A stretch of DNA of 64,000 nt, taken from NCBI GenBank assembly GCA_025526915.1, contig JAHLKH010000003.1, positions 124,001 through 188,000 of the forward strand, read 5' to 3'. Positions within the stretch are counted from its first letter, which is position 1. Each line of letters opens with the position of its first letter. Source of the stretch: Entophlyctis helioformis (lineage: Eukaryota > Chytridiomycota > Chytridiomycetes > Chytridiales > Chytriomycetaceae). Below, in pieces: positions 1 through 64,000 of this stretch. Both the position numbers and the translations under genes were made by a program. The notes beneath the pieces were generated by a model. That model did not search any database, had not been told where the DNA came from, and worked only from the letters and a program-made list of their open reading frames with translations.

Positions 1-1
1 T

Positions 2-1012
2 TCATCTGTGGCAGATGCGGATGCAATCACAAAGCCACGCGGACAAGCCACACAAGCTATACAAATACCAAGCATGGCCAACGATCGGCAGCCAATAGCG
101 GCAGAGATTTGGCCTAACCCGCCGCCACCCTTGGCCGCGGGACTCAGCCCCAGACTGTTGCGCCGCCTGCAGAATGCTGAAATGGGTCCAGCCAAGCTGG
201 TCTCTAAAGGCACGCCTGCCCATATCGCCTCAGAGTCAAGATTGACGCGTGCCATGTCGTCGGACAGGATTCAGCGGCCAGCTGCGATCCACGGCAGCTC
301 CAACAAGTATGAATCGCTCCGCACATCCTTGACCGCACACCATATCGGTGGTTCGGCCCACGCATCCGTGTCCATCGCGACTGGCACGTCGGCGCCATCC
401 GTGACAGAGACATCCGATCACATGTTGGCAGCAGTTGCCAAGCCGCCTGCATACCAGCCAGCCGAGCCGCAACGACGAGGAAGCATAGGCTCGCATCGTG
501 GGTCGCAGCCGCTGATGCCATCTGCTGTCACTGGAGAGAGCATTGCATCATTACGGCACCATATTGCGGCTGACCGAAAGCTTGGTAAGATGCTATCAGG
601 ATCAGCATCAGGTGCAGCAGCCAGCAACGATGACCTTATCAAGATGATGGCAAAGCTTCCTCTACGCCGCCCTCGCCCGAGGTCTGTTGTTGACTTGTTG
701 GCCTCGAGCCAAGAAGACCGCCAAAAGCACGGCTCGTCTAGTGCCCATGAGGTTGACAAGGACGCGGTTCATCGAGCGGCGCCAACTCATCTTCGCGGCA
801 GCCCCGTGACACGCGACATTCAACACCAAAGTGCAGAGAGACCAAACGCTGGCAGTCACGACTCACTTGATGCCAGCCATCCACGCGGCCGCATTCGGCA
901 ACATCCGCCACTGTTCAAAAGCGACCATCCAAAGGGCGATCATGATCAGCAGGAGGCTTCGCACGGCCCAGACGAGCAGCCAACGGCACAGCAGCCGCCT
1001 TTGCCACAATGA
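2..1012 (+). CDS. Unknown low-complexity protein, 3' end of a gene cut by the window edge
   Basis: The frame is open from the first bases to a TGA at 1010-1012, so the start lies outside the window; the first apparent start is only a GTG. About 336 residues are visible, rich in Ser, Pro, His, Gln and Arg. There is no recognisable domain, membrane segment or catalytic motif. A weakly structured stretch (DDLIKMMAKLPLRRPRPRS) lies near the middle. It ends tail to tail with the CFAP20DC homologue, with only 29 bp between the two stop codons. Codon use resembles the neighbours and no internal stop is present over 1 kb, which supports real coding. I do not recognise the family. Confidence 0.6.
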   Translation, partial: SSVADADAITKPRGQATQAIQIPSMANDRQPIAAEIWPNPPPPLAAGLSPRLLRRLQNAEMGPAKLVSKGTPAHIASESRLTRAMSSDRIQRPAAIHGSSNKYESLRTSLTAHHIGGSAHASVSIATGTSAPSVTETSDHMLAAVAKPPAYQPAEPQRRGSIGSHRGSQPLMPSAVTGESIASLRHHIAADRKLGKMLSGSASGAAASNDDLIKMMAKLPLRRPRPRSVVDLLASSQEDRQKHGSSSAHEVDKDAVHRAAPTHLRGSPVTRDIQHQSAERPNAGSHDSLDASHPRGRIRQHPPLFKSDHPKGDHDQQEASHGPDEQPTAQQPPLPQ

Positions 1013-1041
1013 AAACAAGCAACTATCTAGCCAAAGAGTCT

Positions 1042-4000
1042 TCATTGGTCATCCTCGACATCATAGTATTTTCCAGTTGCCGGATCGCGATAGCAGTTCA
1101 GGTCTGCATCAAACTCTAGCTCTAGTGTGTCGTCCAAGTCTGCCGGATCGCCGTCTGCCTCATGTGCGTGCTTGTCAGTCTCGTCACCAGAGCTGTTGTC
1201 CTCTGCAAGAAAATCCAGCCCAAGATCCTGTTTTGTGCCGCGCTCGTCGTAAATGACAAACTCCTCGTTTTGGACGCCAGTGCCAGTGGCACGGTCGGTC
1301 TCTCGGCAAATGTCCGAAACGTGATCTGGAATGGTAGAGTCGAGGTCTGGTGGTGGCCTAGACGATATGGCAGACTCGACAGCGTGCGATCCCTCGGACT
1401 TTTGAGAGTCCATAGTCATGAGAGTGATCGGCTGCTTGACAACCGTGTCGAGTTTGATGGGTTGGAGCAGTCCTTGCAGCGGAAGTGTGTAAGGATTGGG
1501 CATGGAGATCGCACCGAGTGGACCTGTGGCGCCAATGCCGTCGACCTGGAACACAACATCGGAGAGACTGCTGCCCCCACCTATCCATTCTCTACCCGCA
1601 TCGCTGCCTCTGCCTGTATGGCCTGTATAGATATCGCGAGAAGGCAAAGCACCCTCTGCAGCGGGTGCCGTGCTTGGCTCGCCAAACAGGACAGCAGCCA
1701 ATGGCAGCGGCGACATGGCTACATTTGCAACGGGTGCCGGCTGGTCTGGTATCAGTGTTGAAGAAGTCTTCCGATCAAGCCTAACATCGCGCTGCGCTGC
1801 TGATCCCTGGCTGGTGCGATCGTGTGGCGCTGCAGACATGCCGACAGTCGTTTCGGCTGCTGGTGCTATCCGCATTGGCGCCAGTGGCTGGGGGATATCG
1901 CCAGGGCTGCTTGATCGAGTGATGCTTCGTGCATGCTGTCTGTCGGCCGGTAGCTTCGTTGACACGATATCCAGGCCAGATGGGCGTCGGCTTTGTGGAT
2001 TTGGTTGGGCAAGCGTTGGATGCTCGTTGGCTTCTGGGTCCAAGAGAGAAGATGCCGACCGAGGGGATGCGTCTTGGCTGACAACCGCGGATGCTTTCCT
2101 TGCCGCCTGGGAACGTATGGCTGTCCCTGGCCGCGACAATGCATTACCATCAATAAGAGGCGTCGCTCTCGCGTCAAGACGTGCTAGGCTGGAGCTGCTT
2201 GGCGGCCTGGAATGCGTAAGACGATCGGCGGCGAGTTGAGATCCTGCTCGACTCGGTGGCTTTTCAAGCGCAGTATGATCGGTTAGGCTACGTTTATGAG
2301 GCGGCTCATCCCGCGAGTGCTGTTGAGTCAAAGGCTGGTGGTGCTGGCTGTGATGAATTGGCGAGGACACTTGATCTGGAGGAGAGGGCTGGCTTTGTTG
2401 AGACAGGGATCGAATCCGTTGGCGCAAGTTGGCCAGATATGCATCATCGCCATCAGCCAAGTCGTCCAAAGTTGGCTTCTCGTTGCGATCTGCTGGATGG
2501 TGCTGAATGGCATCACAACCTGCCGGAGTAGGTGATGTCGCATAGTTGTGCAAAGAGCGAGTTTCTGGCACGGGCAGGATCTGGATAGTGGCTCCAGCAA
2601 CAGAAGGCAAAACAGCGCTGATCTTCTCAAATGCCGGAGCAGCGTGGCCGTCTTGAGTGGCGAAACCATCTGCATGTGTTCCATCTTGGTCGTCCTCTAC
2701 TTTTGCGTCTCCGTTCTTGTCTTCGGCTGGCCCGAGGAGCATCGAGTTGCTGTTGAGCGAGCTCTTACTCAGGAACGTGTCAATCTCGCGCTGCAAGCGT
2801 TCGGCCGGCGTCAGAGCATCGCGATCGTCATCCACCGCGGCATTCTGTTCAAAGAGACGTGGGGCAGAAAGTGTCGCCCGGGCTGGCTCCGTCACCGCAT
2901 CATCGGACTGGAACGACGACCATCCGCCAAGCTCTTCGTTATCGTCGGTATACAGGTCTGGATTGTATCCGCCTACGAGATTGCTTGTCTTCCCACCAAG
3001 AATACGAATGTGGCTTGCAAGAGCGGTGTTGCTTACGCCGTCGGTCATTTGCTGGCTTGACTCGCCCTTCTTGAGCCGCGGAAGCATCGAGCCTCCCCAA
3101 CGATCGCCTGCGCGTGGTGCAAGAGCATCAATGCGAGCACGATGCTCTTCTTTTGAAAACTCCATTTCACCTGAAGAAGACGACGGTGGCTGCTCTGGCT
3201 CGGCGGCCGTGGCGATTTCGGGTGATGGTTTGGCTTTGGTGGCAATAGCGGCTGCAGATACAACCGGTGATTGTGCCTTTTCGCGCGTCTTTGACAAGCC
3301 TTGGCGTCGTGAGGAAAGTGCGGCAGACCGCGTTGCGGGCAAGGCATGCTCTTCGTCGCACTCATCGACTTGAGGCAATTGCGTTGCCGATCTCTGGTGC
3401 TGATTGATTGGTGGCAGCTTGGCTTGCTTGCCGACTAAAGAATGACTTGTTGATAGAGCATTGGTGGCTTGCGATACATCGCTATGTGCAGATGTCCGCG
3501 ACAATGACCGATCTGGCCATGGCATGATAAGCATTAGTGCCCAACCATGCATATCATTGTGCCCGCCCAATGGATAGAGACAACATACGCGACTCTGTCA
3601 AGACCGGAGATTCAGCCTTGATGGGTGGCATATGGACACTCTTGCCTTGCAGCGCAGCACGTCCTGATTGCGAACGTTGCGATGCAGCTGAATGGGCGGA
3701 AAGCACCCTTGCTTTTGTTTTGCTGCCTCCTGGAGGTCTGAGTGGCATGTCGATGGTGCGTCCGAATGCAATCTGGGGAAGAATGCTGCCGCTTGAGCCA
3801 GACTGCTGTGGCAATGCAGCAGCTTCCGACTGGTGCATGTGGTTCTCTGGAATCCATTCAACACGATCAGGACACATGCTACTTATCGCCAAAACGCATG
3901 CGTGTCCTGGCCCCACCTTTGATGGCCGCATGCTCTGCCAGAGCATGCAAAACGCGATGCATGTTGATGACTTGTGTCATGTGGTTGACGCCGTATGGAA

Positions 4001-4989
4001 AGTTGAGGGAGCTTGGGATGGCCTCTACATTGTTGTAGTGGAACGTGATGGGCTCCTGGAAATCTGCCGATGCATTCCGAGTGCCGTCAGCCCTGCTCTC
4101 GAGGAGCCCGGCTGATGAATGCAAGTCTCACCAGCAGCGCATGCTCTTACCATCGCCTGTCGTGTCTGGCGGCTGGTTCTTGAGGGTGAAAACACGACGC
4201 AATCGGAACGTGCCCAGGATGGAAATGCCGTCCAGTGACCGGAACATCTGGCCCCTGTAGTTGTCGCTGACGAGACTGACCATGTCCAGACACAGGTTGA
4301 TCCACACGCCTCGCTTGATGTTGACCAGCGGGATGCCGCAGTGGAGAGCGGTCACCTTGAGCTCGCGATGGGCCGTTGAGATGAAGAAGCGGCGATGGTT
4401 CTGGTTCAAGTCGGTGATGAGCAGCTCGATGGACAACGGCTGGCCGGCCGGCGAGAAGATCTGCATGACGACAAACGGCTGAATGAGGTAGGCTGTCGGA
4501 CACCCGGCCGGCCATGCGTTCATCCAGCCATGCGTTCATCCAGCCATGCGTCCATCCAGCCATGCGCAGCTGTCCATGTCAGCACGCCGCCGTGCGAATC
4601 TGTCGGGCCAGCAAACACTGACCGTGCTGCTTGTCGTCTTTGGGCAGCGTCAGCCGGCCGAGGTTCTCGCAGTAGTGGCAGAAGCCCTGCACAGACATGG
4701 CGGGCAACGTCAGCCCGGCTTGCAGTTGGCCGACACACACACAGTCGGTCATGCATGTGCTGTTCACCTTGAGGTTCTTTTCATACTGCCGCTTGACAAA
4801 GCCCTTGTGGAGAACCTTCCAGTTCAGCAGGCTCTGAGCGCTGCCCTGGCTTGAAAACACCTCAAACGACGGCCCGCCCTGTACGTTGCACAGCCAGGCT
4901 CGTCAGTCGTTTCTTCGTGCGGGGTCGTGCATGCAGTCCAGCTGCGTCTGCGTCTGTCGCTGGCTGACCTGAAAGTCGTTCTTGAACAT
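1042..4989 (-). CDS. CFAP20DC: CFAP20DC (C3orf67-like) cilia/flagella protein with CFAP20 (DUF667) domain
   Basis: The N-terminus is assembled from short exons: 4989-4969 (MFKNDFQ), 4878-4768 (EVFSSQG..), 4686-4623, 4492-4151, then 4063 downward. The 4492-4151 exon carries the diagnostic CFAP20-domain strings IELLITDLNQNHRRFF, LVNIKRGVWINLCLDMVSL and FRSLDGISILG, which match animal CFAP20DC as I know it. Phases agree at these junctions. A 76-nt intron (3588-3513) with donor GTATGT and a CTAAT branch-like site joins an upstream exon to the long last exon. That last exon is a Ser/Pro-rich, probably disordered tail of about 820 residues ending in an acidic segment (ATGKYYDVEDDQ). The junction near 3880-3800 is not resolved. 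The family is tied to axonemal doublet microtubules. It is divergent with CFAP44, with the ATGs 112 bp apart. Confidence 0.88.
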
Positions 4990-5101
4990 GCCTCTGCCGT
5001 CGTTGTCCTGTTCAAAGCAACGTCAAGGCGGGTGACGCGACCTCGACGCGACTTTCAGTCGAGCTTGTCAACCACAGTCCCACAACAGACAAACAAGCGA
5101 G
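4990..5101. promoter_or_regulatory. Bidirectional promoter between CFAP20DC and CFAP44
   Basis: Only 112 bp separate the divergent start codons. An interrupted inverted repeat at 5001-5022 (CGTTGTC ... AGCAACG) looks like two RFX/X-box half sites, but the 8-nt spacer is longer than the usual 0-3, so this is weak. X-box control of flagellar genes is known from animals; its use here is inference. Confidence 0.4.
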
Positions 5102-8100
5102 ATGGAGGGACAAGGTACGACTTGCCAGCTGCTCGTGCGGCTGAATGCCGTACAGTGCGCAGATTCTCGCTCGGACTGACAGCCAGGCACGTTGCAGAGC
5201 CGGCGACCACGCCGCCCGACGCTCCTGTCGAAGCCGCCCCTGTCCAGAGCCACGCCAAGAGTAAGAAGAACGCCAAAGCGCAAGTTGAGCAGGTCGAGCT
5301 GGAGGACGACTTCTTTTACAGTGTCGACACACTCAAAGCAGTCGAAGACACCACCAACCGCCTGATTCCAGCCAAGAGCATTGAGCTCTTGTAAGTGGCA
5401 TGATATCTACCCAGCACACATGTGCCTCGTGCCAACCATTGGCGTGACGCTGACCGCTCTGACTCGTCATCCTCGTCACAGCCACTCGTTTGGATTCGCG
5501 TCACACAAGCGCAATAACCTCCACTTTCTTGACGAGCACATTCTGCTGTCGTCGATTGGCAACGTGCTCGTGTTTCTGAACCTCAAGACCAATGAGCAGC
5601 GCTACATGATGGGTCTGCGTGAAGGCTCTATTGGCGCCATTGCCGTGAGTGTCCAAGCGTCCATGTGGCTCACTCTCCGTGACCATCTAAACCCGCCATT
5701 CGACTCACATTTATGCATGCGTGCTCGTGCGATGCAGGTTCATCCAACAAGAACGTACTTTGCCGTCGGTGAGATCTGCGAAAGCCAGCCAAACATCTAC
5801 ATTTACGAGTATCCGTCGCTCAAGCTGCACCGGATTCTGCGCGAGGGTGCCGAGCGTGGATACTCTGATCTGTGCTTCAACAGCTCTGGCGATAAGATAT
5901 CCAGCGTGGCCATGGATCCAGACTACATGCTGACCATCTGGAACTGGAAAAAGGAAAAGATCATCTTGCGCAGCAAGGCTTTCTCTCAGGTCTGTGCATG
6001 CTGCATGCATCTCAACACGCTGGGCTGCCAGCCTGTGCCAAATGAGCATCGCATGCTCACGTTTGTGTGTACCGCAGGACGTTTTCCGAGTGGCGTTTTC
6101 TCCGGACAACGACGGCATTCTCACCACGTCTGGAATGGGCCACATCAAGTTCTGGCGCATGTCATCGACTTTTACTGGTCTCAAGCTGCAGGGCTATCTC
6201 GGCAAGTTTGGCGCCACAGAACTGTCCGACATTGCCGCGTTCATCCAGCTGCCGGACGGCAAGGTGCTGTCGAGCACTGAGACGGGAAACATGCTGCTGT
6301 GGGACGGCGGCATGATCAAGTGTGAGATTGGTGTCAAGGGTCGTCGCCTGTGCCACCAGGGTAGGATTGAGGCCATTCTGCTGGTCGAGGGAGAGGTTAT
6401 TACCGCGGGCGAAGACGGCTTGTGCGCATCTGGGATCTCGAGACCATTGACAATGCGGATGTCACAACAACAACGCCTGCAACGGCTGGTGCGACAACGG
6501 ACAGCTCTGGTGCTGGTGGTGGCGGTGGTGGCGGCGCGGCAGCTTCGTCGGGGATCCAGTCCCGCGTTTTTGAAATGGAGCCCATCGACGAGATCTTGAT
6601 TGCAAAGGACGTCAAGGTTTGTGAATGTGGCTGTTTCCATGCATTGCAACTGCACACATTAAGCAGCTCGTCTCATGCTTGTGCTGCGCTCCGCTCGCCA
6701 CTCCACCACATGACTGCAAAGATCAAAACCGTGGTCAGGTACCCAGAGAGTTCACACGACTACCTTGTTCAAGACCAGCAGGGACACCTTTTCCGCCTTG
6801 ATCTTAACAAGCGCTCCAGCGACAAGCTGCTATCGTTCCACGCTGGGTCGGTTGTGGGGATCGACACGAGCCCGATCTCACACATCATGGCAACACTTGG
6901 TAGCGACGGCAGCCTGAGCATCTATGACTACACGTCCAAGACAACTCTGAACCGCAGCAAGTTCCACGCCGGGGGCTCCTGCTTATCATTCCTACCCGAG
7001 GTGGGTTGGTCGTCGATGGACCTCAGCAGCCATCAACGTAGCTAACCTTACTGCATTGTAGATCCTCGACAGCGTCGGAAAGACAATCGTTGCGGGATTC
7101 ACTGATGGAGTCTTGCGTATTGTGTCCTTTACATCTGTAGGCATGGTGCTCCAGCACGTGTTCAAGCCACACGTTGAGCCCATCACAGCCATCGCCATCT
7201 CGGCAGATGGCCGGCTCATGGTGACCGGCTCGGATGACAAGACCATCTTCCTGTTCTCGGTTGCAAGCAAGCAAAGCTCGGAAGGACTACCACTGCCATT
7301 TGCCCGATCGACTGTCAAGATCACACCTCTTGGATTCATTAGTGTGCAAGGTGCAGTCAGCAAGATTGCCATCTCGCCAGACGAAGAGCTGTATCGCGAC
7401 GAATTCAAGTGCAATGCAGGCACGCCGGTGCTCAAGAGCGAGGACAAGGTCGTCATTGGCAAGCGTCTGCTGATCAATCTCAAGGACGGATCGCTTTATT
7501 CGGCGCTTGTATCGCCCAATGATGCCATTGACACGGCTCTCACGTTTGAGATTCCTGCAACCAAGCTGCGTCTTGAACCGATCCAGCTTTATGTTCCCGA
7601 CGCGACAGTTGCAACGCCTTTGCCGGCTGGTGCTCCTGGACAGCAGGGGCAGGCGGCAGATGGCAATCCAGCATCCAGTGCTGCTCCGGGAAACACTCAG
7701 AGCCCAGCTCAAGATGCGTCTCCAGGCGAAAATAGCAATGGCGGCCAGTTTGGACAGGATGGCAGTGCACCCGCTGGCGCTGCTGCCACTTCCGGAGATC
7801 AACAGGCTGGCCAGCAGCAGGATGGACAAAATGACAAACTGCCGCGGACCAAGTCCATGATCCGCAAGGCGCAAGGCGTGATGGTATCCAAGGAATCCTC
7901 CGTCACTGCTACGCTCTATCTCGCCAACGGCTTTTTCGTTGCCGGATATGTCAATAGTGACAACGAGGCCGAGATCCGCCTCTGCCATGTGCTGATGCCC
8001 GACCGAAGTCGCCTGCTGCTGGCGTACAAGGTGCCCATTTCCGACCTGCATCTGTCGCCATCGTCCACATACATCCTCGCTGGAGCGCAAGATGGCACAT

Positions 8101-11100
8101 GCGCCATGATCCGCTACAACCTTGCAGAGCTTATGGCCGAAAAATGGGACAAGTCCCACGAGACGTACATCCAGTACTCGAACCGCTTCAATGACCGCAT
8201 CGAAATGGCTCTTGAGGACCGCAAGAAGGAGATCCAAACAAGCGAGACGACGTCCATGTCTACGCCACTCGAGGTTTCTGGGCAACACTGGTTTGGTCAT
8301 GGACACGATATTCTGCAGGGCCGTGTCAATGCGCTTCAGACAAGCTTCGACGAGTCTTTCTTGTGTTCGGCAGGCAGTGATGGCGGTATTTTTGTGTGGC
8401 GCATCACGTTCGAGTCGATAAAGAGCGAGCGCGGTAAGTTGAGACAGTATGCGAGTGAACGCTCCACTTGAGCCTGGCTGACCATGGGCCACAATGCACC
8501 TGCAGTTTTCGAGGGCGACCTTGACGAGCAGTCCAACCAGATTGCTCAGCCTGAGGACATTGTGGATCCCAGCACATACTCGATCCAAGAGGCCAAGGTT
8601 AAATCGGAAAAGGACCGTGAGATTGAGCAGGCCGAATCCAAGAAGCAGGTTGTCCGCAACTACATCCAGGACTTGCGCAACGAGTTTATCAAGCTGGTGT
8701 CAGAGAACGACAAGCAGCCGGCATCGAAGCAGATCCGACGCCAAGATTTGAATGTGGATCCATACCTTCGTGGCGATGTTGGTAAGCAGGATGCTTGAGT
8801 CGACTGGCGCGCAGAAGGAGCCCTGACGGTTGCAACTTGTGCAGAACGCGACACGCTTGAGAAGATCACCAACCTGCACAAGGAAATGGCGTGGATCTCT
8901 GAAAAGGAGTCGATCGGTCCAGCAAAGCTACGCAGCAAGTTCCTCGATCCACTGCAGACCGAGCGCATTGAGTTGCAGGCGTTTGAGGCGAGTTGTGCCT
9001 ATTTGATGATAACGTGGAAAACATAGTCGTGGCTGACGCTGCCAGTGCGCTTTGCAGACGAATCGATCTGTGGCGACCTTTAGAACGTTGAAGCTTGATC
9101 AGAATCTGGATGCCGTGTTCCAGCCACTGTTAGCTGCTGCTGAGCGTGGAGCGAACTCTGGGACTTCCGGTGCCAACAATGCCAATGCCCGCAACACAAG
9201 TGCGGTGAGTGATGGTCTCCGTCGCTGATCCGCTCGTGGGTGGTCAGCAAACTCCTAACGCGATCCACGGATCCCCAACAGCCGCGCGAGATTGAGCAGC
9301 TTGCGGCCGCCGAGCAGGAGCAGGAGCTGCAGCCGGGAGATGTGCCAGTGGCGCACAAAAAGACTCACAAAGCAAGTGTTGCACGAATGGATCGGTCTTT
9401 GGCATGGTGAGCAGGTTCGAGTTGGCCAACTGACAATGGAAAGCAACGAACCAACTGCAGCATCACGAAGTCAAGAGCAAGCTTGAAGTGCGCAAGCAGC
9501 TGCGTGCGGAGCGCGCAGCCATGTGGAAAGAGCTCATGGACACAAAGCCTGACGAAAAGTACGAGGATCCCAAAGACGTGTCGGCGATCCGATATGCGCA
9601 GAGCCACATGGGCGACTACAAGCTCAAGACGGCCGATAACTACATTGTGCCAGAGAGCGAGCGCATTGACGCCGACAAGAAGAAGCGGCAGATTATGTTG
9701 CTGCGCGAGAGCATCAACACACTCAAAGAGGTTTGGGATACACCAACGACTGCATCTGCCAAAGACTGGACGAGTGGGAGCAAGACCTGACTTGATTCTC
9801 TTGGGTTGTGGGCGTGCACAGCAATTCAACAAGCAGGTGCTGAAGCTTCGCACAACCAAATCCGAGCTGGTCGATACATTCTCCAAGAACCATGCACGCA
9901 TCGATGTGATCAATGCCGAGCTTGCAACGCTCAGTGAGACGGTCGAGGCCAAGCACAAGACATACACGCTAGATGTAAGGGCATCCAGATGGCCAACATG
10001 ATTATGCAAGCTGTGTTCTTACGCGCGGCTTGCGTCGTCAGCCGAGTGCATACCCAGAAAACCGCGGCATTGTTTCGCCAAGCGACATTGTGCTGCTCCA
10101 AAAAGAAGAGCTGGAGGCTGCAGCGCACCGTGGCAACCACGACGACGGTCTGTCAGGATTTGGCAACGGAGCAAGCTCTGGGCAAACTGGTGCTGGCGCG
10201 GCTCCACCGAAAGCGGATGGTGCTGCTGCGACTGGACAAGCCAAGGGTGCCGCGCCAGGTGCAACTGCGAACGCAGGTGCAGGGACATCCAAGGCAGCCG
10301 CCGGATCTGGTGCGGACGAGTCTGGAGCCGGCGCGAATTCCGGGAATGGCTCCAATGCCGCAGGCGACGCAGAGGCTGGCAAGTCGAGTGCCGCAACCTT
10401 GACGCCGCTTGAGCTGGAGGCGATTGAGATCAAGAAGATGCAGCTCAAGTACGAAAAGACTGAAATCCACAAGGTAAACAGGGACGAACTCATTGTGGTT
10501 GCGTTGGGCTGACGGACGTGACTGCTGCCAGTCAATTGAGCGCAGCATTGTCGCGTTTGACGCCACTATTGAGCGGCTGGGCAAGGAGCGCATCATCCTC
10601 GAAGGCGGTAGGACAACTAGCGCAATGCCTGTAATGCCATAATCGGCTGTCCCCGCATTTCTTACAATCCATTGCCACAGATCTCAAGTTTGCAGACATC
10701 AAGCTGCTTCTCCTATATCAGGAGTGGGTGCTGCTGAAAGAGTTTGAGAAGCACGACACTGCTCTGGCCGAGAAGCTGTCGACCAAGAAGAGCGAGAAGG
10801 CCGAAATTGACATCAAGGTAGGGATCGGTTGAATGCAACGTTGAGACAATGGCAGCTAAAGCAAGGTTACCGGCCTTAACAATGCAGATTGCCGAGTGTC
10901 AAGAGAAACTGGCTGCCAAGAAGCTCGACATTGAGGTGGTGATTGTCAAAGAAAAGGAGATCCAGGACGAGTTCCAGCGCGGTCTGGGCGAAAACAACAA
11001 AGGCGAGGAGTACCTGACCAAGGTGTTCAAGCGCAAAGTGAAGCGATCCAAGGTATGCGCGTCGATGCCGATGAACACAATGGAATGATGCAGACGCTTA

Positions 11101-12850
11101 TGCACTCGTGTCCAACAGAAAAAGGTCAAGGAGGGTGCAGGCAGCAAGGGCGATGGAGAGGAGGGCGAGGAAGAGGAGGAAGAAGAAGACGACGACGACG
11201 ACATGGACTCTTCGTTTGGCAGCGACATGGACGAAGAGGACGAGGAGTTTGAGGAGCGGTGTCCAGCAGACTGCGAGCTGGCGCTGTGGACACGTGTTCT
11301 CGAACTGCGCGACCGCCGCCTTGACCAGGACGAGCTGCTTGCTGACATTCAAAAGTCTGTCGAGGTAGGCAAGCTATTGACAGCCATGCATGGTGTGACG
11401 GTCATGCTCACAATCATACTTGCGACTTGGACAACAGATGCTCAGAAAGGAAAACGACTCGCTGATCAAGAAGGAGAAGATTATCGCCATGGGTCTCAAG
11501 AACGCAGAGGCCGAGATCCAGGACTTCCAGACACAGAAGCAGCGCAAGCTCAATGAGCTGGATGTTGTGGTAAGTGCCTGTGCTTGGCAGTCGTTTGCAT
11601 GCGGCTTGTGTGAGGTGCTGAGATCCTTTCCAATGCATGCAAACAGGTTCCGCTTCGATTCCACCAGATCCAGATGCTCGAGCGCAACGCCATGCCCGTT
11701 GAGCTGTCTGCGGCCCTCGTGTTTGTCAATGACGGATTGATTAAGCTGCGCAACCGCATCCGCGAGCTCCAGCAGGTTTGTTCTTGTGGACTGCGTAGCC
11801 AAGCTGCATGGCTTTGGCGTGAAACGGCCTGGGCAGTCTGCTAAGCCACTTCACTTGTGCAGGAAAAGGCAGACATCAAGAAGCAGCACAAGGAGCTTCG
11901 CAAGCAGCATGTCAGTTTCATCAAGAGCAAAAAGGAGAAGCAGCAAAAGGCACGCCGATGCCCGAACATGTGTGATGGCTGTTGAGTGTCCGTGGCGCAT
12001 ACTGACAAGCAATCAAACAGCTCCAGGAGCTTAGTGACCGTGCACGCGACGTTCAGATGCTCAAGTTTGGGCAGATTATCGACCTTGAGAAGCTTGAGCG
12101 GCTTGGCGTCAACAAGACAGCCGACGAGCTGCGCGAGAAGCTGCAGAGAGAGGACAACCGCCGCCTCAAGGAATTGCACGAGTGGGATGTACGAACCGAT
12201 GCGTGTTTGGTTTGTGGCCACGTGGTAGATGGTGCGTAACTGATCAGCCGTTGGCGTGTGGATTGAACGGGCCGAAACAGGGCAAGATTAATGGGCTCAA
12301 GGAGCGGCTAACCGACATCACCAAGGAAAACACGCTCAAGCTCGAGACGCTTGTGCAGCTCAAGGAGCAAAAGTATCGTCTTGAGGATGCTCTGAACACG
12401 TCACAGGCGTCTGTGGTGAGTTGGGCGACCCGCCGGCCAGTGCACAAGTGCATCCAGTGTGCCGTTTCACAGATGGCTGACGAACGTGCTTTGGAAAAAC
12501 AGACGGCCGAGTACTCTGGGCCGCAGAAGAAGGACGTGATTGAGCGCGACAAGCTGATCGCACTTGTGCAGTCACAGGGCCAGCAGATCGAGGCACTCAA
12601 GGAAGAGATTGAGATGCTCATCCGTAAACCGATGGGCAATGTGCCCACTGTGCGAGGCGGGACAACCAAGACTGCACCACTGCGGACGGGCATGACAGGG
12701 GTGCCGCATCCGCCGCCGCCCAAGAATGGGCCACAGCACGAAGTGGTTGGTGTCGGGCGGTCTGGCATGCTCATGCCCATGACAGCCTCGAGCGAGATTG
12801 AGCGCGACGGGATCGAAAACAGTGCCCCGCCAACCGTGATTGACGCCTGA
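5102..12850 (+). CDS. CFAP44: CFAP44 (WDR52/FAP44), axonemal WD40 and coiled-coil protein, with one frameshift
   Basis: This is a multi-exon gene with about 20 short introns. I start it at 5102 (MEGQ, then an intron with acceptor near 5196 giving [10 protein letters not shown]). Blocks characteristic of CFAP44 are readable in order: [110 protein letters not shown]. These WD40 repeats run to about 8410. The rest (8500-12850) is long charged coiled coil, as in the family (about 1,850 aa in human). CFAP44 works with CFAP43 in tethering inner-arm dyneins. Odd points: a one-base shift near 6420 breaks the frame, and Gly- and Gln/Ala-rich inserts occur at 6510 and 7630-7850. Confidence 0.93.
6417..6425 (+). 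other. One-base deletion (frameshift) inside CFAP44
   Basis: The conserved string [15 protein letters not shown] is split. GEDG is read in one frame and RIWDLETID in the next, and the bases at 6417-6427 (GGCTTGTGCGC) are one short of GGC TNT GTG CGC. No splice signals sit here. This is either a sequencing/assembly indel or a true mutation. Confidence 0.75.
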
Positions 12851-12982
12851 GGCATGGCTGTCACGCGCATTGTGCAAGTCAAACTCAACTCTGACGCGCG
12901 ACATCAAGATACACTGTTGATGGTGTCTCCAAACAAAGACTAAAGAAAAACAGTGCCAGCAGTAGCAATACAAGCTGTTGTT

Positions 12983-14677
<1,695 letters not shown>

Positions 14678-14721
14678 GGCTGAAGGGGTTTCAATCGCCG
14701 AGGTAAAGCACAGAAGTTCAT

Positions 14722-15150
14722 TCATCGGTGGGGCTCGTATGCCGGCATGGGAGGTTTCACATCAGAGCGGGTCTGGGCCTGGGCCAAGGAGACTTCAAAG
14801 GCCTCCTTGCGTTCACCACGCTCGGCCATGCTGCTGTCTGCGACGGACACTGCTGTCGAATGCTTGGCTGCCCGCAGGGAGCACAGCAGGTACAATGCAA
14901 AGACCAAGACCACGGCGACTGCGAGTCCAATCTCCTATTGGTGTGTGAGCAAGTGAGTGTATGTGAGTGTGAGTGTGTGTGAGTGAGTGTATACAAGGTG
15001 AGCCATACGGAACTTGGGCAGCTTAAATCAGGGCGGCAGTGTCCTTACCATGGCCAGGTACCTGTCGACGGTGAAGCCAGTCGAGGGCAGCACATCCAGC
15101 GTCGACGACGGGAGCGGGGCGGATGTTGTGGTGGTTGGCGTTGCAGACAT
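14722..15150 (-). CDS. Small single-pass membrane protein, unknown
   Basis: Two exons: 15150-15049 (34 codons, Thr/Ser/Pro-rich, ending DRYLAM, donor GTAAGG) and 14934-14722. The second begins EIGLAVAVVLVFALYLLCSL, a clear transmembrane helix, followed by a short charged tail ending PPMPAYEPHR. Total is 104 residues. The predicted layout is a short Thr/Ser-rich outside part, one helix and a cytosolic tail. The frame extends upstream of the chosen ATG to another ATG at 15357, so a longer N-terminus is possible. It resembles in layout the two larger single-pass proteins just downstream. No family recognised. Confidence 0.6.
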
Positions 15151-15666
15151 GGCCGATATGAACAGGGAAATGTACAGGAGCGGGGATGTCTGGGAGATGC
15201 GGAAGGAGCACTTGGGGTTATAAGTAGTCAATGCGGATGGCACCGCTGTGGCGCGCCTTGGATCGACATGAACACATGTCGGACAAGCCACCGAATCAAT
15301 GTCCGATGCCCTGAAACGCCACTCGGCCGCCCTGCCAAGCAGCAGCCGTCCCTCCATGCGGATAAAGAGTCACAGTTCATACAGGGCCTCGGGCAGTTTC
15401 GGCTGTTTCAACGAGAGGAGGTGGCGAAACCAAGAACGTGGATCCAGACTGTGCAGACATTCGAAGATGACGTTAAGAGATGCAGCGGTTCGTGCACGAG
15501 AATAAAGAGAGAGAGAGAGAGAGAGAGCTGGGAGTGCTCAGACTGCGACAGATGGCTTGATTCATTGGGGACGACACCGCAGATCTAGATCGTGTGATCT
15601 TGCAACAGTTCACGGGGTATGACTGTGGGACTGTGGGGGGTATGAGATGCGTGGTTGGTCGCCGCG
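15151..15666. other. Intergenic region with AG microsatellite
   Basis: About 515 bp between two minus-strand genes. It should hold the promoter of the 14722-15150 gene and the 3' end of the next one. An (AG)n run lies at 15506-15528. No convincing coding frame seen. Confidence 0.7.
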
Positions 15667-16927
15667 TCAATCGGATACGTATCCAGGCAGTGAAGCGTGC
15701 ACAGCGACAATGATGGGTGCACGGTGCAGTGGCACTGCAAACGCAGGGGCAGTGGCAGTGGCAGGAGCGGGCAGCGTGCTCTGGCTGACGGCCACGCTGT
15801 TTCCGGCCACTGCCAGCATTATCCCGTCATGTGAACCGGATGCATTGCCTGTGCTGGCGCCGTCTGTCGTTGGTGCAGGGACCTTGCGCTCGCCGAGCCA
15901 CGTGCTGCTACTGCTGCTGCTGCTTGCTATACTCAGACCAGTACTGCCCAGACTGGCTCTGCTGCTGCTTCGTCCGTCCTGGTTGTATCTGCTGCCATTG
16001 AGAAACGTGCGGCCTGACGCTTGTCTTTCCGCATGGATGGGTACAGAGCTGCTGAAGCTGTCGTGATCGCCGTCATCGTCATCACTGCTGCTGTCACTGC
16101 CCTTTTCAACGTCTGTTGCTGTGTATGGCGGCGGCGGCGGAACAAGAAAGTTGTGCGATGGCTCGACCGAATTGCACTGCTGGACAGCGCGCGCACGCAG
16201 CTCAGCCATCTGCGCGCTGGCGGCGGGGGTCGGCGGGCGCCAGTTCAGCTCCGAGTCGAGCCTGTTCCTTGCCCGTCGCTCGAGGATGATGATGCCGAGA
16301 AAGAACAGCACAAACAGCACACCAACAGGCTGTGGGGATGGCAGACGGTCAGCTCTGGCGAGGGGCATCACAAAAAGCTCCGCTGCTCACCAGTCCAATG
16401 CTGATGATGCCAAAAGTGCCAGCGTCATCTTGCGGGCCATTCATCGAGCGACGCATTGACGAGGCCGTTGGATGTGGGGCGAAGCTGGTCGTGCTGGGCG
16501 AGACAGGACCGTCCTCGGATGGCACCGAGGTTGCTGTTGCTGGAGAGTCTGTTGCAAACGACATGGGTGCTGTTGCTGTTGCTTGATCTGCACCTGGCTG
16601 CCAGGAGTTGGTCAGGTCAGCCGATCTGTTTGGGATGAAGGGCAAGTCGCTAGCATCGCCGCCCGTTCAAGCACGCACACATGCAGGGATGCACACATGC
16701 ACACAACACATGCACAAATGCGGCACATGCTGTGATCCCTCGAGCATCTGGCAGCGATGCTTATGGACTCCCGTTGATCCTCACAGATCCAAGCCTTGGA
16801 CGGCTTGCCAGGCAGTGCGACTCACAATGCTCTTGAAGCTGCTGGCGCCAGCAGGTCCACCGCCAACTTTGCCCACCACGCACAGGCAGACGAGCAGCAC
16901 CACGACCACCAAGACCACCGCGACCAT
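15667..16927 (-). CDS. Single-pass membrane protein with Ser/Thr-rich ectodomain and PPPPY tail
   Basis: Three exons in phase: 16927-16826, 16597-16391, 16329-15667 (323 residues). I start at the ATG at 16927 because it gives a strong signal peptide (MVAVVLVVVVLLVCLCVVGK); an in-frame upstream start would add about 65 residues. A Ser/Thr/Pro-rich stretch follows, then a transmembrane helix built across the second intron (FGIISIGL + PVGVLFVLFFLGIIIL) and a stop-transfer ERRARNR. The cytosolic tail carries PPPPPY (a PPxY motif), an acidic DDDDGD patch and a long Ser-run. PPxY motifs bind WW domains such as those of Rsp5/Nedd4 ligases; that role here is inference. No orthologue recognised. Confidence 0.65.
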
Positions 16928-17206
16928 GCGCAGCAATGTCTGCTTGGTGAGCCTGCTGCCAGCGTATGGGAACTGAGCGGCGCCGTGTGTCAGCATCTCC
17001 AGCTCACTCTCCATGACCAGCCTGCCATCCAGCGGGGCACTGCCGCTTTGCATGGCCCGGAATGCCATCGCAAGGTGAAGTTTCCCAATCAGGCCAAGAT
17101 TGACCATCGTCCGGCAGTCGACCATCATTCATCGTGCGGCAGTCGACCATCGTGCACCAACCCAAACAGCCAACACACATACGCTCGCATCTACATAGCC
17201 CTTGAT
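16928..17206. promoter_or_regulatory. Divergent intergenic region between two single-pass membrane protein genes
   Basis: 279 bp separate the divergent start codons if the short N-terminus is right for the minus gene. It includes a short imperfect duplication (ATCGTCCGGCAGTCGACCATC-like units, 17107-17155). No clear TATA box. Confidence 0.45.
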
Positions 17207-18446
17207 ATGTCGAGCCCGACCCCCTCTCGGCCAACGCCACCCCAAGGACCAGCCTCTGACGAAGGCTTCGTGCTCAAAGGTCCCTTTATCATCGTTGCTG
17301 TGAGTGGTCCTCCTCCACCACATCGTCTCGGCACAAAGCTGTCTGGCTGTTTGCTTTGCAGGCAGTCGCAGTCAGGCTTGCAGCCCCTGGTCAGGCAGTC
17401 GCAGGCTTGCCGTCACAGGCTTGCCGTCCATGTTCACCTTGAACCACCTCTCTCGCCATTGTGGCTGCTTGGGCTGACAACAGATCTTCCGCAATGGGCT
17501 TCGTGGTGCACAGCAAATCGTGGTGATTTTCATGATCCTGGTGGCCACCATTACGTTCTACATCTACTACCTGCGTGCGATCGAGAGGCACCAGCTACGC
17601 AGGAGCGCTGCAGCAAGCGAGTTCCAAGCAGCGCTGCGACAACGGGTGGTCAATGCGCGCAACGTCAACAACGATCCCGATCCGAGCACGCTTCCATCGC
17701 CGCCGCCTCCGTACGTGCACAAACACCAGGCTGCGGACAGCAATGACGACGCAGAGCTGAATGCTGTGCATGAGCAATACGAGCTTCAAAGCCGCGTGCT
17801 TAACCAAGCCGGGCAGACAGCTAGTGGCAGATCCAGACCCTATGGGCCTGCTGCTGGATCGTCTACCGTCGTCAATGTGACTGGAGCAGACGCAGATGTA
17901 CAAGCTATACTGCGGTCGGCGACGCCGACTCCCACATCCAGCAACACTGCACACATGCTTGCGCCACCAGACTACGCAGAAGTGTATGGCGATGCAGCGA
18001 GTGCCGGCGCTGGCACTGGATCGGGTGCACGCGGCGATGCGGCAAGGTGGAGCGGCATGACGTTCACGTCTTCGTCGGCCGCCTCCAATCCAAGACCGTC
18101 GAGCATTACTGTTGAGCTCGTGGCTCCTGCTGCACTGGTGCCGCGATCTGTGCTTCAGCGGGAGCGGGAGCAGGCCGAGGCAGCATCTGCGATTGCCTCG
18201 TCTGCAGTTGGATCGGCAGCTGGATCTGCACTCGAATCAGGTTCGGGCTCCGTGGTCAGCACCACTGCTGCAACAGCATCGTCGCTGGCGCCATCTGCAT
18301 CAGCAACGCTTGCAACCACAGCAACGCGTGCTTCGACAGCAGCGCCACCGACAGACTCGCAGCGCCGCGCGCAGTTCCTCATGCGCGGATCGGTGCAGCC
18401 CGCGGCGCCAGGGTCTGGATTCAGCGGGTCGAATGGCGCTGCATAG
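17207..18446 (+). CDS. Single-pass membrane protein with two PPxY motifs, unknown
   Basis: Exon 1 is 17207-17299 (31 codons, ends GPFIIVA, donor GTGAGT). Exon 2 is 17484-18446. The helix IVVIFMILVATITFYIYYL is followed by a basic stop-transfer (RAIERHQLRR). The cytosolic part of about 290 residues contains PPPPY and APPDY, two PPxY-type motifs, then a low-complexity Ala/Ser/Thr tail. There is no signal peptide, so it may be signal-anchored. Together with the genes at 14722 and 15667 it forms a cluster of three small single-pass proteins. The shared plan suggests related function or old duplication, but the sequences are not obviously alignable outside the helix and PPxY motifs. Confidence 0.65.
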
Positions 18447-18896
18447 TCGCTGTATTGTAGTTGTATTGGAGCCGCATAGTCGCTGCATTGTTGCTGCACT
18501 GTCGCTGCAGAGTCGCTGCACTGGCGCAGGCAGCGACCTGAAACAGCATTTTTGTGAATGAACGGGCCATGGCCAGCCTCGCAGCCAGTTGGCCAGCGTC
18601 TAAACACAGCAGCTCGCAGCTGCAACCTCGAAGACCCCGACCAGCTCTGCGACTAGCATCCAGCCAGACAGCTAGCCAGACAGCCAGACAGCCAGACAGA
18701 CAGCCAGCCAGCCAGCCAGACAGCCCCCCTTCAACTGCCCCCCACTACAGCCACTCTGCACAAATTCACTGCAGCCGAAAAACGCCACCCCGTGCACAGC
18801 ACGACAATCGACGCCAATTTCCGCCGGCCGTGACCGCACAACATCAAACCACACCAGCAAGGCGTCCAGCACACCGAGCAGCCAACTGCCGACAAC
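18447..18896. other. Intergenic region with short tandem repeats
   Basis: Upstream of the Kch1-type gene. Bases 18450-18530 hold diverged copies of a GTCGCTGCA-type unit, and 18655-18725 a (CCAGA)n/(GACAGCCA)n microsatellite. No coding frame convinces me. Confidence 0.6.
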
Positions 18897-20990
18897 ATGA
18901 CCTGCTGCGGCCCAGCCAAGTGGAAGCGTGAGGAGATACCCGACCACAAGTTCGACTATGTGGACGTGGACGACTTTGTCGAGAACACAATGTCCCGCCG
19001 GTTCTCGTACTTTATGGTGTTTGTGTACACCCTCAAGTCCATCCTGGTGTACATGGCCGACTTGGGTGTGCTTGCCCTGCTGCTCGCCTCGGGGGCCTTC
19101 CTGTCGCTGGTGGACACCTCGTCGACGCCAACGACGGACACGCTCGGGGCGCCCGGCACCTCCCCCGAGCTGGTGTGCAACCGCAACAACTCGGCCAGTA
19201 ACCAGCCGTTCATCAAGTTCTTCAAGGAGAACACCAAGCTGACCGTCGGCCTCATTGCAGCCTCGATTGCGCTGTCGTTTGTTCTGCTGGCCCTCGACTG
19301 GCGCAAGGCGCTCGCCGTCATTCGCTCCAGAGACATCTCGTATGCCTTCACATCGCTCGTGGCGTACCGCTACTACGTCATTCGATCGTACCCGCACTTC
19401 TGCTTCTTCTCGCAGATCCAAAACTCTCGCAAGACGACCGACCTGGTGGCCTTTTACGTCTTCTTCCGCTTCAAGGGTGAGTGTCTGCGATGAGTGGCGT
19501 GGCGTGGTGTTGTGTGGTGTGCCCTGCAAAGGCGCAGCAGGTGCCTCTGCAGTGCTCTACTGGCATGCTGGGGCAGCGTAACTCAATGCGACGGCCTGGT
19601 TGGCTGGTTGGCTGACGTTGACGTTGACGCTGACGCTGCTGGAATGGACCCGTCTGCACAGGCTGGACCCGTCTGATCCTTGCTGAAATGCCGCGCCAGT
19701 TCCTCAACGCCATCAACATCTATATTGCACTCGAGTCGTGCTCGCCCACCAAGACAAACGAGTTTATCGTGTTCCGGTACTTTACCGCCTATGGCAAGGC
19801 CATGACTCAAAAGAACGTCGAGACGACCACAAAGGCTGCCCTGGTTCTTTCAACCGTGACCGTGACCATCTGGCTGTTCAGTTTCCTCTCGCTGCTCTTT
19901 GCCTTTTTCCTGTACATCCCGCTGCTCTTCACCATCCGTGGCAACCTCAAAGAGTACTGTGTGCACAAGGTCGACAAGCGGTATGTCTGGCCGAGATGCG
20001 CCACATGGCAAGCGTGCGTTACTAACCACCCAACGATACGCATTGCACAGCATTGGCGAGCTGCTGCGTCGCAAGTCGCGCAAGCGCATCCAGGAGGCTC
20101 GCAAGGCAGAGATGAAGGAGATTGAGGCCAACCGCCGTCGCCAAGCAGCCAATGGTGGCGGAAGTGGTGGCGATGCCGAGAGCATCAAGACCGCGCCGCC
20201 AGTGGGACTGTCCCAACGCCCGACGCTGCCCGACATTGATGTGGATCTGGAGAACGACTACCGCGGCGCTCCACCTTCGACGCACACTCAGCACACGTAC
20301 AACCAGCACAGCCAGTTCAACCAGCCGCGGACTGGATATGCGCCGTCTGCGCGCTCGTACGCACCGTCGCTGGCCAGTGGGTACGCGCAGCCCATGCCGG
20401 TCACAGCAGGAGCGCCGCCAGGAACAGCGTATGGCAGCGCGTACGTGCCGTATCCAGCATCGCCGACGGCGTACTCGCGCGGCCCAGCACACGGCCCTCC
20501 TGGCTCCGAGTACAGCTATCAGCCCATGGCACCTATGCCGCCGATGGGCCAGATGCCTGGCGCGCCTGGGTCGCTGTACGGCGGCCCACGGCCCGTGATT
20601 GCCGGCCCGATGCAGCCGCCGTACGCGGTGCAGAGCGATTATACGGGATCCGAGTATGGCGACATGGTCAGCGAGTACAGCTATGGTGTGCCAGATGCTC
20701 CGGCCGGACCCTACCACCCATCGCCCAACGCACCGCAACAACAGCAGATGCCTCAGCCGCCGCCGTCGAACGGATACGGCCATTCCCCGTACCCTCCCCA
20801 GTTTGCCGAGCCGCGTGGCTACGGCGGGCCATTTGCCGGCAGCAGCAGCGCAACGCGAGCACCGTCTCTTGCCGGCGCTGGTCCGCAAGGCGGATCACCG
20901 GCAGATGTGTATGCGGTGCGGCCCAACAACCCACGCAGCGATGGAGGCGAAAGCCAGCCAAAACAGCAGCAGCAAGGCCGCCAGCACTAA
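18897..20990 (+). CDS. KCH1: Kch1/Prm6-family membrane protein (fungal potassium influx)
   Basis: Three exons, 18897-19476, 19662-19980 and 20051-20990, give 612 residues. Family landmarks: FDYVDVDDFVE near the N-terminus, LKSILVYMADLG, SRDISYAFTSLVAYRYYV, RSYPHFCFFSQI, FKGWTRLILAEMPRQFLNAI (assembled over intron 1) and RGNLKEYCVHKVDKRIGELL (over intron 2). These match yeast Kch1 and Prm6/Kch2, which support low-affinity K+ uptake linked to calcium signalling and mating. Several hydrophobic segments precede a basic stretch (RRKSRKRIQEARKAEMKEIE) and a long Pro/Tyr/Gln-rich cytosolic tail, much longer than in yeast. The intron 1 acceptor at 19660-19661 is fixed by the match to the yeast WxRL motif. 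Confidence 0.88.
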
Positions 20991-22168
20991 ACAGACCGTT
21001 TCGAAAGTCATGTATCTCTTTCTCTCTCCCAAGACACCTGTATCGAATGAACCTCTCTCTTCTTTTGAGCTGCGCCATGCTCTTCTATGTGGAAGACATG
21101 CGGCACATGCCATTGAGAACGCTTGCCTGCAGGAGCGTCCACAAGCAGCAAATGCGCCACATCCATCCACACTGCGGGCATCAGAGCGGATGTCTTGCCA
21201 GCATTGATCGCTTCTGCATCGGCACTGTCTGCCCATCTGCTGAGCCGTCCACTCGCTGCATCTCGAGAAGTGGCGATGGAAGGGCTGGCTTACAGCCTCC
21301 AGAGCTGCCCCACTCTAGCTGCTCGGCCAGCGCTGCGGTGCTTTGAAGCGATGGCAATATTCGCTCAGATTGTTCCATTCAAGGTCTCCGATTTGCAAAT
21401 CTTCATCCGCCGACTTTCTGCCCTTGTGCACCGACTTGTGCTGGTCAGTGGTTCCGGCCTGTCGAGCAGTGTGGTGCAGCGACAGCAAGCACGCTAAAGC
21501 TGCTCCACATGCTAACATCGAATGGCCTGCCAGACAGACAGACAGGCAACCAGACAGCCAGCCAACCAGGCAACCAGCAGCCCGCCCGCCAGCCAGCCAC
21601 ACTCGATTACCAGCAGCCTGTCGTCTGATCCTGCAGGACCAGCCGAGCCAAGCAACCAGCACAGGCGCCGAGCCGCCTCAAGGTGATTGCGATTTGAGGG
21701 CACATGGCCGAGTGGCCACGTTGCACGGAGGGCCTGACCTGCACGACCATGGCTTTCATGCACAGCAGCAGCCCGCAGCCCGCAGCCCGCAGACCGCAGA
21801 CCGCAGACTGTAGACTGCCCAGCGCAGACATCAGACACTCGCGCGGGATATCAAGGCCCAGCCCGACCAGCCAGCCCAGCCGACGAAACCGCCGCTCCGA
21901 CACCGCCGCCGGCCTCCACCGAGCGGCCAACCAGCGAACGAGGCTTGCAGCGCAGCAGCAAAATCTTCACGAGCGGTGCGTGTGTGTGCCAGCGTGTGTC
22001 GGCTGACTGGCTTGATGGCGCTCGGCTGACCCGCCCAACGGCCCGCCCAATGGCCCCAATGGCCCCAATGGCCCCGCCCCCATCTGATCTCCCCCTGCCC
22101 GCATAATCCATGTTCCCGCCCATCTTTGTGCCCTTGCTGCCTTCATTAGCACATCGGCACATCAGCAC
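20991..22168. other. 1.2-kb intergenic region, repeats only
   Basis: Between the Kch1-type gene and the GATA factor. It contains simple repeats: CAGA/CCAG runs at 21533-21590, (CCGCAG)n at 21770-21815 and a (TGGCCCCAA)n run at 22045-22080. Short open frames have no features of real proteins. It probably serves as the GATA gene's promoter and 5' leader. Confidence 0.6.
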
Positions 22169-24753
22169 ATGAGCACAGGCATTCGAGCCGCCATGCCGCA
22201 ACCCCTGCCGACGCACACCCCAACGGCAGCGACTCTGCATGAACGCAGCCAGCACGGCCGGCCGCCTTCCGACACCGCCCTGACGGGCACCCCCACCTGC
22301 AACCCCACCAGCAGCCCCGCCTGCACCCCCAGTGCCACAGCAACAGCATCAGCGACAACAACAGCCACCGACGCCATCTCAGTCATCTTTTCCATCTCAG
22401 CGGTCGGCACGAGCAGCAGAACGCTGGACAGCGCAAGCCACCCGGCCAGCCGTGTCACGTCAGCGGTGACATCAACACATACGCCTCCGCATGCTCCGCA
22501 TTCATGCCCGCTGATTGGCGCGACCCGGCCGTTATCACTTTCATCTGCCTCTGCCAAACGCCTGAAAGCCGGCCAGCCACGGCAAGCATCGTTCAAGCAA
22601 TATCCGGACAGCACAGGCCAGCACGACCAGCACAACCGGCACGACTCGCACGACCAGCACCATCAATTCGCCGCCATTTCAGACCACTCGGCCGCCATGG
22701 ATGTCAAGGACGTCTTGGCCGACTCGAGCTACAGTAACCCGCCAACCGAATCAGCTGCTGCTCCAGTCGCCCAGCACGGCCAGCAGCCGGCGCCGCATCC
22801 GTCCGCTCTCCGTCTGCAAAGCAGCCATGCCGGCAATGCCGGCAATGCCAGCATTGAGGGCTGTGGCAATGGAAGCATTTTAAGCAACGGCAGCGCCATT
22901 TGCACGCATGCGTCTGCATATGCGCCAGCGCCAGCGCTAGAGCTAAAGCCTGAGCCCGAGCCTGGGCCTGCATCTGCATCTGCATCTGTGTCTGCGTCTG
23001 CGTCCGCATCCCCAACACGCCATTATGCAGCCGAAACGGTTTCCGAAGCGCGCCTGGTCGGAACTCGCAGCGAGCCCCTTTGCAATCTGACGGCTGCACC
23101 GGTGGCTGTTTCTGCTGCTGCTGCCACTGATGCTGCTGCCACTGATGCTGCTGCCACTGATGCTGTTCGCGAGACGGCCATCACCGCAACCATTGCCACA
23201 CCAAATGCCACAACCATTGCCATTGCCGCCACTCCCTCCGACGCCTGTGCGCCTGCCGGCGTTGACACGGACAGAGACGGCAACATCAAGCAATGCGGCG
23301 CCTGCGGCACACGGTCAACGCCGCTCTGGCGACGAGGCCCCCAAGGCGTGATGGTCTGCAACGCATGCGGTACGTCGTTGCTGCTGCTGCTGCTGCTGCT
23401 GCATGTCGTGATGGCTCGAGCCTGCCCTTTGCCTCTGCCTGCCCTTGAACCCTTGCCTGCTCTCCCTCTGCCTGCTGTTGTCCTCACCCAACCACACTCT
23501 CGGCCACACCCCCCTCGTCCCCCTCGTCCCCCTCGCTGCCCATCGTCAGATCTCCTTTCGCCCGACTCCGCCTCCGCCGAGAACGGTGGAGCGACCCGCA
23601 TTTTTGGCCAACGGTTTGTGCGCATTGCCAAATCTTGCGTCACGTGGCCGGCCCCTATTCGCGTGGCGGCCAACGCGATCTGATCCCCGGCCATGCGGTG
23701 CCATGTGCCCTTGGCTCGTGGGCTGGGCTCTCGGTCGGCAATTTTTGCTGTTGTGCTGTGATGCTGTTGTGCTGTTGTGCTGTGCCGCTGTGCCGTTGGG
23801 CTGCTGTGCACATGCCATCACACGCCGTCGCTCGCCCATACACACCCGTGCACGTTTGTGCCGCACACCCAGCCCAGACACGTGGCTCGCCGCGTGTTGG
23901 CCGCGTGTCGCACGGCAGCAGGCACAATTCAAGGAGGTGCTCGCCTGGCATGAGCCCGCCCCGTCAGCCAGCCATCAGCCAGCCATCAGCGTGCCGGCCG
24001 GCCAGCCAACCATCGGGCAGACAGTCATCTCCTTTTGATCCCAGAGAACTGTGCTTGCCCACTCTCGCAAACTGACGCCAGGCTCTGCCGCTGCCTGCCA
24101 TCGCACCACCCCGACCGCTGCCATCCAGGCCTGTACCTTCGATCAAAGAACGAGGTCCGTCCCGCCTGGCTCAAGCTGCGCAAGACCCGCCAGTACGTCG
24201 CCAAGCCTGCCGCCGCGCCTGCAGCCACGCCTGCCACAACGCCTGTATCGGCCAAGTCCTCTCCAGCGCCAGACTCCTTCGACGGCAGCTTCCGACAGCC
24301 AAAGGAGCATATCCCAGCGCCATCCACAGACGATTGCACGATGCAGCGCAGCCACTACGCCTACAGCCAGCATCTGCAGCATCAGCAGCAGCAGCAGCCT
24401 CAACGGCAGCAGCACAATGCATACTCGCAGCCAAGCTGGCCCCATGTGCAGCAACAACAGCAGCATCTACAGCAACACAGCATCTACAGCAACATCAGCA
24501 ACAACAGCAGCAACAACAACCGCTGCCTTTCCCCCTGTCGAGCAGCTCGACCCGTGCTGATCACGCCAACGCCTTCGGCGCCTTCACGCCGCAAAATCAG
24601 ATGGAAACGTTTGTGCACCACAATCAGCAGCACGCCGGCCAGCACTCTCAGCCACAACGTCCCCTGGACCACCAACCTTATCCGTCACAGCAGCAGCAGT
24701 TCCAGCACAACCAGCAACTTGCACAGGGGCACATGTACCACCAGACGATGCCT

Positions 24754-24785
<32 letters not shown>

Positions 24786-26971
24786 AGCAGCAGCGCCAAG
24801 TGGATCGCCGTGCACCACCACCACCACCTCCTTTGTCGGAAGCTGCGCCATCCGACAGAGCTCGGCTCTTCCCAGATCAATTTCAACCCGCAGGAGCAAT
24901 CAGTGAACACGGCTCGTTTTATTCTTCCGGGCCTCAGGCAGCATCGTCGTCGCCCGGCTCGTGGCCAGTCTCGGCTCTCACTGCCGGCCTGCAGCAGCAG
25001 CGGCAGCAGCAGCAGCCGTTCCAGCAGGCCAAGCACAGCGGCAGACAAGCGTCGACGGCTGCCGGTGCACCACTGCCACCTGCACCGGCTGGCCAGCCAG
25101 CGGCAGCCGCAATGGCCGCACCTCCCCGCTTCCTGACACAGCCGGTCACCACCGCCACCCCGACGGTCATCACGCCTGCGTTCATGCGTCACAACCCGCA
25201 CACGCAGAAGCAGCCGCAGACAACCTTTGTGCCCGTTGCGTCGGGAAACGCACCGAGCCACACGCGCAGCCCGACGATTGCCCCCATCCCGGTCAACGAG
25301 CTGCTCAGACGCACGTCGCCCACGGTCTGTGCCAACTGTGGCACCTCTGCAACACCGCTGTGGCGGCGCGACGACCGCAACAGATCCATCTGCAACGCGT
25401 GCGGCCTCTACTACCGTCTGCACAACACCCACCGGCCGGTCACCGCGGGCGTGGGCACCCCGCGCATCCGTCGCCGCCGTCGCAACAACCACGGCATCGC
25501 CATGTCGACGTCGGCCGATGCGGCCATGACCACCGCCGATGTTCCTGGCCAGGCCTCCTCTGCTCCGTCGTCGTCGTCGCAGTTTGTCCAGGACTCGTTC
25601 CACGCGTCGTTCCACACGCCAGAGAGCAGCCCGTCGCGGCCTGTCTTGCAGACTGCTCGCACCACCCAATCTGCCAGCTGGGCCCTCCCGTCTGCATCGC
25701 TGCCAGACGCGTCGCACACAATGATGCGTCAGGCGTCTGCTGGTCACACGGCGGCAGGCGTCAGCCACCCCAACCCATCGCCGCCCCAGTCCGCCGCAAC
25801 AACGCCCGTGTCGCGAACGTCCGTGCACCACCCTGTGCAAACAGAGGGATTCCCACAGCTCGGCCAGCCCACATCACGGTCGCTTCTGTCGTCTGCGCTG
25901 GATCCAAGCTCGGCATTGTCGTCGTCGCTTCTGTCGCGCTCTGCCCCAGCTGCCCAGTGGGCAGTGCCCCAGAGCATGCAGTCGTCTCGGCCCGTGTCGA
26001 ATGCGCCAGCCTCGCCGCTGCTGCACACGCTGCCGGATCCCGCAAGCCTCCAGCGTCCATACAGCCACAAGCGCCAGGCGTCGTCGATGGACTTTACCGG
26101 CGCGCAGCTGCCGGCACTCAACACCAAGGACTCGCCGTCGCCGCCTTCCTCAACGTCCATGCGATTGCCGCCCATCACGGCCATGTTCGGCAATGCTCCG
26201 TTGTCGTCGTCGTCGTCGGCGTCGTCGTCGGCGTCTTCATCTGCCGGCGGTGCCTCTCGTCGTCCTGGCAGCATCGGCAGCCTGTCTCCTGTGCGCGACG
26301 GCCAACGCTTTGCATCGCCGCCTATCAAGCGCCTTGCCATGTCTCCGTCCATCAACACGTCGTCCCAGCCACCATTGCCGCTGCCCTTGTACAGCTCGCA
26401 GCAGCAGGGTCAGATGAAGCCGCCCAGCCGTCTGCGATCCCACCCTCTGATGGCTGTACACAACGCTTCTTCTGCGCATGGGCTGTCCATGTCGGCAGTG
26501 GCAACGCCATCCGATGTACCAGACAGAGCCTTGGACGGCAGATCGCGTTCCGCAAGCGCCACGTCCCAGCGTCGCCCGTCTCAGGACCTAGCTGCGCAAC
26601 GGCAGGCGTATGCTGGCGACATGGATGAATCGGTCAAGCTTGCGCCAATGGCTGTCACTCCGCCTGTCTCTGCCTTGACGTCTGCGTCGTGTCCAAGCCT
26701 CGCCATCACAGACATGGTGCTGGACAACGCACACTTGTATGACGACGTGTACATGCCCGTATCCACCTCTTCGACGGTGCATCAGCCATCCTCGGCGTCG
26801 TCGGCCATGTCCAAGTACTCCGTCATGTCGTCGCCACCCTCCCCGCCGCCTCGACTGCTGCCTTCTGCTGCGTCTGCCGCGGAAGACGATGCCGGTGCAC
26901 GCGACGCGAAATCCGACCGCTTCGAAACGGCCCTCATGGCCCTGGCGTCGCTGTCCTCGTCGCTGTCGTAG
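22169..26971 (+). CDS. Two-finger GATA transcription factor, SreA/Urbs1 (iron-siderophore) type
   Basis: Exon 1 is 22169-23369 and exon 2 is 24129-26971; the intron falls inside the first finger, giving 1,347 residues. Finger 1 is [14 protein letters not shown]...CNACG + [11 protein letters not shown]. Finger 2 is [14 protein letters not shown]...[16 protein letters not shown], followed by basic RIRRRRRNN. Both are C-x2-C-x17-C-x2-C. Two such fingers with LYL and LYYRLH signatures are typical of the fungal iron regulators SreA/Urbs1/Sre1, which repress siderophore and iron-uptake genes. However, the Cys-rich iron-sensing motif usual between the fingers is not evident. The rest is Gln/Ser/Pro-rich. 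A 17-bp duplication and an extra C bracket about 95 codons read in an altered frame. An area-type nitrogen GATA factor is less likely because it has one finger. Confidence 0.87.
24461..24494 (+). repeat. 17-bp perfect tandem duplication in the GATA factor ORF
   Basis: The unit CAGCATCTACAGCAACA occurs exactly twice (24461-24477, 24478-24494). Being 17 bp it shifts the reading frame by two. With a single copy the downstream frame reads a Gln/His-rich run continuous with the upstream one. Confidence 0.95.
24755..24793 (+). repeat. CAG repeat with one extra C that restores the GATA frame
   Basis: A run of CAG codons is interrupted by one additional C at 24784 (CAG-C-CAG). Together with the +2 from the 17-bp duplication this returns the ORF to its original frame. 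Confidence 0.85.
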
Positions 26972-27206
26972 CAGCTCGTGTCCGCCACCTCCCCTGCTCT
27001 ACACTAGTCCTCTTGTCGATCCCCTGCTACACTCTGTTTTCTCTATCTCTCTCTCTCCCTCCCCCTTTCCTTCCTCCTTTCTTTCTCCTTGTTCATGTCT
27101 TGTTCACCTGCTCAACGATCTGTCCAACTGGTACGCTTCATTCTTCCAATACACCACCCCCTCTTTTTGGCTTTCACGGTCATCTCCTCGAGAGTGCCAA
27201 AGCCCG

Positions 27207-30200
27207 TCATTTGAGGTACCCGCAGCGGTCGTCAAAGTCCCATGTGTTGTTCCAGTACCCGGCCGCAAACACGCCGCCGGCTCCCTTGGTGCCGCCTCCG
27301 CCAAACGGCGCGCCGTCGCCCGCCGTCCATCCCGTCGCCGGATCGCCGTACTCGTCGCCCACGACCATGTAGTCGGGCACCTGCAGGCCCGTGCGGAACG
27401 GGATCGTCCACACGGCGCGTCGGAGACCGTCGGCATCCACGCCCGCCACAAACAGGCCCAGCCGCGTGCGTGTCGGGCTCGGCGCCAGAAACAGGATCCC
27501 TGTGCCGGGCAGCTCGTAGGTCCTGTCGCTGATTGCCACTCCGCCCGATGGAAGGAACCGCACTGTTTGGGGGGTGGTCCGCGCATGTCGAGCACGACGT
27601 GTGAGTCGCGAACATTGGCCAGCCAACCAGCTAACCAGCCAACTATGCACAATACACGCACACACACAACGTACCCAGTCCTGACGCTCCCTGCGACTCG
27701 CGACGGCGCGTGTACAGGTTATCCGTCGGCCCGCCCAACACAATCATGTTGTACTGCGCAGACAGACCGTCGAGCACATCCACGTCGCGGATGATCTGCG
27801 TGCCGCCGCGCGAGGCTAGGTACCAAGACGACGCGATATGCTGTGCCAGCTGCCGGTACAGCGTCTGGTTGGCATGCGACGTGGACGGGATGACGATGCG
27901 TAACGGCTGGCTGAAGATGGACGGCGCGGGGCCGTACGTGCTTGGATGGCGCTCGCGGCTAATCCACAGCAGGTCCGAGTACAGCTATGAGGGGGAATCA
28001 ATCGTCGCGTGTGCGTAGATGTGCGTGTGTGAGCGACCGTGTCTGTGACTGTCAGTGTCTGTACTGGAGGCATGGACGCGTCTCACCTCCCACTGCTTGC
28101 CGGTCTTGAGATACGACGGCCCCGAGTCCGACGGCGGCGTCGAAAAGTCCGTGCCGTCAATCGACCACGACTGGATGTCGTTCTGGCGGTCGTCGCGAAT
28201 GAACCCGAACCGCCGCACATTCGTGGTGTTGAGGACCCACTTGTCGCCGTACCGGTGCACGCGGATCGTTCCAAGCCGGAACGGCACCTGCAGCTGCAGG
28301 ATCCGGATGCCGCCCTTGGACCCCGTCGAGCCAGGGTTGAGCGTCTGGATCGTAAACGCCTCGGGCAGCTGCGGCAAGTCGAGGTTGGCGTTGAGCGTCG
28401 GGTCAAGATGCTTGTCCAGAAACTCTTGCACAATCGGGTCAGTGAGCACACCGTCGAACCAGTGGCCCTTGCCCGGCACTTCCGACACTTGCGCCAGCAT
28501 CGGGTTGCGGCTCCACTCGTTTACGATGCGCACCAGCCGTCGCGTGTGCAGCGGCGGCACGTTGTCGTCGTCGCCGCCCGTGCGCGCTAGCAGTGGGATC
28601 CCGACCGCGTTGGGCACGTACAGATCAAGGTCGTTTTCTGCAATCGATGACTCGAGGATGGCGCGGAGCATCGGATCCGCATAGGCATCGCCAATGTGCA
28701 TATAGTATGGAATGTAGTGCTGGATCTTGACATAGCCCGAAACAGGAATGGCTGCAGACCATTGCTCATGAGTCCATGGCGTCCGTACCACACGCATGCA
28801 TCCACGAGCAGATCTTACCTGCAATGGCAGTGTCTGGATAGTGGGTCATCATCCACCACGCGCCTTGTCCGCCGTTGCTGTGTCCGACGTAGATGCGACG
28901 GCTGGCAGTGGCGCGGATCGATGCGACCACGTCTTCCGGCACTCCCGGAGACAGCTGCTGCAACGTGTCAAGCGATGCCTCGACATTGGCTGCAGACGAG
29001 CCGTGCCAGTCAAATCCCCATGGTGTGCGTCCTGTCGGGTACACAACCCAGCCATGGTCCTGCTGCTTGATCGAGTCGACCCAGAATGGCGAGTCCGTCT
29101 CGACGCCGGCGCCATGGAGTGCCACGACAATCGGACACCCCATCTTGGCGCTGCGCACACACGGTTTCTTGGGCGGTCGCACCATGGCATACTGGATCGA
29201 CTGGTCGTATCCCACAAACGTCATGCGATACACGTCGCCCCATGTGCGGCGTTTGAGGCGGAAGCTGCCAACTAGAATAGAAATGAGCCGGCCCGTGTCA
29301 ATCTGCTGCACCAGAACGGACAGCGTGACAGTGTCCGAGACGTTGTCGGCTGTCGGCCCTTCAAACTGGAACGGAATAGGCGCGACTTGGCCCGGTGCCA
29401 GTTTGATGGTGTACGACGTCGGGATCGAGATCTGGTACTCGTGATGGTCCGAAGGCTGGTCAAGATGGTGTGGGTGAGTTTGACGCTGCCAGCATTCAAC
29501 GGCAACCAGGCACGCTGGTGAGCAAGTCAACTTACATCCGTGTCTGTTCCAGGAACAGCCCGCACTCCAAGAACGCGAATCCACCCAGTTCCATCTGGCT
29601 TTCCGGGCTGCCCGCCTTGATTGCGTCCGCCGCCCCGCTTGCCATCCTCGCCTCCAACCGTCTTGTCCTCGCCAGACTCTTGTTCTTCTTCCTCGTCCTC
29701 GTCCTCTTCTTCTTCGTCAACCTCGTCATCGGCGACACCTCGTTTGCGATGAACGCGACGGCCAGCTGCCGGTGCATCGTCGCCAGGCGGAACACGCGAC
29801 TGGTGCGACATGTCCGCATTCATGATCGTGACCGTGCCGTATGGCGTAATCAGATGGTCGCCCATCAGCTCTGGAAGAAGCGTGTCGCGGGGGAACGAGA
29901 CCAGCCCCAGCTGCGGGCCGTCCACATCCACGGCACGAAACACGCCCGTGAAGGATGTCTTTGGCGGCACCGACCCGCCAAACAGACGGACGTCCATGAA
30001 CGAGCAGACGTAGATGGAGTGCTCGCCGGCCTCGAGATAGACGGCCGACTCGGATGCGTGGTCGTAGCTGTAGACGTTGCCAACAAAGGCGCGGTCGTCG
30101 ATCTTGAAGCTGACAACGCTGGAAAGGCTGACGAGGTACGATCCGGCCGTCGCGACCTTGAACGTGCCGCGAAAGTATGTTGCGTGGTGTAGCACGGTCC

Positions 30201-31140
30201 ATCCTGGTGTGCACATCAAAGGCGATGCATTCCAACACAAACAGCGTGAGCGGATAACTGCCAATGCAACGCATGCGATGGCTTGGGCTGAAGGACGCTC
30301 ACCAAAGGATTGACGGTTAAAGTCCCAGCGGACGTTTGGATAGTCGAGCGGGCCAACGGACCCATCCGCATTGGTCTGGACACGACGCCAGGTGACCCAT
30401 CCGCCATCGGCCAACTCAGATGGGTATCGATCGTCTTCGTTGTACACGAGCCGCTCGAAGCCGCCTGCATCCAGCCAGTCATTCGGTCAGAACAGGATGG
30501 CAGCGAGGCCGTGCTGGGGGCCAGCGCAGAGGAGGAGCAATGCTTGCCGTAGGCACTGAGCGGGTCGACGCCTGTTTCGCGGGAGCCGTGAGGGAACGGG
30601 CCCAGAGCCTGCACGACAAGGGTCAGCGACGAGGGTCGGAGATGGCCAGCCAGTCACGATGCGTCGATCGGCGGGCGAGCTTGCGACGAGAGCGCAGCGT
30701 ACCTCCCAGACATCGGGCAGCCTTGGCGTGGTTGGATCGGTGGTGGTGCCAGGGACAGGCGCCAGCAGCATGTGCGGTGCCGGCTGCTGCGGGTCGCTGC
30801 GGGCGTTGTCGAGCACAAGCAGCGGTGCGCTGGCTGGTGCATTGCGTCGGTTGTGCTGCCGGGCGGCGGCTGTTGGGGCACGGCAGGCGGGGCGGGTCAG
30901 ACGGGGGCACAGCGGCCTGCAAGGGAGGGATGCAAGGGAGGGATGCAAGGGAGGGATGCACAGCGGGCATCGCTGCACGGCACTGGAGAGCAAGAGGCGC
31001 AGGAGATGCAGGAGATGCACGAGATGGCAGAGGAGCGTGCGTCGTACCACGGCTTGCGCGCAGAGAAGCAGCGACGACGCCTGCAGCGCGCCGAGCAGCC
31101 AGGCCGCAGCCCGCGCTGTGCCACCATCAGAGAGCCGCAT
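27207..31140 (-). CDS. Secreted alpha/beta hydrolase of the fungal S9-like esterase/peptidase type
   Basis: A multi-exon gene ending at 27207 with GYWNNTWDFDDRCGYLK. The N-terminal exon (ATG at 31140) gives a signal peptide (WLLGALQASSLLLCAQA). Next come LGPFPHGSRETGVDPLSAYGG (joined through a GC-AG intron), ELADGGWVTW, a beta-sandwich region, then the hydrolase core: CPIVVALHGAG, nucleophile GHSNGGQGAW (G-x-S-x-G), a plausible acid in ARTGGDDDNVPP and His in PGKGHWFDG. The C-terminal part (QPLRIVIPSTSHANQTLY, IVLGGPTDN) is typical of these large fungal proteins. It resembles S9 prolyl-oligopeptidase-like secreted proteins, substrate unknown. Odd: an acidic stretch DDEVDEEEEDEDEEEEQES at about 29660-29740. 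The exons between the signal peptide and LGPFP are uncertain. Confidence 0.75.
30921..30962. repeat. Tandem GGGAGGGATGCAA repeat in first intron of the hydrolase gene
   Basis: At least three near-perfect copies of a 13-bp unit, close to the probable 3' splice site of the first intron on the minus strand. Confidence 0.8.
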
Positions 31141-31192
31141 TGTTCGTGTTCAAGGAAAGTGCTCTGTTGCACAGGGATGTATTGATGATGGT

Positions 31193-31219
31193 AGACAGAC
31201 AGACAGACAGACAGACAGG
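31193..31219. repeat. (ACAG)n microsatellite between hydrolase and ABC transporter genes
   Basis: A pure ACAG run continues as degenerate GCAGACAGACAGG units to about 31285. It fills most of the 151-bp gap between the ABC transporter stop codon and the hydrolase ATG. Confidence 0.9.
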
Positions 31220-31291
31220 CTTGCAGGCATGCAGACAGACAGACAGGCATGCAGGCTGATAGACACACAGACAGTCAGGCATGCAGACAGA

Positions 31292-34200
31292 TCACACCCG
31301 CGAGGCGTGGTAGTGGCCAGACGCAATCTCGCGAATGACGGCCGCGTTGGCAGCGCCAGTCGCATCCACAAGCTCGCCAAACACAGAGCCTGCCCGGCCG
31401 AGCAGCACATGCGGCGCATCAAACTCGGCAATCTCGCCCTGGTCAAGCACAAGCACGCGGTCAAACGCCGCAATCGTGTTGAGACGGTGCGCAATGCTCA
31501 GCACCGTCGTGTCGGCAAACTGCGACCGGATCGACTCTTGGATGCGCTTGTCGGCCTCGGCATCCACCGACGCCGTCGCCTCGTCCATGATGAGCACCTT
31601 GGGCCGCGCGAGAATGGCCTTGGCAAGACACAGCAGCTGGCGCTGGCCCATCGACAGGTTGGAGCCGTTCTCCTCGATGGCCGCATCCAGCTTGTCCGTC
31701 TGCGCAGCCACGTAGTCCTTGAGACCCACGAGCGACAGCGACTCCCACAGCTGGTCGTCGCTGTATCCCGTCTGCAGCATGTCGAGGTTGGACCGCACGG
31801 TTCCCTTGAACAGCACAGGCTCCTGCGGGATGATCTGCAGGCGAGAGCGCAGCGTCTTGAGACCGAGCGTCGCAATGTCGCGGCCGTCGATGGTGATGGA
31901 TCCCTTGGATGCCTCCATGATGCGAAACAGGGCCGTCATGAGCGTGCTCTTGCCCGAGCCGGTGCGGCCGACGATGCCGACCTTTTCGCCGGGACGGATG
32001 GAGAGCGACAGGTTCTTGATGACGGCGTGGTCGGGACGCGAGTCGTAGCAGATCTGCAGGTCGCGGATGGCAAGTGCACCGGCAGTCGGCCACTCGTCCT
32101 TGGTCGCAGGGTCGTTGGGCAGCAGGCGAGGTGCCTCACGAGGCAGCTCGTTGGCATAGTAGTCCAGACGCTCGACCGAGTTGAATGCAGCCTCGAACTT
32201 GCCAATGAACATGAGCACCATGTTGAGCATAGGCCCAATGTCAATAGTAACCGTGAGTGCAAGGCCGACTGAGGCAACGCCGCCGCTAATGAGTCCGTTT
32301 GCTGCCAGAATCAAAAGCACGAGGGTGATGGTCGACGTCAGAACCTCAAGACGGAGCCCGAGCCAAAACTGCGTGCTTTCGAGCAGCAGGTTCGACTTGT
32401 TGGACATGTCCATCTTGACCTGCTGGCTGACAATGAACTTGGACTGTGCACCATACGCGTTGATGGTGGGGATGCCGTTGAGCGTCTCGGACAGGTGCGA
32501 GGCAAGAGGCGATGCGAGGATGGACGACAGGCGCTTGATCTCGCGGTAAGAAGCGAGGAAGAAGCGCATAAAGACGATGGATGCCAAGAAAATGATCACG
32601 AGAAGGACTGCAGACAGTGGTGTAATGGACCAAGGTGTCAGCGTCAGCCAGCCAGCAGATCAGACGATATCAAGAAGCAGAGCAGTGACGACCAACTTAC
32701 TCAGCAGGTACGGCGACGTGTAGATCATGATGATCACTGACGACGAGAGTCTGCAGAGACCAAAGAAAAAGTTGACAAACATCTGTGACATCACCAGGTC
32801 AAGGAGGCGGACGTCGGCCGTCATGCGGTTGAGGATGCGACCAATCGGCTGACCATCAAAGAACGACATGGGAGCGCGGATGAGACCAGCGAGCGAGACG
32901 TTGTGGATGGTTCTTGAAGCACTGACGCAGCAGGCAAAGGTGATGACAATCTGAGCCACTGTAGAATGCGTTCGTGGCTGTGTCAGGCAGCGCATTGGTG
33001 ACAGACAGTTGTGACGCGACGAAACGCGACTTACATCCAATGATAACGTCGCCAAGACTTGCGCCAATGAACAGGCTCAGATAGCTGCTGTCGGGCCAGC
33101 TGAGACGGTTGCCAGTCCAAAGCACCAGCGAGATCTGCGAGAGCGCATTGGCAGCCATGGTCAAGGCCAGAATCAAGACGAGAAGTCCAAAGTACAAGGG
33201 GCCGGCAGCAAGGAAGTATCCGCGGACATAGGCGAACTTGAGCGCACCAACGCGGCGGTCCTCTGCGATCGCCTGCTGCTCCTCAAACTCCTTGACAGCC
33301 TTGACCACAACCTCGTCCTCGTCCTTGTCCTCTTCGTCGTCCTTGTTGTCTTCGTCGTCAAAGTGGTAGTCCTTCATGATGCCAGAGAGAGCGCTCTCGG
33401 GAACAGCCATGAGATCCTTGAACGTGCCCGTCTCGGCAACACGGCCATTGTCAAGCACGACGACAAAGTCGACCTTGGGAAGCAGGTGCAGCTGGTGCGT
33501 GACAAGCACGACCGTCTTGCTCTTGAGCGTGCCGCAGATGGCCTCGTCAAACACCTTCTTGCCAACGTGTGCATCAAGTGCAGCAATGGGATCGTCCAGC
33601 AGGTAGATATCGGCGTTGCGAGCAATGGCACGAGCGAGTGCAACACGAGCCTTCTGGCCGCCAGACAGGTTGATGCCCTTCTCGCCAATCTGCGTGCCGA
33701 GACCGTTAGGGAGGATCTCGAGGTCGTGCTCGAGACACGAGGCAGACACGGCCTTGGCGATGTTGGGACGCACGGACTCGTCGCTGAACACAATGTTCTC
33801 CTCGATGGTGCCGGTCAGGATCCACGGCTCCTGAGCGCAGTAGGCGATGGATCCGAAGACGGACGACGAGCCGGCCGTCTTGCGCATGCCGCCAATGAGA
33901 GCAGACAGGAACGACGACTTGCCAGATCCAACAGAACCGACGACAGCAACGAGCGAGCCGCGTGGGATGGACAGGTTGATGTCCTCGAGCTTGAACGGCT
34001 CCTGCTTGGTCTCTTCCACAGCAGCGGTCTCGGCAGACGCGTCCTTGGCATCCTCTTTGGGCTTCTTGGCGTCCTTCTTGCTCTTCTTGGCGGCCTTCTT
34101 GGCGGACTTGGATGGAGTAGCATTCTTCTGGACGACTTCCCAGGTGAATGCACCACCGTCGATCTTGATGGCAGATCCGTCCTTGGACTCGCCGTGTGCA

Positions 34201-35774
34201 AGGAGCTCGGTCGTCTCATGTGCCTGTGCCTCTGCAGCAAGCAGGAACTCGCTGATACGCTTGTACGAAACGCGTCCTTCGACGATGGTGCTGGTCAAGG
34301 ATGATACAGGAATGCCAGGCGATGATGAGCACACAGTCACGACAATAGCAAGCGGAAGGAATGAGAGCCAGTTACCTAAGTGACATATTAATGTTGACGG
34401 TCGGCTGGATGAGTGATGACATGAGAGCAAGCACGATAAAGCAGTTGGAGACATCGAGTTTGCCACCGAGGGCAACAAACGAGCCAAAAGCGACCAGTGG
34501 GAGCATGTTGGCCTGGAATGAAGTTCCACCTTGGAGCGCACCAAATGCCAGGTTAGAACAAGGATTGGTGTTTGTCCAAAGACAGCCGGGAGGGCACTTA
34601 CCAAACATTGCAAACAGGCCAATCGAGATACGGCCGACTGTGGCGATCTGGCTGTGGCGGATATCGAGAATGACACGCTGGAAGTACTCCTCTGCCGCCT
34701 GATACTTGATGATCTTCATGCCATAGAGGAACTCGCGGATTGTCTTGGTGCGCTGGTCCTGCTGCATCGCGTACTGCTTGAAGTTGGCCGAGATGAAGGG
34801 CATGACCAAGTTCTGGAGGCCGGTGGTGAGCACGTAGAACCCGATGGTGATGCCTGCCGGACCGAGACCGAGGTTGAGGAACAGCAGGGTGACGGCAACA
34901 ACGACCTGCACGAGCGAGGTGGTGCTAATAATGATGGCGCCGACGACGCCGACAAGCCTCGCGGAGTCGGACGCAATCAGCGTGTTGAGCTTGCCAGCCG
35001 AGTATTCGCCGCGAAGCTTGGGCGACAGCCGGAGTGCCTTGCTGTACAGAGCGTGCACCAAGACGCTCCTGACGCGCATGTTCAGAGTCAACTCCACCGA
35101 CGAGCAGCTCCACGCAGCAATGGAGTTGGCGACCTGGAAGACAAAGAAGAGCAGCGAGATGCCGTAGATGTTGTTGATGATGGGCGTGGGTTTGGATGCG
35201 ACGGGCGACAGGACTTGGAGGACCTGCGGGATCAGCACAGGCAAGGCGACTGCAGCCAACACATTGACGATCTTGAGGAGGGTCTGGAGAAGGCTGATGT
35301 GGCGAATGAGCGACAAGATGGACGGGCAAGGTCAGGGGCGAGCGAGCGACTGAACAGCGTGGCTGTGACGCCGGTACATGAAGAGCAAAAAACGTACACA
35401 AGGCCATAGAACCGGGAAAGGAGCGCCACGGCGAGCGATGGCGGCTTGGTCTCGTGTGGGTTGGCCAAGTGAGCGTGGAAGCGAGACCAGAAGCCGTCCA
35501 GCGCATCGGCAGTGGCCGCCGTCTTGTCTTGATCGCCGAGCTCGGGCAGATCCTGCGGCAGCAGACAGGCAGCATTGCAGCAGATAGCACAGCACAGCGT
35601 GTTAGATTCGGATGACGTTGCTCAGCGCAGGGCCTGACTGACCTCGACTTGGAGCGGACGCTGGAGTCCAACAGAAAGCATGGGGTTCAGCCATGAGAGA
35701 GTGACGTACGACCAGGCATTGCGCTTGATCTGGCCAGGCCCTCCAACAGGTGCGGTGCTCGTTTGTTCGGTCAT
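31292..35774 (-). CDS. ABCC-type (MRP) ABC transporter, short form without TMD0
   Basis: ATG at 35774 (MTEQTSTAPVGG), about seven exons, stop at 31292-31294. Order: short N-terminus with SYVTLSWLNPML, TMD1 (35320-34270), NBD1, TMD2 (33100-32300), NBD2. NBD1 has Walker A GSVGSGKSS, signature LSGGQKAR and Walker B IYLLDDPIAALD, where Asp replaces the catalytic Glu as is usual in ABCC NBD1. NBD2 is complete: Walker A GRTGSGKST, LSMGQRQL, VLIMDEATASVD, and His in LSIAHRLNT. The absence of a TMD0 places it with MRP4-like short forms. Odd: a Lys/Ala-rich insertion (KSAKKAAKKSKKDAKK) before NBD1 and an acidic linker (DDEDNKDDEEDKDEDE) after it. Likely exports organic anions or conjugates; substrate unknown. 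Confidence 0.93.
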
Positions 35775-36016
35775 GGCAGAGGACTTGGATAGCGGGATGC
35801 TGCAGCCGGTCGAGAAGGGGACTGCCGCCTTTTATGCGTGGTCACAGATACTCCTCGCCAATCACGCTGCTGTACGTGTCAAAGGCTCAGTCAAGCGGCG
35901 AATGCAGATCTGTCCGCCATCGGCAACGTGGCATTACGTGGTTGTGCAAGCCTGGCTTGCACACCAGTCATCGAGAGACGGCGATTGATACGATGCACAG
36001 CGTCTATTCATTCGCC

Positions 36017-37365
36017 TTAGTCAGACTTTGCAGTCTTGCTGCGCTTGTCTTTGGAGGCAGCAGCACCAGCTCGGTACGTGCGACGGTAAAAGTCGATGAA
36101 CAGAGCGAGGAACGAGCCGTTGATGGCCATCGAGAAGACAAAGGCGTTCCAGCCAGAGCAGCCCTTCTTGGAGTGGTAGTAGATGTACGGCATGCTCAGC
36201 ACGAACGAGAGCGTAAACTGCACAATCTGGCCCGTGGTGATGTATTTCTGTGGCGGATTGAATGGCAGTTAGTCGTGGGGATGCTGGCACGGTACGCACG
36301 CAGAGCCCGTGCGGATGACACCCACCTTGTACCAGACGTTGCGGCCAAGGCTGCTGGCGTAGTAGTAGTAGTACATGAACACGTGGATGAGGGTGTTTGC
36401 GATCATGCCCTGAGTGGCAAAGGCGACGTCGTACTGCAGCCAAGACCAGACCATGAGCATGACGATGGCATGATGGTACCAGTGGAGGAAGATGACGGGT
36501 TTCTGTGGCAGGATGGAGTGCGGATGCATGACGGTCAGATCGGCCGGCTCGTGCCAGTGGCAGGCGGACAGCGACAGACAATCGGCGGACCTTTTTGAGG
36601 ACGAGAATGACCGTGTCGAAGAGCTCGACAAACTTGCTGAGGTAGTACATGTACATGGTGTACTGCAGCAGGCCGCGCATGCTCTCAGAGTCGCTGGTGC
36701 AGAAGATCTCGTCGATGCCGCGAGTCTGGCCGAAGCATCGAATGTGAGCGTGTGCCGGCGGTGTGCATAGACGCTAGCATGAACGCATTGACAAAAGGCT
36801 GCCATCGGCTGCTTACAGTTGCACGGTGGTAGGTGCCAACGACGCCAGCAACGCACATGGCGAGCGAGATGAGGCACAGGAACATGTTGTGGTAGGCAGT
36901 CACCGATGCCATCTTGAAGGCGGGTCTGTCCCTCATGTAGATCTACGGTGTGCACGCAGGTCAGCGGCCGTGCACCAGCAGCAGGAGCCGATGGCCATGA
37001 TGGGCAGGGCAGGGCAGGACAGACCTTGAGACCGATGATGGTGCTAAAGTAGATGGCCCAGGTGGTGAGGATGACCTGCAGCAGCGGAGCAGGTGGAGCA
37101 TTGGTCAGACCAGCAGCAGCACGCAGCCGCGGAGACAAGTGCGGAAGAATGCATCGGCGGGCTGGCAGACACGGCAGCAACGACGACGACAGCAACGACG
37201 ACGAACCTGCAGGTCGGCGAGCGGCGTGCGGCCCACGGACCACTTGAAGTCAGAGTAGTCCAGCAGCTGGCGCCAGTCCCACAGCGAGGTGTTGAGGCTG
37301 AGCGAGAACGCCGAGGCGCCCGCAGGCTTGGCCATCTCGGCAGCGAGCTCGTTGAACAGCGACAT
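36017..37365 (-). CDS. ELO-family very-long-chain fatty acid elongase (3-ketoacyl-CoA synthase)
   Basis: About seven short exons, from MSLFNELAAEMAKPAG (37365) to the stop at 36017. Family signatures: FSTIIGLK and MRDRPAFKM in the first loop, YLSKFVELFDTVILVLKK, the catalytic histidine box FLHWYHHAIVM (HxxHH), then MIANTLIHVFMYYYYYAS and KYITTGQIVQF. The enzyme sits in the ER membrane and condenses malonyl-CoA with acyl-CoA. The order of motifs and length (about 290-300 aa) fit the family; chain-length preference cannot be read. The C-terminus is basic (SKDKRSKTAKSD) and may act in ER retention. It is divergent from the DDX21-type gene. Confidence 0.92.
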
Positions 37366-37587
37366 GGTGCAGCTCGTTGAGCGTTAGGGGAGGCGGCGAA
37401 ACCGGCGCGATCGCCTTGGCCAAAAATGTGAGTCTGGTCACGTGACGATTGGCTTTCTGCGAGCCAGAAATTGTGCACTTTTTTTTTTTTGTTGGATCGC
37501 CACAGCGCATTCAACAATCGTCTCCACGCACGCACGCACGCACGCTCAAGCCAAGGCGCAACGACAACGACGACGACGACGCATACG
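37366..37587. promoter_or_regulatory. Divergent promoter of ELO and DDX21-type genes with a GTCACGTGAC palindrome
   Basis: 222 bp between the start codons. A perfect 10-bp palindrome (37437-37446) contains CACGTG, the core bound by bHLH factors such as Cbf1/Pho4/USF, followed at once by ATTGG (an inverted CCAAT box). Also a T10 run at 37480-37489 and a (CACG)n run near 37528. Confidence 0.6.
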
Positions 37588-40045
37588 ATGCCTGGTGAAC
37601 TCAAGAAGAAGAGCAAGAAGGACGCCGCCCTGGACGCCGACATGGCCGATGCGGCAGTGAGCAGCGGCGCCGAGGACACACCCAAGAAGGCGTCCAAGAA
37701 GGACAAGAAGAGCAGCAAGAAGGACAAGGACGAGGAGTCGCCCAAGAAGGAGAAAAAGAGCAGCAAGAAGGACAAGTCGTCGTCCAGCGACAAGAAGGAC
37801 AGCAAGCGCAAGCGATCGGACGGCAGCGAGGACGGCGAGTCTGCCGGTGCTGTCATTGACGGCGCCGACGGTGTCGCCAAGCAGCGCCGCGTTGAGGCTG
37901 CCGGCGAAGCCAAGGAGCCCGAGGCGCTGGTGGTGGCCGACCGAGTCGTGGTCGAGGACCAGCATGTCGACGACTACAGAGCGTCCAACAAGAAGGAGGA
38001 GAACGAGATTCCCGAGCACCTCCGCATCACATCGCACGACCTGCTGCCGTCGACCGTCTCTGCGCTCGCAACACGCGGCATTGTGCAGCTGTTCCCTATC
38101 CAGGCCGCTGCGCTCGCACCCATCATGGCCGGCAAGGATCTGCTGGGCCGTGCCCGCACCGGTACCGGCAAGACGCTGGCCTTTTCGCTTCCCATGGTCG
38201 AGACGCTCAAGCGCGACCGTGCCGTGAACCGCCACTCGTACTCTGAGCGCGGCCGTGCTCCGCGCGTGCTCATCATGGCGCCAACCCGCGAGTTGGCCAT
38301 GCAGGTGCACCGCGAGTTTGACAGCATTTCCTCGGGAGAGCTCAAGGCAGCCTGCTTCTACGGCGGCAGCCCGTACGACTCGCAGAACGCTGCTCTCCGC
38401 GACGGTGTTGATGTCATTGTCGGCACGCCCGGCCGCCTGATTGACCACGTCGAGCGTGGCGGCCTCAAGCTGCACAACCTCCGCTTCATCTGCATGGACG
38501 AGGCCGATCAAATGGTGCGTTGCATGTGACTGTGTTTGCTGATCGCCACGCTGTGCGTGTGTTGTCCTGGCACCAAGCCAACGCTCCCTTTCTCCCTGCT
38601 GATTGCTGATCGCTCATCTGCTCTCTTGCCTCTTGCAGCTCGACATTGGCTTTGCCGAGTCCATGGACAAGATCCTTGCTCAGGTGCTTGAGCAAAAGTC
38701 CAAGCTTGGCGCTTCTGCTCCCAACCACCAGACGCTTCTGTTCAGTGCCACGCTTCCGGCCTGGATCAAGGATGCCGTCTCCAAGTACATGCGCACCGAC
38801 AAGGTCACGCTCGATCTCATTGGCAGCGACAAGCACAAGACGTCTGCGACGGTCAAGCACTTTGCCCTCGCGTCGCGCTGGCAGAACCGCGCCGACATTC
38901 TCGGCGACATTGTTGCTGTCTACGGCCGTGGCGGCGCTGGCCGTACGATTATTTTCGTCGAGACCAAGGGCGAGGCCAACGATCTCGCCATGAACGACAA
39001 GCTTGTTGCCATGGGCACGCAGGTTCTCCACGGCGACATCCCGCAGAAGCAGCGTGAAATCACCATGCAGGGCTTCCGCGACGGCAAGTTCACGTCGCTC
39101 ATCACGACCAACGTCTGCGCCCGCGGTGTCGACATTCCCGAGGTCGATCTCGTCATCAACTGCGAGCCGCCCTCGGACGTCGAGTCGTACATTCACCGCT
39201 CTGGTCGTACCGGCCGTGCTGGCCGCTCTGGCTTCTGTGTGACGTTCTACAAGGCCAACCAAGAATACCTCTTGCACAACATTGCCCGTCGCGCCGGTGT
39301 CGAGTTCAACAAGATTGGCGCGCCGCAGCCCAAGGACATTATCACGGCGCGCGCTCACGAGACACTCGAGACCGTCAAGACCGACCTTGACGAGCGCGTG
39401 CTCGACTACTTTACTGCCTGTGCTGGCGAGCTCCTTGCCCACTACGGCGGCGATGCTCTCAAGGCGCTCTCTGCGACGCTGGCTGTGCTCTGCAACACCA
39501 CAAAGCCGCTGCCTTCCCGCTCGCTCCTGTCTGCCAACGAGGGCTTTGTCACGCTCTACTTCCGTCTCGACAGACCCATCAACAACATTGGCTACGTGCG
39601 CTCGATCCTCCAGCGCGGCTTCCCTGGCATCACATACGAGGACACGATCGGCTGGCGCATGACCTCTGACGCCATGGGTGTGGTGGTGGATGTCAAGGCC
39701 GACAAGGTCGAGACCAAGGATGTCGACGGAGAAACGCAGTTGACCCTTGCCAGCGTGCCCTGGACTGACGGCCGCGGCATCTCGCTGACGGTGTGCACAG
39801 AGCTGCCAGAGCTCCAGGAGCTGCCCAGCTACGGCAACGACCAGCAGTCGCGTGGCGGCAGATTCGGCGGATCTGGCGGCCGTGGCGGTGGTTACGGCGG
39901 GTCCAGCGGTGGTCGCGGTGGTTACGGCGGCTCCAGTGGCGGTCGTGGTGGTGGCTACGGCGGTGGCAGCCGCGGCGGTCGTGGAGGCAGCTTCGGCGGC
40001 CGTGGTGGCGGCGGTGGCGGTGGTCGCAGCGGATTCCGTCGTTGA
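37588..40045 (+). CDS. DDX21: DEAD-box RNA helicase of the DDX21/DDX50 (Gu) type with GUCT domain
   Basis: Exons 37588-38514 and 38639-40045 give 777 residues, close to human DDX21. The Lys-rich N-terminus (KKSKKDKKSSKKDK) looks nucleolar. Helicase motifs: LFPIQAAALAPI (Q-motif region), ARTGTGKT (I), PTRELAM (Ia), TPGRLIDH (Ib), MDEADQM (II), LFSATLP (III), TNVCARGVDIP (V), HRSGRTGRAG (VI). A GUCT domain follows (FRLDRPINNIGYVRSIL...TSDAMGVVVDV), which separates this group from other DEAD-box proteins. The C-terminus is an RGG/GGY repeat tail. Expected role: rRNA transcription and processing in the nucleolus. Confidence 0.96.
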
Positions 40046-40484
40046 TGACGATCGCAGCCCTTTCCCCTTTTTTCTGCCATTCTCTCGTTTTTGACTCTCT
40101 CTTTTTATCAGCAATGCAACACAATACAGCTCCTTTCATTCACGCCATCCGTCTGCAGTCTGCCCCCCTGACCATCAGCTTGACAGCTGTTGGCAACCAA
40201 CCATGATCTGACGAGGGGTGGGCAATAGGGCGAGGGAATGCCGGCAAACCGCCGGCAAATGGCCCGACATTCAAACAATTGCCAAGCGTTTTGGAATTGG
40301 ATTCGACCCAAGAGGCAACGAATGCATGCCCGCGTATCACACAATGGAAGGTTCGAGTCAGCAACGAGCATGCGACGACAGGCGGGCGAGGCACACCAGC
40401 GAGATGCTCACCTTTCTCGTAAGAAAAAGTGACCCGTTAGGTCGATCGGGAGGTTCCCCGATTCAAAGTTGGTAGTCAAACAAG
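40046..40484. other. Intergenic region between DDX21-type and Fanzor-like genes (convergent)
   Basis: 439 bp with no coding frame of note. It holds the 3' ends of both genes and a small hairpin 23 nt past the Fanzor-like stop codon. A tRNA-like look near 40450-40470 does not fold as a tRNA. Confidence 0.6.
40445..40462. other. Hairpin (ATCGGG-6-CCCGAT) just downstream of the Fanzor-like stop codon
   Basis: A perfect 6-bp stem with a 6-nt loop. In TnpB and Fanzor loci the guide (omega) RNA overlaps or follows the 3' end of the ORF, so this could be part of one, an element end or simply a 3' UTR hairpin. There is no direct evidence for any of these. Confidence 0.35.
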
Positions 40485-43400
40485 TCACATGGAGTCACTT
40501 GCTGTGTCTGCAAGGTGCGCTTGCGTGGCTGGATCGTCACAGGCTGGCGTGTGCGTAAAGTAGAGTGGCCGCTCTCCATCGAGCAAATGCCCCAGTGCGA
40601 CCATTCCGATGTTAGTGGCACCAAGCACATCGCGGTGGTAGACAGTCTTGCATGGTATGCACTCGTAGCGTCGCAGGTTGGTGCGGTTCTCGTATGGGAT
40701 CCGCTGCTTGCACTGCGGGCACATCTGGCTGGTCAGGTTCTCGTTGCAGCGGTAGATCTGTGTGTGTGTGGTCAGTTGGTGCACAGATGGATGGATGGAT
40801 GGACAGCATGGCATCAGACGCACATAGGCATATCCAGACGACCGCAGATGCCTGATGAGAAACTTCTCAAACACAGCGTGCCGGCCACCTTGGCCTGTAA
40901 AGTCAATGCCAAATGCCCACACAACGGGAATGTTGTCCTCTGTCGACTTTGTTCGGTCGACAGGGAGGCCTTGAGATGCACGAGATGCGCGCTCTCCAGT
41001 CTTCGATCCTGCCAGATTCATGATGCCCTCAAGAGCGTTTCCGCGATCAGACATGCTGTTGCTGCGCTTGGTGAACCGCTTGGCCTTGACCTTCTGTGGA
41101 ATGCCATGCCATGCCATGCCGTCCAGTGCGATCAGCAGGCGATCAAGCAGCATGGCGGTCATGGCAATGGGCATCCAGAAACAGAGAAAACGCACCCGTG
41201 CATTCAGGAATGGCGTGCAGTACGCATGGCAGCGCAGATCCCAAAAGGCTCTCTCGCCTGCTGTGGCGTTTGGATCGGCATGCTTTGCTGTCTTGAATGC
41301 AATGGCCTCGTGGACGTCGGACGCCTTGGCATATCGATTGTTGAGCCTGGCACAGGAGGCAGGCACTGTGAGTTGATCTGGTCAAGAGTGCACGTGGCAG
41401 AGTCATTGCATGCATACCACCGCTGAAGGTCACGCTCAGCTCGTGCCATGCCAGAGGAGAGCACGTAGTTGGACTCCATCGTGTATGTCTCGTCCTCGAC
41501 ATTGACCAGCATGCTGGACGCGCCATACAGGTACCGCTCGCCCCAATCAAAGCTGACAACGCGAACAAAGTCCTTGTCGGCGAGCAGCTTGTTGGCATCA
41601 GCAACATTGGGCAGTCGCTGTGAGGCGTAAAAGTTGCACTTGACCTGCCATGCCATAGGATGAGTGAGGGATGTGCAGTGCATTTGCACCAATGCGCGAG
41701 GTAGCATGCAAGTGGCTTACAGGATTGGGTGCTTTTGGCTTGGTGGCTGATGGGTTGGCTGGATTGGCGGCTGTGGATGGCATGTCAGTCGGTGTGGTCA
41801 ACAAGTGCGCGTCTGGATTGGCACAGCAACTCACATGTGCCATTCAGGTAATCGGGCTCGATAAATTGACCATTCAAGGCATTAAGGATGCCAACAGCAG
41901 CATCCGCAAGACTGGGCTGCTGGGCTGGAGACGCCGCGTTGGGACCTGCAGAGCAAGGCAGTGGTCAGAATCAATGCGTGCACCACAGAATCCAAGCATG
42001 GCACATACTGCGAGGCGACTCTGGACGGTCTGCGCGGCAGTCCAGTGCCAGCTGATAGACCGTGTATCCATCCGTCATGATGCTGCCTTGTCTGATCACT
42101 TGCTTTGAAGCCACCAGAGGCTGAGAATCAACTGCGGCCTCGTCACCCTCGGCCTGCGTTGGACGGCGTCGATTCTTGGGGCAGAGGCCGGGCAGGAGGA
42201 TGTCAAGGATGGCCAGCTCCTTGCTATTGCTGAAAGCCCTTTGGATGACCTTGTCGTCAGTCCCAAGCTCCAACTTGGCATCTTTGTAGTCTTGGATAAA
42301 AGTGCAGTGTTAGCATCAAAGAGCATTGGCATTGGCATAGACACATGCAACTTACCAACTGCGGCCAGGAGCTCCTTTCGCAATGCTTGGAGGACAGGAT
42401 CGTGCTCATTGCCAATGCGATCGCTTTGCAGCCCCACCACCGCCCAAAAGAGCGTGGCCTCAGTGACGAGGATGAACGGGTCACGGCTTGCTGGCTGCGG
42501 GCATAGCTTCATCACTGAAGTGCCAGCGAGCTTGAGGAGTTGGTAGAACCGTCCAATGTCCGATGTTGACATGCTGCGCACAATTGCCTGAATTGGATTC
42601 AGCTCTTGTGGGATCTCGATGGCGTCCCCGTCCTGTGCGGCTGGTGGTGTGTCCTGCGTGGCATCTGTGGCGACAGGGGCAGTAGTCTCGTCCCTTTGCC
42701 TCTTGGATGTGCTGCCATCGGTGGCCAGCAGAAGCTGTGACGCGGTCCGCTTGAGAGTTGGGGCGGGAGGAGCGACATCCTGAGTGGCGTCCATGGCGTC
42801 GTCCATGGCGTCGTCCTCGATGGCCGGCAATGGGGCGTCTTGAGCAGTGTCCTGAGCGGCGTCCTGAACGGCGTCTTGAGCAGCGGCATGCCTGGCAACC
42901 TTGGTGGTCTCAACGGTCGCAAATATGGCATCGACCCACGCTGCAATCTGCTCAGAAGTCGCAGCAGGCATTGCTCTCTGGGCTGCGACCAATGCCAGCT
43001 TTGACCGGTTCTCGATGAAGTGCTTGGCGAGTGTGGCGCTCACCTCCCTCGCCAGGTTTTCGAAGATCTGCTTGGTCGCACGCGCGCACAGGGTGTTGAC
43101 AAGCCGATAGGGCACCACTGCCTGCTGTGTGTCGGCCTGCTGTGCATCAGCTGGGTGCAAGCTCGACCACCACATGTCTGGATGCCGCCCACGAGTCTGC
43201 TGCTTCTTGGCCGGTCGACGCGCGCCTGCCTTCATCTCGGCCATCCGCGCGGTGGTCCGCAGCGCGCCTGCCTGCTGCGCATTGCCAGTGTCCATGTCGG
43301 CCTTGATCGTGTCGGCTGGTGGTGCAGCTTGGTCGGTCATGCTGCCAGGTGTCCAGCTGCGATGGATCAGCAGCTGGACAACCGTGACAAGCCACGCATT

Positions 43401-46364
43401 GAGCGTGAGCATGATGGACATCGGCTTGACCATCTGCTCGCCCGTTAGGACAAACGAGAGGTGCCGCAGGATGCAGGCCGCGGATGTCTGGCCACCCGAC
43501 TCACTGGCGACAAGCATCGCAAGCAGCTCATTGGGCATTGGCACTGCTGGTGCTGCTGGTGCTGGTGGCTGGCCGTTGGGCAACTTGCGCGTCTCGACCT
43601 TCTCGAACATGACGCGCTCAAGTCTTGTTCCCTTGACCAGTCGCACGCGATGGCCGAAGCGAGGGTGCTTGCTGCTGCCATTATACTGACTCACGCCGTA
43701 CATGGTCTGTGCGGCAATGTCCTCGCGAAGCGTGAACTGACCGGACAAGAGCTCCGCTTTCGTGACAGTGCCGAGGCCCTTGATGACGTCCTTGTCGCTG
43801 AGGTCATCGAGGTCCTTGAGATCAGCATCCAGGAAACAATACTGAGTCGCCTTGCCATCGGGCCATTTGTAGACATGGTACGACGGTGGCAGAGGCGCAT
43901 CCTGGTCAAGCTCGAGAAGTTCCTCAACGACGGCACCGATGACGACAAGGCCGGCATGCCGCACGCCGACCGTGAACGATTGAATCCTCGTGACAATGTC
44001 CTCAATAAGTTGGCGGCGTGTCCAACTTGTTGATGACCTGATGGCATGAACGCCAAAGATCGGGGCGCTCTGCGGGCCGCCTGACAACATGTCCTGAGCA
44101 CCATGCAAGCCAACCTCTGAGTCAGTACATTCAAAGCCATGCATGCAGGCAGAATGGCAATCCTAAATCATACCTCCAGCAGCACTCTCATATGACGATG
44201 ATCAGATGCATCCTCTCCAGGTTGATCGGGTGCGTCTGCAGTGGCTTGATTGGTTGCGTCCGTGGCGGCTTGACTAGGCGTGTCGGCAGCAGGTTGACCG
44301 GGCGCGTGCACAGCAGCTTGTTGATTGTTGCCGCCAATGGCCGCTGGGAGCGTCATGGGTGCCCCTGACGTGAGGCGTCCCCCCTTTCTGTCAACCCGAC
44401 CTTGTGTCACTCGTGCTCCACCTTTGCGTCTGCAAAGCCCACACATGTCAGCAAGCATGCCCAAGGCACATGGCACAGTGTACAACACTCACGTCTGCTT
44501 CGGGTCCACTGGTTGGGTGTGGCGGTCTTGCCGGCGTGCACTCTCCTTGTTCCTGTCGATGGCCTTGTCTGCCGCGGCCTTGGCAGCTTGCTTTTCGCGC
44601 TTCTGCTTGTTCGCAGCCTCCTGTTGCTTGGTGATTTGGCGTCGCGCCTGTAGAGGTTGGATGCACCATCAGCAATGCATTCCAAGTGCACACAATGCAT
44701 ACGCAAGCACCAATGGAACACCAGAACTGACCGTCGTCCGGATGTCTGCATCTTGATTGAGATACAAGATCTTGCAGTCTGCTTGACCAGCCTGGCCGTC
44801 GGCGGATGGTGGTTCTTGCTCGGGCAGCTTGGGCAGTTGAGCCTCCTGTCAAGTGGAACAATGAGCAATCGTGCCAAGTCATTGCATGCACACACAGCCA
44901 GTGAAGATGGAGACGCACCATGGCTTGCTTGATGATCGACGTAGCAAGTCAATGACCTCTTTCAGCTGCTCGTGGCGTGTCACTGGTTGGCCATCCGTGA
45001 TGCTTCTCAGTTCGTTCAGCCTGTCCGCGGCCTTGACGCAGATGTCGGCAGCGGTCAATGGGGAACCGCCTCGGGTGATGGCCTTGCCTTGATGCTTGAC
45101 TTGCTGCGTGCCTTGCTGTGTGCCTTGCTGTGAGTCTTTCTGTGCATCTGTTTCTGGAATAGCACCGTTCAGCAAAGAAGGTGCTGTCAGTACATGATGT
45201 CAAGCCATTCCAATACAAGCAACGCATACTTGGCGTCGATAGGTGGCGGTGTGATTTGCACGGAGGATTGACAATCTTGCCCAACTGCTTCTTCATCCTC
45301 AAAGCAGCACCCTGTACAATGAGCAGTGGATTGGGTTAGACACTTCAAAGTGAGAATGCACATGCATCAGAGACATGCAGCAACTTACATGTCCATCCCA
45401 AATAGCCCGATCCTTTGGGCCAAGCTTTGCCCGCTCTTCCGCTTCACGAGCCTGCTTGCGGACAATCTCCAACAGTTGCACACTTGCCGACCTGCTGATC
45501 TTTGCGAGAATGTTGCGGCCTTTGACCCCGTTGGTGATGTGAGTGATGCGATCGGCCGCATGTCGGAGGACGCAGTCGAGTGCGGCGGGGCAGTCCTTGA
45601 CCTTGTCCAGCGTAAGACTGAGCTGCTGTTCCTTGACAATGTTCCTGACGAGTGGCCTGATGTCGTCCTGTGTGAGATGGATGATGTTGGGGTCTTGCTT
45701 GCCTTGCTGCGCCTTGGGATGGATCACAAGGCAGCCGTCGTGTAGCTGGCACCTGCATCGCGATCCAGTGGTTGCATCAAAGACAGAAGCACAGAGTCAG
45801 TCATGCAGGACACACCAAGAGATCACATGCATGCATACATACTTTGCTTGATGCGTGGTGGTCGCGTCAACAGCCACACTGTTGTCGTTGCCATGTGGTG
45901 AGAGATGGTCAGTTGAGTGCCATGCATGCAAACGGATCTATGCCACCATGCCATGACCAGTCATGCAAGGACTTGCCTCTTCTTTGGCACATTGCCAGAT
46001 TGACTGCCGTCGCTGGTTGGGAATGTGACCGTGTTGGCAAAAGTCCCTGACTCGTCATGGTAGACGAAAACGCCAAAGGCATTGAGGAAGCTCTTGGCAA
46101 GAGCCACACCACCATCCAGCGACAGCAGGTCAGCAACATACGCATTCTTGACGCGATTGGCAAATGCATCTGCCTCCTTAGGTGTAAGGAGTGGCACCGA
46201 CCATTGCCGCGCCTCCAACTTGGCCGCGGCCAATCACATGGGCCGCAATTCTGCGCCGCAGGATTGCAGTGTATAAAAGGCACATTTCGCCGCTTGGCAA
46301 GCCCGCTAGTGGTCTAGACACTTACAGCTTGCCAGGTACGCTGCTCTGCTCTGATGACGCTCAT
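40485..46364 (-). CDS. Very large Fanzor-like (TnpB/OMEGA family) RuvC nuclease gene
   Basis: About 16 exons, roughly 1,500 residues, ending SDSM-TGA at 40485. The C-terminal 350 residues carry all three RuvC motifs of TnpB/Fanzor: VVSFDWGERYLYGA (Asp codon 41546-41548), NENLTSQMCPQC (Glu codon 40740-40742) and YHRDVLGATNIG (Asp codon 40629-40631). They also have a CPQC...CIPC zinc finger between the last two and VVWAFGIDFTGQGG before RuvC-II. MTDGYTVYQLALDC upstream matches the TDG segment before RuvC-I. The N-terminal two thirds are unlike known Fanzors: a lysine/glutamine coiled coil (QEAANKQKREKQAAKAAADK), Gln/Ala/Asp-rich linkers and an unknown globular exon of about 590 codons (42350-44113). 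Exon phases agree at nearly all junctions I tested. The start is uncertain: an ATG at 46364 lies 18 nt after the upstream XPG-like stop and in its frame. Confidence 0.8.
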
Positions 46365-46396
46365 TCTAGAATGAAGAGACACTTACAGCTTGCCAG
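46316..46396. repeat. 20-bp direct repeat carrying a duplicated 5' splice site
   Basis: AGACACTTACAGCTTGCCAG occurs at 46316-46335 and 46377-46396, 61 bp apart. On the minus strand each copy contains CTGTAAGTGTCT, a good splice donor. In the upstream copy the same bases supply the in-frame TAA that ends the XPG-like frame. Confidence 0.9.
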
Positions 46397-47677
46397 TGCC
46401 AAGCGTCACATTAGGATCGTGAAGCAGCGCACAGAAGTCGGCCGGGTTGTCGAAGCCGCGCTCCTTGGCCGCAGCATCAAACTGGTCGTTGATGAACTTG
46501 ACGGCAGCAGCATTGCCTGCCAGGCAATGTGAATGGCAACACAAGTTAGTCAACATTGCAACATGGATGACAAACACAAGCACAGAGTCAAGCAATGGAC
46601 ATACCGCGACCATGGCAACTGTGATAGTCATTGTTTGCTATGGCAGCAAACAGCTGACATACACCAGGGAAAACACGCAGTCCAAGGGCAGCTGCAATGG
46701 TCGCAACGCCCTGGTGATTGAACGTGCGGATGTTGGTGGCATGCCCGCTGTGCATGTGTGTCATCAGGACACCGCAACGGCCAGCACAATGGAATACGAG
46801 ATCCGAATCGCCAGTGATGACCGCTAATGGCAGGACATTGCTGCAGGATGCAGGTTGTCAGCCATCAATCATAACAGACAGATGTCATGCCGATCTGTAC
46901 CTTGGCTGGCTTGCATACTCGGCAGCGTCGCGTGCGATACAAACATCGGCTTCGTGTTCGCACCAGCATACAGCATGGTACGACAGCGGGTCGAGAAACG
47001 CCTCAATCGCTTCCTTGATATTCTTCTTGTCGCCTTGCGTGAGAGTGAAGCAGCGCATCAGCACCTGCTCCTCTTTCCTGCAACAATGACTGTTAGTTAG
47101 AATCATCTTGATGCTGCACAAACAAGTGACCTTACTTTTCTAATGCCCCACATCGGCGACGGTCTTTGCGTTTGGCACACAACTGTTGAGCTGTTGCTGC
47201 TGCGCGCAAGACGTCCAAGGTGCGGCTGGCATGCGCCTGCTGCTTGATTCCAGTCTCGGCAAGCCTGCCATCAACATGGAAGACGACGATCCGGCCGTTG
47301 CCGACCGACTTGAGGAAGCTGTCGAGGACAGGTGCAAGAATTGCCAACCACCCACTGACAGATGATGGCAAGTGGGAGGCAGCCAGTTTACGGAGCGTTC
47401 CGTAGAAGATGCTCAAAGCATCAACATGGACAATTCCGGATACGAGCATGTGCGGTTGCAGCTGTGGTGGTGGTGGTTTCCTTTGAAGCAGGCGCAGCAT
47501 CAATGGTGGTGGCAGAAGATGGGGTCGAGTGGTCGCGCTGTTGTAAATGCTGCTGATGCTGTGTTGCGTGGTGTCTTCAAGCACCAGATCCAGTCCAGCA
47601 GACAGCGTCGTCCCGAAAGGTAGTGCCTTGCCACCCTGCCCCTTGATGACTTTTGGGATCACTCTTGGAATGCCCAT
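46383..47677 (-). CDS. XPG/FEN1-like (PIN-fold) structure-specific nuclease
   Basis: Four exons (47677-47136, 47077-46901, 46840-46605, 46516-46383) in matching phases give 362 residues, close to FEN1 in size. The start MGIPRVIPKV resembles the XPG MGIxGL N-terminus. Acidic active-site positions are in family order: VHVDAL (Asp about 86), VVFHVDGR (about 136), CEHEADVCIA (the XPG-I EAxA motif, about 221-225) and VITGDSDLVFH. A helix-hairpin-like segment ANNDYHSCHGRG follows, in the place of the family GxDY..GxxGxG. Residues 35-80 are a Pro/Leu-rich insertion. The family cuts branched or flap DNA. The frame ends in TAA (46385-46383), but it stays open in the same frame beyond, into the Fanzor-like gene, so the two may be one gene. 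Confidence 0.78.
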
Positions 47678-47735
47678 GCTGCGCGAGTGTCAGAGCGAGT
47701 GGCGGTGGCGTCGGCGGTGGCGGTGGTGTCAGTGT

Positions 47736-47751
47736 GCAAGCACGTGCTTGC
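47736..47751. promoter_or_regulatory. 16-bp perfect palindrome upstream of the XPG-like gene
   Basis: GCAAGCACGTGCTTGC, centred on CACGTG, lies 59 bp before the ATG. It is a good candidate for a dimeric factor binding site. It is followed by GGCGTTGGCGGG-type tandem repeats (47766-47812). Confidence 0.55.
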
Positions 47752-47849
47752 TGGACGAGTTGGTGGGTGAGGGGGCGTTGGCGGGCAAGGAGGCGTTGGC
47801 GGGTGAGGGGGCGGCGTGCGTTGAGAACTGGGCCAGCCAGACATGGACA

Positions 47850-47854
47850 GTGAG
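47850..47854. repeat. Target-site duplication GTGAG, left copy
   Basis: The five bases before the left LTR are repeated directly after the right LTR at 54563-54567, as expected for a Ty3-type integrase. Confidence 0.92.
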
Positions 47855-48111
47855 TGTAGTACTGGGCCGCCAGACGGACTTGCCGGCTGGTTGCAGGGGC
47901 AGTGAGTATGCACGCGAGGAAGGGCGGGCAGACGACTTCATTGAGACATAAGCACGGACCTGGTTGCAGGGGCAGTGAGTATGCACGCGAGGAAGGGCGG
48001 GCAGACGACTGCAAGAACGGGGGCAACCAGAGCGGGGGACGCGGCCGGGCGATGTCTGTCCGGTCACGTGGGTCACGTGGATCACGTGACCGCGACCGAG
48101 CATCCGTTACA
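47855..48111 (-). repeat. 3' LTR (257 bp)
   Basis: TG...CA ends. It contains a 50-bp internal direct repeat (47888-47937 and 47961-48010) and three CACGTG sites at 48065, 48074 and 48083, spaced exactly 9 bp. Confidence 0.95.
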
Positions 48112-48121
48112 CTCCCCCCAG
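48112..48121 (-). other. Polypurine tract of the retrotransposon
   Basis: Minus-strand CTGGGGGGAG directly before the 3' LTR, the expected plus-strand primer site in reverse transcription. Confidence 0.75.
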
Positions 48122-48164
48122 CGTAGACAGCCACTTATAAGAAAGAAGAGTGGATGAACAGCGA

Positions 48165-51100
48165 CTAAGAGGATGCAGGGGCATTGCGCACACGAGAGGC
48201 AGAAGTGCGGGCAACAATGGACGCGTAGGACACAGGACGGGGGGCCGTGCGCTCAGAGCGACGAGGTGGGGCGGGATGGTTGAGAGGGGGAAGAGAAGAA
48301 AGAGAGAAGGAAGGAGGAGAAGAGGGAGGAGGGAGAGGAGGGAAAGATGGAGAGAGAGAGGGAGATGCGGGTGCAGCAGGTGCGATCGGCTCGTCAGCCG
48401 GAGCAGGTGCCGCGGGCGTGGCCGCGTATGGAGCAGAGGCCACTGGTGCAGGAGCAGGCGCAGTGCGCTTGCGGCGAGAGGACTTGGATGCCTTGGGCTG
48501 CGTGGGAGCAGGCGCCGCGGCGGGAGCAGGAGCAGCCGGTGCAGGAGCAGCCGGTGCAGGAGCAGCCGGAGCAGGAGCCGCGCGCGTGGGCTGAGCCGGT
48601 TTGGACGCCTTGCCTTTAGGCGCCTTGGACGGCCGAGCGTGGAACGCCTTGACGAGGTCCTGGGCCTTGCGCATGTCGGCGGCTGGGACCCATGTGTTGT
48701 CGTCGGCTGGATAGCCAACCCACTTGACCAGATACTCGATCTTGCCGCGATAAGTGCGCGAGTCGACGATCTGCTCGACCTCGTAGTTGTCCGACGTGCC
48801 GTCGTCGGCGTGGTACTCGGGGTCAGGCCGTGAGGGCACGTCCTTGCGGCCGGTAGGCGCAGACAGAGGGTCAACGTATGGGCAGATCCGGTCGGCATGG
48901 AACACGTTGTGGACGCGGTGCAGCGAGGCAGGCAGCGCGAGCGTGTAGTTGAGGCCAGATTCACCAGAGTCCAGGCTGGTGATGGCAAAAGGGCCGAGCC
49001 ACTTGGCGGCCGTGAGCGGCGGGCGGTGCGAGTCCGCCGGCCAGGAGATGCCCTCAGCGTTGAGGAGCACCATGTCGCCGACCTTGTACGCAGGGTGACG
49101 GCGGCGACGCTTGTTTGCCTGAACAGCCATGGCTGCCTGGGCTTTGCGCCGATTCAAAATGGCTGAGTCGCGAGCAGCGGCCATGTCCAGCAGCAGGTCG
49201 CGGGCCGCGGCAGACGGTGCCAGGGCCGGCTCAGACGGGAAGGACCGCGGGTGGCGGCCAAACGCCAGGAAGAAAGGAGCAAAGCCAGACGAAGCCGACG
49301 GCGCGCAGTTGAGGCCAAAGCAGGTGGGACCGAGCAGCAACGGCCAGTCAGAGCCGTGGTAGTCGGCCGCCTTGGCGAGCGCATCCTTGATGGTGCGGAT
49401 GCTGCGTTCGGCCAGGCCGTCAGTCTGCTGGTGGCGAGCCGTGCTGAGGTTCTGCTTGATACGGGCAGCGGTGCAGAGGCTCGACCAGAAAGCCGACAGC
49501 CAGCGGGCGTCACGGTCCGAGACGATGTCGACCGGGAAGCCCTTGCCCGAGCAGACCCAGCGAGTCAGGAAGAGCTCGGCCAGCTCCTGGGCCGACGACG
49601 AGCGGCGGCACGGGAACGCGTCGCAGAGACCGGACAGGCGATCGACCACAACCAGAGCAGCATCAAACGCATCGTCTTGTCCGCCCGCAGGCAGGAACAT
49701 GACGTCCATGGCGACGCTCGAGAAGCAGTCGTCCGGGATCGCGAGTGGATGCAGCAGGCCGTCAGGCCGGTGATTGGGCGTGCGGTGGCGCTGGCACACG
49801 TCGCATGAGGCAACATAGGCAGCAATGTCCTCAGACATTCTGGGCCAGAAGTACCGGTTCGACAAGCGGCTGGTGGTCCGCTGACGTCCCTGGTGCGCAC
49901 CGAAGGGAGAGTCGTGGTAGTGGGCGAGCAGATCCGCGCGCAGAGACTGCGGCACATACAAGCGGTTGCCTTTGTACCACCACGCACCATCCAAGCACTC
50001 CATGTGCACTACGACCTTGCGGTCGGCCGGCGTGGCTGACGACGGGTCAGCCTTCCAGCCAGGCAGTCTGGAGGCGAATGGGTCGGCCGGCAACGCCGCA
50101 CGCACGTCTTTCGCCCAGTCAGAGTCAGTGCGCAGATTGGCAGCACGGATCGGGACAGGCGAGCGACAGTTTGTGCAGAGAGGGGCCTTTGAGGGATCGC
50201 GGGACAGCAGATCGGCCAGCGAGTTGAGCTCGCCAGGCACGTACTCAATGGATGTATCAAACTCCTGCAGAGACAGGACCCATCGAGCCTGCCGATCCGA
50301 CAGGTGGGGCTGCGTGGCCAACCAGACCAGCGCCTTGTGGTCAGTGTGCGTGACAGAGCGCACACTGGACAGCAGATGACGGAAACGCGAGAAGAACTCC
50401 ACGATGGCGAGCAACTCGCGTTCGTGGGTTGGATAGTTCATCTCGGCTGGGCTAAGCTTACGTGACCAGCAGGCCACCAGCTTCTCGCCATCTGGGTGGA
50501 TCTGCGACAGGTAGCCGGCAATGACGTAGTTGCTGGCATCAGTGTAGACATGCGTTTCCAGAGCCGGGTCAAAGAACCGCAGCTCGGTCGCTTTCAGCAC
50601 TGCCTGTCGCAGGTCTTCCACAGCCTGCTTTTGAGCAGGGCCCCACTCCCACTTGGCATTCTTGGCTAGCAGCTTGTAAAGTGGCAGACACATGGTGGCG
50701 TACGCCTTTGCAGGGTTCGGCCCACCAATGAATGACTTTAACCACACAAGCTTGCCAAGCCAAGTTGCCAGAGTGGTTGTGTTTGAGATGTGTGGCGCTG
50801 CTGCCATGTCCTGCAAGTGCTTTGGCGCAATGGAATAACCAGTGGGCGAAAGCACGTGACCGCAGAACTCAATGTCCTGCTGCAGGATCATGCACTTGGA
50901 CGGCTTAATGTACAATTGAGCCTCCAGTAGCAGCTTGAGAACAGTGCGTAGGTGTTTGATATGCTCCTTGTACGTCGCGCTGTAGATGTAGATGTCGTCC
51001 ATGTACACCGAGACGCACGTGCCCAGCAGCTCATTGAGCGTCGACTGGATGGCCTGTGTAAACACAGCCGGAGCATTGGTCAGCCCAAAAGGCATGACCG

Positions 51101-54100
51101 TGAACTCAAAGTGACCAAACTGGGTGGAGAACGCAGTTTTCCACTGGTCCTCCGCCTTAACACGGATGTTAAGGAAGCCCTCGCGGATGTCAAGCATCGA
51201 GCGGAAGGGTTTGTTTGCCAAGTTATCACGGAGGGTCTCAATCTCCGGGATCGCACTGTGGAACTTCACCGAGATGTTGTTCAAGCCGCGGTAGTCAATG
51301 ACCAACCGCAGCGAACCATCCTTCTTGCGGACAAAGAGCGTGCCGGCGCCCAAAGGCGATGACGAGCGGCGGATGTAACCTTTGGTGTACCACTCGTCTA
51401 GCTGCTTCTTGAGCGCTATGGATGCATCCTGATTCAGTCTCTTGAGGCCACGACGCGGCGGCAGCTGCGCATCCTTAATGAAAGGGATCGCAATCTCGAA
51501 CTCCGAGTCGTGCGCACGGCCTTGCGGCGGGCAGCAGACCTCGTAGTAGTCGATGAATGCCTTCTGCGTCTCCTCGTCCGGGCAGACTGGAAGGTAGGGG
51601 TACTTCTCCTTCAGCTCGTCCGGGGTGAGGCCGTTTGCAGCCGCGACGCGAAGGCGCGCATCGGCAGCTGCCTCACGGTCCTCAGGCAGGTCATCCACAT
51701 AAACCAGCTCCGCGTACTCGTCCGGATGGGCGAGGATGTCCGACATGGTAACCACGATGTCAGAGTGCGGCCGGTGGTGGGGGACAGCAGACGGCAGAGC
51801 GTCCGCATGCTGCCAGATGTGGTGCACATCGGGGCGCGACTCGGTCGAGAAGCGGAAAACACCGCGACGGAAGTTGAACGCCGCCTCCGCGGTGGTGCGC
51901 AGCCATGGCATGCCCAGGATGACATCATCCACACCATCGTAGACAAGGAACCGCACCTGGCTGACCGCAGCTGATCTGTCGGCCAGCGTGAGGTAGACCT
52001 CCGAATCTAGTCTCTGCAAGTTGCCGTTGGCAAACTCGAGAGTCACCGCCTGCCGGGTGAACGGCCGGGCAGCGGCGAGCAGGCCATTGGCATCCAACCA
52101 ATGGCGAGCCACTAGATTCGCGCTGCTGCCAGTGTCCACCAGGACGCTGGCGCTGCGATTGTCTAAGAAGACAGGGAAGGTGCACCGGTTCTCTGTGATG
52201 GGCTTCACAGGAGCCAGGTGCCCCTCCTTCAGTCGCGACGGCGGCAACACAGGACAAACAGGGTGATCAGGGGCCACAGAGGGCATCTTTTTATTCGCAA
52301 CACCGCCCAAAGGGTCACTCTTCTTCGTCTGCGTCGCTGTACTGGGTCCCGTCGTCTGAGAACGACGAGACGGTTTCGAGCGACCGCGAGCCGGAGCCAT
52401 TGCTGGTGCGCCGTCGTCACGGGCAGGGACCAATGGAGGTTCGGTGTCAGCATTGGGCTTACGCACGGCTGCAGGCTTAGCCGCCGAAGCGTGCTTGGCC
52501 GCAGGGGCAGGAGGAGCCAGAGGGGGCGAGCGAACATACCCGGGTGCCTTGGCCTTTGCCGCGATGCGCCCGACCTTAGAGTGGGGCGGGCGCTGGCTAG
52601 GCGATCGGCTGGCATGGTCGGCTGTCGCAGCGGGCGAGGCAGCCCTACGTGTCTCAGACGCGCTGTTGTTGCCAGAGGGCGCAGGGGTGGCAGCCTTGGG
52701 CGATGAGGAGCTCCAAGAACGCGGCGGCGTGGCAGCCGTCTTGCTCGGGCTGGGCTTCGACTTGGGCTCGAGGGCCTTGGCGGCGGCTGCCTCAGCAGTG
52801 GCCAGCGCGGTTGACTGCTTGTGGTTGGCCTTCCGCGTGTGCAGGGCCATGAGGTAATCCCGGATGGCCGCGTACGAGGAGAACGTTTCCGAGGGCGTCG
52901 CCTTGAGGCGGCCCAGGATGAAGTCGATCTTGAGCTGCTCCGAGTGGCCGGCAACCTTGAACAGCGCCTCCGCGCGGGGTACCCAGTCCTGGGGGGCCCA
53001 GCCGTGGCACGACAGCGGCGGGAAGTCAGAGGCAAGCTTGGCCTTGGCGCTGATCCGGGCCGAGTCCTGGTGCGTGTAAGTCGACCGGAGGTGCTCGAGG
53101 AACGTGTCGAATGTGAACGACGAGGCGTCGGCCTTGTTGTCGATGTACCAGGTGGTGACCTCCTGGAGCGCGGCTCCCTGGAAGGCATTCAGGAGCTGCC
53201 CAAAGATCCGCGGCATGGGAATCGAGGTGCATGACAGCGACTCGCAGGTGTTGCCATAAGCCATCTCGATGGCGAGGGCGAACGGCTTGAAAGCCGCGTG
53301 GGTGGCCGTCCAATCGACGTCCATCGAACCCTCAACCATCACAAAGCCCTGGAATGGCACAAGCTTGCTGCCCAGGTTGTCTGCAAACAGCTTGGCAGGG
53401 CTGCGGGCATCCACCGAGGATCCAGACGCGAGGGTCGGACGCGAGTCCACCGAGGACCCAAGCGCCTGGACCGAATGCGCAGTCTGCTGGGCGGCTGTGG
53501 CTGAGGCCTGCGCCAACGCGGCGTTTGCCGTTCTGGTGGCCTTGGCGACGGCATCTGAGAGGGCCTGCTCCAGTGCGATCACGGATTCCGACGTGTTGGC
53601 GACGCTCTTCTGCAAGCCCTGTATGGCCTCTGAGTTGGCCTCGACGGAGTCAAAGAGTGCCACCATGCGTTGGTGGTGGAGCTGGATGGCATTGGAGTAG
53701 GCCTCGGCCTGCCTGGCGGCCATGTCGCGGTCCGACTGCAGCTGAAGCCGCAGATCGTTGAGGGCTGCGTGGGCAGCGGCCGCAGATGATGTGGTCGCCT
53801 TGAGTGCGCGGCCGGTGTCCAATGTCACCGTGCCAAGGCGTGCCAGCTCCGCAATCATGTAGTCATCGACTGTGGTGCCAGGCTGCTCAGGGCGGCTTGC
53901 GGCGCCCGGCTGGGCGGCCGGCGTGCTGGAGAGGAACGCCTCTTGGTGCCGACCGGAACCCGCATCGTGGCGGCCCAACAGGTCGGCCGAGGATTGGCGG
54001 CGCGCCGCTGAGGCGCTAAAAGACACGCCCAGAGCAGAGTCGGCCATCAAGACAGACGACGTACCCGCAGGGTCGAGGCGGCGCTGGAACCTTAAGGGGG

Positions 54101-54218
54101 TGGCATCAATGAACGAGGGGGCCGTATCGAACGAGGCCTCGCCGAGGAGGTCCTGGTCGGTGCCCGAGGGGGCGGCGGCTGAGTGAGCCGAGGTCCTGGG
54201 CGAATGCTCGACGGCCAT
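48165..54218 (-). CDS. Gag-Pol polyprotein of a Ty3 chromovirus
   Basis: 2,017 residues from the ATG at 54218 (MAVEHSPRTS). The frame is open further upstream into the LTR, but that part looks non-coding. Gag: a coiled-coil region then a capsid-like domain (FTFDTFLEHLRSTYTH). No CCHC zinc knuckle is seen; a basic Ser/Lys/Pro-rich stretch replaces it. Protease VLVDTGSSANLV; reverse transcriptase YMDDIYIYS; RNase H VYTDASNYVIAG; integrase zinc finger HYHDSPFGAHQG...CDVCQRH and DDE residues in AMDVMFLP, VSDRDARW and GLAERSIRTIKD. A chromodomain (EYLVKWVGYPADDNTWVP) follows, then an Ala/Pro repeat tail. Gag and Pol are in one frame, without a shift or stop between them. Confidence 0.96.
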   Translation of the reverse strand: MAVEHSPRTSAHSAAAPSGTDQDLLGEASFDTAPSFIDATPLRFQRRLDPAGTSSVLMADSALGVSFSASAARRQSSADLLGRHDAGSGRHQEAFLSSTPAAQPGAASRPEQPGTTVDDYMIAELARLGTVTLDTGRALKATTSSAAAAHAALNDLRLQLQSDRDMAARQAEAYSNAIQLHHQRMVALFDSVEANSEAIQGLQKSVANTSESVIALEQALSDAVAKATRTANAALAQASATAAQQTAHSVQALGSSVDSRPTLASGSSVDARSPAKLFADNLGSKLVPFQGFVMVEGSMDVDWTATHAAFKPFALAIEMAYGNTCESLSCTSIPMPRIFGQLLNAFQGAALQEVTTWYIDNKADASSFTFDTFLEHLRSTYTHQDSARISAKAKLASDFPPLSCHGWAPQDWVPRAEALFKVAGHSEQLKIDFILGRLKATPSETFSSYAAIRDYLMALHTRKANHKQSTALATAEAAAAKALEPKSKPSPSKTAATPPRSWSSSSPKAATPAPSGNNSASETRRAASPAATADHASRSPSQRPPHSKVGRIAAKAKAPGYVRSPPLAPPAPAAKHASAAKPAAVRKPNADTEPPLVPARDDGAPAMAPARGRSKPSRRSQTTGPSTATQTKKSDPLGGVANKKMPSVAPDHPVCPVLPPSRLKEGHLAPVKPITENRCTFPVFLDNRSASVLVDTGSSANLVARHWLDANGLLAAARPFTRQAVTLEFANGNLQRLDSEVYLTLADRSAAVSQVRFLVYDGVDDVILGMPWLRTTAEAAFNFRRGVFRFSTESRPDVHHIWQHADALPSAVPHHRPHSDIVVTMSDILAHPDEYAELVYVDDLPEDREAAADARLRVAAANGLTPDELKEKYPYLPVCPDEETQKAFIDYYEVCCPPQGRAHDSEFEIAIPFIKDAQLPPRRGLKRLNQDASIALKKQLDEWYTKGYIRRSSSPLGAGTLFVRKKDGSLRLVIDYRGLNNISVKFHSAIPEIETLRDNLANKPFRSMLDIREGFLNIRVKAEDQWKTAFSTQFGHFEFTVMPFGLTNAPAVFTQAIQSTLNELLGTCVSVYMDDIYIYSATYKEHIKHLRTVLKLLLEAQLYIKPSKCMILQQDIEFCGHVLSPTGYSIAPKHLQDMAAAPHISNTTTLATWLGKLVWLKSFIGGPNPAKAYATMCLPLYKLLAKNAKWEWGPAQKQAVEDLRQAVLKATELRFFDPALETHVYTDASNYVIAGYLSQIHPDGEKLVACWSRKLSPAEMNYPTHERELLAIVEFFSRFRHLLSSVRSVTHTDHKALVWLATQPHLSDRQARWVLSLQEFDTSIEYVPGELNSLADLLSRDPSKAPLCTNCRSPVPIRAANLRTDSDWAKDVRAALPADPFASRLPGWKADPSSATPADRKVVVHMECLDGAWWYKGNRLYVPQSLRADLLAHYHDSPFGAHQGRQRTTSRLSNRYFWPRMSEDIAAYVASCDVCQRHRTPNHRPDGLLHPLAIPDDCFSSVAMDVMFLPAGGQDDAFDAALVVVDRLSGLCDAFPCRRSSSAQELAELFLTRWVCSGKGFPVDIVSDRDARWLSAFWSSLCTAARIKQNLSTARHQQTDGLAERSIRTIKDALAKAADYHGSDWPLLLGPTCFGLNCAPSASSGFAPFFLAFGRHPRSFPSEPALAPSAAARDLLLDMAAARDSAILNRRKAQAAMAVQANKRRRRHPAYKVGDMVLLNAEGISWPADSHRPPLTAAKWLGPFAITSLDSGESGLNYTLALPASLHRVHNVFHADRICPYVDPLSAPTGRKDVPSRPDPEYHADDGTSDNYEVEQIVDSRTYRGKIEYLVKWVGYPADDNTWVPAADMRKAQDLVKAFHARPSKAPKGKASKPAQPTRAAPAPAAPAPAAPAPAAPAPAAAPAPTQPKASKSSRRKRTAPAPAPVASAPYAATPAAPAPADEPIAPAAPASPSLSPSFPPLPPPSSPPSFSLSSLPPLNHPAPPRRSERTAPRPVSYASIVARTSASRVRNAPASS

Positions 54219-54305
54219 CCGAAAGAAAATACGGAGAAACGACGGAAAAATCGATCGACGGCGGCGGGGAACGGCGGCCAACGGCGTCGAAAGGGGGGTT
54301 CTTGC

Positions 54306-54562
54306 TGTAGTACTGGGCCGCCAGACGGACTTGCCGGCTGGTTGCAGGGGCAGTGAGTATGCACGCGAGGAAGGGCGGGCAGACGACTTCATTGAGACAT
54401 AAGCACGGACCTGGTTGCAGGGGCAGTGAGTATGCACGCGAGGAAGGGCGGGCAGACGACTGCAAGAACGGGGGCAACCAGAGCGGGGGACGCGGCCGGG
54501 CGATGTCTGTCCGGTCACGTGGGTCACGTGGATCACGTGACCGCGACCGAGCATCCGTTACA
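54306..54562 (-). repeat. 5' LTR (257 bp)
   Basis: I read this as base-for-base the same as 47855-48111. The three CACGTG sites are at 54516, 54525 and 54534. It should hold the element's promoter. Confidence 0.95.
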
Positions 54563-54567
54563 GTGAG
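54563..54567. repeat. Target-site duplication GTGAG, right copy
   Basis: Matches 47850-47854. Confidence 0.92.
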
Positions 54568-55230
54568 GCGGCAAGAGCGAGAGAGGACAGAGCAAAGGCA
54601 GCAAGTGTGAGCGTCAGTGCCAGTCAGAGTACGCAGTTGGGTCTGTAGATGGATGGACAGGAGCACACCAACCTGCCGTCTGCGGGCCGAGCGACTGCGT
54701 GTGGCTGCGAGAGCAAGAGGGGGTTGGACAGCATCGTGGGCTGGACGGGATGGGGCGGTCGGTTGGTCGGTGGGCAGGAGGTGGAGCAAGGCACGGTCGA
54801 GAGTCAGCTCGCCACTGCTCCAACAGTGCGGCAGCTGCCGTGGTTGGCAGTCGACTGGCTCCACTGGGCAATGAGCGGCATGTACGCACCACTGCAAGAC
54901 TTGCAAGACTTGACGGATGCCGCCTCGCAGTGAAGGGGCGTGCCGCAGTGGCTGTTGGGGATGGTTGTGTGTCGACTTGGTAAGCCCGAGTGGTTGATGG
55001 TGCGGCAGGCTTGTGAAGGCTTGCGAGGCACTGGTCATGTGGCAGCCCATGTGCACGGCACTCTTGTGCCCATCGGAACCATCCGCCTGTCAGCTGCCGC
55101 TGTGTTGTCACCCGTGTTGTGCTCGCTATTGATGGCGCGCATTTGGGCAAGTGCCGCGACCAGATCTGGGCTCAACCAATCACAGCGATCCCACCACCAG
55201 TGGCAGTGGCGCTCTGGCGACAGAGTTAGA
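54568..55230. other. Non-coding region upstream of the 55231 gene, interrupted by the retrotransposon
   Basis: 663 bp. Before the insertion it was joined to 47678-47849, making an intergenic region of roughly 0.8 kb between the divergent XPG-like and 55231 genes. Minus-strand open frames here (for example 54614-55150) have no protein-like features. Confidence 0.6.
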
Positions 55231-56949
55231 ATGGACGAGCAACAGCCACCACATGCCGCCGTGCACCAGCAGGACGACATGGACGCAGCCACCACCACAG
55301 AGCCAGCTCCCAGTCAAGCAGACCCGCAGGCCATCGACCCAACAGGAAAGGTTCTGGACAACAGCTTGTGCTTCCACTGCAACAATGGTTCATTCGAAAG
55401 CATGACACTGGTGGACAAGAAGAACCAAATATACTCGCTGCTGCCACTCGTCAAGCTCACAGATGGCCCGCGTAAAGGCGTCATATGCGTCCAAGTGTCT
55501 CGCCTCCCCTTGGTTCTGACAAGCTTTGTGCCAAGACGACTTGACAACAACGTCCCTGCTCTTGCCATCAAGATGGAACTTGGCGGCCGTGAAGTATTGG
55601 TGGTGCTTCTCAAAGACATCGACAAGCTTCTCGTCATGCTCCCATGCCTCGAAGATCCCAGCAATCCTGACATTGTGATGCATGGCATTGCATCCGATCC
55701 CTCGTTCAAGAGCAGCGTCCTCCAACTCCTTGAGCACTATGCAGAGTACCGCGATCATCACAAAGTAAGTCTGATCACCCACAACGCACACTAAGCAGTG
55801 TAATCACTCACTGACTTCCAAACCTCACACGGCAGTTTGCCGAGACGAGCGTCTTTGCAGCAGCCAACAACCAGAATCTGGGCATGCTTGCGACACTTGA
55901 TCCAAAGCAGAGTTTGCAGTCCCAGAAGGGGCGACCTTTACGCACCTGTATGGTCGCGCGCTTACGTCCTATCCCGTGGAGCAAGTAAGCTTACAAACGG
56001 GCAGGCGACACACTATCCTTGACGATCAGCACTAACCATTGCATTGGACACAGCTGTTTAACGCATGGCGAGACAGTTTACGACGGACTGGAAAGGGCCG
56101 GAATGACAAGTCAGACCTGGAAGAGTTCATGTCAGTCGCACGACAGATGCAACTCATCTTCAAGATCAGGTCGATGGATGTTGATCAGCGCGGATTCCTT
56201 GTTGAGCCATCCTCCAAATGCCGGTAGGATACTCTCATAGGATGTGTATCCACTGATCGCACAGCAGACTGACTGCACGAACAGCACATACACATCCTAC
56301 GACAGATCATACAACATCTTTGTGTGGGGATCCATCAGCGATGCCATCCAGAAAGAGTGTGCTGTCTACACCAATGCAGCCAGGACAGAGGTTGGCATGA
56401 GTGAGCAGGATTGCTGCAGGCATTCTGTGTGTATCGCCTCGACAGTTCTCAAAGTCAGGCCAATCCAAGCGCGATGCCTTACAGCAGCTCGATGATACGC
56501 AGCAGCTCAACGATACGCCGAGTGATCCATCCATGACCTCGTTGGTGAGCTCGTCTGCCTCTTGTGCGATGGCTGTCAACAGTTGCGACTCTGTTGACAC
56601 TGTGTGCCTTGACAATCTCGACGACGACAAGGACCTTACGGATGAGCCTGGAGAGCCAGCCGTTGCTGTGGCTGCCACGCCAACAGCCAGCCGCCAAAGA
56701 ACACCAAGCAAGCGGAAGAGAGCAGCAGCTGCTGCCAGTGCGTCTGTGTCGCCTGTGACATCGCCCGTTTGGACATTGCAGCAGGTAGCCCCAGCAGCAC
56801 ACACAAGTGCGCCGACTGGACGCAGAAGGCCAACAGCTGCAACAGGCAGTCGCAGGAAAGTTCTTCGTGACACTACCAACACGCAACCAACTGCTGCCCC
56901 TTGGACAGGCTCAGCAGTCCACAGGCCAGTCAAAGCGACCACGACTTGA
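55231..56949 (+). CDS. Unknown multi-exon protein in the accessory island
   Basis: Start at 55231 (MDEQQPPHAAVHQQ). Exon 1 encodes an alpha/beta-looking region (FHCNNGSFESM, KGVICVQVSRLPLVL, REVLVVLLKDIDKLLVMLP). Later exons encode LFNAWRDSLRRTGKG, EEFMSVARQMQLIFKIRSMD and YDRSYNIFVWGSISDA, and end in a Ser/Thr/Ala-rich tail with a basic SRQRTPSKRKR, possibly a nuclear signal. The second exon's acceptor is ambiguous. Starting it as FAETSVFAAANN keeps a frame that conflicts with the following LTSYPVEQ, while a later acceptor (FAVPEGATFTHLYG) is in phase. It is divergent from the XPG/Fanzor-like genes. No family recognised; a role with them is only a guess from position. Confidence 0.6.
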
Positions 56950-57557
56950 GAAGGCATCGACTGCAGACCGCTCAGAGTGACTGGGAATTCGGACAAGAAT
57001 ATGAAATTGGATTCAAAAAGATTGGAAATTGGATGCCAAATTGAACAAAATTCGAGGCAAACCAGCCGGCCAATCAGGTGCCGGCACAGGGTGCTCTATG
57101 GGAACGAAATCAATTACCCCCCCCCCCCCCCCTCGTGATCTGACGCGCCTGCAGAGTCGCGTCCAACTTAATTCGCCTCGGAGACTTTCCATTTGATTGG
57201 CTGCGGCTCGCCCACATCACGTGATCCAGAATCGTCTGTTTTGGTGGCAGCCAGCACCAGTTTTTCTTCCTCACACTCGTTTCAACAGGTCGGTGCTGCT
57301 GTGCAGTTGCTGGTGGCCGTTCCAAAGCGGGGACGGCTGTGTATGCCGACGGGTGGAGCAGACGGCGTGTGCCTGGCAGCCTGCTGGCAGTCTCTTGGCG
57401 GCCTTTAGAGCTAGAGAGAGAGGCAGCCTGCGCACACTCTCTGTCCCTCGGCCGTCCACCGTCCAGCCTGCCTCTGCCGTCACAACTGCTGCTGTGCGAG
57501 CGAGCGAGCCCAACTGACTTTTTTTCTGCTGGGTGTCGCAGTTCAACTTTTGCCAAG
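56950..57557. promoter_or_regulatory. Upstream region of RPS13 with C16 run and ATCACGTGAT palindrome
   Basis: Holds a 16-bp homopolymer of C (57117-57132), inverted CCAAT (ATTGG, 57196-57200) and a 10-bp palindrome with CACGTG (57216-57225) about 330 bp before the ATG. A pyrimidine-rich stretch (TTTTTTTC) near 57520 suits a ribosomal-protein transcription start, and a 5' UTR intron is possible (CAG at 57539-57541). Confidence 0.5.
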
Positions 57558-58706
57558 ATGGGTCGCATGCACTCGAACGGAAAGGGCATTTCGTCCTCGG
57601 CTCTCCCCTACCGCCGCGCCGCTCCCTCGTGGCTCAAGACCGCCCCCCAGGAGGTCGTTGACCAGATCTGCAAGCTCGCCAAGAAGGGTCTGACCCCCTC
57701 GCAGATTGGTGTCATCCTCCGTGACTCGCACGGCATCTCCCAGGTCCGCTTCGTGACTGGTAACAAGATCCTCCGCATCCTCAAGGGCAACGGTCTCTCC
57801 CCCGAGATCCCCGAGGACCTCTACCAGCTCATCAAGAAGGCTGTCATGGTCCGCAAGCACCTCGAGCGCAACCGCAAGGACTACGACGGCAAATTCCGCC
57901 TCATTCTCATCGAGTCCCGTATCCACCGTCTTGCCCGCTACTACAAGACTGTTGGCCAGCTCCCTCCCAACTGGAAGTAGTACGTATCTTGCCGCTCCTG
58001 CCGTTGCATGCTTTCTTTGGCTGTGCACCTGCGGCCTGCTCCATGCCCTTGTCTCTGCGAGCCCGAGTGCTGCTCTCCACACTTGCTGCCATGCCATCCA
58101 GGATTCGCTGCTGCTTTTGGCTGCCTTTCTGGATCAACACCATGTCGTGGATGCACATGATGCGGATGGATGCGCTTCCCTGGCTGTGCAACCGCCCGTT
58201 GCATGGCTGGGGCTCGGGCTCGCTGCTCGCTCGTCAGACGCCCCCCGTGGCGCAGAGCTGATTTGGACATTGCATGGGTTTCTTCCTGATGCGCGCTGAG
58301 GTGACGGAGCAAGTCGAACACGCACGCATGCGCAGGCGCGGGCTGGTTGCAGATGTCGGGTCGCGGCCAGAGAACAGCAGGCGGACGGTGTTGGTGCTGT
58401 GATGAGCCCTCGCCTCCCTGCGCGTCTCGATGCGTTTGCATCCTGGCACTCTCTGGCGCGCTCGCGTCTGCTCGTTGGTTTGGCTTGTCCACTCCATGCC
58501 AGCCATGCACCCCCAGCTGCTGCTGCTGCTGCGCTGAAGACTGCTCTCGACCTGAATGGCCGCATCAGTGGCCTGTCTCGCGTCACTACTTGTGACGGAG
58601 CAGGCTGCAGGGGAGTTGCTCAGCGATTGTCGACTACTGTTGTACTGACTGGCTGCGCCTCGTGTATTACAGCGAGTCGTCCACCGCCTCGACCCTCGTC
58701 GCCTAA
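57558..58706 (+). CDS. RPS13: 40S ribosomal protein S13 (uS15)
   Basis: Exon 1 57558-57979 begins [20 protein letters not shown] and includes [21 protein letters not shown] and [20 protein letters not shown]. Exon 2 58673-58706 encodes [10 protein letters not shown] and a TAA. The codon for Tyr (TA + C) is split by a 693-nt GTACGT...AG intron. If the intron is missed the gene seems to stop at LPPNWK-TAG, 11 residues short; with it the length is exactly 151, as in animals. It binds 18S rRNA in the small subunit. Codons are strongly biased to C-ending ones, as expected for a highly expressed gene. Confidence 0.97.
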
Positions 58707-58850
58707 GCAGTTTGCGCTGCTCTGGTCGCTCCGACGCCTGGAAATGAATCTGTTTTCACATTCACTCCGCCTTCATGCCCATCCCCATGTCCATGTCCGC
58801 CATTAAAGCTGGCAGTTGCCGCCAGAGTTGAGTCGATTGCCACACAGACA

Positions 58851-60330
58851 ATGGCAGCATCGCACCGTCCGACGCACAAGGAGATATACACGTACACTGC
58901 GCCGTGGCCCGTGTACGGCCTGCACTGGTCGCAGCGGCCCGGTGCGTTCCGGCTGGGCATTGCCAGCCTGACCGAGACCAACAGCAACAAGCTGCAGGTC
59001 ATCCAGCTGTTCAACAAGGGCGGCGACTTTGTCAAGATAGCCGAGGCCGACCACTCGCTGCCCGTCACCAAGTTCATGTGGAGTCCGTTCCACGGCATGG
59101 GCCCGGATCTGTTTGCAACCAGCGGCGACTACCTGCGGCTGTGGGAGCTTGTCACGCCGGACGAGGCCATGGACACGGGCCTGCTCGAAAGCAGTCCTGG
59201 CAGCGGCGGTCCGCCTGGCACGGCCTCGCTGAATGCAGCCGCCTCTGCTGCTTCTGGTGCTGGTGCTGCTGGTGGTGGTGGTGGTGGCGTTGGCGGCGGC
59301 GGCGGTGGCGGCGGCCATCCTCCGTCAGTGTCGTCCAACAGCACGAGCAGCGGCGGTGGGTACATTGGCACACCGGCCGTCGAGCAGCGTCCGATCATCT
59401 GTCGGGCGACGCTTGCCAATGTGCGGCGTGTTGGCCAGGTACCTGTGCAGATCTCGTGTGGCGACGTGTGGCGGCTGGCTGGCTGACTGGCTGACTGGTT
59501 GGCCGATCGCATAGCAAGAGTACTGTGCACCGCTGACGTCGTTTGACTGGAACGAGACGGATCCAAGCCTGTGTGTGACGAGCAGCATCGACACGACGTG
59601 CACGGTCTGGGACGTGGAGGTACTGCACCGTCGGACTGGCGTCCGTGTGTGCCACCAATCTGACGAGCTTGGTGTATCGGCAGACCCAGCAGGCCAAGAC
59701 ACAGCTGATTGCCCACGACAAGGAGGTGTTTGACGTGGCCTTTTCCAAGGGCGTCAATGTGTTTGCAAGTGTTGGCGCCGACGGATCTGTGCGCATGTTT
59801 GATCTGAGGTTGGTCTCCCATCACGGCACGATGCGACTGCCTGGCGGGGCCGACTGACGGCTGCTTGCATCCGCAGGTCTCTGGAGCACTCGACCATCAT
59901 CTATGAGACGCCTGCAGCCACGCCGCAGGGCATCGCGTCAGCCGCCACGCCAGGCCACCCCTCGCTGCTGCGGCTGGCGTGGAACAAGCAAGACCCGAGC
60001 TACCTCGCCACGTTCCAGCAGGACACCAACGCGGTGCTCATTCTCGACATCCGCGTGCCGGCCATCCCCGTCACCGAGCTGCACGGACACGCGTCTGCCG
60101 TCACGGCCATTGGCTGGGCACCGCACTCGAGCGGCCACATCTGCACCACGGGCGAAGACGCGCAGGCGCTTGTGTGGGACATTTCGCAAATGTCGACGCT
60201 CAAGCACATCCAGGACCCGCTGTTGGCATACACGGCCGACAGCGAGATCAACCAGATGTCGTGGTCCAAGACATCGCCCGAGTGGATTGCCATCTCTCAC
60301 GGCAACTCGGTGCAGGCGTTAAAAGTCTAA
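58851..60330 (+). CDS. DCAF7: DCAF7/WDR68/AN11-type WD40 protein
   Basis: Start [27 protein letters not shown]. Family strings: [26 protein letters not shown], then across introns [96 protein letters not shown] and [15 protein letters not shown]. There are three short introns (about 59440-59515, 59620-59680, 59810-59875). The family is a scaffold for DYRK/HIPK kinases and CUL4 ligases. Odd: a long Gly/Ser/Ala loop (59195-59360) inserted after the second blade. Confidence 0.94.
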
Positions 60331-60496
60331 GCTGGCGCGCTGGTCTGTGCGTATGCGTGTGTGCGTGGCAGAGCATCCGCAGAGCATCCGCAGAGTATAG
60401 CACGTCGTGGCCAGTGAATGAACGGGGCGGTTGGAGCCGATTGTCGTCGCTCGCCCGCGCAACCAACAACCAACAAGCGACGCGACAATCTCGACA

Positions 60497-61863
60497 ATGA
60501 GCGGACCACAGTTGAAGCCTGGCGAGGTCAACCTCGGCGTACGTGTGTCTGTCTGCTGGCTGGCTCGCTGGCTCGCTGGCTGGCTGGCTCGCTGGCTGCC
60601 TGCCTGCTTGCTTGCTTCCCTGTCCAGCCTGCTGCGCCCTGGCACTAGCAGGCCCGCTGCTTGTGACAGCCTCGACTGACCCGCCTGCTGCCTCCAACAC
60701 CCTTGTCATGCACCCCTGTCGGTGTCGCGGTTCGCTTCCCACTGCTCCTCGCTGCTGCTGCTGCTGCTGCCAACCACACCTGCAACCACCGACATCACTG
60801 GCCTGGCTGCAACGGCATGGCAACGGCATCTGCCCCTTACACACACACAGACCACCATCATGGCCGTCCGGTTTGCCGACGGCGTGGTTGTCGGCGCCGA
60901 CTCGCGGACGACCATGGGCTCGTACATTGGCAAGTCGTCCTTGCTCCCTGCCCCTTGCTCCCTCGCCTCGCCTGCCATACATGCTCGGCACCTGCTTGTC
61001 TAACATGGCTGCCTTGCACATGTGCGGTCGACTCGGGCACGGACAATGTCGACGACGCCGGCATGCAGCCAACCGTGTCACGGACAAGCTCACACAGGTC
61101 CACGAGCGCATCTTCTGCTGTCGCAGTGGATCTGCTGCCGACACGCAGGCCATTGCCGATATTGTACATTACTATCTGCAGGTCTTTAGGTGCGGTTCTC
61201 TCCGTCCTCTTCCATGCCATGCCATGCCATGCTTGCCATTCACGCCACATGAGATGCACGATGCACGTCGCGCTGACTCTTGCATTCAACGCGGATCTAT
61301 CGACATGCACCGTCATGGCTGTGTGGAATGGCAACGGCTTTGCACTCCTCAAAAACAGCGTGCAAGAGGGCAAGCTGCCTACTGTTCACACGGCGGCCAA
61401 CCTGTTCCAGAAGCTTGTCTACGACAACAAGGACAACCTCATGGCCGGTATCATCATTGGCGGATGGGATCCCGTCGACGGCCCGAGCGTGTACTCGATT
61501 CCTCTTGGCGGCTCGCTGCACAAGCGTCCGTTTGCCATTGGCGGCTCTGGATCCTCTTACATTTACGGCTACTGTGACGCGCATTTCAAGGACAACATGA
61601 CGCGCGACGAGGCGATTGAGTTTACCAAGAACTGTGCGTGCTGCGCTTCCTTGCTTGTGGTGACGGCGATGCGGTTTGCTGCAACTGTAGACTGACCGAC
61701 TGATTGCCTGCCGTTTGGACACTGATGGGATGCAGCCGTGTCGCTGGCCATGTCGAGAGACGGCTCGTCTGGCGGCACGATTCGCCTGGCTATCATCACC
61801 AAGGACAAGGTCGAGCGCATCTTTGTGCCTGGCGACAAGCTCCCCGCCTTCTGGGAGGGCTAG
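60497..61863 (+). CDS. PRE3: 20S proteasome subunit beta1 (caspase-like), PRE3/PSMB6
   Basis: Five exons (60497-60538, 60851-60929, 61069-61189, 61359-61633, 61736-61863) give 214 residues. Exon 1 encodes a 14-residue propeptide ending in Gly. Exon 2 starts exactly at the catalytic threonine ([20 protein letters not shown]). Then [58 protein letters not shown] and [12 protein letters not shown] identify beta1 over beta2 and beta5. Intron 2 is GC-AG (ATTG|GCAAGT). The propeptide is short, as in yeast Pre3. The protein is cleaved autocatalytically before Thr. Confidence 0.96.
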
Positions 61864-62132
61864 ATCAGCAGAGGAACCCAAATGCAAGCCAGCGAGATGC
61901 AGACTGCAGCATCTGGAAGCTCTTTCGTTTCGCCGCAACACGCTTTACAGTCTGTCGCAATGAATGCTTTGGAAACCAAGTGGATCACCAGGTGTCTGTC
62001 CAACCGTTCCTTGCTGCATGTTGCGCATGCCGTCTTTACCATTGTCGTGACTAGATTGCAAGAGGGAGAGGAGGAATGGAATGGAATGGAATGGCACGCC
62101 TCATGCTGCTGGATATGTGATTGTCTCGCTGG
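61864..62132. other. Short convergent intergenic region
   Basis: 269 bp between the PRE3 stop and the stop of the RS-rich gene. It includes a (TGGAA)n run (62076-62091). Nothing else seen. Confidence 0.6.
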
Positions 62133-63294
62133 TCACGGCGCTGGCGATCTTGACCGCGACGCAGAGCGTGACCCAGAGCGTGACCGTGAGCGCGACCGTG
62201 AGCGAGAAGGCGATCGTGTGCGACGATCCTCCGAGTCTCCCTCTCGGCTTTCCCGTTTGGGCGACGGCGACTTGGACGACGGTGCGCGGCTCTGATTGCG
62301 GCTCTGCTCGCGGCTCTTGGTGCCGCGACTGCTCGTCTGCCCATCCGAGGACCATTCGCCCTCTTCGTGATCCTCATCTCGGCCGGTCTTTGCCGGTTTC
62401 TCTTCCTTGGCGTCGCTGCCGCCCTTGTCTCTGTTGCTGCGGTCACTGCGATCACTGCGGTCACGATCGCGGCTCGTGTTTCTGTCCTTATCCCTGCCAG
62501 AGCTGCTCTGCCTGTGCCGGTCGCGGCGCTCGCGACGGTCACGACGGTCAGACCCGCTGCTGTCGTCCGTCTGAGACTCACTCTCGCTGCCACTGCTCCC
62601 ATCGCTGTCGCTCCTGCTGTCTGTGGACGCATCGCGGTCACGGTCACGGTCACGGTCGCCGTCGGCCTGATCGGATCGGCGCCGCTTGTGCCTGCTCTTC
62701 CTGTCCGACGACGACCGCTTCCTCTTCTTGTCCTTTCGGTCCTTGTCGCGGCTGCTGCTCTTCTTGGACTTTTTGGACTTGCTCTTGTCCTTGGACGACT
62801 TCTTGGACGACTTTTTGGAGCTGCTGTCCTTGGCGCTGCCGCGAGCCAGCTTTCCATTGCGTTCCAAGTCCAGCTGCTTCCGGTACTGCTCGACCCGCCA
62901 GGGCACACAAGAGTTAGACCGCTGCCCCGCTGTGCAAATGAGACGGCATGAGCAGGCGGGCTGCCCTGGTTCGTCGGGTTGGGGCGCAGCTGGACGCACC
63001 TCGAGCATGCTGGCCTCTGTGAAGCCCATGTCCTGCTGCTTCTTCTCCTTGAGCTCGCGAAACTCTTCCCAGGTCATGCCGTTCTTCTTGCGGGCCTCGA
63101 TGTAGTCTCTGTCGGTCAAGGGCACGCCATGTCAGCAGAATGCCAGCAGGATGCCAGCAGGATGCCAGCTGAATGCCAGCTGAATGCCAGCATGGCATCT
63201 GTTGAGTGCCTGTCTGTCCATCAGTCTGTCGGCAAGATGCAGCAAGCCTTGGACTGTTCACTGACCGAGCGCTGGATCCTGGATTCGCAGACAT
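62133..63294 (-). CDS. RS/RD-repeat nuclear protein, FAM133-like in layout
   Basis: Three exons: 63294-63266 (MSANPGSSA, donor GTCAGT), 63108 to about 63001, then about 62889-62133. The N-terminus RDYIEARKKNGMTWEEFRELK is the only ordered-looking part. The rest is a Lys/Ser-rich tract (KKSSKKSSKDKSKSKK), Arg/Asp repeats (DRDRDRDRD) and a C-terminal RS domain (SRSRSRSRSRSGSRSASR). RS proteins of this kind act in pre-mRNA splicing or nuclear speckles. The TWEEF segment recalls FAM133 (TWEEVKEQL), but I am not sure of homology. Confidence 0.72.
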
Positions 63295-63696
63295 TCCTGT
63301 GGCCTGCATACCAAGCCACGTCATGGCACAAGAGTCAGAAGCCTGTACGAACAGCCAGCGGGCGACGCACGCCTGCGAGCATGCCACCTACAGGTATGTG
63401 TCGCTGTTGAGTTGGTTGTGTGGATCCCCGGATCCGACAATTGACGGTCGAAATCACTGCGTGGAAATCGTATCACGTGACCATACACGTGACCAGACCT
63501 CCATCCCGCCACGGCCCACATCGATGCAATCCTCCCGATCGTCGTGAACAGCCGCACTCCTGTAAGCAGATGCGCGCCATCCAGCAGCTGTCAGTGCGGG
63601 CTGCTGACTCTTTGGTCGTCGTGCGATGCTCTGCACGCCCGGCCTTGCTTGTGCCGGCATGCCCTCGGCCCTTCTTCCCGACTGCTCAGGCATCTC
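63295..63696. promoter_or_regulatory. Divergent promoter with two CACGTGACC sites
   Basis: 402 bp between divergent genes. ATCACGTGACC (63473-63483) and ACACGTGACC (63485-63494) lie 13 bp apart, about 200 bp from each start codon. Confidence 0.5.
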
Positions 63697-64000
63697 ATGA
63701 TGAATCAGAGCTCGACTGGCGGCCGTGACAACGAGCCGTCGCCTGTCCTGGCAGTGCCGCCTTCGACGGCTCCTTCGACGGCGCCTGCGCCCCATGCACC
63801 GTCCGCTGCCTACGGCCACGACCACGGCCACGACCACGGCCACGACCACGGCCACACACTCGCTCCTGCCCCGTCGGCATCGACACTCGGTGCATCTCCG
63901 AGCGAAACGCCGTCCGACGTCAGCTCGTACCATCCACACCCCGTGCTGGCTGGCGAGCCACCGCTGCTGCATCCACAGGCCTCGTATCCGCCGTATCCAC
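63697..64000 (+). CDS. 5' end of a Pro/Ser/His-rich protein, cut by the window edge
   Basis: Two adjacent ATGs (63697, 63700) open a frame that runs to the window end without a stop (101 codons). It is rich in Pro, Ala, Ser and His, with a GHDHGHDHGHDHGH repeat at 63814-63855 and PPYP near the edge. It resembles a disordered N-terminus; the rest is outside, so no identity can be given. The His/Asp repeat could bind metal ions, which is speculation. Confidence 0.6.
   Translation, partial: MMNQSSTGGRDNEPSPVLAVPPSTAPSTAPAPHAPSAAYGHDHGHDHGHDHGHTLAPAPSASTLGASPSETPSDVSSYHPHPVLAGEPPLLHPQASYPPYP
63814..63855 (+). repeat. 12-bp tandem repeat coding for (GHDH)n
   Basis: Three and a half copies of GGCCACGACCAC in frame. 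Confidence 0.9.

Follow-up and report, generated by a model that had tools for sequence, protein, structure and literature searches.

An XPG-like nuclease joined to a TnpB/Fanzor-type RuvC domain in a predicted transposon protein of the chytrid Entophlyctis helioformis

The window considered here, 64,000 nt of a contig of the chytrid Entophlyctis helioformis (JAHLKH010000003.1), carries a damaged copy of a DNA transposon with a long, intron-rich gene on its minus strand (Table 1). The first-pass annotation had described, at 40485..47677, a four-exon XPG-like frame with acidic motifs, a single TAA and further exons ending in a RuvC domain with a zinc finger. We found the XPG-like frame on the minus strand, where the gene reads from 47677 to 40488, followed by about 15 exons that end in a RuvC/TNB zinc ribbon with a PF07282 match. 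The extent thus held for the gene but not for the unit, which is a larger element of about 40212–57135 with a Ty3/gypsy element nested at 47855–54562.

Table 1. Features of the transposon copy in the window
Feature	Position	Strand	Basis or remark
Complete transposon copy with two later insertions inside it	40212..57135		Similarity to the other copies ends close to each terminus; flanked by TCAGATCA; ends CGAGGGG.../...CCCCTCG
Target-site duplication, one copy	57136..57143		TGATCTGA on +
Target-site duplication, other copy	40204..40211		TGATCTGA on +
Predicted XPG-like/RuvC fusion gene, in this copy disrupted by an insertion and a frameshift	40488..47677	-	Spliced alignment; sister copies
XPG-like nuclease exons 1-3	46605..47677 (47677-47136, 47077-46901, 46840-46605)	-	Spliced alignment; motifs; NCBI model P0009
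Exon 4, holding the last part of the XPG-like domain and the first of the middle part; interrupted by the insertion in this copy	45977..46516	-	Spliced alignment
229-bp inserted repeat carrying TAA, CCTA on both sides	46183..46411		Comparison with sister loci
GC-AG intron, donor GCAAGT, on which the fusion depends	45879..45976	-	Spliced alignment; copies compared
Large exon of the middle part, ~586 aa, without a family match	42356..44114	-	Spliced alignment; profile and fold searches
RuvC and TNB zinc-ribbon exons	40488..41644 (41644-41418, 41346-41196, 41093-40824, 40757-40488)	-	Spliced alignment; profile matches
Conserved hairpin-rich 3' region, candidate guide-RNA scaffold, ending at element right end	40211..40467	-	Right ends compared
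Gene A, second, outward-pointing gene of the element, predicted exons tentative	55231..56946	+	Left ends compared
Ty3/gypsy element inserted in the transposon, with GTGAG at each side and 257-bp LTRs that are identical; outside the fusion system	47855..54562	-	Sequence comparison

The TAA that had been taken for a gene boundary sits inside the 229-bp insertion (46411-46183) and is an accident of the window copy. This insertion is missing from all 20 aligned loci (L009–L028), exon 4 is unbroken at the junctions of six of them (L009, L010, L011, L013, L015 and L023), and the inserted sequence, for its part, belongs to a repeat that matches the genome 13 times; since the TAA lies within this repeat, we rejected a separation of two genes by it. 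With this insertion and one frameshift near 44940, the window copy has to be regarded as a damaged copy.

In the XPG-like half, seven acidic residues in order and a K/R pair are invariant in five divergent members of the family and are kept in 22–24 of 24 copies at each position; what we take to be the position of the second Glu of FEN1 holds an Asp. Profile matches were weak: PF12813 (XPG_I_2) gave 16.2 and 13.7 bits against a cut-off of 24.2 and, in a separate scan, matched three of five members (best E 0.002), and none of the four matches of PF00867 (XPG_I) fell at an XPG-like exon of this family. The best fold matches of a low-confidence model of this part were the 5'-nucleases EXO1 and FEN1. 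The large middle exon, modelled with a pLDDT of 41.6 and with no fold match at E ≤0.001, serves as a control here: a poor model alone does not match 5' nucleases. Motif order, invariance and fold matches agree with the original identification, and we predict that this half is a 5' nuclease of the FEN1/EXO1/XPG type. Among the parts compared it is under the strongest constraint, with dN/dS of 0.17–0.40 in eight of nine pairs (the ninth was saturated).

At the other end of the gene, PF07282 (TNB zinc ribbon) matched the window's last frame with E 1.6e-9 (38.2 bits) and sister copy L019 with E 1.4e-10 (41.6 bits), both exceeding the curated cut-off of 26.3 bits; NF040570 matched five of five members, though far under its whole-protein cut-off in the member shown. 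The published TnpB/Fanzor motif, D-X(125,275)-[TS]-[TS]-X-X-[C4]-X(5,50)-RD (PMC3627910), is present, with D at q1602, TS at q1794-1795, the four cysteines at 1798, 1801, 1818 and 1821, and RD at 1827-1828. The Fanzor fingerprint of PMC10711439 includes a shifted RuvC-II glutamate (E, six residues, CxxC) and DPG at RuvC-I. The shifted glutamate was found, E1791 and C1798 each standing in 22/22 copies that reach them; the RuvC-I motif, however, is DWG, not DPG, in the five members aligned. Overall, the RuvC and zinc-finger residues are kept in 22/22 copies reaching them, the exceptions being the D of RuvC-I (22/23) and one T (21/22). Calling this half Fanzor-like was therefore right as to the TnpB/Fanzor-type C-terminus and its catalytic residues, but not as to the DPG signature; one conceivable origin, on a speculative view, is a TnpB of the DPhiG/E-alt clade whose capture was independent of that of the known Fanzors. 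Its dN/dS is higher (0.38–0.83), so either the RuvC half is less constrained or recent decay dominates. Between the same subfamilies dS was 1.1 to over 2 for XPG and 0.09–0.29 for RuvC, a patchwork divergence that frequent repair of one copy from another would produce.

A hairpin-rich region of ~260 nt runs from the stop codon to the right end of the element. Among 31 right ends, this region was conserved up to the boundary and variable past it in 23; in seven (L002, L016, L018, L023, L029, L031 and L032) the sequence departs before the boundary, and one was cut off by its contig stretch. Structure analysis used 22 of the right-end sequences; covariation was slight, with two-sided change in 2 of 59 pairs and a covariation term near zero. 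The sole Rfam match was far below the gathering score, and a bacterial-code scan found no tRNAs. Fanzor guide RNAs lie at the same position, and the region is a candidate guide-RNA scaffold.

The transposon that holds the gene is ~10 kb long, with short, G-rich inverted ends and 8-9-bp target duplications. Both ends had 8–10 bp in common in 6 of 13 copies, versus none of 156 mismatched end pairs (two further copies with ends read were left out of the count). Target duplications of 8 or 9 bp are as in hAT or MuDR transposons, and GAGGGGTGGGCAA resembles hAT ends, which may be where the ends come from. A genome search with Dimer_Tnp_hAT gave no matches, its control likewise matching nowhere. In the element pieces scanned with Pfam we found neither a transposase family nor an enzyme that moves the element; gene A, whose last exon was present in all seven left ends read, had no Pfam family in its first exon. 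One could argue, then, that the element is a TIR transposon which is not autonomous and which a hAT- or MuDR-like enzyme mobilizes in trans, its protein having two nuclease domains that serve host or element in unrelated ways, with no guide RNA. The duplications, the ends and the lack of a transposase family in the pieces scanned speak for such a passenger gene, as does the precedent of Fanzor1 genes, described in PMC3627910 as captured cargo of several transposon superfamilies, including MuDr-type ones with 9-bp duplications. Nevertheless, a structured right end where known guide RNAs sit and the retention of the RuvC and zinc-finger residues in nearly every copy that reaches them speak against it; we consider it unlikely, if still worth keeping in mind.

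The in-frame joint of the XPG-like and RuvC parts, which had been noticed in the window, is clearer in the sister copies than in the window itself. Among 24 fetched copies, 14 of the 18 introns keep their position in 20 or more, and only three copies look undamaged. L011 (contig C38, 75250-85150) is open from XPG to zinc ribbon over 1,875 residues with no stop or frameshift; L019 (C1) and L016 (C50) are undisrupted outside q810-850, the first exon of both being unclear. Roughly 1,150 residues separate the two domains, in line with the ~1,100 claimed for the long stretch. An early gene model, in which the stretch after FLNAR was coding, was rejected: stops and shifts cluster there, NCBI models P0001, P0002 and P0004 skip the stretch and, in the 22 copies reaching it, a GT is paired with an end in CCACAG (21) or CAACAG (one). 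The 13 public gene models found to hold pieces of the fusion gene are all named hypothetical; automatic annotation has missed this gene.

The prediction of a single fused protein hangs on the GC-AG intron, which would have to be spliced. Its donor is GCAAGT in 21/21 copies having the intron at that place; in L029 and L031 the GC donor is missing. A GC donor is plausible here, since a further intron of this gene has a GC donor in 8 and a GT donor in 16 of 24 copies. Were the GC-AG intron retained, the XPG part would run into a stop soon after the donor in 24/24 copies: 21 read RQVxA-stop, L032 reads RQVYS-stop, and L029 and L031 read RQ-stop. Two products may therefore arise. A separate XPG-like nuclease would then result from a retained intron or a genuine stop, and a RuvC protein from another start, the two acting as partners of one element rather than as a fusion. 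The two copies without a GC donor fit this, and so does NCBI model P0009, made on a sister copy, which crosses the same three joints as the XPG-like exons and ends exactly at the stop after the GC-AG donor. On the other hand, an in-frame ATG is missing upstream of exon 5 in 21/21 copies (exon 5 of L012 is uncertain) and upstream of exon 6 in 20/21, and therefore the second half would have no start of its own there; exon 6 is constrained (dN/dS 0.26–0.68 in nine pairs), and the donor is the same in every copy with the intron. Two separate proteins seem to us unlikely, though not remote.

The linkage of the two parts was observed genome-wide. At least 150 matches to the XPG-like exon (copies or fragments) are found in the genome among the matches listed; 74 of the 150 have a TNB zinc-ribbon match 4–16 kb downstream on the same strand, while for 76 no downstream TNB is among the matches listed. 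Since 61 same-strand pairs are spaced by 5.0–6.6 kb and only 2 opposite-strand pairs occur across the whole 4–16 kb range (genome-wide, among the matches listed), the adjacency is recurrent and above chance, which upholds the pairing first proposed from one locus. The first-pass annotation had named homologues whose two parts never adjoin as grounds against the pairing; this objection was not borne out, as the parts recur side by side in copies with just 43–54% protein identity to the query. Zinc-ribbon and right-end copies with no nearby XPG match also occur, which may be truncated or may represent a shorter element.

All copies are in one genome, with no relative elsewhere among the matches listed, as would be the case if XPG and RuvC were neighbors just because one composite sequence was amplified; still, copies this divergent retain the active sites of the two nucleases and a good part of the intron arrangement, which drift alone would not preserve, and a meaningless pairing is very unlikely. 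An equally poor prospect is a transposase of a new kind, in which the XPG-like domain (or gene A) itself would move the element and the RuvC part would help: the lack of a known transposase in the pieces scanned and the strong constraint on this domain would suit it, but we know of no 5' nuclease that joins DNA ends, and the fixed length of the target duplications suggests a DDE-type enzyme.

The reading that we favor, at about even chances, is that one gene of a multicopy DNA transposon encodes a 5' nuclease, a middle part of ~1,150 residues and a TnpB/Fanzor-type RuvC domain with zinc ribbon, which would make a guided cut and then process the ends. The mechanism would most likely run as follows. 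The 3' end of the transcript, from the stop codon to the right end of the element, would yield a structured RNA that loads onto the RuvC half, with the host sequence next to the element as its guide; the protein would cut the empty site left by an excised or absent element; the attached 5' nuclease would trim or resect the broken ends; and repair, with a homologous copy as template, would bring the element back by copying. The splicing of the GC-AG intron, the RNA and its binding, the guided cutting, resection and copy-back, and the joint role of the two nucleases are what we infer from sequence. In its most specific form, a single-chain machine whose right-end RNA aims the RuvC half at the empty site while the FEN1/EXO1-like half resects and forces repair by copying, whereby the excised element would regain its site, the proposal is tentative, and we rather doubt it.

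PMC10432273 presents Fanzors as compact nucleases with no settled biological role. A Fanzor relative and a 5' nuclease in one predicted protein hint at cutting coupled to end processing, as copy-back homing needs. If true, nature would here have fused a guided cutter to a nuclease of the resection type, which would be useful for steering repair; with its 150 or more copies or fragments, spread over several old subfamilies within a single chytrid, the family is experimentally tractable.

Searches for relatives outside the E. helioformis genome found none among the matches listed. With the whole fusion against 5.8 billion proteins, none of the 7,983 candidates scored (long proteins only) reached E ≤0.01, and of 45 and 36 pattern matches in viral contigs none was confirmed. 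Sequence searches of solved structures gave zinc-ribbon likeness to guided nucleases (E 0.45–0.68) along with one unrelated chain, in a separate search ribosomal proteins (E 0.2–0.4), and in one further search no match. In the literature searched, mostly outside subscription journals, we found no description of Fanzor together with XPG, nor of XPG, transposable element and chytrid together; TnpB and flap endonuclease do co-occur in two papers. We found no earlier description of a flap-type nuclease combined with a Fanzor relative in one predicted protein.

With the FEN1/EXO1/XPG family, the N-terminal half shares the order of acidic residues and the K/R pair, and its low-confidence model matches EXO1 and FEN1 best; it differs in being unmatched by XPG_I, with just a weak XPG_I_2 match, and in lying within a transposon protein. 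Fanzor1 proteins (SpuFz1, GtFz1) share the C-terminal RuvC D, the glutamate six residues before the first CxxC, the C4 finger and RD, as well as a DNA transposon with target duplications as carrier and a conserved region, putatively RNA-like in the chytrid element, from stop codon to right end. They have DPG at RuvC-I where the chytrid fusion has DWG, and lack its N-terminal XPG-like nuclease and long middle part; they measure about 400–700 residues (PMC10432273) against 1,875, and known Fanzor1 genes have 5 and 10 exons (PMC3627910) against 18 introns. TnpB of IS200/IS605 and IS607, including the DPhiG/E-alt clade, shares the DPhiG-type RuvC-I motif and the TNB zinc ribbon, whereas the chytrid gene is eukaryotic, intron-rich, predicted to be joined to a 5' nuclease and placed in a TIR transposon with 8-9-bp duplications. 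Cas4 and other end-processing nucleases may offer a parallel, a second nuclease tied to a guided one, but with a different fold, from separate genes and in prokaryotes.

The XPG-like and TNB (zinc ribbon) pair recurs in the genome of Entophlyctis helioformis; in the window (contig 3, bases 124001-188000) it lies on the minus strand. Searching the 29.6-Mb assembly with the third XPG-like exon gave 156 candidate matches, of which the best 150 were scored (a few of these were two pieces of one copy); an XPG query from another subfamily found mostly the same loci (best 150 of 158 candidates scored). For the TNB zinc ribbon, the best 150 of 205 candidates were scored. We saw that at least 74 of the 150 scored XPG matches had a same-strand TNB match 4-16 kb downstream, the spacing being 5.0-6.6 kb in at least 61 of the scored pairs; only 2 opposite-strand pairs fell within 4-16 kb among the scored matches, and ∼5 pairs would be expected by chance (simple arithmetic). 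No partner was present among the scored matches for 76 XPG and 78 TNB matches. As 55 TNB candidates were outside the scored set, the real number of pairs is likely to be higher than 74. Four of five fetched loci counted as unlinked (L012, L013, L020, L024) carried the RuvC/TNB part; it was not seen in the stretch fetched for the fifth (L022). All 13 proteins found by two profile searches came from E. helioformis.

The first-pass annotation had described an XPG/FEN1-like nuclease followed by one TAA, with the same frame running on into a Fanzor-like RuvC nuclease. The pair was read correctly, but in a damaged copy, because the window copy has a 229-bp insertion that carries the TAA, and one more frameshift. 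This 229-bp stretch is missing from all 20 other loci aligned; a genome search with it gave 13 matches, and 12 (the window's included) are 95-100% identical over nearly the full length. It looks like a short mobile element.

Features of the window copy and its surroundings (window coordinates)
Feature	Position	Strand	Observations
Inter-copy homology	∼57135 to 40212		Termini CGAGGGG and CCCCTCG
229-bp repeat	46411-46183		Interrupts the frame; CCTA on both sides
Frameshift	near 44940		
Nested Ty3/gypsy element	47855-54562		One 2,130-aa open frame; 257-bp LTRs 100% identical; GTGAG on both sides
Second gene of the transposon	55231-56946	+	Points outward; last exon in seven left ends read
Host-like frame	38603-40045	+	Presumably a host gene, DEAD-box RNA helicase-like (named by reading the translation)
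Host-like frame	∼57558-57980	+	Presumably a host gene, ribosomal protein uS15/RPS13-like (named by reading the translation)

The protein model was aligned, with a purpose-written spliced aligner, to 24 loci: 20 taken from the 25 top-scoring XPG matches other than the window's own (five were skipped), plus four with a known TNB partner. The gene of one sister copy, L011, is open across all 1,875 residues and has 19 exons and 18 introns; the model position of 14 of the 18 introns is shared by 20 or more of the 24 copies, although protein identity to the query is only 43-54% in a distant group (L023-L032). Two other copies, L019 and L016, are free of disruptions except within query positions 810-850, where the query misfits other subfamilies; their first exon was not clearly placed in the spliced alignment. 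The remaining 21 copies contain 1-12 disruptions each outside this region.

The joint between the XPG-like and RuvC halves rests on a GC-donor intron, with GCAAGT in 21/21 copies having an intron at that model position. Left unspliced, it would bring the XPG-like part of each of the 24 copies to a stop (21 copies with RQVxA-stop, L032 with RQVYS-stop, L029 and L031 with RQ-stop), and P0009, the NCBI model of a sister copy, terminates at that very stop. Splicing of this intron would be favoured by the alternation of donors elsewhere in the gene (another intron has a GC donor in 8 and a GT donor in 16 of the 24 copies) and by the lack of an upstream in-frame ATG at exon 5 (21/21 copies, exon 5 of L012 being uncertain) and at exon 6 (20/21 copies); L029 and L031, having no GC donor, would count against it. 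Both a fused and a separate product may be made.

Without insertions the element is ∼10 kb long. The window copy is flanked on both sides by TCAGATCA, and one of the two host-like frames lies to either side of it. Among 13 copies compared (two further ones were omitted: the left end of one is altered, and the other lies at the end of its contig), 6 had 8-10 bp common to both ends versus none of 156 mismatched end pairs; a full target duplication was not seen in the other 7. The Ty3/gypsy element entered the older transposon very recently. The C-terminal exon of the second gene is basic and serine-rich; a first exon was not found in L053-L055, and no Pfam domain was found for the gene. Genome-wide, candidate right ends (209) and zinc ribbons (205) outnumber left ends (86), which may reflect many 5′-truncated copies or a shorter RuvC-only element. 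At one locus (contig C89:55242-57600) a zinc ribbon lies between left and right ends that are separated by only ∼2.4 kb, possibly an internally deleted derivative; a target duplication was looked for there and none was seen.

We compared 31 right ends (three further loci lacked a match, and three more, on the other strand, were excluded): in 23, the sequence between the stop codon and the boundary is conserved and that past the boundary is unrelated, 7 diverged before the boundary and 1 was cut off. After removal of one duplicate from the 23, the remaining 22 were aligned and gave a consensus fold of -46 kcal/mol that closes with a long hairpin immediately ahead of the boundary; covariation was slight (2/59 pairs). 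One right-end hairpin holds its shape across differing sequence versions, with z ≤ -2.4 against single-base shuffles in 7 of 12 versions (one of the other five was wrongly extracted). In L002, L029, L031 and L032 the final part after ATCGGGCC is unlike other right ends; these are either truncated or of a second type. For known Fanzor1 elements, one report places the guide RNA at this end of the element, target duplication included (PMC10711439).

The same subfamilies differ at synonymous sites by >1 in the XPG part versus 0.09-0.29 in the RuvC part, and the other 39 scored left-end matches show 93-96% identity to that of the window; parts of the element have been exchanged between lineages. 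The pattern is consistent with broken copies being repaired from one another; ordinary recombination would explain it equally well.

The RuvC half has a dN/dS of 0.38-0.83, and its key residues are kept in 22/22 copies reaching them, the exceptions being the RuvC-I D (22/23) and one T (21/22). NCBIfam guided_TnpB matched 5/5 members (best E 5.5e-7); in the member shown, the match covers the zinc-ribbon end and is well under the whole-protein cut-off. Since this half fits the published TnpB/Fanzor motif and shifted-glutamate signature, but has DWG at the site where Fanzors have DPG, we file it as a TnpB/Fanzor relative rather than a proven Fanzor.

The anatomy of the element is established, and every functional step is inferred: most likely, a putative right-end RNA would guide the RuvC half to the empty site, and the 5′-nuclease half would process the break for repair to copy the element. 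A search of 5.8 billion clustered proteins yielded no relative of the fusion among the candidates scored, nor was one of either half found among the viral-contig candidates checked, and none of the papers in the library searched names both Fanzor and XPG; relatives may exist elsewhere. Transposons bearing TnpB/Fanzor are of an already known kind; the apparent novelty, of which we found no description, is a second nuclease built into such a transposon.
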